Below, in pieces: positions 1-35,589 of a DNA stretch of 35,589 nucleotides (positions within the stretch are counted from its first letter, which is position 1; each line of letters starts with the position of its first letter). The DNA is from Deltaproteobacteria bacterium. GTDB taxonomy: Bacteria > Desulfobacterota > Desulfomonilia > Desulfomonilales > Desulfomonilaceae. Below the pieces are notes generated by a model. It ran no database searches and had not been told where the DNA came from. It saw only the letters and a list, made by a program, of their open reading frames with translations. A program made the position numbers and the translations under genes. The stretch is from NCBI GenBank assembly GCA_016875095.1, contig VGSG01000043.1, positions 1 through 35,589 of the forward strand, given 5' to 3'.

Positions 1-293
1 CGCAGCGCGGAGGAGCCATTTCTCTCGAACCTTTTTGAGGGAAGCTGGCCATAACAACGAGTTACACAAAAACCATCCCGCGCGCTCCACGCGCCAACAG
101 GAGTACACAAAATGCGCGAAACTCTAGCTCCACGGCCCCCTCCCCAAAAACTTCTATCTTTCTACAAGCGCTGCCGGCGCTTGCACTCAATTCGTACCGG
201 CGGTACGACTTATCCATACAAACATATTGTGATTTGCACGGATTTCCTGTCTTACGACGAATTTCAGCCAGAGCCCAAGAATCTGACGGTTTC
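1..293. other. Gene-poor window edge with two inverted repeats
   Basis: No convincing gene is seen here; it lies downstream of the minus-strand operon that ends at 294. Two dyads sit close together. One has perfect 7-bp arms CAAGCGC (165-171) and GCGCTTG (177-183) around a 5-nt loop. The other is CGTACCG-G-CGGTACG (193-207). Read on the minus strand, a run of five T residues lies about 15-20 nt beyond the first hairpin, so a weak operon terminator is possible. An operator role for the second dyad is equally possible. A plus-strand open frame from 112 to 402 has no protein-like character. Confidence 0.4.
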
Positions 294-614
294 TCAGAAA
301 ATCCTGAGCAGGATAGGCTCTGAACTGGCCGTTACTTCGTACGAGCGAAGGCTGGGTTCGCCACTGTACATTTCCTTGAAGAGTCCGATAAGCCTTTCGT
401 AATCGCCGCTCTTTTCATAAGCCTCAACATCCGCGCGCGTATCCCACGCGGTAATGGAGATCGCCTCGTCGGGATTATCGAGGCGTTCCAGCAGGTGAAC
501 AAACCGTATGCCCTTGTGGCTTTTGTGCGCCGGAATCACCTCACGATTGTACAGATCCCGCAGTTCATCCATTCTCCTTGGCTGAACCTTGAAGAAGGTC
601 ATACGAACATACAT
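294..614 (-). CDS. Small ABM-like dimeric alpha/beta-barrel protein
   Basis: This 106-residue protein looks like a ferredoxin-like dimeric alpha/beta-barrel protein of the antibiotic-biosynthesis-monooxygenase (ABM) type. It has an N-terminal strand (MYVRMTFFKV), a helix-rich middle with a DNPDEAISITAWDT segment, then a helix and a final strand. Members of this fold act as cofactor-free monooxygenases, isomerases or binding proteins, so the reaction cannot be read from sequence. It is the last gene of the operon, 99 bp after the two-domain barrel protein. An AAGGAG lies about 10 nt before ATG 614. In an anaerobe, a ligand-binding or isomerase role is more likely than oxygenation; that is inference. 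Confidence 0.75.
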   Translation of the reverse strand: MYVRMTFFKVQPRRMDELRDLYNREVIPAHKSHKGIRFVHLLERLDNPDEAISITAWDTRADVEAYEKSGDYERLIGLFKEMYSGEPSLRSYEVTASSEPILLRIF

Positions 615-713
615 CGCGATCTCCTTTCCAACGGGGGGATTCGGGTGGGCGCCCGATCAAGCCTTCACGTGCCCGTCAACTCGTCAAGAGTGGTGGCGTG
701 CCCCGAAGTCCGT

Positions 714-1373
714 CTAGAAGCCTTTCATCATCTCACCCAGGAGCGCAGGCACTTCGATCCTGCCGGTTGGAGCGAGGATGCGGCTGCTGTAATCCGTCGC
801 GAACGTCCTGTTCAGCTTCCGAACGAGCCGCCTGAAGAGCGAGGTATCCACGGCCTTGGCAATGTCCTCGAGATTACGGGCTGTGCACTCGGCCAGGAGT
901 TTCGGCCCTTCCCCGATGACGAGCCTCCAGGCCCCGGTAACGGGGACACGGAGCTCTTTCATGCCAGGTATGCATTCTTCCTTTACGAAACGATAGTGAT
1001 CTTCTTCGACCCCCGGCGCCACATTGTAGTGCTGGTTGAATTTCCATGCTCCCATCTGGATCTTATACGGCCCTTCAGTGACACGTCCGCTCTGAACCCA
1101 GAGCCTACTTCCGTAATTGCTAACCAAGGTGAGTAGTTTATTTGAGATCAGCCTGTATTCTTCGGTTGACAGAATTTTGCGCAGGTAATCCTGCTCCTCT
1201 ATGGTCGCCACGGCTATGATTTGCGGCCCCCGGCCTACTATCACATAGTAACCACCGAGGAGTTTCAGGCCCATCTTTGCTAGCGCCGGATTGTACTCGT
1301 TCATGACGAATTCCGAGTACTGATCCAGCTTGCTCGGAATCACATCCCAGCATTGGGTGAAAAGAATGGTCAT
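714..1373 (-). CDS. Tandem dimeric alpha/beta-barrel (NIPSNAP-like) protein
   Basis: This 219-residue protein appears to hold two ferredoxin-like alpha/beta units in one chain. The first runs from about residue 1 to 105, starting with strand TILFTQCWDVIP. The second covers about 108-210, starting with YKIQMGAWKF. The two halves have the same strand-helix-strand order, as in NIPSNAP/ABM-like proteins that otherwise dimerise. No catalytic residue can be named. ATG 1373 has a GGAGG about 6 nt upstream and lies 22 bp after the stop of the ATP-binding kinase subunit, so the genes are almost certainly co-transcribed. It may bind or isomerise the pathway intermediate, which is inferred from context only. 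Confidence 0.72.
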   Translation of the reverse strand: MTILFTQCWDVIPSKLDQYSEFVMNEYNPALAKMGLKLLGGYYVIVGRGPQIIAVATIEEQDYLRKILSTEEYRLISNKLLTLVSNYGSRLWVQSGRVTEGPYKIQMGAWKFNQHYNVAPGVEEDHYRFVKEECIPGMKELRVPVTGAWRLVIGEGPKLLAECTARNLEDIAKAVDTSLFRRLVRKLNRTFATDYSSRILAPTGRIEVPALLGEMMKGF

Positions 1374-1395
1374 GGGCGCCTCCGGGGTTTCTCCA

Positions 1396-2421
1396 TCACA
1401 TCTTGAATACGCGTGACATGAGTTCCGCCAGGTACTCGGATTCGTTCTCTTTTTTCTTCATGTACTTCGCTGGACGGGTTTGCACCCAAAAGACGTTTTC
1501 GGGGAATGAGATGTCACTGTCGATGACCCACTCCATATCCTGTGGAACTTTGAAGTGAGCCTCCACGTCCTTGGCTACTCTGACGATCTCCCTCAGTTCA
1601 AGCTCGTCCAGGCACGGGACGCATCGCTTTTCATGCGGGACTTCGGAGAAGCATATGCCCCCAGGGTGATAACAGACCATCTTGGTTTTGTCCCCAAGCA
1701 CGCACTCGTACTCCTCCTGCTCTTTGTCCACGATGAACTGATCAGGCGTAATCTCACCGCTGACTACGCTCTCGCCCAGGCCCCAATTGCCTTCGACCAC
1801 AATCTTGGAAGTGTCGCCGATGGTGGGCAGCACCGTGAGACAGACGCCCGCGCATTTGGCATTGACCATTTTCAGAACAGCCACGCCTATGGGCGCCTTT
1901 TCCATCTCCATGCCCTGTTCAAGCCGAAAAGCGATTGCCCGTGTCGTGAACGCGCTTCCCCAGACGCGGATGACCTTCCTGGTCACCTCGCGTCGCCCCA
2001 CAACGTTGAGATAAGTCTCCATCTGCCCGGGCATGCTCACCGCGCCGCTGGACCGCACGGCCACCGACACATCTTCCATGTCCAAGCGTTTGCACAGGTC
2101 TGTATAATGATCCTGCAGCTCTTCCCGCATAGCCTTCGGCATCTCTTTGGACTCGATGATCTCGCGGATCTGGCGACCGGCCTGAACCTGGAATTCCACC
2201 TTGTCCAGAAGGCCCCTGTTTTCGCTCACGTATCGTCGGATCTGCTCTCCCGCGCCGCTCTCGGACATAAATCGCTCATATCCGTTCACCGAGACGGCAA
2301 ATCCCGGAGGCACCCTGAGGCCAAGTCGTGACATCTCGCCGAGGTTCGCACACTTCTTCCCAACCAAATCGTTGTCCGCGGTGGAGAGCTCTTCGAACCA
2401 GTAGATCCATTTCTCGGACAT
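1396..2421 (-). CDS. ATP-binding subunit of a PEP-synthase/phenylphosphate-synthase-like kinase
   Basis: This 341-residue protein is the isolated N-terminal ATP-grasp domain of the PEP synthase/PPDK family. Visible motifs are GKKCANLGEM (residues 21-30), VRSSGAVSMPGQMETY (122-137), GNWGLGESVVSGEITPDQF (211-229), and a C-terminal DMEWVIDSD followed by VQTRP. In this family the domain uses ATP to phosphorylate a histidine on the partner domain, releasing AMP and phosphate. A separate ATP subunit beside a separate His subunit is the arrangement of phenylphosphate synthase (PpsB with PpsA) in anaerobic phenol degradation, rather than single-chain PpsA of gluconeogenesis. The ATG at 2421 was chosen over one at 2475 because the family motif starts just after it and an AAAGGG precedes it. 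The true substrate is unknown. Confidence 0.85.
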   Translation of the reverse strand: MSEKWIYWFEELSTADNDLVGKKCANLGEMSRLGLRVPPGFAVSVNGYERFMSESGAGEQIRRYVSENRGLLDKVEFQVQAGRQIREIIESKEMPKAMREELQDHYTDLCKRLDMEDVSVAVRSSGAVSMPGQMETYLNVVGRREVTRKVIRVWGSAFTTRAIAFRLEQGMEMEKAPIGVAVLKMVNAKCAGVCLTVLPTIGDTSKIVVEGNWGLGESVVSGEITPDQFIVDKEQEEYECVLGDKTKMVCYHPGGICFSEVPHEKRCVPCLDELELREIVRVAKDVEAHFKVPQDMEWVIDSDISFPENVFWVQTRPAKYMKKKENESEYLAELMSRVFKM

Positions 2422-2508
2422 ACCCGGCCGCCCTTTCCACGTCGAGAGCAGGCAAACGGTCGACGGTCGGCCCATTCGACCGTCATGCCCGCTCCGGCAA
2501 CGGCGTCG

Positions 2509-4191
2509 CTACTTGTCCATGATGTAAACGGCGCCCAGGTTTGCATCCACCTTGATTCGTTGACCCGATCTGATCTTCCCGGTGCCTTCAAACACGTTCA
2601 TGACCACCGGAATGCCATACTCTCGCCCGACAATCGCCGCGTGGGAGAGACTCGCTCCCCTGTCCACCACCACCCCTTTGATCATGGAGAAGACCGGCGT
2701 CCAGCTCGGGGATGTGCTCGCAGCCACGAGAATGTCCCCTTCCTTGACCAAGTGCAGCTCATCTTCATTCATGATTACCCGAGCAGGTCCTTCCGCCACA
2801 CCCGGGGAACCGCATGTGCCGTACAGGTCCGCCTTCAGCTCAGGACGCACCTGCGGCATGGCGCCAACCACGACTTTCAGGGCAATCGGGTCGTTGGATT
2901 TGACCAACACGGCCATTGCTTGATCCAGGTCGAATCCCGGCGCCAGCACAGCGGGTGGGTTGGGCGTCTTTTGCCATTCTTGCCACTCGGCTTTCCTCCT
3001 CGCCACGATGTAGCGCAGATCGAACTGATCCGGATTAATGCCGGCGCGACGCACCTCGTCCGGGATCAGGAAGAACATGTCCTCGGGATCGTCCAGGGCG
3101 CCCAATTTGACGAAGCGCCGCCCCAGCCCGAGAGCGCTCCTTCTCATCATCGCGTGGGTATACAGATCAAGATAATGGTCATGCTCCTCGCTGAAGATCC
3201 CACTTTTTTGGGCCAGCCCCATCAACTGCTGGAACCACCCCCGCTGCTCGGTAGGCACCTTGCTCATAAGCTCCTTTTCCGCTTCCTGTCGCTCCTTCGC
3301 GATTCGTTTACGCTCCTCATCCAGATTGAAGCCGCCACCTTTGGCAACAAATTGTTTGACCATGCCCAAAGCGGGAGCAGGATCCTCCACCCACGTAGGC
3401 AAGTTCATTTCGGACATCCGCTGCATACGCCAGCCGTCTTCATTCATGAACGCCATGAAATCGCTCATGAACTCCCGGCCCTTGTCCGTTTTCTCCAACT
3501 CCTGACGGATCTCCGGTGGGTCGGTCTTTGAGATGGTATTTGCCAGATCGTCCTTCACCGCGCGCTGCGCAAACTCCCAAAGGCGCCGGTCCACCTGAAA
3601 GACCTTGTTGTCAAAACCGGAAACCACCCTATGAAAGGTGGGTGAGGTGTCGTCAATCCCGGCCAAGTCACGACACATGTTTTCGAAGAGGATATAAGCC
3701 GTATACGTCCCGTACATCATATACATGTGAATCTCCCACATGCGTCGGCACGTATCGATGGTTTCCTCGAAATTGTCCAGCAGCTCAATATTGCTGGCCT
3801 TGTCGAGGTCCAGCGCCTTGAGCGCGCCGTAACGCGAGAGGATCTCTTTCACAAAGCCCCCCCACAGCCCCTCATAGTCCTGAATGAAGGGAAGGATGGC
3901 CTTGCGGAACTCCCCTTCCCTGCGCTGCTTCTCCTCCTCGCTGGTGACCAAGAGCAGCGTCAGGTACCCTCCCCCGTTCATGAAACGCCAATCCCATCCT
4001 TTAACCGTGGGCAAGCTCAATTTCTCCGCGCCCCATTGCATCCCGTGCCGGCAGAAGTTGATCCAGAACCAACCGAACATGGGTGTCCAGGGAGGCACTG
4101 AATGCGTGCCGTCAAGAAACCAGGCGGGTGATTGGGCCAAATCCCGCTCAGGGTCAAACTCCAGTCCTGGGACCACATCGTATACTTTCAT
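2509..4191 (-). CDS. Phosphohistidine/substrate subunit of a phenylphosphate-synthase-like kinase
   Basis: This 560-residue protein ends in the swivelling phosphohistidine domain of PEP-utilising enzymes. It has ILVAASTSPSWTP, then GASLSHAAIVGREYGIPVV, where His517 is the predicted phosphorylated residue. The first roughly 430 residues are not a PEP-synthase barrel. They are Trp-rich near the start (PAWFLDGTHSVPPWTP, FGWFWINF) and resemble the substrate-binding part of the phenylphosphate synthase alpha subunit. With the next gene it should transfer phosphate from ATP through His517 to a hydroxyl or enol substrate. GGAGGAAACC directly precedes ATG 4191. The gap to the ATP subunit is 87 bp. 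The third, CBS-domain PpsC subunit of the phenol system is not present nearby. Phenol as substrate is possible but unproven. Confidence 0.82.
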   Translation of the reverse strand: MKVYDVVPGLEFDPERDLAQSPAWFLDGTHSVPPWTPMFGWFWINFCRHGMQWGAEKLSLPTVKGWDWRFMNGGGYLTLLLVTSEEEKQRREGEFRKAILPFIQDYEGLWGGFVKEILSRYGALKALDLDKASNIELLDNFEETIDTCRRMWEIHMYMMYGTYTAYILFENMCRDLAGIDDTSPTFHRVVSGFDNKVFQVDRRLWEFAQRAVKDDLANTISKTDPPEIRQELEKTDKGREFMSDFMAFMNEDGWRMQRMSEMNLPTWVEDPAPALGMVKQFVAKGGGFNLDEERKRIAKERQEAEKELMSKVPTEQRGWFQQLMGLAQKSGIFSEEHDHYLDLYTHAMMRRSALGLGRRFVKLGALDDPEDMFFLIPDEVRRAGINPDQFDLRYIVARRKAEWQEWQKTPNPPAVLAPGFDLDQAMAVLVKSNDPIALKVVVGAMPQVRPELKADLYGTCGSPGVAEGPARVIMNEDELHLVKEGDILVAASTSPSWTPVFSMIKGVVVDRGASLSHAAIVGREYGIPVVMNVFEGTGKIRSGQRIKVDANLGAVYIMDK

Positions 4192-4439
4192 GGTTTCCTC
4201 CGCCCTCGCATTTGGTGGAAAGATGGTTGAAAAGGCAGCCTGAGAAGTACCCTATTTGTATAGTGGTCTCAGGTCGAAAGCCGCGTGATCGGAGCAGCGG
4301 AGCAGTCTCAGGAAGGAATCGCCGCGTGCGCGTGCGCAAAGTGCGGAAATGAGCCGCCGGAGTCCGGCCGGGGGCTCTCACGGGAAAAGCAGAACGAGAT
4401 TTCGCCGCTTTCGACTTGGTGTGCGACGTTAAGACTAAT
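4192..4439. other. Intercistronic gap with nested inverted repeats
   Basis: This is the longest gap in the operon and holds no credible gene. CCTGAGA (4239-4245) pairs perfectly with TCTCAGG (4267-4273), and TCTCAGG recurs at 4306-4312. Further along, outer arms GAGCC (4351-4355) and GGCTC (4373-4377) enclose GCCGGA-G-TCCGGC (4356-4368). The structures could stabilise or attenuate the transcript between the dehydrogenase and the kinase genes, or mark an internal promoter region. I see no strong -35/-10 pair. Confidence 0.35.
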
Positions 4440-5195
4440 TCAGTGCATCGCCCTCCCTCCATCCACCAAGATGGTTTGACCCGTAATAAAGTCACTCTCG
4501 TCCGATGCCAGGAAGGCTACCACGCCCACCAGGTCCTCGGGTTTCTGCAATCGTTTGAGCGGAGTGCGGCTCGTGTCGTATTTCTCCACGTCGGCCACAG
4601 TGCGGCTGGCTTCCGTGTCGGTGAATCCGGGCGCGACCGCATTCACGCAAATCCCGTATGGTCCGAGCTCTATCGCGAGCGCTCTCGTCAAACCGATGAC
4701 TCCCCCTTTGGAAGCAACATAGTGCGCGAAGCCGTGCGAGCCCGTGAAAAAGACCTCCGAAGCCAGATTGACAATCTTTCCTTTCCCTTGGGCCTTCATG
4801 AAGGGAAATACCGCTCTGGCGCACAACCACGGGCCTTTTACATTCACACTCATCATTCGGTCCCATTCTTCGGCGGTTATCTCGGTGAAGGCCTTCCGTT
4901 TCACGCCGTAATAGAAGGCCGCGTTGTTCACCAGCACGTCCACGCGACCGAATGCGCCGAACACCTCCTGCGCCATCCCGCTGACCTGAGCTTCATCCGA
5001 GACGTCAACCTGACTCAAAAAAGCCTCCCGGCCCAGTTTCCGCACCAGCTTGGCGGTCTGCTCGAGGCCCTCCATGTCGGCGCGTGTCACGGCGACAATG
5101 TGAGCTCCTTCTTCAGCCAGTTTCACGCAGAACGACCGTCCGAGCCCTTTGCCCGCGCCCGTCACCAGAGCCACTCGACCTTCGAGTCGAGGCAT
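4440..5195 (-). CDS. Short-chain dehydrogenase/reductase (FabG-like)
   Basis: This 251-residue protein is a classical SDR. The cofactor motif TGAGKGLG is at residues 12-19 and NNA at 90-92. The catalytic set is Asn118, Ser146, Tyr159 and Lys163 (YVASK), followed by the usual PG motif (VAPGFTDT) and the C-terminal GQTILVDGG. It should oxidise a secondary alcohol or reduce a keto group with NAD(H) or NADP(H); the substrate is not evident. Residues after the second strand (TRAD) do not give a clear cofactor preference. GGGAGG precedes ATG 5195, which lies only 14 bp after the stop of the upstream FAD oxidoreductase, so the two are translated from one message. A housekeeping fatty-acid role is unlikely in this context. 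Confidence 0.9.
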   Translation of the reverse strand: MPRLEGRVALVTGAGKGLGRSFCVKLAEEGAHIVAVTRADMEGLEQTAKLVRKLGREAFLSQVDVSDEAQVSGMAQEVFGAFGRVDVLVNNAAFYYGVKRKAFTEITAEEWDRMMSVNVKGPWLCARAVFPFMKAQGKGKIVNLASEVFFTGSHGFAHYVASKGGVIGLTRALAIELGPYGICVNAVAPGFTDTEASRTVADVEKYDTSRTPLKRLQKPEDLVGVVAFLASDESDFITGQTILVDGGRAMH

Positions 5196-5209
5196 TCAAA
5201 CCTCCCGGA

Positions 5210-6874
5210 TCAGTACGGTCTCCCCTTTTGTTCCCAGATTTTGGGAAGCCCATAGTCTTCCGCAATCGTCTTGAAGCAGTTGTATCCACTCCCTCGTCCG
5301 ATTCCCGGGCCCGAGTGCGCGGCCGCGGAGCAGAGATAGAGATTCTTCACCGGCATACGGTAGAACGCCAATTCCGGAAAAGGTCTCATGCGACCCATCT
5401 GCGAAGCGATCATGTCCTCGCCGGTCCAACCTCCCTGAGGCATGTTGATGTTGCGCATCTTCACGTCCATCGGAGTAGTGATGTGCGCGGCAATGAGGTT
5501 GTCCGGAGTCATGTTCGGAGCGTACCAGGACCATTGCTCCCGCACGATCTCCACAATCTCCTTCTTCATGCGGAGCCATTCCCCGTCGCTGAAGAAGCGA
5601 TACGGCGCAGTGAACTGCTCGATGAGGATGGTGTGCTTGTCTCCCGGGGCGCGGGTCCTGTCCCAAATGCTGTCCGGGGCCACAATACAGACGAGCTTCT
5701 CCGGGATACCTTTTACGAAAAGCTCGGCCTGGTGACGAGTTGCAAAGTAATCGGCATCTTTCGGGCCCCAGTTCAGCCTGGGACACATGCCGATTTCCGG
5801 GTTATCCTTGGCCGCCGTGTACGCAGGGAGCTCATGGAGCGCAAAGTTGCCCCAGAAAAGCTGCGCCCGATCCTTGAGAGTATTCTTGGCCCGATGAGCG
5901 ATCTTCGGATCAACGTGCTCTTCGCCGATGAGCTGGAGGACGGTTTGCGGCGTGTTAAGGTCGCTCACCACCACGCGCCGCGCCGCGATCTCCCGACCGT
6001 CTTCCAGTCTGACGCCCACTGCCTTGCCATTCTCAATGATGGCGCATTCCACCGGCGTCTCGACCACGAACTCGCCACCCATAGAACTGAAAGCCCGCTG
6101 GAGCGCATGAGTTATGGCGTGAGTGCCCCCGACCGATATGGATGCTGGTTCCCACGAGAGTATGAGGCCAAGCGTATGCAAGGTCTTGTAGATACCAATG
6201 CAATCATTAGGAAACACCCCGCTGGACGTCATGCAGGATCGCATGAAGAGCGTCCGAAGATAGTCGGTCTCAAAGAGGTCATACGCGACCTGCTGTGAAG
6301 TATAGAACTGATACTCAGGGGGGATGGGCGCTTCAGGATCGTTGATGAGCCGCTCAAAGGCGTCGGGAACGCCCCATGGAGTGGGCGGATTGTATCGCCA
6401 CTCATGAAACGCCGCCCGCCACTTCTTCCGGTACTTTTCCAGCAGATCATAGGCCACGTCCGCATCCCGCTTCGAGAATCGGGCAATCTGATCGACGGTC
6501 TTTTGCGCGTTGGTTTCGTCGAACTCCGCCCTTCCGGTGTTCGGGTCAACCACTTTCCACGCGGTGAATCCAAGAAAGCTCACGCCGTCGTCGTAAATCA
6601 TGCCTTCGCTGTGATCAGGATAGACGTACGCCAGGCCCTTCTCCCTTAGCTTGAAGTCGTCATACGCGGGATGCCCATAGAATCGAGTGAAATGCGCGCA
6701 CGGATTCTGAAGAAAACCCGGAAGCGGAAGCGCTTCGCCACATGCGCCGCCGCCCAGTTCGTGCTGTCTCTCAAAGACCACGGTCTGCATGCCCGCGTGC
6801 TGCAAGTAACAGGCAATAATCGTTCCCTGGTGACCGCCACCCACCACGATCGCGTCGTACGTCCTATCCGCCAT
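5210..6874 (-). CDS. CrtI/phytoene-desaturase-like FAD oxidoreductase (copy B)
   Basis: This 554-residue flavoprotein has an N-terminal dinucleotide-binding fold, GGGHQG at residues 12-17 in strand AIVVGGGHQG, then a FERQHELGGG segment typical of the amine-oxidase/phytoene-desaturase superfamily. The C-terminal FAD-contact segment reads LYLCSAAAHSGPGIGRGSGY. Family members desaturate, isomerise or saturate hydrophobic polyene or cyclic substrates. It is a paralogue of the protein encoded at 7198-8823, sharing the LPGFL..N segment after the FAD motif and the overall layout. AAGGAGG precedes ATG 6874. No signal peptide or obvious membrane helix is seen, so it should be cytoplasmic or peripheral. 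No carotenoid synthase gene is nearby, so carotenoid synthesis is not supported. Confidence 0.87.
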   Translation of the reverse strand: MADRTYDAIVVGGGHQGTIIACYLQHAGMQTVVFERQHELGGGACGEALPLPGFLQNPCAHFTRFYGHPAYDDFKLREKGLAYVYPDHSEGMIYDDGVSFLGFTAWKVVDPNTGRAEFDETNAQKTVDQIARFSKRDADVAYDLLEKYRKKWRAAFHEWRYNPPTPWGVPDAFERLINDPEAPIPPEYQFYTSQQVAYDLFETDYLRTLFMRSCMTSSGVFPNDCIGIYKTLHTLGLILSWEPASISVGGTHAITHALQRAFSSMGGEFVVETPVECAIIENGKAVGVRLEDGREIAARRVVVSDLNTPQTVLQLIGEEHVDPKIAHRAKNTLKDRAQLFWGNFALHELPAYTAAKDNPEIGMCPRLNWGPKDADYFATRHQAELFVKGIPEKLVCIVAPDSIWDRTRAPGDKHTILIEQFTAPYRFFSDGEWLRMKKEIVEIVREQWSWYAPNMTPDNLIAAHITTPMDVKMRNINMPQGGWTGEDMIASQMGRMRPFPELAFYRMPVKNLYLCSAAAHSGPGIGRGSGYNCFKTIAEDYGLPKIWEQKGRPY

Positions 6875-6926
6875 GGAGAGACCTCCTTGTTTGCAGCGGG
6901 GTGGCCCGGAATAATATCCGAGGCCT

Positions 6927-7187
6927 TTACCGAGATTCCGGATGGTCGAGCTTTGACCCGGCTATAAGCAACTTGAGCACATAGAAGAAATTAGCGGGTC
7001 GGAGAAAGAGCCGAGCGAATGTTCTGAGATCATCTCCTCCCACAGTGGCCTTGATCGACCAATGGACCGGTTCGGTTGCTTCTATGTTCAGCCTCATGGC
7101 GGGTCTGCCGCCATCCTCCACGGCGACGAGATCGGCGAAGTGAGCGACCATGACGGTCTTTCCCAGGCCGGTGGAGTTCACTTTCAT
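6927..7187 (-). CDS. Small unknown protein between the two FAD oxidoreductases
   Basis: This is an 86-residue protein that I do not recognise. It is Lys/Arg-balanced, starts MKVNSTGLGKTVMVAHFADL and ends with a hydrophobic helix-like stretch (FLRPANFFYVLKLLIAG). There is no cysteine cluster, signal peptide or known motif. It is likely real. AGGAGG lies about 6 nt before ATG 7187, that ATG is 10 bp after the stop of FAD oxidoreductase A, and its stop is 52 bp before the start of FAD oxidoreductase B. The hydrophobic tail might tether the flavoproteins to the membrane or act as a subunit, which is speculation. A longer frame starting at 7307 would overlap the upstream gene and was rejected. Confidence 0.65.
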   Translation of the reverse strand: MKVNSTGLGKTVMVAHFADLVAVEDGGRPAMRLNIEATEPVHWSIKATVGGDDLRTFARLFLRPANFFYVLKLLIAGSKLDHPESR

Positions 7188-7197
7188 CGATCGCCTC

Positions 7198-8823
7198 CTA
7201 CAACGTCCCTTTGGCCTTGGCCTTGCGCACGCAGTCCGGTTCAGGCCACCAACGCTCGATACCCAGATCCTCAGCGATCTTGTTAGCCGCGTTGTACCCG
7301 GGGCCAAAGGTGATCAGCCCACCGGGAAACGTGCTTGCGCCACATACGTAGAGTCTTTCAATCGGCGTCGCGTAGTGAGAGCAGTCTTCATTCGGCCGCA
7401 GGTAACCCATCTGAAGCGGATGGTACTGACCCTGCTTGTACGAGCCTTTCACCATGTCCGCGAACTTGTTCCCGATATCCAAAGGTGTGGTGATGTAGCG
7501 CCAGAGGATATTTTCGTCCGATACATTTGGGGCGTATTTTTTGAGCATCTCCACACAGCGATCGGCCTCGCGCTCTCGAATGCGGTACCAGCGTTCAGAC
7601 CCGCCCTCTTTGAGGTCATGCGGCGCGTGGAGCGAAATCAGAGCCGTGTGCTTGCCCGGAGGGGCTTGTTTCGGATCGTGGAGCGACGGGAAACAACAGT
7701 TGAACCCTCCCGGATAGAGTTCACCGCGGTGGATTGCTTCATAGTGGCGAATGAGGCTCTCCTCGGTCTCGTACCCCAGCACGATGATCAATGCGTTGTT
7801 CAGATCAGGATCAGACTTTGCCGCGTTAAATTGCGGCGCCCCGTCCAGGGCCAAATGCACGTGGAAGAGGCTCGTAATCTCCCATTTCCAATCATTGATC
7901 CTCGTGACAAAGCGCTCTTCCAGATTTTGCGCGCCGACCAATTGCAGAAATGTCTGATACGGATCCAGGCTGCTGGCCACGAACTTGTTCGCCTTGTACA
8001 GCGTGCCGTCTCCAAGCTCGACGCCGGCGGCTTTTCCGCCTTCAATGACGATCCGCTTCACCTTCACGGGAGATATGATCATACCGCCGTGTCTATAGAG
8101 CACTTTGGTAAACAAATGGGCCAGGTGGTGCGATCCGCCTTTCACCAGCCTGTAGTTCACCGCCCTGTTGACAAGCAGCGGCACAAGATAGCTCACTCCT
8201 TCCAAATCGTGATGGAGCCCCCACATGCAACTGAGATAAAGGAACAGACACCTGACCCGGTCATTCTCGAAGAGACCGTTGACGATGTCCAGTGGTGTCT
8301 TTTCCGTGATCTCGCTGATCTCGCGGCCCACGTCGGTGGCTTGCAACGTGACGAGCTGCTCGAATGCGGGCTTGGCAAGTTCATACGTGGCAGGTCCGAG
8401 GAAATCCTCCGTCAGGACCCGATAACGCTCCGCGATCCCCCGGTAAGTCTCGGCATCTTTCCTGGAGAAGCGGCCAATCGATTCGCAGGTTTTGTCCGTG
8501 TCCTGGAAAAGGCAGAGCGAGGAGCCGTCTTCAAACGGCATGGCCATGACCGGGGATGGAAACGCGAATTCCAGGTCATAGTCTTTGGTCAGGTAATCGT
8601 CGAAGTCTACGAGCGGCGGCGCATAATCCACCATAGGCATGTACACCGCGTGGGTATTATGGAGAAACCCGGGAAGAGTGACCTGCTCCGTCGCCAGCCC
8701 ACCACCTGCTTCGAAACGACGCTCCAGTACAAGAATTTTCAGTCCGGCCCTGGCAAGATAGGCTGCCACTGTCAGTCCATTAGGGCCGGCGCCGATGATG
8801 ATGCCGTCATATTCCTCAGTCAT
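7198..8823 (-). CDS. CrtI/phytoene-desaturase-like FAD oxidoreductase (copy A)
   Basis: This 541-residue protein is the first gene of the operon. GAGPNG (residues 11-16) follows strand YDGIIIGAG, and [15 protein letters not shown] completes the FAD-binding signature. The C-terminal segment [30 protein letters not shown] is the second FAD-contact region. The family (phytoene desaturase/isomerase, amine oxidase superfamily) acts on apolar alkenes or rings. AAGGAG lies about 8 nt before ATG 8823. It is divergent from the LysR gene, with the shared control region at 8824-9030. Two paralogous flavoproteins in one operon suggest consecutive hydride-transfer steps or a heterodimer; neither can be decided from sequence. 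Confidence 0.87.
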
Positions 8824-8968
8824 CCGCTTTCTCCTTGTTACGGTAACCGCAGAGGTAGTCAGGCCGGCGCCTTGGAGGTGTCCGCGTTGAGATGCTGGAA
8901 CAGGAACTTGAGATCGGTTCGTGCGAAACGCTAGGTCTGCCGCTATACACAGCGTGACAGGATTTATG

Positions 8969-8998
8969 TTGACATGTCAAAGCAGGAATTTTTATGAT
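8969..8998 (+). promoter_or_regulatory. Sigma-70-type promoter of the LysR gene
   Basis: A consensus TTGACA (8969-8974) and TATGAT (8993-8998) are separated by 18 nt. Transcription would start near 9005, about 25 nt before ATG 9031. The -35 is half of the perfect palindrome TTGACATGTCAA (8969-8980), which puts TTGACA on both strands. No matching -10 was found for the minus direction at 16-18 nt, so the operon promoter may depend on the regulator. Confidence 0.7.
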
Positions 8999-9016
8999 GT
9001 CATAAGGAAAACTTAT
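8992..9016. promoter_or_regulatory. LysR-type operator (T-N11-A box) and overlapping dyad
   Basis: ATAAG-GAAAA-CTTAT (9002-9016) is a perfect dyad containing T-N11-A (9003-9015), the classic LysR recognition pattern. An overlapping dyad TTATGA-TG-TCATAA (8992-9005) covers the -10 element of the lysR promoter. Binding here would repress the regulator's own gene, while contacts upstream could activate the divergent operon at 8823. The regulator's co-inducer is unknown. Confidence 0.6.
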
Positions 9017-9030
9017 TTTTCCATAACTCC

Positions 9031-10044
9031 ATGCCCTCAGACCTCAACCTCAACCAGTTGAAAGCATTCTACTATGCCGCAAGCTGCGGAAGCATCACCC
9101 GTGCGGCTGATAAGCTCTTCATTACCCAGCCTGCGGTCAGCCTTCAGATAAAGGCGCTGGAAGATCGTCACAGCGTGCAGCTTTTCATCAGGCGAAAGAA
9201 AAAGCTGGAGCTGACGCCATCCGGCAAGCTCCTGTATCAGGTTGCGGAGAAGATCTTCGGCCTGGTCGAAGACGCGGAACGAGTTCTCGATCAGGCCCAC
9301 GATTTTGCCGAAGAGGTGTTGCGAATCGGGAGTTCCAAGCAGCTTGTGCGCCACCTGCTTGCACGCTACATCTCGGCCTTTCGAGCTGCGTTTCCTCGCG
9401 TTCGCATCCAGATCAGTGAAGGCTCTTCCGAAGAAATGCTGGCCAATATACGGGAGAATCGAAATGATATCGCCATCGTAGGTCGCCTCCCGTATCAAGA
9501 GAACTTGGAAGTGATCCCGTTTATTGAAGACGCGTTGGTCGTCCTGACCTCGCCTGCTCATCGCCTGGCTGAACGAGAAGCGGTTTCCGTGGAGGAACTC
9601 GCGGGCGAGAACCTCATTCTGCGCGAAAAAGGTTCCGGGACTCGCCTGCTGGTGGATCGGATCTTCCGGGATCACGGTATTTCAACGCGAGGATCCATTG
9701 AAACGGGAAATGTGGACTTCATCAAGGAGATGGTGGCCGCGGGCAACGGTGTTACCTTTCTCGCGCGCATGGGCGTCGATCACGAAGTGAACAAGGGTGA
9801 ACTCAGAGCTATTCCGCTCAGGGAAGGTCCTTTTCTTCTAGCGGTGGACATCGTATACGATCGAAACAAGACCTTATCGCAGGCAGACAAAGACTTTCTG
9901 GACATGCTCATCAAGGCCAAGGCCGGTTCTCAACCGGTGTACACCTTTCATCTTTTCGCTGCTCACGAGGAAACTCAAGGGCGGCCACGAACGATGGAGG
10001 GCTTACCGCACGACCGTAGAATCGCCGATGCGGAAAAACCATAA
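9031..10044 (+). CDS. LysR-family transcriptional regulator
   Basis: This 337-residue protein has the LysR winged helix-turn-helix at residues 1-65: LNQLKAFYYAASCGSITRAA, then ITQPAVSLQIKALED. A LysR substrate-binding domain follows (about 90-300), with the hinge segment VLRIGSSKQLVRHLLARYI and GNGVTFLARMGV near the end. The last 35 residues are an unusual polar tail. The gene is divergent from the 8823-294 operon, which it most likely controls in response to a pathway metabolite. No good Shine-Dalgarno is close to ATG 9031 (AAGGA is 22 nt away), but stops just upstream exclude earlier starts. It may therefore be weakly translated. Confidence 0.92.
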   Translation: MPSDLNLNQLKAFYYAASCGSITRAADKLFITQPAVSLQIKALEDRHSVQLFIRRKKKLELTPSGKLLYQVAEKIFGLVEDAERVLDQAHDFAEEVLRIGSSKQLVRHLLARYISAFRAAFPRVRIQISEGSSEEMLANIRENRNDIAIVGRLPYQENLEVIPFIEDALVVLTSPAHRLAEREAVSVEELAGENLILREKGSGTRLLVDRIFRDHGISTRGSIETGNVDFIKEMVAAGNGVTFLARMGVDHEVNKGELRAIPLREGPFLLAVDIVYDRNKTLSQADKDFLDMLIKAKAGSQPVYTFHLFAAHEETQGRPRTMEGLPHDRRIADAEKP

Positions 10045-10202
10045 GCTTGGATTATAGTTCCCTCCGGGCAAGTTCCGGCGCCCGACTTCGTTCATAACCA
10101 ACTCATTGCCCCAGGCGCCTCCCATGTTCGGATTACCCGGGAGGGAAGGCCCAAGGTGGGCGCAAACAGCCCCTTAGAGAGACGCTCATCCGCGCCCAGG
10201 GG

Positions 10203-10231
10203 GTTACATTTTCGGGCCGAGGCCTTATAAT
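10203..10231 (+). promoter_or_regulatory. Promoter of the GAF-domain protein
   Basis: A perfect TATAAT (10226-10231) lies 17 nt after GTTACA (10203-10208, four of six consensus bases). Transcription would start near 10238, leaving a leader of about 75 nt before ATG 10313. The gap between the LysR stop and this gene (10045-10312) otherwise shows only weak inverted repeats, such as CCTCCC...GGGAGG near 10117-10145. Confidence 0.5.
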
Positions 10232-10312
10232 ATGTTTAATTGGCCGATATTCCATACAGATGACTACGTGCGCCGCATCGCTTAGCGTCATGCCACAGAA
10301 TGGAGTTCCACC

Positions 10313-12655
10313 ATGAATCCCATATCTCAAGAGCCGCCTTTCCGGTGCGTTTTCAGTTTAAAACCACTCGTCGACTTCTGGAGGGAAAAGGCCGCCTCCA
10401 ACGAAAACGGATGGGGGCCGCTTTCCGGCGAGATTGAAGCAGGATTGGCTCGCTCGCCTGAATTGCTCGGGCCCATTGAGGATCTCTCTATTCTCAATCA
10501 GCATAACGGTCTGATTCGGACCCTGATGACCGCTGTCTTTCCCCCTGCTTTCTGGGATACGGAGGTGGCGGCCGCTATGGCGCCGTTCACGCTTCAGCCC
10601 GCGTTTGTTTCGCCGCTCTTTCAGCGACTGATGGTCAATGAGGACGGCAGCTTCAAAGGCAGATGGAACGTGCCGGGAGAGGCGTTCGCAAGGGGGAGGC
10701 TCCTCAAATTCCTTCTTCTCATCTTGCGGCGGCGCTACGGAATAAAGGAGGACCTTGAATATCCTTTGATTCGCATTATTACCGATCCGGAGACCGGATT
10801 GGAACGCTACTTCGGATTCAGGCCCGATCTGCGTTTTGTCGAGGTGCGAGTCAATGGGGATCTTCCGCCCCTTTCGGAGCAAGATCGAATCACGATCATG
10901 GAGAACTTGACCGAGCCGGACGTGCTCCGCAAGCTCCTGCCTTTGCGACAATTCGAATTTCAGGGATTCGGGGTTCTTCGAGCCATTGATGTCACCCTTT
11001 CGGAAGTGCTGGCCGGCCTGGAAAGAGACCTTGCCGAGCAGGGCTCCATCATCTCTCAAAGCGGCTTTTCTCGCTTGCAAAATCGTATTCGGACCCTCCT
11101 GGGCAAGCCGGACGTAGCCGTCGGGGTCTCCGCTATTCAAGGTGACCAGGTCCTCGTCCTATCCACAGGATGCGAGATGAGCTCCAACTGCATTTTCTCG
11201 GAATCCGTCCACATTCCCCTCGAACAAACGGTCGGTTCCATCTTTCATCGAGCTGCGGAACAGGGCGAGATGCTCCGCATCCGAGACATGCTCGAAGGGG
11301 ATTTCACCCACCCTATCGATCAGGAAGTGATCCGCCACGGGATAAGGTCCGTTCTGGTCGCCCCGCTCTTGTATCAAGGCCGACTGATAGGCGCCATGAA
11401 GGTCGGATCGCCCCATCCCGGAGATCTCGGCCCCAGAGAGGCCATGCTGACGGGTGAAATCCTTCCGCTCTTTTCCATGGCGCTCAAGAGATCCCTCGAC
11501 GACCTGGACAAAAACATACAGGCCATCATCCAGGAGCGATGCACTCCGGTGCATCCCTCGGTGGAATGGCGTTTCCGACAGGCGGTGCTGAACTATCTGG
11601 AGAAGATCAACAGGGGCGAACCCGCGGAACTGGAGCCGATTGTCTTCAATAAGGTGAATGCGCTGTACGGGGCATCGGATATTCGCGGCTCTTCAGAGGC
11701 GCGCAACCAGGCTGTGAGCGCTGATTTGACCGAACATTTGCGGCTGGCCCTCACTGTGGCACAGTCCGCAGCAGAAGCCAAGCCGATGCCTATCCTGTAT
11801 GAGTTGGGCCACCAGATAAGACAACGCATGGAAACCATAGGCGCGGGGCTGTCAACCGGAGATGACTCCTCTGTGATCAACTTCCTCGCCGGCGAAGTCG
11901 AGCCTCTTTTTCCTCTGATGAAGAGTTTCAGCCGCGGCGCCGAGGAGGCGATCAACGCTTATGCCGCCCAGATCGACCCAAATATGAGGACCGTGTATCG
12001 TATGCGTAAAGAATACGAGCAGAGCGTTTCGGCATTCAATGAGCGAATCAGTCGCTATTTGGATCGGGAAGAAGCGCAAGCCCAGAGCATATTCCCCCAC
12101 TATTTCAGCAAGCATCAGACAGACGGACTGGACTATCTTATCTACGTAGGCGCGTCCATGGCGGAAAAGGATTCCTTCAACGAACTCTACGCGAGAAACC
12201 TCCGGCTCTGGCAGATTATCGTAGCGTGTGGAATCGCGTGGCACGCTCATCAAATCAAGCCGCACCTGAAGGTGCCCCTCAGCATCACGCACCTGATCCT
12301 CGTCAACCATAACCCGCTGTCCGTTCGCTTCCGCTTTGACGAGAAGCGATTCGATGTTGATGGGGTCTATGACGTGGCTCACGAGATCGTGAGGTCGCGC
12401 ATCGACAAAGCCATGGTGCGAGGAGAAGAAGAGAGGCTCACGCAGCCTGATAAGGTCGCGCTCATCTACTCAAGGCCGGATGAAGCCAGGGAGATCCGCG
12501 GGCATATCAGCTTCCTACAGAGCGAAGGGATGCTTCTCTCCGACATGGAATCCCTTGAATTGGCCGACATGCCGGGCGTGCAAGGACTCAGAGCCATCAG
12601 AGTGGGCATCAACCTGGAGTCGCCCGTGCTTGCCAGGCGGGCTGAATGCCTGTAG
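10313..12655 (+). CDS. Large GAF-domain protein of unknown function
   Basis: This 780-residue protein has no signal peptide or membrane helix. A GAF-like domain covers about residues 250-390. It includes GKPDVAVGVSAIQGDQVLVL, then IRSVLVAPLLYQGRLIGAMKVG and an EILPLFSMAL helix. A conserved-looking segment follows, with VEWRFRQAVLNYL and VNALYGASDIRGSS (about residues 404-460). I associate that pattern with long GAF proteins of unknown function in other phyla; this is recollection, not a search. There is no kinase, GGDEF, EAL or HTH output domain. The C-terminal third is helical. TGGAG lies about 8 nt before ATG 10313. It is monocistronic with its own promoter. A ligand- or redox-sensing scaffold role is possible. 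Confidence 0.75.
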   Translation: MNPISQEPPFRCVFSLKPLVDFWREKAASNENGWGPLSGEIEAGLARSPELLGPIEDLSILNQHNGLIRTLMTAVFPPAFWDTEVAAAMAPFTLQPAFVSPLFQRLMVNEDGSFKGRWNVPGEAFARGRLLKFLLLILRRRYGIKEDLEYPLIRIITDPETGLERYFGFRPDLRFVEVRVNGDLPPLSEQDRITIMENLTEPDVLRKLLPLRQFEFQGFGVLRAIDVTLSEVLAGLERDLAEQGSIISQSGFSRLQNRIRTLLGKPDVAVGVSAIQGDQVLVLSTGCEMSSNCIFSESVHIPLEQTVGSIFHRAAEQGEMLRIRDMLEGDFTHPIDQEVIRHGIRSVLVAPLLYQGRLIGAMKVGSPHPGDLGPREAMLTGEILPLFSMALKRSLDDLDKNIQAIIQERCTPVHPSVEWRFRQAVLNYLEKINRGEPAELEPIVFNKVNALYGASDIRGSSEARNQAVSADLTEHLRLALTVAQSAAEAKPMPILYELGHQIRQRMETIGAGLSTGDDSSVINFLAGEVEPLFPLMKSFSRGAEEAINAYAAQIDPNMRTVYRMRKEYEQSVSAFNERISRYLDREEAQAQSIFPHYFSKHQTDGLDYLIYVGASMAEKDSFNELYARNLRLWQIIVACGIAWHAHQIKPHLKVPLSITHLILVNHNPLSVRFRFDEKRFDVDGVYDVAHEIVRSRIDKAMVRGEEERLTQPDKVALIYSRPDEAREIRGHISFLQSEGMLLSDMESLELADMPGVQGLRAIRVGINLESPVLARRAECL

Positions 12656-12677
12656 TTGTAGGAACGGCTCGAATTCC

Positions 12678-13043
12678 CTACCGCACCCTCTGCATGTTCC
12701 TACATTGGTACATGCAGTGATTATACAGCCTATCACACCTTGGCCCGCAAAGTGGGTCTGAGCCCGGACCGCACTGAGCATAGCACGCGCTCTTACTGCC
12801 GGAACAGTTGCCTGCGCATGAGAAATCGATTGCCGCCGGGCGATTCAGGCTTCGCTGCCCTCCGGAAGCGCCGCCCCCGGTCGGTGTCGAAGGACTTGTC
12901 GGTGTCACTGTTTGACCAGCGGGCTGTTGTTTGCCACCCCGAGCCGCGGCTGACACATCTTGGATACTGAAGATTACGAACAGCATCCCCGCGAATACTG
13001 CTACCGCGATAAACGGAATGGGATCGACTCTTAAGGTTCTCAT
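12678..13043 (-). CDS. Exported Cys-rich protein with duplicated CX3CX6CX3C unit
   Basis: This 121-residue protein has an N-terminal hydrophobic segment (about residues 8-25, PFIAVAVFAGMLFVIFSI) that is a signal peptide or anchor. A Gly/Ser/Thr/Pro/Gln-rich linker follows. The C-terminal domain has eight cysteines in two identical spacings, CAGNCSGSKSACYAQC and CGPRCDRLYNHCMYQC. Each is CX3C-X6-CX3C, resembling a helical-hairpin disulfide pattern. The protein is not one I recognise. ATG 13043 has GGAGGT about 5 nt upstream; an alternative start at 13076 lacks this. It lies 109 bp downstream of the Fe-S flavoprotein on the same strand and may be part of that operon. It probably acts outside the cytoplasm. 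Confidence 0.68.
   Translation of the reverse strand: MRTLRVDPIPFIAVAVFAGMLFVIFSIQDVSAAARGGKQQPAGQTVTPTSPSTPTGGGASGGQRSLNRPAAIDFSCAGNCSGSKSACYAQCGPGSDPLCGPRCDRLYNHCMYQCRNMQRVR
12690..12717. repeat. Perfect 8-bp inverted repeat at a convergent gene end
   Basis: CTGCATGT (12690-12697) and ACATGCAG (12710-12717) form a perfect stem around a 12-nt loop. It lies inside the last codons of the Cys-rich gene, just beyond the GAF gene's stop at 12655. It could end transcription of the GAF gene, but there is no T-run, so this is weak. Confidence 0.35.
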
Positions 13044-13152
13044 GTCGTACCTCCAACCGTCACGCAACGTGATCATAAATTGTCACTGACGGACTAGGAG
13101 GCAAGATGACGTCAAACGCTTTTTGACGGAGAAATCCCGCTGCTATGAAAGC

Positions 13153-13728
13153 TCACGGTTTTCCCGCCAGGGTGTGGGCGAACTTCACAGCCTCCTTCCT
13201 GATGTCTTCTCCCATAGCGTCCGCGGTGGTGGTAAAGGGGATCACCAACGTGTCGGCAATCTTGCACTTACTGTAATCCATGAGCCGTTTGAACATCTCC
13301 AGGAGTAGCTCGGCATTCCCTTCCACCGGCCCTGCGCACGTGACCAGGAGACCTGCCCTTTTCCCTGCGATGAGCGACTTCCACTTCCGGGTCCCGTATC
13401 CTGTAATCAGGCAAAAATGCCGGTCGATCAACGGCTTGATTTGAGCCGAGTATCCCCAACAGAACAGCGGTGAAGCGTAGAGGAGCACGTCGGACGCGCG
13501 AAACCGTTCGAATATGGCTACCGCATCGTCCTTCTGAGGACACCCGGGCTCGTCGGGAATGCCCTGGCACGTGTAGCACTCGATGCAGCCCTTAAGCTTG
13601 CGTTCCGCAACATTTATCCGCTCTATCTGATGGCCTTTCGCCACCAACTCTTCCTCAACCCAACCGAGCGCTTTGGCGGTGTTGCCCTTCTTCACCCGCG
13701 GGCTGCCTAAGACGGACGTGATCTTCAT
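13153..13728 (-). CDS. Fe-S flavoprotein / NADPH-dependent FMN reductase family protein
   Basis: This 191-residue flavodoxin-fold protein starts with the FMN phosphate loop (ITSVLGSPRVKKGNTAKAL). After the second strand it has CIECYTCQGIPDEPGC (CX2CX2CX8C), the compact cysteine motif of archaeal-type iron-sulfur flavoproteins. Then come ASPLFCWGYSAQIKPLIDR and a long C-terminal helix. It should carry FMN and possibly one [4Fe-4S] cluster, passing electrons between ferredoxin and a partner. GGGAGG before ATG 13728 decides the start over an upstream one at 13746. It lies 24 bp after the radical SAM gene. Supplying electrons to that enzyme is a sensible but unproven role. Confidence 0.85.
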   Translation of the reverse strand: MKITSVLGSPRVKKGNTAKALGWVEEELVAKGHQIERINVAERKLKGCIECYTCQGIPDEPGCPQKDDAVAIFERFRASDVLLYASPLFCWGYSAQIKPLIDRHFCLITGYGTRKWKSLIAGKRAGLLVTCAGPVEGNAELLLEMFKRLMDYSKCKIADTLVIPFTTTADAMGEDIRKEAVKFAHTLAGKP

Positions 13729-13752
13729 GCAAACCTCCCTCTGCAATGGATA

Positions 13753-14925
13753 CTATACATCATAGAGATAATGACATATCCTGCAACCTTCCGCGGCTTG
13801 AGGCATTCTCTTGACCGCCTCTTCATGCAGCTTATCCGCGGTCTTTCGTGAGTCACCCATCATCCCGGCCATAAAGGTTTGTTCGTACACCCGGGCTCTG
13901 TTCTCAAAGATTTCCCGGTAATGTCGGCAGGTGTCGGTCTCCCACAAATCGAGAAGATCATTTTCGGGAATCCGACCGTAATGGACCGTAGGTAAGACAA
14001 CTTCTCGGTCCAGGAAAGTAGTGGGACCGCCGATGGCCAGATTGATGCATGGGGCTGCGTGACCGTCATAGCGAATGAAGATCTCATCTCTGGGGTCCTG
14101 TTCGCAAACCGGCCGTTGCCGCGGGGTGAAAGGAAACGCCGTGGTGCGGATATTCATCCGATCTGCAAGGTTCAGCGCCTTGAGAAGCTCCTTCCTGTAA
14201 CTTCGGATCTCTTCGCTCTCCTTCGGGCGAAAGAGGCCGAAGCCTTTCCCGTGCTCTCCCCGTATCACCTCGCACTGCCTGAAATTGATCTGGTCGACGC
14301 CCAAACGAGCCGCGAGTTTGACCATGTCCTGGACCTGGTGGAAATTCATATGCATCATAACGAAGTTGATCATGGTCTTGGGAATCTTGTTCGATCGCAT
14401 TTTGGCGATGTCGGCCACATTATTGCAGACCCGCTCAAAATCGGATCCGGGCCGTATTCGCTCGTATAGCTCCTTGTCGGCCCCATCCATGCTGACGCAG
14501 AGCCAATCGAGGCCGGCGTCGATCAATTGCCTTGCAAGTTCCTTCTTCAGAAGTAGGCCGTTGGATAGGATTCCGGTCTCGCATCCCGCTGAATGAGCTT
14601 CGGAGACCCATTCAACCAGACTTGGCTGCAGGAGGGGCTCTCCTCCACCAGTGAAGTCCACCGAAGCGATTTCCGGCAGGCGCCGACGCACAGCCTCCCA
14701 GATCTCTTGGGACATGAGCCCTTGATTACACACGATCTCCCTGTAGGCCTTCCAGGGGCACATGACGCATCGCAGATTGCAGGCCATCGATGACTCGACC
14801 TGTACGAGCCTCCACCGCCGCTTTTTCGAAACCGTACATTTCGGGATCTTCTCCGGGTGAGGCGAAAAACCAAACCTGCGCAGCAGACCTGCCCAGAAAC
14901 CGCTGTGAGCCTCCTCCGCAGTCAT
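13753..14925 (-). CDS. Radical SAM protein with partial SPASM/twitch domain
   Basis: This 390-residue protein binds the SAM-cleaving [4Fe-4S] cluster through Cys49, Cys53 and Cys56 (CNLRCVMC, CX3CX2C). FTGGGEPLLQP and GILSNGLLL are the usual SAM-contact segments. The C-terminal part has C-X13-G-X4-C (from VCEQDPRDE to GHAAPC) and a final CRIC pair, enough for one auxiliary cluster. This fits a twitch or reduced SPASM domain, used by peptide- and cofactor-modifying enzymes. GGAGGCCAT before ATG 14925 decides the start; longer frames begin at 14958 or at a TTG at 14976. It is 43 bp after the acyltransferase-fold gene and 24 bp before the flavoprotein. The substrate is unknown. Confidence 0.88.
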   Translation of the reverse strand: MTAEEAHSGFWAGLLRRFGFSPHPEKIPKCTVSKKRRWRLVQVESSMACNLRCVMCPWKAYREIVCNQGLMSQEIWEAVRRRLPEIASVDFTGGGEPLLQPSLVEWVSEAHSAGCETGILSNGLLLKKELARQLIDAGLDWLCVSMDGADKELYERIRPGSDFERVCNNVADIAKMRSNKIPKTMINFVMMHMNFHQVQDMVKLAARLGVDQINFRQCEVIRGEHGKGFGLFRPKESEEIRSYRKELLKALNLADRMNIRTTAFPFTPRQRPVCEQDPRDEIFIRYDGHAAPCINLAIGGPTTFLDREVVLPTVHYGRIPENDLLDLWETDTCRHYREIFENRARVYEQTFMAGMMGDSRKTADKLHEEAVKRMPQAAEGCRICHYLYDV

Positions 14926-14968
14926 ATGGCCTCCGGTGCGAGGAGAGGAGTCGATCATGAGCCACACG

Positions 14969-15796
14969 TCACACAAGTCGCCTGAGCATGTCCAATAGGC
15001 CTATAGGTTTCCGCCGGACCTGAAGGGCAGTATACGGCAAGAACGGGCTGGCGCCCCACTTTTCTTTGAAACGCCGCACACCACCACTTATGCCCAACCC
15101 CAGATTGACCGCGCCCTTGCCTTCGTCTTCCGCCATATTGACCATCTGGTGAAAGAGCAAATCGGATGCTCCCGGCACATAGGTCACCGTGGAGCGGAAG
15201 TTAAACAAGTAGAACAGATAAGATGCCGAACCAAGATCCAGAACGCTGAACGCGACTAATTCACCGTCTTTCCTCGCCTCCAGCAATCGCGCGGTGGGAG
15301 CGCTCACCACATACTCAGGGAGCCGGCGAAGGATCTCCTCATGGCCTGCGGTAATTTGCCGCTCTGCGATAAACGCTTCTGTGAGTTTTTTGTGTTCCGG
15401 ACCGAAGCTGCCTCGACCGATCCTGACCTCCCGCTCCGCCCGGCGAATCATGTACGCCAAGTCGGGTTTGATTTCTCCAATGGGCAGGGTCAATCGGTAG
15501 CACGTGTCGTGGACGGCGTGCTCTGCGTCACTCTCGGGGAACCAGATTTTCGGAGATATGACAGCGACCGTCGCCGGTTGGAAGAGTCGGCATGCGCTTT
15601 CATAGGCATGTTCGGGTTCAACTGCTCGTTCTTCAAGAGCATAGCCGACAAATATCAGGTGGTCGGCTTTCAGAAAGCACAGATAACCGTCATGGAGGCA
15701 GGGGTCCGCGCCGGACATGGCCTGAACGTAGTGGACGAGATGTTCAGCGACATAAGCCTTTTGGTAGACAATTTCCTGTTCTTCCCGGCTCAGCAT
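14969..15796 (-). CDS. GNAT/FemAB-fold acyltransferase-like protein (paralogue 1)
   Basis: This 275-residue protein belongs, as far as I can judge, to the acyl-CoA N-acyltransferase fold. The C-terminal half has FSVLDLGSASYLFYLFNFRS, YVPGASDLLFHQMV, then NLGLGISGGVRRFKEKWG. The last resembles the FKxxWG/FKxxFG ending of GNAT and FemAB-type transferases. The N-terminal half is unusual (AYVAEHLVHYVQAMSGADPC) and shared with the paralogue at 16122-16991. The donor and acceptor are unknown. It leads a minus-strand operon with the radical SAM and flavoprotein genes and has a near-consensus promoter at 15938-15966. Only a weak GGTGG precedes ATG 15796, so the exact start is less sure. Confidence 0.78.
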   Translation of the reverse strand: MLSREEQEIVYQKAYVAEHLVHYVQAMSGADPCLHDGYLCFLKADHLIFVGYALEERAVEPEHAYESACRLFQPATVAVISPKIWFPESDAEHAVHDTCYRLTLPIGEIKPDLAYMIRRAEREVRIGRGSFGPEHKKLTEAFIAERQITAGHEEILRRLPEYVVSAPTARLLEARKDGELVAFSVLDLGSASYLFYLFNFRSTVTYVPGASDLLFHQMVNMAEDEGKGAVNLGLGISGGVRRFKEKWGASPFLPYTALQVRRKPIGLLDMLRRLV

Positions 15797-15937
15797 GAAA
15801 TAGCCACCAAGTCTCCACCCGGGAAGCCCCGTTCAATGCGCCGCGCGACCGAGAGAGAGAATGTCCGTCCTGGTCTCATCAATTCTTCATGAGTTACGAT
15901 TAGAGTTTCCGCCCTAGGGCCACAGATCTTCCTGTTC

Positions 15938-15966
15938 ATCATATTCTTGGGTAGTTTAGGTGTCAA
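15938..15966 (-). promoter_or_regulatory. Strong minus-strand promoter for the radical SAM operon
   Basis: On the minus strand TTGACA (15966-15961) is followed after exactly 17 nt by TATGAT (15943-15938). This is a perfect -35 and a five-of-six -10. Transcription would begin near 15931, leaving a leader of about 135 nt before ATG 15796. That length allows leader control, although no known riboswitch was recognised. Confidence 0.7.
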
Positions 15967-16004
15967 CTCGTCCAAAGCGGGCCGTAACCCAAACGGACCT
16001 ACAC

Positions 16005-16033
16005 TTCCGAGCCTTCAGTCAATGTGCTATGCT
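16005..16033 (+). promoter_or_regulatory. Possible plus-strand promoter
   Basis: TTCCGA (16005-16010, three of six bases) and TATGCT (16028-16033, four of six) are 17 nt apart, upstream of ATG 16122. The match is modest, and the stronger signal in this gap faces the other way. Confidence 0.3.
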
Positions 16034-16121
16034 CGCGTCCCGAGCTATCGTCCTTCTGAGCAGGCGCAAAGGCTCTGAAGGTGGAAGCGCCAAATGCTGT
16101 CCTCTAGGCGCGGGTGGCGCA

Positions 16122-16991
16122 ATGATCACACCTGAGCAACATGCGTGGATTCACGCTCAAGCTTATGTCCCCGAGCACTGTGTGAACCTCATGACTCTGG
16201 TGTCTGGAGGAGAGCCGTTTCTCATAGACGACTATTTCTGTTGTCGCGCGGGCGATGCGCTCATCGTGGTGGGCTATCCCTTGGGGCGCGAGTTCGAATC
16301 TCAAGCTCTGGAGGCAGCGTTGAACCGAATGATTCAGCGCTTCAAGCCCAAGCGGCTCTCGCTGGCCGCGCCTGATACCCCGCGGTCTTTTGCGAATTCC
16401 TGTGTCGAACGAGAAACCGACCAGTACTACACCCTGGATCTGAGTACTCTGGCGATCCCCTCCGGATTGCGTCGCGCGCTGGCAAAGGCCGCGCGAAATC
16501 TGCTCATCGAGGGCGGAAATGCGCTCAGTGACGCGCATGCGGAACTCGCGCGGGAATTCGTGGGCCTGGTAAATCCGCCTGCCCGCGTGAAAGCGCTGCT
16601 TTTTAGAATGTGGGATTACGTGGGCGCTACGGATGATTCTTTGGTGTTGAGCGCGTGGGCCCATGATGGGAAATTGGCAGCGTTCTACGTAGTAGACTTT
16701 TCGGCCGCGCGTTTTTCCACGTACGTGATCGGTTGCCATTCAAAGAAGAGCTACGTGTCGGGCGCGTCGGACCTTTTGGCTTCCGAGATGATCCGCCTCA
16801 GTCGCGATGGCGGCAAGCAATACATTCATCTCGGACTCGGGGTGAACCAGGGCATTCGCCGTTTCAAGGAGAAATGGGGCGGCGCGCCTTCCATGAATTA
16901 TGTGATGTGCGAGTTCTTGGTAAGAAGACCGTCCTTCTTGGGGGCCATAGTCGGGTACACGGTCCATGAGACTGAAAGCGGAAAATGGTGA
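16122..16991 (+). CDS. GNAT/FemAB-fold acyltransferase-like protein (paralogue 2)
   Basis: This 289-residue protein is a clear paralogue of the one encoded at 14969-15796. Shared features are the N-terminal QAYVPEHCVNL segment, a central helical part, YVSGASDLLASEMI, and HLGLGVNQGIRRFKEKWGGAP near the end. The same acyl-CoA N-acyltransferase fold is inferred and the substrates are unknown. ATG 16122 is chosen because paralogue 1 starts at the matching point; the Shine-Dalgarno is poor (GGGTGGCGCA). Its stop overlaps the start of the TraB/GumN gene by 7 bp, so the two are translationally coupled. The inverted arrangement around 15797-16121 suggests an old inverted duplication. Confidence 0.78.
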   Translation: MITPEQHAWIHAQAYVPEHCVNLMTLVSGGEPFLIDDYFCCRAGDALIVVGYPLGREFESQALEAALNRMIQRFKPKRLSLAAPDTPRSFANSCVERETDQYYTLDLSTLAIPSGLRRALAKAARNLLIEGGNALSDAHAELAREFVGLVNPPARVKALLFRMWDYVGATDDSLVLSAWAHDGKLAAFYVVDFSAARFSTYVIGCHSKKSYVSGASDLLASEMIRLSRDGGKQYIHLGLGVNQGIRRFKEKWGGAPSMNYVMCEFLVRRPSFLGAIVGYTVHETESGKW

Positions 16992-17827
16992 TGTTGCTCT
17001 TCAGGAGACTGTGGGAACGAGAACTTCGAATGATATGGCGTCTGGAAAAGAACGGCCGGACGTCTTTCATCGTGGGAACAGCCCATTTCTTCCCGTACAG
17101 TTTTCGGACTTCCCTGTCACGGCTCCTGGAAGAAACACGAGTGGCGTTGTTCGAGGGACCGTTGGACGAAGAGAACATGGAAAAGGTGCGCACCGCGGGA
17201 ATCGGCTCCGGAAATTCGGAAGAACTCCTGGCACAGTTTGACGATCGCATCATACGCCGAATCGCTGATGTGCTGGCCCCCGAAGCGAGTCAGCGTAGAT
17301 CGGATATGGGCCTTCAGTTCTTCACCCCTGCGCCCAGAGACACCGTCTTTTCCGTCCTCGAAGGCATGAGCCCGTGGATGGCTTTCTTCGCGCTCCATTC
17401 GCGATTCCTTCGGAAAAACGGGTGGAAATACTCCGTTGATATGGAGGCGTACCGCATCGCTCAAGAGATGGGAAAGCGTATCGTTTTCCTGGAAACAATA
17501 GAGGAACAGATACAAGTTCTGGGCAGCCTTTCGCAGAAAAAGATCGTGGATTTCATTTCCCGCATGGACCAGTGGAATTCGTACACCCGACGCTTTGTGA
17601 AATGGTATCTGGCAGGGGATACGGATAAGATCTTTTCAAACCCATACGGCTTTCCTACCCGCGATCCCGGAATAATAGACCGACGTGATGATATCTTCTT
17701 TGAGCGAATGCTCAGCCACATGGAGGAAGGAAACGCTGCGGCCTTCGTGGGTGCGCCGCACCTGGCCAGGCTCACGACCATGTTCGCGGAGTCAGGATTT
17801 AGCGTGTCGAGAGAAGTTCCACGATAA
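16985..17827 (+). CDS. TraB/GumN (Tiki-like) family protein
   Basis: This 280-residue protein carries the family's two GX2H motifs, GTAH near the start (His34) and GAPH near the end (His259). It also has the acidic segment LFEGPLD (about residues 56-62) and the typical DMEAYRIAQEMGKRIVFLET in the middle. Animal Tiki homologues are metal-dependent proteases, while bacterial GumN/TraB members are mostly uncharacterised. The usual signal peptide of periplasmic GumN proteins is absent: the N-terminus is charged (RRLWERELR), so it may be cytoplasmic. The gene overlaps the upstream acyltransferase-like gene (ATGGTGA), implying coupled synthesis. A protease or hydrolase acting on the product of the neighbouring enzymes is possible. 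Confidence 0.82.
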   Translation: MVMLLFRRLWERELRMIWRLEKNGRTSFIVGTAHFFPYSFRTSLSRLLEETRVALFEGPLDEENMEKVRTAGIGSGNSEELLAQFDDRIIRRIADVLAPEASQRRSDMGLQFFTPAPRDTVFSVLEGMSPWMAFFALHSRFLRKNGWKYSVDMEAYRIAQEMGKRIVFLETIEEQIQVLGSLSQKKIVDFISRMDQWNSYTRRFVKWYLAGDTDKIFSNPYGFPTRDPGIIDRRDDIFFERMLSHMEEGNAAAFVGAPHLARLTTMFAESGFSVSREVPR

Positions 17828-17901
17828 GGGCCGGCGAAACCGTCGAAAAAGAACTTGCGTCACGCGCAGGCTCGGCAGTAGGATTCGCGTTTGTAATACC
17901 T

Positions 17902-17920
17902 CCCTAACCACGAGTTAGGG
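17902..17920. repeat. Perfect 7-bp hairpin upstream of the small exported protein
   Basis: CCCTAAC (17902-17908) and GTTAGGG (17914-17920) enclose a 5-nt loop, 36 bp before ATG 17956. There is no T-run, so an operator or leader hairpin is more likely than a terminator. A further GGTTAG follows at 17924-17929. Confidence 0.4.
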
Positions 17921-17955
17921 CATGGTTAGTTGTCCCTCGATTGAGGAGGCATCTG

Positions 17956-18153
17956 ATGAAGAAGATCATGGCGCTGGTTGTTTTATTGGCATTCGTGCTC
18001 GCGGTCCCCATGACTATGGCTGCGGAGAAGAAAGCTTCGACCGCCGCCAAGGTCAAGTGCTGCATCAAAGGCGACTGCAAAGAGATGACGAAGGCCGAGT
18101 GCTCGAAAGCCAAAGGCAAAGTGGTCACGGATTGCAAGAAGTGCAAGAAGTGA
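17956..18153 (+). CDS. Small exported Cys-rich basic protein
   Basis: This 65-residue precursor has a classic Sec signal peptide (KKIMALVVLLAFVLAVPMTMAA, cleavage likely after about residue 22). The mature part of about 43 residues is lysine-rich. It holds six cysteines in the order CC, C, C, then C and C two residues apart near the C-terminus. The function is unknown; metal binding or a small secreted peptide are options. GAGGAGG about 7 nt before ATG 17956 decides the start over one at 17941. It is 128 bp after the TraB/GumN gene on the same strand. It is not obviously related in cysteine spacing to the Cys-rich protein at 12678-13043. Confidence 0.75.
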   Translation: MKKIMALVVLLAFVLAVPMTMAAEKKASTAAKVKCCIKGDCKEMTKAECSKAKGKVVTDCKKCKK

Positions 18154-19197
18154 TTTCGCCTTCCCCTTTCTTCGACCCTGATATCTGCTGATTGATCTTG
18201 GGTGAGCCGCCCGCGCGTGGTTATTGCGCGATTCAGGGCGGCTCTCCCGCTGCCGGGACCAACCATACCAAGCCCCACATCACCTTCTCCTAATCGTCGC
18301 CAACCCGCGGCGCGCCGGCTCCCTTGCGCGGTCCAGCGCGTCCTGACCGGACACGGTTGCGCTTCTTTGGACCTCTGTTCGGCGTGCGCTTCTTCAAGCC
18401 TTTCCTCCGCGAAACCGTATTGTCGACTGGATCGACGCGGCCCGTCCTCGAGGGCGCTCGACCGGGATGGAAACACGAATTCCAGGTTACGCCGGCGCAG
18501 CCGGCTTACGAAACCGACATGCGCGCGACAGGACGACTTCCGCGCTCGGGTGACAAGAGAGACGCGCGCAAAATGGTGGCTCGCGCGGCAAATGGAGCTC
18601 CGGCCACATCAAGATCAAGCGCATTCGCTGCAACATCGCTCCGCATCCCCGCGGTTCCGCGGCGATCTTTCGACCGGGCTTGCCCCTGATCTCCGCGCGG
18701 GCCTTGGTACCCGGCGGGGGTTGGGGTCTGCTTGAGTATTGGGTGGAGCTGTTGTTTGGGGGCGATTGGGAGATGGGAAAAAATACCTGGACATTATTTG
18801 TCGATTGGGTTAATTTAACTAATTAGGTTTCCACAACGGCTCCTGGAAGCCTTTTGATTCTTGACCGAGCATTCGTACAGACCCAGAGTATCGTCGGCCT
18901 CGTAGCGAGCAGCAAGTCCTGAGGTCCTTGGGCAGAGGATGTTATGCGCCCGCGGTTTCGCTCGTCTCAGCACACGGGCACGCCATCAGCCAAGAGGATT
19001 TTCAATGGAACTGCGATATCGCCGCGTACAGCGCAGGTCTTTCTGAAGGAAAGGTCTGATTCCGGGAGACACGGGCGCTTGCGCGGGCTTCCGTAAGGGC
19101 GAGTGTGTCAAGAGGCCGTGTTCGTTGTGGGGCATCGTTTTTCTTATGTTTGACGCGCCGTCCGGTCAGGCGGTTCTGAATCGAAAGGAGAGAGAGC
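18154..19197. other. About 1 kb without a credible gene
   Basis: Open frames here (for example 18202-18735 plus and the minus frame ending at 17904) translate to low-complexity Arg/Pro/Ser-rich sequence without protein-like features. Most of 18200-18720 is GC-rich. It gives way to an AT-rich block (about 18776-18832) that includes the dyad GTTAA-T-TTAAC (18809-18819). The leader of the TSUP gene lies at the right end. No transposase remnant, tRNA or known riboswitch was recognised. It could be decayed coding DNA or a long regulatory/RNA region. Confidence 0.4.
18204..18244 (+). terminator. Long GC-rich hairpin after the small exported protein gene
   Basis: GAGCCGCCC (18204-18212) pairs perfectly with GGGCGGCTC (18236-18244), and an inner CGCGC/GCGCG pair (18212-18216, 18226-18230) can extend the structure. 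It lies 50 bp after the stop at 18153. No T-run follows, so it is terminator-like rather than a textbook intrinsic terminator. Confidence 0.45.
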
Positions 19198-20361
19198 ATG
19201 AACAGACGTTGGATGGTTGTGTTGGCAGTGGCCCTCATGGCGGCTTTTGCCACGGCAATGATGGCTTCCCCGGTACAGGCGGGTAAACTGGAGGAGGCGA
19301 TCGCGAAGACTCCCGCAGGGACCGGAAAGGGTCAGATCGACTCGAAAGCAGCTCCTGGGTTCATGGGGATCCCCGGGGCGCCCAAGCCCAACCTCCTGCT
19401 CGCGGTAATTTGGGGCATCTGGGTCGGATGGATTTTTTCAACTGTTGGCGCCTTTGGGGGCATCATGGCCGGTGTCGGCCACATAACGGTTTTCGGCCTC
19501 GCGGATTATGGGAGGACGTTCAAAGACACGAGTCCGGTGCTCAACAAGCTGCTGACCGACTCCATCCGAACGAGCAACCAGTATTTAGTCGGTCTGTCCT
19601 CGCTCATCTCCTCGCTCACCTATTACCGGATGGGCCGATTGGTTTTGCCGTTGGGTCTCTTTTTGGCCGGCGGCGGGATTGCCGGAGCATATATTATCCC
19701 GGTTCTGACCGCGGGCAAGATCAATCTGAGCGCCTATATCGGCTACTTTGGCATCATCGTGCTGGTCATCGGTTGCTTTCTCTTCTACGAAACCACCGAG
19801 GCGGGACAAAAGAGCAAGAAGGCTGCAAAAGAAGCGGCCGCGGCATTTGAACGGGAGCACATAAAGAAAGCTGCGGGCGAAAAAACTGATGAGGCGGCCC
19901 GGGGCGTCCATGTGACCCATTGGGGCGTATCCCGCATTAAGTTCACGTTCTACGGTGTGGAGTTTTCCTTCAACCCCATCTGGCCGATTATCGGGGGTTT
20001 CGTAATTGCGGCGATTTCCTCCTTTATCGGTGTGGGAGGCGGTTTCTTGTACGTGCCTTTCCTGACGTCCGTCGCGGGCTTACCGATGTACGTCGTTGCC
20101 GGGACGTCCGCTATGGCTGTCTTCGTCAGCATGGTTACGTCGATCTTTTCGTTCATGTTCGTCAAAGGCGTTCCCGTGGACCTATATTTCATCGGCGTGG
20201 AACTCATAGGAATCCTTGTGGGTTCAATCGTCGGTCCCATGACGTCCAGATATATTCCGGACGTCTGGTTGAAGCGGATCTTCGTGGTGCTCGCGGTTTA
20301 CGTGGGTGTGGGATATACGACAAAGGGTTTTCTCGGTTATTCGATCTTCCCGGGCATGTAA
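19198..20361 (+). CDS. TSUP (TauE/SafE) family membrane transporter with N-terminal signal
   Basis: This 387-residue membrane protein is of the TSUP family (sulfite/sulfoacetate exporter type). The two characteristic half-repeats are visible: AVIWGIWVGWIFSTVGAFGGIMAGVG (about 65-90) and GGFVIAAISSFIGVGGGFLYVPF (about 262-285). Unusually, it starts with a signal-peptide-like segment ending in SPVQA (residue 28), then about 30 polar residues. It also has a long charged cytosolic or periplasmic loop (about 200-240). AAAGGAG precedes ATG 19198. Being upstream of sulfur-type redox genes, it may export or import a sulfur oxyanion such as sulfite or thiosulfate. The exact substrate cannot be told from sequence. 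Confidence 0.85.
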   Translation: MNRRWMVVLAVALMAAFATAMMASPVQAGKLEEAIAKTPAGTGKGQIDSKAAPGFMGIPGAPKPNLLLAVIWGIWVGWIFSTVGAFGGIMAGVGHITVFGLADYGRTFKDTSPVLNKLLTDSIRTSNQYLVGLSSLISSLTYYRMGRLVLPLGLFLAGGGIAGAYIIPVLTAGKINLSAYIGYFGIIVLVIGCFLFYETTEAGQKSKKAAKEAAAAFEREHIKKAAGEKTDEAARGVHVTHWGVSRIKFTFYGVEFSFNPIWPIIGGFVIAAISSFIGVGGGFLYVPFLTSVAGLPMYVVAGTSAMAVFVSMVTSIFSFMFVKGVPVDLYFIGVELIGILVGSIVGPMTSRYIPDVWLKRIFVVLAVYVGVGYTTKGFLGYSIFPGM

Positions 20362-20396
20362 TCGAACACATGCTTGGGTGATGACTCTTTTGAACA

Positions 20397-20418
20397 GGGG
20401 CCGGCGACAACCGGCCCC
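20397..20418 (+). terminator. Strong 8-bp GC hairpin after the TSUP gene
   Basis: GGGGCCGG (20397-20404) and CCGGCCCC (20411-20418) form a perfect stem with a 6-nt loop, 36 bp after the TSUP stop. No T-run follows, so it may attenuate or protect the message rather than fully terminate it before the next gene at 20451. Confidence 0.5.
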
Positions 20419-20450
20419 ATAATCGGTCGTGTGAAGTTCGCGCCGTGGAA

Positions 20451-21050
20451 ATGCACCCCGCGTACCTTCTTATGGATCCTTACCTGATCTGGCTGTACCG
20501 GATCACGGGGCACGCTTTTGCGGATTTCATGCTAGGGACTTTTCTCCTGGCTTTCATCGCGCTGGTAATCGGAGAACTCACAATTTCTGTGGTCTTCCTT
20601 ATCATCAAGAAGCGTATCGATAAGGTCACCGACGAAGTTATTCGCTATCAGAACCTATCGATGGACGCGGTGCAAGCCGGCGAAAAGGACGCGTACAATG
20701 CCGCGAATAAGCTTGCCAACGATGCGTTCGGGAAGTCGTTTTTCATGCAGATTGCGCTTTCAGCGGCCTTCCTTTGGCCGATTCCCTTTGCATTGACATG
20801 GATGCAGTATCGATTTGGAGAGGTGGAGTTTCCGATCCTCTTCTCCGAACATTCACTCGGTTTTCCTGCTGTTTTCATTGCGCTGTACGCGGCCGCGTAT
20901 TTGATGTTCCGGCGGGTCAAATACAAGATCCCTTATTTCAAGAGGATAAAGGCGATCCTCGATTCGTACGACCTTCGATCTCGCAAGATAAAAACCCTGG
21001 CGGATCTGAATACAAGCGCAGGAGAGCAGAAGGTTCCCGGAAAGCAATAA
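20451..21050 (+). CDS. Three-helix membrane protein of unknown function
   Basis: This protein of about 199 residues has one N-terminal membrane helix (FMLGTFLLAFIALVIGELTISVVFLI). A charged, probably helical segment follows (MDAVQAGEKDAYNAANKLANDAFGKSF). Two further helices come next (MQIALSAAFLWPIPFALTW and GFPAVFIALYAAAYLMF), then a basic cytosolic tail. No cofactor ligand pattern is seen. The layout is reminiscent of small Oxa1-superfamily/DUF106-like proteins, but only in topology. The start is uncertain: GTG 20445, ATG 20451 and ATG 20472 are all in frame and none has a good Shine-Dalgarno. It lies between the TSUP gene and the molybdoenzyme and may serve either. Confidence 0.65.
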   Translation: MHPAYLLMDPYLIWLYRITGHAFADFMLGTFLLAFIALVIGELTISVVFLIIKKRIDKVTDEVIRYQNLSMDAVQAGEKDAYNAANKLANDAFGKSFFMQIALSAAFLWPIPFALTWMQYRFGEVEFPILFSEHSLGFPAVFIALYAAAYLMFRRVKYKIPYFKRIKAILDSYDLRSRKIKTLADLNTSAGEQKVPGKQ

Positions 21051-21167
21051 ATCGACTCTTTGGATACGGGCGAGCGCGGGACTGATGCGCGCCGCGGAAC
21101 TCCGCCCGAGTTCACCATGGTAAGCGTTTGTCACAAACCCCTTGAGATGCGGTGAGGTGTTTCGACA

Positions 21168-23255
21168 ATGGAAACGAAAGCATACAGCCAGTGTGAGATG
21201 TGCTCCGCACGCTGTCCCATAGAAGTGACGTTGGACGATGGAGTCGTCTCGACCATATTCGGCAATCCGGCTGTCGGCTCCATAGGGACTCGGCTCTGCG
21301 CAAAAGGCGCTGCGGCAAAATGGTTCCTCAACGACACGGAGAAGCCGACCCGCCCCCAGATTCGAGTCGGCTCCCGGGGAGAAGGTCAATGGCGTGACGC
21401 AAGCTGGAACGAGGCGTACGACTATGTGGCCGACAGATTGAAGGCCATCGCCGAGAAATGGGGCGCTCAGAGTATCCTGGTCGGCTATCGTGGCAGCCTG
21501 AATAACGAGTTTGTTAAGGCATTCGCCCGCGGACTGGGCACGCCCAACGACTTCACGCACAACAGCGTATGCCCCCTCTCCTTGCACACCGCGTGTCAGG
21601 CGACCCTGGGCGTGGGACGAAAGGCGCTCGGTTTCGACATTGAGAATTCGGAATACGTGGTCCTTTACGGTCGAAACATCTATGAGTCTCTGACCGTCGC
21701 CGAAGTGAACCAATTGATGGCCGCAATGGACAACGGAGTGAAAATCGTCACCATCGACCCTCGCGCCTCAAAGACCGCGGTCAGGTCCTACTACTGGGTA
21801 AAGATCAGGCCGGGTGGGGACTGGGCCTTTAATCTGGCGCTCATGAACGAGATCATCAAGAGCAACCTGTTCGACGAGCATTTCGTGCAGACGTGGGTCA
21901 AGGATTTTGATGCGCTGCGCAATTATGTGGAGCCGTACACGCCGGAGTGGGCCGAAAAAGAGACCGACGTGGAAGCTGCCACGATTCGCCGGCTTGTCAG
22001 GGAATTCGGCGAAGCCAAACCCAAGGTGATTTTCCACATCGGTTGGTTTGCAGCCCGGTATTTGAGCGAATTCCACATGAGACGGTCCATTCTCTTTTTG
22101 AACGCTTTGATGGGGAGTTATGAGGTGGAGGGCGGGCTCTTCTTCAAGAAAGGCCTTACGGACGTCGGCCGAAAAGGACTCAAGGAGCTTGATTCGACCT
22201 TGGATGCGCCCAAAGGGGACCGGTTCGACGGTATCGGCCCCGGCAAGAAGTTTCCCATCGTGGACAAGGGCCAGGGTATTGCGCATATGCTCGTGGAAGC
22301 CGCGGAAACCGAGCAGCCCTATCCGGTGAAGGCTTTGATCATCTATCGATTCGACCCGCTGTATTCAACTCCCGACACAAACGCATTGATCCAGGCGTTG
22401 AACAAATTCGAGTTGGTCGTGGCCATTGATGTGAACTGGAGTAATACCGCATGGTATGCTGACGTGGTATTGCCCGAATCCCATTTTCTGGAGCGCGGGG
22501 ACCCCATCCAGGAGCGCAAAGGGCTCAAGCCGATCCTGGCCCTGAGGCGGACGGTTTTGCCCGCACGGTTTGATACGCAGCCCGCGTGGCGAATTTTCAA
22601 AGAGCTGGCCAATCGGCTGGGTTTCGGCGACAAGTTCTTCTACAAAGACATCGATGAATACAATGAGTGGAAGCTCTCTGAGGCCGGAATCGAACTTTCC
22701 CAGTTCGGCAAGACCGGCGTGGTCAACCTGGCAAAGGAGAAGATCTGGTACGACCGCGACACAGGTCTTAAGATCAAGACGCCGTCCAAGAAGATCGAAG
22801 TGATCTCCGCCAAGATGGAAGGAGCCGGGTTGCCGTCGCTTCCGCCGTACGAACCCCTCCAGGTTCCCGAAGGCAAGCTGCGGCTCATCATCGGCAGAAA
22901 CGCGCTCTACACTCAGGGCTCCCTGAGCAACAACAAGTACATAAAAGAAGTGCTCCCCAACCATCCCATCTGGATCAACAAGAAGGCCGCGGAATCTCTG
23001 GGAATCAATGATGGGGACCTGGTGCTGGTTTCCAGCGACACGGGATCGGGGACGACCGTTGCTTACACCACGGACGCGATTCACCCGGAAGCCGTGTACT
23101 TGCCTCACGCGTTCGGCAAGCGGGCCAAAGCGCAGCGTTACGCCTACTCAGTCGGCTTGAGCGACGCAGAGCTGCAAAACTTTGCAACAGACTACGTGGG
23201 TGGCAGCGCGGCCATGCAAGAGTGCTTCGTCACCGTGGAGAAGATATCGAAATAA
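21168..23255 (+). CDS. PhsA/PsrA-like molybdopterin oxidoreductase without Tat signal
   Basis: This 695-residue catalytic subunit is of the DMSO-reductase superfamily. The N-terminal [4Fe-4S] site is Cys9, Cys12, Cys16 and Cys44 (CX2CX3CX27C). The segment GTPNDFTHNSVCP matches the thiosulfate/polysulfide reductase branch and presents Cys135 as the probable Mo (or W) ligand. Other bis-MGD segments include VVLYGRNIYES, VTIDPRASKT, and the C-terminal dinucleotide-binding domain (LRLIIGRNALYTQGS onward). The chain begins directly at the cluster, and an in-frame stop 15 bp upstream rules out a Tat signal. It should therefore be cytoplasmic, unlike standard PhsA/PsrA. GAGGTG precedes ATG 21168. It is probably partnered by the next two genes. 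Confidence 0.88.
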   Translation: METKAYSQCEMCSARCPIEVTLDDGVVSTIFGNPAVGSIGTRLCAKGAAAKWFLNDTEKPTRPQIRVGSRGEGQWRDASWNEAYDYVADRLKAIAEKWGAQSILVGYRGSLNNEFVKAFARGLGTPNDFTHNSVCPLSLHTACQATLGVGRKALGFDIENSEYVVLYGRNIYESLTVAEVNQLMAAMDNGVKIVTIDPRASKTAVRSYYWVKIRPGGDWAFNLALMNEIIKSNLFDEHFVQTWVKDFDALRNYVEPYTPEWAEKETDVEAATIRRLVREFGEAKPKVIFHIGWFAARYLSEFHMRRSILFLNALMGSYEVEGGLFFKKGLTDVGRKGLKELDSTLDAPKGDRFDGIGPGKKFPIVDKGQGIAHMLVEAAETEQPYPVKALIIYRFDPLYSTPDTNALIQALNKFELVVAIDVNWSNTAWYADVVLPESHFLERGDPIQERKGLKPILALRRTVLPARFDTQPAWRIFKELANRLGFGDKFFYKDIDEYNEWKLSEAGIELSQFGKTGVVNLAKEKIWYDRDTGLKIKTPSKKIEVISAKMEGAGLPSLPPYEPLQVPEGKLRLIIGRNALYTQGSLSNNKYIKEVLPNHPIWINKKAAESLGINDGDLVLVSSDTGSGTTVAYTTDAIHPEAVYLPHAFGKRAKAQRYAYSVGLSDAELQNFATDYVGGSAAMQECFVTVEKISK

Positions 23256-23351
23256 CGAAGCCCCCGAGTGCCCGTTTATGGCGCCTTCCGGCGGAAAGTC
23301 GCGGATTCTTCAGCGACGTTTCATACAATGGGTTCAAACGGTCAGCTATTG

Positions 23352-23379
23352 CGCCCCGGCTCGCACGAATCGCGGGGCG
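23352..23379. repeat. 7-bp inverted repeat before the ferredoxin subunit
   Basis: CGCCCCG (23352-23358) and CGGGGCG (23373-23379) enclose 14 nt, 25 bp before ATG 23404. It may tune the ratio of the catalytic and ferredoxin subunits. A smaller dyad TTCCG-G-CGGAA lies about 60 bp further upstream in the same gap. Confidence 0.35.
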
Positions 23380-23403
23380 TGCTCAAGATAAACGGAGGCA
23401 ATC

Positions 23404-23979
23404 ATGTCGGTATTCCCACACCTCACTCCCGTGGAAGAAGGAAACTTGAATCGTCTGCACCTGTACCATGATTCCGAACGGTGCATTGGGTGCTACAGTT
23501 GTGAGCTTCATTGCAAGATGAAGAACAACCTGCCCATTGGGCCGAGACTATGCAGAATCATCGAGATCGGTCCTCGGGTAAGGAGTAGCATCCTTCGTAT
23601 GGACTACCATTTCCTCCCCTGTTTCCACTGCGAGAATCCGTTCTGCGCGCACGTTTGCCCCACCGGCGCGATTCAAAAGCGGGCCAAGGACGGCATTGTC
23701 TTCGTGGACCAGGGTTTGTGTATCGGCTGCAAGTGCTGCATAGCCGCGTGTCCGTGGGGAGTGCCCCAGTGGAACCCTGAAACCGGCAAGGTCGTCAAGT
23801 GCGACTATTGCATGGATCGAGTGGATCGCGGCCTGAAGCCGGCGTGCGTTACCGGATGTCTGACCCAATGTCTGCACTTCGGCCCTGTGCATCAGGCGTC
23901 AGACCTCCTGAGAAAGAGGTATGCGGAATCCTTGGAAATGACAGGAAGAGCAACCGGCAGAGTCACAAGAGCCTTGTGA
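23404..23979 (+). CDS. Four-cluster ferredoxin subunit (PhsB/PsrB/DmsB type)
   Basis: This 191-residue electron-transfer subunit has cysteine groups for four [4Fe-4S] clusters in family order. They are Cys27-Cys30-Cys33-Cys37 (CIGCYSCELHC), CFHCENPFCAHVCP, CIGCKCCIAACPWGVP, and CDYCMDRVDRGLKPACVTGC. It should carry electrons to or from the molybdoenzyme encoded just upstream. No signal peptide is present, and the usual PsrC/NrfD membrane subunit is absent nearby, so quinol coupling is not supported. GGAGG precedes ATG 23404. The next gene supplies a likely NAD(P)H-oxidising partner, so the three proteins probably form a soluble complex. Confidence 0.92.
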   Translation: MSVFPHLTPVEEGNLNRLHLYHDSERCIGCYSCELHCKMKNNLPIGPRLCRIIEIGPRVRSSILRMDYHFLPCFHCENPFCAHVCPTGAIQKRAKDGIVFVDQGLCIGCKCCIAACPWGVPQWNPETGKVVKCDYCMDRVDRGLKPACVTGCLTQCLHFGPVHQASDLLRKRYAESLEMTGRATGRVTRAL

Positions 23980-24143
23980 TTGAACAGACTGAGGATAGCC
24001 CACCATCGGGCCGATCCCAGGAGAGGTTGCCAGCGGGTCACGCAAGGAAAGACACCTATCCTACCAACCGTAAATCCCCATAGACGATGGCCCGCTGTGA
24101 CCTCAGTTTGAGATCTAAAATACGACCTGCTTCGGAGCCGAAG

Positions 24144-26099
24144 ATGAACGATAATTTATTGTTTCCACCCGGCCCGGCCGCTGATACGAGTCATATTGTA
24201 TACGATGCGGACGGGCTTAAGAGAGAATCTTCCGCGCCCTGCCAGCTCAATTGCCCTGCCGGAATTGATGTCCCGTCTTATATTGCGCTCATCGGTCAGG
24301 GTCGGTACGACGAAGCCGTGGAACTCATCCGCGAGGATAATCCGTTTCCGTGGGTCTGCGGGCTGGTGTGCCCCAATCCGTGCGAGTCCTGGTGTCAGCG
24401 GCGGTACTTGGATAAGGCGCTCTGCGTAAAGGACCTCAAAGGGCTCGCGGCCAAAATGGTGATGGAGAGCGGGGCAGGCTATACCATTCCCGCGCCCAAG
24501 GCTGATCTCAAGGAGAGAGTCGCGGTGATCGGATCCGGTCCTGCGGGATTGTCCGCAGCGTACTTCCTTGCATGGGAGGGATACAAGGTTACGATATTTG
24601 AAGCGCTTCATGAACCGGGCGGTATGCTGGTGACCGGGATTCCCGAGTTCCGGCTCTCCCGAGAGTTCGTCCGAAGGGAAATCGCCGCAATCGCCGCGAT
24701 GGGAGTGGACATAAGGATAAACACGCCGGTCGGCAAAGACCTCACCCTGGACCATCTGAGAAAGGACGGTTACAAGGCTTTTTTCCTGGGCATCGGAGCG
24801 TGGGAGAGCAGCCGACTCGCCATCCCCGGGGAAGCTGATTACCCGCAGGTAATCGACGTGCTGACCTTCTTGAAAGATGTTTCCTTCGGCAAGAAAAAGA
24901 AGCCGGCGGATAACGTGGCCATTGTGGGAGGCGGCAACGCAGCCATCGACGCGGCCCGGACCTGCGTGCGGCTGGGATGCAGGAACGTCAGCATCCTTTA
25001 CCGCCGCACTCGGTCGGAAATGCCTGCGCACTTTGAGGAGATCATTCAAGCCGCGGAAGAAGGGGTGCACTTCCATCAGTTAACGATTCCCGTCGCGATT
25101 CACGGGAGGAAAAACAAACTCGAAGCGATCGAGTGCGTTATGGCCACTTTGGGTGAGCCCGACGACAGCGGCCGTCGCCGGCCGATCCCTATTGAAGGGT
25201 CTGAATACAGGATGCCGGTGGGCGCGGTGATCGCGGCTATCGGCCAGAGACCGCATGTGCAGGACTACCCTGGTTTCGGCGAGATTCAGCTTTCGCGCAA
25301 GGCGACCATCGAGGCGCTCCCGATCAGTTGCCAGACCAGCATTCCGGATGTCTTCGCGGGTGGAGACGCGGTGAGCGGTCCCGCAACGGTCGTCGCGGCA
25401 ATTGGAGCGGGAAAGAGAGCCGCATGGGGAATTCATGCGCACCTGAGAGGCGAGCCTCTGGAAATCCATAAAGTTCCGCGCCCGCGTCGTATGGTGAGGC
25501 CCATCCGAATGAACTATCGGGAAAAGGCGTTCATTCAACGTCAGGAAATTCCGCTCATCGATCTAAAGAAGCGAATGGCCACCTTCGAGCAGGTTGAGCT
25601 TGGACTGGACGAAAAGGCGGCCCAAGAGGAAGCGCGACGCTGCCTGCGCTGCGACATATGCGAACGATGCGGTAAGTGCGTGGAAGTCTGCACCGAGAAA
25701 CTCGGAGTTTCCGCGATAAAATTCTACCACGCGGGTGAGAGTTCACTGGTGCTCAAGGACTACGTGCATGGCTTGCCGCACTGCATAGGATGCGGCGCGT
25801 GCGTCAACATCTGTCCCACGGGCGCGCTGCAACTGGAAGACCTGGGGGACGAGCGCTTGCTCCTCATGTGCGGAACCACCATCAACAGGATCAAGATGGA
25901 GCAGTGCGAAGGCTGCGGTGTCTACTTCCTCCCGCGGATCTTTATAAAGCACGTGGGCAAGAGCATCGCGGTCCCCGGATACGAGTTCGACCAGAAGCTC
26001 TGCCCTGAATGCAGGCGCATTTCTCACGCGTGTCGCATGTCCGGTCTGGAGCCTGACTTCAAGTCCATCCCACGAACCGATCCGAAATCGATCTATTGA
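24144..26099 (+). CDS. GltD-like NAD(P)H:FAD oxidoreductase with C-terminal Fe-S domains
   Basis: This 651-residue protein has four parts. First is an N-terminal Fe-S domain (CQLNCPAGIDVPSYI, then CGLVCPNPCESWC), as in glutamate synthase beta subunits. Second is an FAD fold (VAVIGSGPAGLSAAYF). Third is an NAD(P)H fold (VAIVGGGNAAIDAARTC). Fourth is a C-terminal extension with CLRCDICERCGKCVEVC, CIGCGACVNICP and a last CEGCGVYF/CPECRR pair. No glutamate synthase alpha gene is near, so it is a diaphorase module, comparable in role to soluble NAD(P)H-linked enzymes such as SfrB or NfnB. GGAG precedes ATG 24144; an upstream start at 24087 adds an unlikely 19 residues. It should feed NAD(P)H electrons to the ferredoxin and Mo subunits, or run in reverse. 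Confidence 0.9.
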   Translation: MNDNLLFPPGPAADTSHIVYDADGLKRESSAPCQLNCPAGIDVPSYIALIGQGRYDEAVELIREDNPFPWVCGLVCPNPCESWCQRRYLDKALCVKDLKGLAAKMVMESGAGYTIPAPKADLKERVAVIGSGPAGLSAAYFLAWEGYKVTIFEALHEPGGMLVTGIPEFRLSREFVRREIAAIAAMGVDIRINTPVGKDLTLDHLRKDGYKAFFLGIGAWESSRLAIPGEADYPQVIDVLTFLKDVSFGKKKKPADNVAIVGGGNAAIDAARTCVRLGCRNVSILYRRTRSEMPAHFEEIIQAAEEGVHFHQLTIPVAIHGRKNKLEAIECVMATLGEPDDSGRRRPIPIEGSEYRMPVGAVIAAIGQRPHVQDYPGFGEIQLSRKATIEALPISCQTSIPDVFAGGDAVSGPATVVAAIGAGKRAAWGIHAHLRGEPLEIHKVPRPRRMVRPIRMNYREKAFIQRQEIPLIDLKKRMATFEQVELGLDEKAAQEEARRCLRCDICERCGKCVEVCTEKLGVSAIKFYHAGESSLVLKDYVHGLPHCIGCGACVNICPTGALQLEDLGDERLLLMCGTTINRIKMEQCEGCGVYFLPRIFIKHVGKSIAVPGYEFDQKLCPECRRISHACRMSGLEPDFKSIPRTDPKSIY

Positions 26100-26195
26100 T
26101 CTCTTATGGGGGAGGAAATCAAGTGACGCCGAGGATAAGCAGATGGCCTTTTTCAACAAACAAGTTTCCTGTGGGGAGCAACAGGAGGCCCGACC

Positions 26196-27092
26196 ATGAA
26201 GAAGATAATCCTATTTTTGTGCGTTGTTCTGGTGCTGGGAGCGTTTGCAAGCGCAGCCCACGCGGAAATCAAGATCGGCATGCTGGCCCAGCGGGGGCCT
26301 GACACGGCGCTGAAGGAATGGGGAGGTATCGCGGACTACCTCACCGGAAAGCTAAATGAAAAAGTGGTTATCGTGCCGTTGAGTTTCACGGACTTTATGG
26401 ATTTCTGCCACAACAACCCGAACGCATTCATTTTTACCAACCCGTGGTTCTACATAAAGGCCAAGGTGGTCAAGGGAGGCAAGGCTCTCGTCACGGTAAG
26501 ATACCAAGGGAGCGGAGACAAGTTCGGCAGCGTCATCTTTACCCGAAATGATAGCGGTATCAATTCAATTCAAGAGTTGCGAGGGAAAGTGTTGATGTGC
26601 CCCAAGCTCTCTTCCCCGGGAGGATGGCTGTTCGCCAAGGGCGAGATCGTCAGGAATGGAATCGTGCCGGAGAAAGACCTGAAGCAGATACTGGAAACAG
26701 AAAAGGAATCCCACGATGAAGTGGTGTACAGCGTGCGGGACAAGAAGGCAGACGTCGGCACCGTGAGAACTAATATTCTCGAAACCATGCAGCGGGAGGG
26801 CAAAATCAACATCGCGGACTTCCGAGTGCTCAATCCGATGAAGCATGAGGGATTCCAGGAGCTTTGCAGCACTCCCCTGTACCCGGATTGGCCGGTGGCT
26901 TCCCTCAGAGATACTCCCACAGAAGTCGCGATGCGAATGAAACAAGCCTTGCTCAATATTCCAACCGGCGATCCCGCGCTGCAACAGGCCAGAAGGATAG
27001 AAAAATTCGTCGAGGCTCTGGACTACGGTCCAATGGAGGATCTGTGCAAGTTCCTCCAGGCGCCTCCGTTCAGGCGCAGGACAGGAGACTGA
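26196..27092 (+). CDS. PhnD/TtrS-type periplasmic substrate-binding protein
   Basis: This 298-residue exported protein has a clear Sec signal peptide, with cleavage after SAAHA (residue 23) before EIKIGMLAQRGP. It has the two-lobed PhnD-like fold: FIFTNPWFYIKA, SVIFTRNDSGINSIQEL, GKVLMCPKLSSPGGWLFAK, and a late CSTPLYPDWPVASL. The last segment resembles the sensor domain of TtrS-type (tetrathionate/thiosulfate) kinases more than phosphonate-binding PhnD, in my reading. No ABC permease or ATPase and no kinase is adjacent, so it is an orphan binding protein. AGGAGG precedes ATG 26196, 96 bp after the diaphorase. It may bind a sulfur oxyanion for the neighbouring system. Confidence 0.82.
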   Translation: MKKIILFLCVVLVLGAFASAAHAEIKIGMLAQRGPDTALKEWGGIADYLTGKLNEKVVIVPLSFTDFMDFCHNNPNAFIFTNPWFYIKAKVVKGGKALVTVRYQGSGDKFGSVIFTRNDSGINSIQELRGKVLMCPKLSSPGGWLFAKGEIVRNGIVPEKDLKQILETEKESHDEVVYSVRDKKADVGTVRTNILETMQREGKINIADFRVLNPMKHEGFQELCSTPLYPDWPVASLRDTPTEVAMRMKQALLNIPTGDPALQQARRIEKFVEALDYGPMEDLCKFLQAPPFRRRTGD

Positions 27093-27110
27093 TTCGTTTT
27101 CTGCGGGGTG

Positions 27111-27124
27111 AGACTTGCGAGTCT
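27111..27124 (+). terminator. Short hairpin in the convergent gap
   Basis: AGACT-TGCG-AGTCT (27111-27124) is a perfect 5-bp stem 18 bp after the binding-protein stop, in the gap before the convergent MetY-like gene. There is no T-run; this is a weak terminator candidate. Confidence 0.3.
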
Positions 27125-27330
27125 GACCGACGCAAGGCTTACGCTTGGACCCTCATTCAGTCGTTCATTCATCACGCATCGCCGGGATCCAAGATCGTCC
27201 GGATAGGAACTCCATCCCGCGGCCGAGTTCCGGCCGTGACGATGCTCCCCCACGCATGACGGGCAGAACTAAAGCAGCGCTCGCCTCGACCGCGATTCAC
27301 AACGCAGCCGTATTCGAGCCCTTGCCAAAC

Positions 27331-28578
27331 TTACTTCAGCGCCTGGTCGAAGTCCGCTATGATATCGTCAATGTGCTCTATGCCCACTGACACTCGAATC
27401 ATCTCCGGGTGTATGGAGAGCTTCTGTCGAGCCTCCTCAGTGAAGGCGACATATTGGGAAGAGTATGGATGAATGGCAAGCGTTTTGCTGTCACCAAGGT
27501 TGGCCAGATGATAGGTGAGCTTGAGATTCTCAATGAAGCCGAAACAGGCTTCCTGGGTCTCGAGCCCAAAAGTGAGCAGTCCGCCATAGCCTAAGCCGGC
27601 AAACTGACGTTTGGCGGTCTCGTGTGACGGGTTTGCGGCCAGCCCCGGATAATTGACCCATTTCACTTTCTTGTGGCTCGAGAGATACTCGGCCAGCGCC
27701 TGCGCATTTGCCACGTGACGATCCATACGCAGAACAAGGGTGTCTAGCCCGATCATCGTCAGGAACGCGTGCATGGGCGCCAGGGTTGTCCCGAAATTGA
27801 TATGTATTTCTCGCCATACCTTATCAAGAAAGGGAGCGGCGGGCCGCCTTTCTTTAGACAATTTGAAACCGACGTGTTTGTCCAGCGGCCAGGGAAAGTC
27901 GCCCGAGTCAACGATGACTCCACCAACCGCGCTGCCGTGTCCGTTTAAGAACTTCGTCAAGGAATGGACCACAATATCCGCGCCGTGCTCGATGGGCCTG
28001 AACAGGTATGGAGTCGGAAGGGTGTTGTCCACAATAAGCGGCGCCGAATGCCGATGCGCGATCTTAGACAGTTCTGAGATATCGGGAACATCCATTTTGG
28101 GATTTCCGATGCTTTCCACGAAAATCAATTTGGTCTTGCCGGTGATGGCCGCCTCATACTGGGCAAGATCGGTCGATTCCACGAGATTGACCTTTATGCC
28201 GAACCGGGGCAAGACATTAGCAAAGAGAACATAGGTGGACATAAAGAGACTGTTGCCTGAGACGATCTCATCGCCCGAGTCAGCGATCGCCAACACACTG
28301 TTTGCCACCGCGGCCATGCCGGAACTCGTCGCGACTGCGCCCACCCCGCCCTCCAGAGCTGCGATCTTCTGTTCGATCACCTGGTTGGTGGGATTGCGGA
28401 GGCGTTGATAAATGAATCCGGGCTCCCGACCCGCGAAAACGTCACTGAGCTCTTCAGCGGTGTCGAATCTGTGGGCCGCAGTTTGATATATGGGCGGCAA
28501 GGTCCCACCATGCCAATCCTTGGGGGACTGACACGCGTGAATCACCTTTGTGGCGAATTTCCATTCGTTCTCGCTCAT
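27331..28578 (-). CDS. Cys/Met-metabolism PLP enzyme (MetY/cystathionine gamma-synthase family)
   Basis: This 415-residue protein is of the trans-sulfuration PLP family, nearest in length and pattern to O-acetylhomoserine sulfhydrylase (MetY). PLP binds Lys209 (HSLTKF), with Asp184 (VDN) expected to contact the pyridine nitrogen and YQRLRNPTN (57-65) to contact the phosphate. It may add sulfide to an activated homoserine, or act as a lyase. A departure is LFMSTYVLF (111-119), where family members normally have LYGGT; the Tyr that stacks on PLP is Phe here. AGGGAGAG precedes ATG 28578. It is convergent with the sulfur/anion genes and has its own upstream region. A MetY role is likely but not certain. 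Confidence 0.85.
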   Translation of the reverse strand: MSENEWKFATKVIHACQSPKDWHGGTLPPIYQTAAHRFDTAEELSDVFAGREPGFIYQRLRNPTNQVIEQKIAALEGGVGAVATSSGMAAVANSVLAIADSGDEIVSGNSLFMSTYVLFANVLPRFGIKVNLVESTDLAQYEAAITGKTKLIFVESIGNPKMDVPDISELSKIAHRHSAPLIVDNTLPTPYLFRPIEHGADIVVHSLTKFLNGHGSAVGGVIVDSGDFPWPLDKHVGFKLSKERRPAAPFLDKVWREIHINFGTTLAPMHAFLTMIGLDTLVLRMDRHVANAQALAEYLSSHKKVKWVNYPGLAANPSHETAKRQFAGLGYGGLLTFGLETQEACFGFIENLKLTYHLANLGDSKTLAIHPYSSQYVAFTEEARQKLSIHPEMIRVSVGIEHIDDIIADFDQALK

Positions 28579-28937
28579 GGAGCTCTCCCTAAATTCCGGG
28601 TAGGTTGTTCGCGATTTCGCAGGTTTTTTTCAGACCACGATTCACAAGAAAGCGCAATTCCGAACTTCCGTAAATTGCGGCTCTGTCCGAGCCTTACGTC
28701 CAAAAGTCCCGGGAACCTTCACTTTATCATGCATTTATCCGGGCAATCATCAAATATTCCCGTCGGGTCTATCAGACTGTAGGCTGTGTGGTGGGTTCCT
28801 GTCAACCTCCTCGTGATGCGACGCCCGGCGCCTGCCTCGCCTGTTGACGGCGTAAGGCTTTTCATTCAAGATCGCTGTCAAGGGCTCGGCGGGGCGCAGG
28901 CGCTCGACTTCGCAATCATTGGATTGGAGACAGCGGC
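28579..28937. other. Divergent intergenic region upstream of metY-like and acyltransferase genes
   Basis: These 359 bp hold no credible gene. A T-run (28623-28629) lies near the left end. TTGACG (28844-28849) with a poor -10 (CAAGAT, 28867-28872) could drive the plus-strand genes. I looked for SAM-riboswitch-like elements upstream of the MetY-like gene and recognised none. Confidence 0.4.
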
Positions 28938-29639
28938 GTGTCCGAGGAGAAAGCAAAGACCGAAAAAGGCAAACGGCTTTGGTTTAGGGCTCTCTTGTTT
29001 TTCGCGCCGCGCCTGGTCAACGGATATTTTCGGCTGCTGGATATCACGTGCAAGAAGATCCTGTTGAATCAGGAATACGAAGAAGCAGTGTGCAAGAAGA
29101 GACCGTTTGCCTGCGCCTGCTTCCACGGCACCATGCTCTTCCCGGTTTACTACTGCCGACGCTACCCCGGGGCGGTCATGGTAAGCCGCTCTTGGGACGG
29201 TGAGCTGATCGACCGCTGCTTACGTTACATGGGCTATGACACCACCAGAGGCTCGTCTTCCCAGGGAGGCAAGGAAGCCCTCGATGAACTGGTCGACTTA
29301 CTCCGGGAAAGGAACTACTGCTCCGGGTTGGCCGTGGACGCGCCCCGCGGGCCTTCCCGGCAGGTGAAAATGGGCATCGTCATGATTGCCAAGCGAACCG
29401 GACAGCCTGTTGTGCCGCTCGTAAGTTGGGCGACCCGCCAGTTTCAGTTCAAGTCCTGGGATCGGATGATCCTTCCCCTCCCCTTCAGCGCCATCGTGAT
29501 GGCCTTCGGCAAGCCTACCGAGGTTCCTGACGGCCTGGAACCCGAGGCGTACGAAGAGTACAGGCAGCGGATCGAGGCCGAAATGCATCGGGTTTCCTTC
29601 CAGGCCGAGGAGAAGGTCAGAGAGATCACCGGCAAATAG
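28938..29639 (+). CDS. DUF374 lysophospholipid acyltransferase-like protein
   Basis: This 233-residue protein resembles the DUF374 branch of lysophospholipid/lipid A-type acyltransferases. It has ACFHGTMLFPVYYCRR (the catalytic His region), VSRSWDGELIDRCLRYMGY, RGSSSQGGKEALDEL, and then DAPRGPSRQVKMGIV, which fills the acceptor-binding role of the DGPRGP motif. It should transfer an acyl chain to a lipid at the inner membrane face; its N-terminal RALLFFAPRLV may attach it peripherally. The start is GTG 28938 with GGAG about 9 nt upstream. The MFS gene follows 96 bp later on the same strand. A linked function for the two is not evident. Confidence 0.85.
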   Translation: MSEEKAKTEKGKRLWFRALLFFAPRLVNGYFRLLDITCKKILLNQEYEEAVCKKRPFACACFHGTMLFPVYYCRRYPGAVMVSRSWDGELIDRCLRYMGYDTTRGSSSQGGKEALDELVDLLRERNYCSGLAVDAPRGPSRQVKMGIVMIAKRTGQPVVPLVSWATRQFQFKSWDRMILPLPFSAIVMAFGKPTEVPDGLEPEAYEEYRQRIEAEMHRVSFQAEEKVREITGK

Positions 29640-29735
29640 CCTGAGCAGGCCCCAAATTGACCCAGCCTACCGATCTCCGTCATACGGCGCGTCGATAAGC
29701 TCAGAATTGTCGGCATTCGGCAGAGAGCGAATCCA

Positions 29736-30890
29736 TTGAAGAAGCTCTACCTGGACACCAACTTGCAGATCATGGGCGGGGTCACGCTCATGGTGATTAT
29801 GGGCGTGTCCAGCATCATGCCCGTTTTGCCGACCCTTGTGCGCGACTTGGGCGTTTCGCCCGGCGCCATAGGGCTCGTAATCACGTCGTTTACGCTCCCG
29901 GGAGTCGTCCTGTCACCCATCGCCGGCGTGCTCGCGGACAGGCTGGGAAGAAAGCGAATTCTCGTCGTGTCGCTCGTCATCTTCGGCGTCTTCGGGGCAG
30001 CGTGCTCGTTAGCGCCGGATTTCGAGACTCTTCTCTACCTGAGATTTCTTCAAGGCATCGGAGTGGCGCCTATAGGGGTTCTCAACACCACTGTGATCGG
30101 AGACCTCTATGAGGGCGAAGATCGGGTAAGAGCTATGGGCTATAGCGCCATAGTTCTGAGCGCGGGGACAGCCTTGTTTCCCGCTCTTGGCGGGATACTC
30201 GCGATGTGGGGTTGGCAGTACGCCTTTCTCTTGCCTCTTTCCTCGCTTGGTCTGGCATTCCTGGCGCAGCTCTTCCTTGACAATCCCGAGCCCCGCGCCA
30301 CTGTGGCGCTGAAAGAGTACGTGAAGGCCACGTTCTCCGTCATCGCCGCGAGAAACATGGTCGCGCTCTTTGCCATCACACTGCTCACTCATATCATACT
30401 GTACGGGCCGTACATCACATATTTCCCCATTCTACTGGAAGAGCGTTTCCTGCTCTCGCCGGCTTCTATCGGCTTGATCGGCGCCATCGCTTCTCTTTTC
30501 ACCGCGCTCGCGTCTTCCCAGGTCGGGCGACTCGCGGGGAGGTTCCGAAGCATTGCTCTCTTGTGCGCCTCATCGGTGTTGTTCCTTCTTTCCATGGCCG
30601 TGGTCCCGTTTCTCTCCAACCTTTGGACATTCGCTTTGCCCGTGGCTCTCCTCGGCGCTTCTATGGGGCTGGGAGCCCCGGTAAGGATCGCCCTCTTGGC
30701 GGAGCTTTCTCCCGCGGACAGCCGGGGCGCCATCATGTCCGTCAACAGCATGTTGCTGCGGCTCGGTCAGACCATAGGGCCGGCGCTCATGGGGCTCGTC
30801 TTCGCAGAGGGGGGCATGGATTTCGTCTACTGGACCGGCTCTGTTGCTGCGCTGACCATGTTCGTCGTTACTTTGGGTATGAGCCGATAA
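29736..30890 (+). CDS. MFS transporter
   Basis: This 384-residue protein has about 12 membrane helices. The conserved loop between helices 2 and 3 reads GVLADRLGRKRILVVS (about residues 64-79), and SQVGRLAGRFR is the matching loop in the second half. It is a secondary transporter of the drug/solute MFS type, and the substrate is unknown. The start is probably TTG 29736 (LKKLYLDTN...), preceded only by a modest AGAGAG, so the exact N-terminus is uncertain. It follows the DUF374 gene on the same strand and converges on the AMP-binding ligase gene. A role in efflux of a hydrophobic compound is possible only by analogy. Confidence 0.88.
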   Translation: MKKLYLDTNLQIMGGVTLMVIMGVSSIMPVLPTLVRDLGVSPGAIGLVITSFTLPGVVLSPIAGVLADRLGRKRILVVSLVIFGVFGAACSLAPDFETLLYLRFLQGIGVAPIGVLNTTVIGDLYEGEDRVRAMGYSAIVLSAGTALFPALGGILAMWGWQYAFLLPLSSLGLAFLAQLFLDNPEPRATVALKEYVKATFSVIAARNMVALFAITLLTHIILYGPYITYFPILLEERFLLSPASIGLIGAIASLFTALASSQVGRLAGRFRSIALLCASSVLFLLSMAVVPFLSNLWTFALPVALLGASMGLGAPVRIALLAELSPADSRGAIMSVNSMLLRLGQTIGPALMGLVFAEGGMDFVYWTGSVAALTMFVVTLGMSR

Positions 30891-30895
30891 TTTCC

Positions 30896-31057
30896 GTGAG
30901 CGTGCCGCGGCGCCGCAAACAACAACAACGGTCGTCTCCGCAAGAGCCTGTCAAATCGAAATCGGAATTGCCGGTCGCCGAGATCGGAGAACGCCTTCGC
31001 GCATTTGGTCTCACGGACGACTCCCTCGCGCCGCGACAGTCGTTGATGCGCGGATGA
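30896..31057 (+). CDS. Possible small basic protein after the MFS gene
   Basis: This is a 53-residue frame with GTG start only 5 bp after the MFS stop. It encodes an Arg/Lys/Gln-rich N-terminus (SVPRRRKQQQRS) and a helix-like C-terminus (VAEIGERLRAFGLTDDSL). There is no Shine-Dalgarno and no known family. Codon composition looks coding-like, but the frame may be chance. Confidence 0.25.
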   Translation: MSVPRRRKQQQRSSPQEPVKSKSELPVAEIGERLRAFGLTDDSLAPRQSLMRG

Positions 31058-31100
31058 ATCCCGCGAGAAGCAGGACACATCCGTGGCGCCATACATGGAA

Positions 31101-31126
31101 TCCCGTCTCTCGATTGAGACATGGGA
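31101..31126. terminator. Hairpin between convergent genes
   Basis: TCCC-GTCTC (31101-31109) can pair with GAGAC-at-GGGA (31116-31126), nine base pairs with a 2-nt bulge and a 6-nt loop. It lies between the MFS gene and the convergent ligase gene, where a bidirectional terminator is expected. The rest of the 304-bp gap (30891-31194) holds only the doubtful small frame at 30896. No T-run is present. Confidence 0.4.
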
Positions 31127-31194
31127 CAGTTCAACGGAAAGGGCCTCCCCACGCCTTTTCCAAGAGCGCTGGGCCTTGAGACCGCTTGCGCCGG

Positions 31195-32709
31195 TCATAC
31201 CTTACCGTGGTCGGCTTTCACCTTTTCTCGATCCACGGTCCCGTCCGGTTTCTTGGGCAGTTCGGGAACAAAGACCACATGTTTGGGCTTCTTGAAGCGC
31301 GCAATTCGGGACGCGACGAATTCGATCAGCTCGGCCCCCTCCAGGGCAGCGCCCGGTTTGAGCGAGCAGACGGCCTTGATGGCTTCTCCCCAGTGCGAAT
31401 CAGGCACCCCGATCACGCAGGCCTCCTTCACCGCAGTGTGCTCCAGGATCGCGCTCTCCACTTCAGCCGGGTACACATTCTCTCCTCCCGGCTTAATCAA
31501 CTCCTTTTCGGGCGCACGGCCCTCGAACCACAAATAACCGTCCTCATCGAATCTACCCCTGTCGCCTGTGTGGTGTCGGCTGTGCCGGAAGGTATGTTGG
31601 GTGTCGGCCGGCAGGTTCCAGTACCCTCTGAAGACCATGGGACCCTGCACCACGATTTCTCCCGACTTGCCCGGGGGCAATATGTTTCCCTGATCGTCTT
31701 CGATCGCCACCTCGGCCAAGGGGAAGGCCTTTCCCGCTGAGCCCAAGCGCTCCGTATACGGAGCGGTGGTAACCAAGCCCCCGGTCTCGGTCTGGCCGTA
31801 AATAGCCCAGAACGTGCCGCCGGTCATTTCCTGGAACGCGTTGACCGTGTCCGGCTGGTCGAGCCCGAGCACGTGCCGAAAAGTGGACATGGTCTCACCC
31901 TTCTCCGCGGCCTTATCCATCAAACTCTTCAGCATGGGCGGGAATTCTCCGAACATCGTCACCTTGTCCTGCACGACGTGATCGAGGGCTGCCTGCACGT
32001 CAAAGCTGGGCAGCAGAACATTGGAAGCGCCCGCGGTCATGGCCGCGACCATCAGGAGCGAGCCTGCGACGTGAAAGAGGGGCAAAGCCACAAGGTTCAC
32101 GTCCTGCTCGTTCAGCCCCCACCTCCAGGCCAATTGGAGCCCGGTGATAAGGAGGTTGCGCTGGCTGAGAACCGCGCCGCGAGGCTTGCCGTGCACAGCA
32201 GCGGTGTGGATGATGACATAATCGTCATCGCTGGAAACATCGGGAGCCGCGCCGGACCATTCCTGTTTCATCAGATCCGCAAAGGGCTTGAAAGGCCCTG
32301 CGCCGGGACCCATGCTGAACGGGATGGCGGGAGATCCCGCGGCGGCCAGGAGTTCGCCGGCCATCGATTGGAATTCGGGATCTGCAAATAAGATCGCGGG
32401 TGTCGTGTCGGAGATGACGTATGCGATCTCCTCGGGCTTGAGACGCCAGTTGACGGGAACGAGCACGGCGCCAAGGCGCGCGGCCGCGCCGTAGAGATAG
32501 ACGTATTCGAGGCTGTTCTTGCCCAAGATGCATACCCGGTCGCCCTTCTTGACGCCGAGCGTCATCAGTCCTGCGGAGAGACGGTCCACACTCTCCAGCA
32601 ATCCCCGGTGGGTGAGTCTCTGCCCTCCGATGGTGAGAGCGTTCTCCCCGTGGTAGGTCCTCCCGTTTCGCCGAATAAGACCATAGATAGAGCAGTCGTA
32701 CAGGCCCAT
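31195..32709 (-). CDS. AMP-binding acyl-CoA-ligase-like protein with altered motifs
   Basis: This 504-residue protein is of the ANL (acyl/aryl-CoA ligase) family. It has YGQTETGG, the hinge region GYLWFEGRAPEKELIKPGGENVYPAEVE (in part), and GVPDSHWGEAIKAV. Two key motifs depart from the norm. The phosphate loop reads HTAAVHGKPRGA instead of the TSGTTGxPKG pattern, and the C-terminal catalytic motif reads LPKKPDGTVDRE, with Thr where the adenylation Lys should be. It may have weak adenylation, a different chemistry, or act only in thioester formation. GGAGGAGG immediately precedes ATG 32709. It is divergent from the GNAT-like gene and convergent with the MFS gene. Confidence 0.87.
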   Translation of the reverse strand: MGLYDCSIYGLIRRNGRTYHGENALTIGGQRLTHRGLLESVDRLSAGLMTLGVKKGDRVCILGKNSLEYVYLYGAAARLGAVLVPVNWRLKPEEIAYVISDTTPAILFADPEFQSMAGELLAAAGSPAIPFSMGPGAGPFKPFADLMKQEWSGAAPDVSSDDDYVIIHTAAVHGKPRGAVLSQRNLLITGLQLAWRWGLNEQDVNLVALPLFHVAGSLLMVAAMTAGASNVLLPSFDVQAALDHVVQDKVTMFGEFPPMLKSLMDKAAEKGETMSTFRHVLGLDQPDTVNAFQEMTGGTFWAIYGQTETGGLVTTAPYTERLGSAGKAFPLAEVAIEDDQGNILPPGKSGEIVVQGPMVFRGYWNLPADTQHTFRHSRHHTGDRGRFDEDGYLWFEGRAPEKELIKPGGENVYPAEVESAILEHTAVKEACVIGVPDSHWGEAIKAVCSLKPGAALEGAELIEFVASRIARFKKPKHVVFVPELPKKPDGTVDREKVKADHGKV

Positions 32710-32785
32710 GACCTCCTCCGTGCAAGCAACCGGTAAGAATGTTTGTGGTTCGATCCGACTTACGACCGCGTCATGTTATCACGAC

Positions 32786-32797
32786 CAACGGCCGTTG
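32786..32797. promoter_or_regulatory. Perfect 12-bp palindrome, candidate operator
   Basis: CAACGGCCGTTG is a perfect palindrome in the divergent gap between the ligase (start 32709) and the GNAT-like gene. It suits a homodimeric repressor such as a TetR- or GntR-type protein, but no such regulator gene is in the window. Confidence 0.4.
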
Positions 32798-32850
32798 ACC
32801 AGACGCGCCGGACCGGATTATCGTTAGGGCTACAAACTGCCTGATCAGGG

Positions 32851-32880
32851 TTGACTTCTTACGACCCGCGCACGTACACT
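32851..32880 (+). promoter_or_regulatory. Promoter of the GNAT-like gene
   Basis: TTGACT (32851-32856, five of six consensus bases) and TACACT (32875-32880, four of six) are 18 nt apart. Transcription would begin near 32887, about 105 nt before the preferred GTG start at 32993. Confidence 0.5.
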
Positions 32881-32992
32881 GGGATAGTTTCCACCCTAGA
32901 TAACAGGGCTCTGAAACAAGGTGGCGATCGGACTCATCGCAATCGCGGCGCCGTCCGTGCCGGTCCTGTTCGCAGCTTGGGTAGGGGAAGCA

Positions 32993-34132
32993 GTGGTATC
33001 ATCCGGCTTAGAGATCATTCCCGTGGAGCGCAAAGCCGATCTGACGGCCTTTGTGGATCTTCCGTGGAGAATCTACAGGGAGTACCCTCTCTGGGTCCCG
33101 CCACTCAAGAAGGACCTGCTGCATCTCCTGGACAGAAAGGGGCACCCTTTCTGGCGCGCAGCGGACGGAATCCTCCTTCTTGCCCGACGCGGCGGCGAGC
33201 CGGTGGGCAGAATCGTCGGGATCGTCGACGAGACCTTTAACGAATTTCACCATACCCGCATGGGCGCGTGGGGGTTCTTCGAATGTGTCCAAGACCTTGA
33301 GGTGGCGCAAGCTCTTTTTTCAGCCGTTGAGGAATGGGTGCTGGACAAGGGAATGACGATCTTTCGCGGCCCACTCAACCCCTCCACCAATTATGAAGTC
33401 GGTATGTTGGTCGAGGGCTTTGATCAAGCGCCCGGGTTTCAGATGCCCTACAACCCGCCCTACTATGTTGAGCTCGCGCAGCAGTCGGGTTTTCGCAAAG
33501 AGAAGGACCTCCTCACGTTCATAGGGCACAGAGATGGATACCGCCCACCTGAATGGGTCAAGAAGGTGGGTGACCGCCTCCTCAACGATCCGCGGACCAT
33601 GATCAGAACGATCGACCTAAAGCGTGTCGATGAAGAACTCCACATAGTGAAAGATCTCTACGACGCCTGCTGGTGGGACAATTGGGGCTTCGTGCCCATG
33701 AGACCGGATGAATTGAGCGAGGTCGGCAGAAACCTCAAGAGAATCGCGGACGCAAAACTGATCTTCTTTGTGTATTGGGACGGCGAACCCGTGGCTGTGG
33801 CCGTGATGGTTCCCGACATAAATCCTCTTCTCAAGCGTTTGAACGGCAAGATCGGTCTCCTGGGGCTCTTGAAGATACTCTTGTTCCGAAAAGAGGTCGT
33901 CGGGGTGCGTGGTCTGCTCCTGGGCATAAAGCCCAAATACAGAAAGATGGGCTTCCCCTTCGTCGCTCTCGACCACTCATGGAAAAGCCTGGCTCAAGGC
34001 GGGTACGATTATCTGGAATTGGGATGGACCCTTGAAGACAACGAAGCCATAAATGGCCTGGTGCAGGATTGTGGCGGTAAACCGATCAAGCGGTACAGAA
34101 TCTTTCGGAAGTGGTTCACCGACCGCTTTTAG
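32993..34132 (+). CDS. GNAT-like N-acetyltransferase family protein
   Basis: This protein of about 379 residues appears to have an acyl-CoA N-acyltransferase fold. Features are FVDLPWRIYREYPLWVPPL, ILLLARRGGEPVGRIVGIVD, GPLNPSTNYEVGMLVEGFD, ADAKLIFFVYWDGEPVAVAV, and IKPKYRKMGFPFVALDHSWKSL near the acetyl-CoA site. The acceptor is unknown; no signal peptide is expected with the chosen start. GTG 32993 is preferred because AGGGGAA lies just upstream and the family pattern begins at LEIIPVERKADL. A GTG at 32921 would add 24 hydrophobic residues. It is followed 95 bp later by the amidase gene and has a promoter at 32851-32880. Substrate class is not decidable from sequence. Confidence 0.75.
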   Translation: MVSSGLEIIPVERKADLTAFVDLPWRIYREYPLWVPPLKKDLLHLLDRKGHPFWRAADGILLLARRGGEPVGRIVGIVDETFNEFHHTRMGAWGFFECVQDLEVAQALFSAVEEWVLDKGMTIFRGPLNPSTNYEVGMLVEGFDQAPGFQMPYNPPYYVELAQQSGFRKEKDLLTFIGHRDGYRPPEWVKKVGDRLLNDPRTMIRTIDLKRVDEELHIVKDLYDACWWDNWGFVPMRPDELSEVGRNLKRIADAKLIFFVYWDGEPVAVAVMVPDINPLLKRLNGKIGLLGLLKILLFRKEVVGVRGLLLGIKPKYRKMGFPFVALDHSWKSLAQGGYDYLELGWTLEDNEAINGLVQDCGGKPIKRYRIFRKWFTDRF

Positions 34133-34227
34133 TCTCGCCATTCCGACCGTCTGGAGGCGGTTCGGGAACGAGAGGGCCGCTTCGGGATCGATCGGGCCGG
34201 AGAAGCCTCATGGGGAGGAACTCTCAC

Positions 34228-35442
34228 GTGGACGAATCAGGCGCGTTTGTGGAAACCTTTGTCTTGGAGGCCAAGGGGGAAGGCATTCTCTCCGGGTTAC
34301 GTTTCGGCGCCAAGGACCTGATCGACATTGCAGGCCGCAAGACCTCCTGCGGGAATCCCACCTGGGGAGACACGCATCCCGAAGCAGCCGCTAATGCCGT
34401 CTGCGTAGACCAATTGCTCTGGGCGGCCGCCACGTGCGCGGGAAAGACCGTGACGGACGAACTTGCGTTCGCGCTGAACGGCGAAAACTTCTTTTACGGA
34501 ACGCCCTTGAATCCCAAGGCGCCCGATCGAGTCCCGGGGGGCTCTTCCAGTGGCTCCGCGTCAGCGGTAGCTTGTGGCTTGGTCGACTTCGCGCTCGGCA
34601 CGGACACAGGTGGTTCCGTGCGAGTTCCCGCGAGCAATTGCGGAATCTTCGGGTACCGTCCCACTCACGGAGCGATCTCCGTCGCCGGGGTGAACCCCTT
34701 GGCGCCCAGCTTCGACACTGTGGGGGCGCTGGCGCAAAGCCCGGAAGTCCTCTCCCGCGTCGGCTCGGTCCTGGTGGGATGCGATATTCCATCGCATGTG
34801 GATGTGGGAACAATCTATGTCATGGAAGACGCTTTCAACATTGTTGACCCTGACGTGAGAGAGGCTCTCCTGGGACCGCTCAGGCTTATCGAGGAACTTT
34901 TTCCAGGCCGCGCGCGCACGGCTCGCCTGGAGGATATCGTGGAGGAAGGCGCCGGAAGAGGACTTAGGAACTGGTACGAAACGTACGGCGCGATTCAATG
35001 GGCCGAGATCTGGAGCTGCCTGGGATCATGGGTGGAATCGGTCAAGCCGCAATTCGGGCCCAGGATCGCCATGAGCTTTGAGCTGGTGAAGAACTATGAC
35101 CGAAAAGGCCTCTCAGAGGCCGTTAGCCGCCGGGAGCGCTATTATCAAGCTCTGAGGAAATTTCTGCGACCAACGGATCTGTTGTGTCTGCCCACCGCCC
35201 CCACTCTCGCGCCCCTAAAGGGCGCCCTGGGACTTGATCGCACGAAGGGGGATTACTATCCCAGAGCGCTCTCCTTGACCGCGGTCGCAGGGATCTGCCG
35301 TCTGCCCCAGGTATCTTTGCCGCTCGCAAGCGTGAACGGAATACCTATAGGCATCTCGCTCGTAGCAGCCCACGGGTGCGACGGGTTCTTGCTTGCGCTG
35401 CTTCAATCGACCCTTTCCGAATTGGGAAGTGGGGGTGGATGA
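34228..35442 (+). CDS. Amidase-signature family protein
   Basis: This 405-residue hydrolase has the complete Ser-cisSer-Lys triad pattern. Lys29 lies in FGAKDLIDI, Ser106 in VPGGSSSGSAS, and the nucleophile Ser130 in GTDTGGSVRVPAS. The family cleaves carboxamides (amidase, GatA-like or ester/hydrazide relatives). No GatB or GatC gene is near, so a tRNA amidotransferase role is not supported. GTG 34228 is chosen because GGGGAGG lies about 9 nt upstream; ATG 34210 and 34111 are in frame but less well placed. At 405 residues it is shorter than many amidases (about 460-500), mainly in the N-terminal helix. It sits 95 bp after the GNAT-like gene. Confidence 0.88.
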   Translation: MDESGAFVETFVLEAKGEGILSGLRFGAKDLIDIAGRKTSCGNPTWGDTHPEAAANAVCVDQLLWAAATCAGKTVTDELAFALNGENFFYGTPLNPKAPDRVPGGSSSGSASAVACGLVDFALGTDTGGSVRVPASNCGIFGYRPTHGAISVAGVNPLAPSFDTVGALAQSPEVLSRVGSVLVGCDIPSHVDVGTIYVMEDAFNIVDPDVREALLGPLRLIEELFPGRARTARLEDIVEEGAGRGLRNWYETYGAIQWAEIWSCLGSWVESVKPQFGPRIAMSFELVKNYDRKGLSEAVSRRERYYQALRKFLRPTDLLCLPTAPTLAPLKGALGLDRTKGDYYPRALSLTAVAGICRLPQVSLPLASVNGIPIGISLVAAHGCDGFLLALLQSTLSELGSGGG

Positions 35443-35589
35443 CCCATCGGAAATTCGAAAACCAACGAGCACTACCCGCGGGGAAAGAAGTTGTGAGAAT
35501 TCGAATGTCACGCGGATGAGAGGAATATGCTGAACGTGCTCCCTTTTCCAGGTGAACTGGTGACTTCCACGCGACCGTGATGCGCGTTG
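35443..35589. other. Right window edge, no clear gene
   Basis: Only a 17-codon frame (ATG 35527 to the stop at 35580, preceded by GAGAGGAAT) is seen. It is too short to call. Confidence 0.4.

Follow-up and report, generated by a model that had tools for sequence, protein, structure and literature searches.

The nearest known set of reactions to the locus described herein is the aerobic Cre pathway for 4-cresol in Corynebacterium glutamicum, which an earlier sequence-only reading of this DNA did not name. The Cre genes are arranged as creJ-I-H-G-F-E-D-C (cg0645-cg0637), and their products are tabulated in PMC7764795. The second group of described relatives includes the limonene dehydrogenase CtmAB of Castellaniella defragrans and the delta24-sterol desaturase of Sterolibacterium denitrificans, for both of which a covalent-flavin His motif has been published (PMC11061730). 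Limonene dehydrogenase is said to need an acceptor of positive potential, and is perhaps unsuited to sulfate reducers (PMC12583861), a point that speaks against the reading favored below. The locus in this study resembles both groups, and appears to serve the anaerobic breakdown of a phenol-like compound through a phosphate tag and a flavin-dependent side-chain oxidation.

The window, which is the whole analyzed stretch of 35,589 nt of contig VGSG01000043.1 from a Deltaproteobacteria bacterium (GCA_016875095.1), contains eight minus-strand genes (A, A2, B, C, D, E, F, and G) and a divergent LysR-type regulator gene on the plus strand (9031..10044; Pfam LysR). The intergenic gaps from A to G are, in order, 10, 52, 14, 248, 87, 22, and 99 nt. 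These sizes indicate that the earlier description of eight tightly spaced genes beside a divergent LysR gene is correct apart from the 248-nt interval between C and D. Shine-Dalgarno-like sites, judged by eye, are found upstream of A, A2, B, C, D, F, and G, and the site of E is weak. A longer form of E starting at 2475 is less likely, since the relatives' orthologues align with the shorter form from its first residue. The open reading frames in the scripted scans came from a simple ORF caller and were supported by homology. The eight genes and the LysR gene recur in identical order in six relatives; a seventh, G008, matches as far as F, where its contig stops. Gene A orthologues in the relatives are 80-82% identical, and the LysR orthologues at the same position are 54-56% identical. 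The recurrence of the genes in order indicates more than a chance arrangement.

Two elements were found in the intergenic region between A and LysR. The perfect palindrome TTGACATGTCAA (8969..8980) is present in 8 of 9 aligned regions; it occurs once in the window and 0 times in 100 shuffles, and probably serves as a regulator site. Of the 7 aligned rows that extend to it, 6 carry the inverted repeat ATAAG-N5-CTTAT (9002..9016, minus-strand reading), a possible LysR site.

Gene E (1396..2421, minus strand, 341 aa) matches PPDK_N alone in Pfam, and gene D (2509..4191, minus strand) matches PEP-utilizers at its C-terminus behind a large N-terminal part. This supports the split phosphotransferase proposed from the sequence. 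The ATP-grasp subunit (E) and the swivel/substrate-binding subunit (D) are separate, as in the dikinases for phenol (Pps), cresol (Cre), and hydroxyacetophenone (Hpe), and the same division is the likeness to PpsAB, CreHI, HpeHI, and PasAB. The characterized relatives of D/E take phenols or aniline (PMC12167813; PMC7500099). His517 in the swivel domain of D was invariant in 10 of 10 aligned sequences, and the Ser before the catalytic His is shared with PpsA and CreH. The swivel motif of D, VDRGASLSH, departs from the published T/SxxGGxxxH: Val stands at the Thr/Ser position and Ala at that of the second Gly, whereas all three dikinase references keep the published form. D/E also differs from PpsAB, CreHI, HpeHI, and PasAB in that the operon has no CBS subunit and D is only 25-28% identical to its counterparts. 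In the phylogenetic tree, D falls in a clade of its own (38 rows), separate from the Pps/Cre/Hpe clade (10 rows), both with 100/100 support; the deep joins are unsure because of flagged long branches. The tree has 50 rows, made up of reference sequences, paralogues, and D from 35 chosen loci of at least 65, some of which contributed two rows; one row was left out for a wrong frame. The position outside the Pps/Cre/Hpe clade and the altered motif indicate that the substrate of D/E could differ. Two other identities were rejected. PEP synthase or pyruvate dikinase does not fit the split subunits, the lack of a PEP/pyruvate-barrel match, and NCBIfam scores far below the cut-off; rifampicin phosphotransferase likewise scored far below its NCBIfam cut-off, and the gene setting is catabolic.

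Genes A (7198..8823, minus strand, 541 aa) and B (5210..6874, minus strand, 554 aa) encode flavoproteins with FAD/amine-oxidase-type matches in Pfam and CrtI/CrtO-like matches in NCBIfam. They are 29% identical to each other, and CtmAB and the delta24-desaturase are likewise paralogous subunit pairs with 26-29% mutual identity. A carries a putative covalent-flavin motif, G52-F-L-H-N-T-H58-A, by the consensus in PMC11061730, so that the likeness to these enzymes includes the motif at least in A. B differs, with Cys59 in place of the His at the flavin-linking position (GFLQNPCA). In a tree of 69 rows (64 of the 66 family ORFs, namely those of at least 480 aa, plus five), 28 of the 29 rows in the A clade retain the motif His, and the remaining one is an aberrant hybrid; several A orthologues keep the His among variable motif residues. 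In B, 36 of 40 rows have Cys at this position, 3 have His, and 1 has Gly. A and B resemble the paired subunits of a single enzyme like CtmAB or the delta24-desaturase. The earlier proposal of a distinct conserved gene set, with flavoproteins and an SDR beside the split phosphotransferase, is supported, but its two separate flavin redox steps give way to this probable two-subunit enzyme.

The likeness to CtmA and CtmB is through intermediaries, since A and B are 50% and 32% identical to two NaphS2 proteins, and one NaphS2 protein has been reported as nearest to CtmB (41%) and CtmA (30%) (PMC4109377). Matches to A and B on plasmids are 26-33% identical (best 25 of 163 and best 25 of 91 records). 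A/B-like pairs also lie beside an SDR together with a Hydantoinase_A protein in NaphS2, or with Hydantoinase_A and Hydantoinase_B proteins in Thermoleophilia. The Hydantoinase_A/_B family includes acetone carboxylase subunits. This neighborhood is as expected if the pair yields an alcohol, possibly followed by a ketone. Unlike CtmAB and the delta24-desaturase, A/B is encoded with a kinase and with an extra conserved protein of 86 aa, A2 (6927..7187, minus strand, between A and B), and the operon contains no CtmE-like ferredoxin. A2 is conserved in the relatives, with STGLG, P40, W43, D53, and R55 invariant in an alignment of 17 of the 21 rows listed plus the window's own. A2 matched no Pfam family and, with 18 members searched, no NCBIfam family; the best match of the fold search had an E value of 0.14. 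Among the matches listed, EtfA/B was found in 0 of 26 loci with A and in 13 of 15 loci with B but without A. The latter form a sister cluster type, in which B occurs without A and A2, with ETF and usually with an EtfD-like protein.

Gene C (4440..5195, minus strand; Pfam SDR) encodes a CreG-like SDR alcohol dehydrogenase. It was compared with an operon on plasmid pRB98 of Rhodococcus oxybenzonivorans, which encodes a P450, E-like and D-like proteins, an SDR, a ferredoxin, a ferredoxin reductase, an HD protein, and an aldehyde dehydrogenase, and which we infer to be Cre-type from its matching gene order. C is 47.8% identical to the plasmid SDR (5e-72), and is the best match to the Cre-type SDR in its own genome, scoring 216 bits where the runner-up has 122. 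E and D are 37% and 26.5% identical to their plasmid counterparts. Three HD proteins from related loci are 32-35% identical to the plasmid HD protein (1e-31 to 2e-26), and the aldehyde dehydrogenases of six related loci are 35-40% identical to that of the plasmid; SDR and ALDH are large superfamilies, which tempers the matches of C and the aldehyde dehydrogenases. A search of six genomes with the Cre-type HD query gave six matches in five relatives, all adjoining the operon, and two queries found no HD gene in the window's own genome. A P450 was absent from the operon and from its genome by Pfam, and the C. glutamicum positive control was detected.

The last two genes encode predicted barrel proteins. 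Gene F (714..1373, minus strand) matched no Pfam family; it is a tandem alpha/beta-barrel by prediction (AlphaFold2 pLDDT 91), with an ABM/chlorite-dismutase-like fold and Foldseek matches to 3f44, 2pgc, and coproheme decarboxylases. Its alignment included 29 of the 36 rows listed plus the window's own. Gene G (294..614, minus strand, 106 aa) has an ABM domain (Pfam, 2.9e-10).

Further components are found outside the window. In the same genome, an AFOR-family gene starts 189 nt into contig C68 and is 74% identical to the AFOR gene that follows the operon in the relatives; an ARMT1-like phosphatase gene comes after it. Judged from the contig ends, C68 probably continues the operon of C43, the contig of the window, and the aldehyde oxidoreductase and the phosphatase probably belong to the system.

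The sequence-only reading had judged standard phenol degradation unlikely, and this is borne out. In fold family, the kinase pair of the operon agrees with that used for anaerobic phenol carboxylation by phenylphosphate synthase and UbiD, but no UbiD-type carboxylase is found among the operon genes. Elsewhere in the genome, contig C15 does carry a carboxylation cluster, comprising a UbiX-type flavoprotein, its own PEP-utilizers and PPDK_N kinase subunits, UbiD, an AMP-ligase, a UPF0261 protein, and a CBS protein, and phenol carboxylation was rejected as the function of the operon on these grounds. An adjacent phenol pathway had been named as evidence against a new system. Four genomes from a single genus (G004, G011, G014, and G015) do have a phenol-type cluster with UbiD directly upstream of the operon (UbiD confirmed by Pfam in G004), but this cluster has its own kinase pair and so does not explain the operon. 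Two benzene systems were also set aside: the words "phosphotransferase" and "phytoene" are absent from the main text of the 2026 report on the "Magic" cluster (PMC13101534), and the benzene flavoprotein BzS1 is a glycolate-oxidase/PCMH-type protein (PMC13416013).

The conservation of the gene set was measured in at least 65 related loci from a contig scan, many of which end early when fetched. The following counts are among the matches listed, and carry dependence because the loci are kin. A and B were both present alongside D in 24 of the 65 loci, whose carriers include members of the Thermodesulfobacteriota, Actinomycetota, Bacillota, and Chloroflexota. The order A-(A2)-B-C-D-E on one strand was kept in 21 of the 24. 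This synteny excludes the scattering of homologues that would have spoken against an operon. An aldehyde-oxidizing enzyme was found in 49 of the 65 loci, from three families without mutual relation (W-AOR in 32, Mo-AOR in 12, and aldehyde dehydrogenase in 6). A phosphatase was found in 39 (HD in 27, ARMT1 in 15), and both functions together in 35. Among the 33 loci of at least 15 kb, 27 had aldehyde oxidation and 26 a phosphatase. As controls, 20 windows of 20 kb were chosen by hand across five genomes, of which three carry the operon; an aldehyde-oxidizing enzyme appeared in 2 of these windows (AFOR matches) and a phosphatase in 0. One control window also had weak A/B-like matches, and one had EtfA/B-like matches.

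Taken with the Cre comparison, we somewhat favor the reading that the operon is an oxygen-independent counterpart of the Cre pathway, in which a water-using flavoprotein replaces the P450. The likeness lies in the two-component kinase, the SDR alcohol dehydrogenase, an aldehyde-oxidizing enzyme and, in related loci, an HD phosphohydrolase alongside; much of the support comes from related loci, outside the window. The differences are that the P450 CreJ and its partners CreEF are missing and a CtmAB-like pair, or B with ETF, is present instead, that the aldehyde step is mostly given to AFOR- or Mo-enzymes, and that the kinase is of another clade. From homology we infer an alkylphenol such as cresol as the substrate. 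D/E would phosphorylate its phenolic hydroxyl, with ATP bound by E and the phosphate carried on His517 of D. A/B, perhaps with A2, would then take a hydride from the benzylic side chain and add water, as modeled on CtmAB at the allylic methyl of limonene, and so stand for the P450 system CreJEF. SDR C would oxidize the alcohol to the aldehyde (or ketone). The acid would then arise through an aldehyde oxidoreductase, either of the AFOR family (tungsten-type) or molybdenum-dependent, or through an NAD aldehyde dehydrogenase. Finally, an HD (CreD-like) or ARMT1-like phosphatase may remove the phosphate, and the hydroxybenzoate may be activated to its CoA ester. More tentatively, with doubt somewhat outweighing confidence, Thermodesulfobacteriota, Actinomycetota, Bacillota, and Chloroflexota may share one anaerobic alkylphenol route, in which an aryl phosphate is passed to a flavin-only, oxygen-free C-H hydroxylase with flavin bound covalently via His in A and Cys in B, and in which A plus A2 is interchangeable with ETF.

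Other readings were weighed. An ATP-dependent dehydration is unlikely: D/E would phosphorylate an aliphatic alcohol of a terpenoid or steroid side chain, the phosphate would be eliminated to give an alkene, A/B would hydroxylate the allylic methyl, and C with the aldehyde oxidoreductase would yield the acid. Sterolibacterium denitrificans provides a precedent with a phosphorylated intermediate, water-dependent allylic hydroxylation, and an aldehyde dehydrogenase (PMC7411048), and an allylic methyl is the target of CtmAB (PMC4109377). However, the characterized D/E relatives work on phenols or aniline (PMC12167813; PMC7500099), C and the HD protein look like Cre-type proteins, and phosphate elimination would make the recurrent phosphatase genes needless.

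We hold it to be just as improbable that A/B is a desaturase of the delta24-sterol or CrtI type, with a phosphorylated ethyl- or propylphenol, or else an alicyclic enol, as its substrate and C reducing or oxidizing the product. The delta24-desaturase, the other characterized bearer of the flavin motif, does desaturate (PMC11061730), and carotenoid enzymes head the NCBIfam matches of A and B; these matches are all far below the cut-off, and a carotenoid desaturase or ketolase was rejected on this ground. The aldehyde-oxidizing enzyme in 49 of 65 loci (among the matches listed) points to an alcohol or aldehyde product instead of an alkene.

A different order of steps is less probable again, with A/B acting first on a free alkylphenol or aniline-type compound and phosphorylation coming later. 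Gene order does not fix the sequence of steps, and the PasAB enzyme from Desulfatiglans anilini acts in vitro on aniline or phenol (PMC7500099), but the Cre pathway starts with phosphorylation (PMC7764795). Least probable is a carboxylation variant in which D/E supplies phenylphosphate to a UbiD encoded elsewhere and the remaining genes are accessory, since the UbiD/phenylphosphate-synthase-type cluster just upstream in four genomes of one genus, which would favor it, and the C15 cluster each have their own kinase pair, and D occurs with both A and B in 24 of 65 loci (among the matches listed).

A search of open PMC found no article that links a CtmAB-type flavoprotein to a phenolic dikinase; most subscription journals lie outside that collection, which makes this weak evidence of novelty. 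To our knowledge, few enzyme types are known for the oxygen-free oxidation of aromatic alkyl side chains. If the Cre-like reading is true, the operon would be an anaerobic parallel of an aerobic pathway, with the kinase, alcohol dehydrogenase, and phosphatase retained. A flavoprotein that draws on water would do the work of the oxygen-dependent P450, and the aldehyde would mostly fall to enzymes of the tungsten or molybdenum type. Such a system would offer a hydroxylase that relies on flavin alone and works on a phosphorylated substrate, a defined set of proteins open to direct assay, and gene markers of phenolic turnover in anoxic groundwater and sediments.

The assembly comprises 4.7 Mb in 202 contigs, and the window spans contig C43 in full. 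The eight minus-strand genes and divergent LysR gene proposed in the sequence-only reading were borne out by ORF and Pfam analysis. Genes A, the first transcribed, and B encode CrtI/CrtO-like flavoproteins and flank A2 (86 aa). They are followed by C (an SDR), D (a PEP-utilizers swivel subunit), E (a PPDK_N, ATP-grasp subunit), F (219 aa) and, as the last gene of the operon, G (ABM, 106 aa). D was found at 77% identity or higher in 11 of the 99 genomes searched, namely this genome, nine others from its family and one from a different family. The conserved co-occurrence suggested as a check was found in six of these 11 genomes, where all eight genes and LysR stand in identical order; in a seventh relative with the operon order, the contig ends after F (G008).

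The GTDB collection was scanned with D, which returned at least 65 named loci with D relatives. These were found in Desulfomonile-type and other Thermodesulfobacteriota records and in records titled Actinomycetes/Actinomycetota, Bacillota, Chloroflexi/Anaerolineales and Proteobacteria. Among the 65 loci listed, many of which are incomplete at their ends, E was present in 56, C in 46, B in 39, F in 32, A and LysR in 26 each, A2 in 22 and G in 15. The order A-(A2)-B-C-D-E on one strand was kept in 21 of the 24 loci with both A and B. The exceptions are L105 and L125, where the fetched stretch ends after D without E, and L117, where D lies upstream.

A and B form two clades in the CrtI tree. The covalent-flavin motif of CtmAB and delta24-sterol desaturase is given in PMC11061730 as G-F-L/R-X-N/S-T/L-H-A. 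A reads GFLHNTHA, and 28 of 29 A-clade rows keep the His, some with varying flanks. B reads GFLQNPCA, with Cys replacing His. Cys predominates at this position in the B clade (36 of 40 rows); 3 rows have His and 1 has Gly. Flavin-linking residues include both Cys and His. CtmAB hydroxylates an allylic methyl group using water, as described in PMC4109377 and PMC11061730.

EtfA/B genes were found in none of the 26 listed loci with A, compared with 13 of 15 with B but without A. The lone B proteins of the ETF loci fall mostly within one 12-row clade, so this alternation may be a single evolutionary switch. A with A2 may be equivalent to ETF in electron transfer. In NaphS2 (L145, 9994-18091), an A/B-like CrtI pair has an SDR and a Hydantoinase_A protein as neighbours, which may represent a sister pathway with ketone carboxylation as its last step. 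Similarly, a Thermoleophilia locus (L146, 3763-18056) carries in a row an E-like ATP-grasp gene, a transposase (Pfam DUF772/DDE), SDR, B-like, A-like and Hydantoinase_A/B genes, and is a second version of the module in that genome, perhaps a disrupted one. The Hydantoinase_A/_B family includes acetone carboxylase subunits. Both arrangements fit an A/B-type pair that would make alcohols and an SDR whose product may be a ketone.

The D/E pair aligns with Pps-, Cre- and Hpe-type reference kinases across most of their length (25-28% for D, 31-39% for E). D retains the catalytic His (H517) and the preceding Ser; its swivel motif is altered. In the tree, where long branches were flagged, D falls in a 38-row clade separate from the 10-row Pps/Cre/Hpe clade. 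HpeHI works by a two-component mechanism that requires the His, according to PMC12167813. Together these indicate that D/E can be expected to act like these kinases while belonging to none of the three groups.

A phenol-type cluster is also present in this genome on contig C15 (UbiX-type flavoprotein, PEP-utilizers, PPDK_N, UbiD, AMP-ligase, UPF0261 and CBS), and its PEP-utilizers subunit groups with the Pps reference in the D tree. Such a cluster adjoins the operon in four genomes of one genus, with UbiD confirmed by Pfam in G004. Since separate phenol-type clusters are present, D/E is a second kinase, presumably with a different substrate. UPF0261 (Tm-1-like) genes accompany phenol-type clusters and the operon alike, occurring on C15 (L147, 14174-15403) and in 22 of the 65 loci listed. 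On a Thermomicrobium roseum plasmid (L152, 7572-9596), a D-like subunit has as neighbours one gene each of the ABM and fumarylacetoacetate-hydrolase families, subunits of the xanthine-dehydrogenase family and a Tm-1-like gene, another, uncharacterised use of a D-type kinase.

F is predicted to fold as two alpha/beta-barrel repeats (pLDDT 91) and resembles ABM-like proteins and coproheme decarboxylases. For A2, Pfam, NCBIfam and fold searches found neither a family nor a structural relative. The A/LysR gap carries TTGACATGTCAA, found in 8 of 9 aligned intergenic regions, and an ATAAG-N5-CTTAT repeat. Elsewhere in the window, two adjoining ORFs (275 and 343 aa; 14969-16991) are divergently oriented and appear paralogous, sharing an RRFKEKWG stretch; neither has a Pfam match. 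At 21168-26099, molybdopterin oxidoreductase, 4Fe-4S ferredoxin and pyridine-nucleotide/4Fe-4S flavoprotein genes stand in a row (Pfam).

The window's left edge coincides with a contig end. Past the operon end, relatives carry an HD-domain gene followed by a tungsten-type aldehyde oxidoreductase of the AFOR family. Others, some with the HD gene and some lacking it, have a molybdenum aldehyde oxidoreductase (Mop-type) together with a DsrC-like protein and an aminotransferase (class V, cysteine-desulfurase type). The AFOR orthologue of this genome (74% identity to the relatives' gene) starts 189 nt into contig C68, followed by an ARMT1-like phosphatase gene. Therefore, the operon probably runs on from C43 into C68, the junction being placed from the contig ends. 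The HD gene was not found in this genome with two different queries.

Among the 65 loci listed, at least one aldehyde-oxidising gene was present in 49 (W-AOR 32, Mo-AOR 12, NAD-type aldehyde dehydrogenase 6), at least one phosphatase-type gene in 39 (HD 27, ARMT1-like 15), and both functions in 35. In the 33 loci of at least 15 kb the counts for the aldehyde-oxidising and phosphatase-type genes were 27 and 26, against 2 and 0 in 20 control windows of 20 kb positioned by hand in five genomes (Fisher p = 3e-7 and 6e-9, with related loci counted as independent). As one slot is taken by three unrelated enzyme families, there is good evidence that an aldehyde is oxidised. In L089, L092, L095, L103, L116 and L121, a large HdrA-like flavin/FeS protein, W-AOR and a small ferredoxin precede D; the aldehyde step there may be coupled to electron bifurcation or confurcation.

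Plasmid pRB98 of Rhodococcus oxybenzonivorans carries in a row a P450, E-like, D-like, SDR, ferredoxin, ferredoxin reductase, HD and aldehyde dehydrogenase genes. This is the creJ to creC order of Corynebacterium glutamicum, whose products are tabulated in PMC7764795, and from gene order we infer that the pRB98 operon is Cre-type. Its SDR shares 47.8% identity with C, its top match in this genome (216 bits, against 122 for the second of 16). Its HD protein matches three HD proteins from related loci at 32-35% identity. Searched against six genomes, it gave six matches, every one adjoining this operon (one each in G004, G007, G014 and G015, two in G011), and zero in our genome. Its aldehyde dehydrogenase is 35-40% identical to those of L077, L078, L082, L083, L109 and L110. 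No P450 was found in this genome by Pfam. These matches indicate that the Cre pathway shares its kinase, alcohol dehydrogenase and phosphatase types with the operon and related loci, and that the P450 system is replaced.

Several observations count against a Cre-like reading: D sits in a kinase clade of its own, its swivel motif is altered, the HD gene was not found in this genome, and B has Cys in place of His. Limonene-dehydrogenase-type chemistry in sulfate reducers is also doubted in PMC12583861. On balance, the preferred reading, with moderate confidence, is that this operon encodes an oxygen-independent Cre-like pathway.
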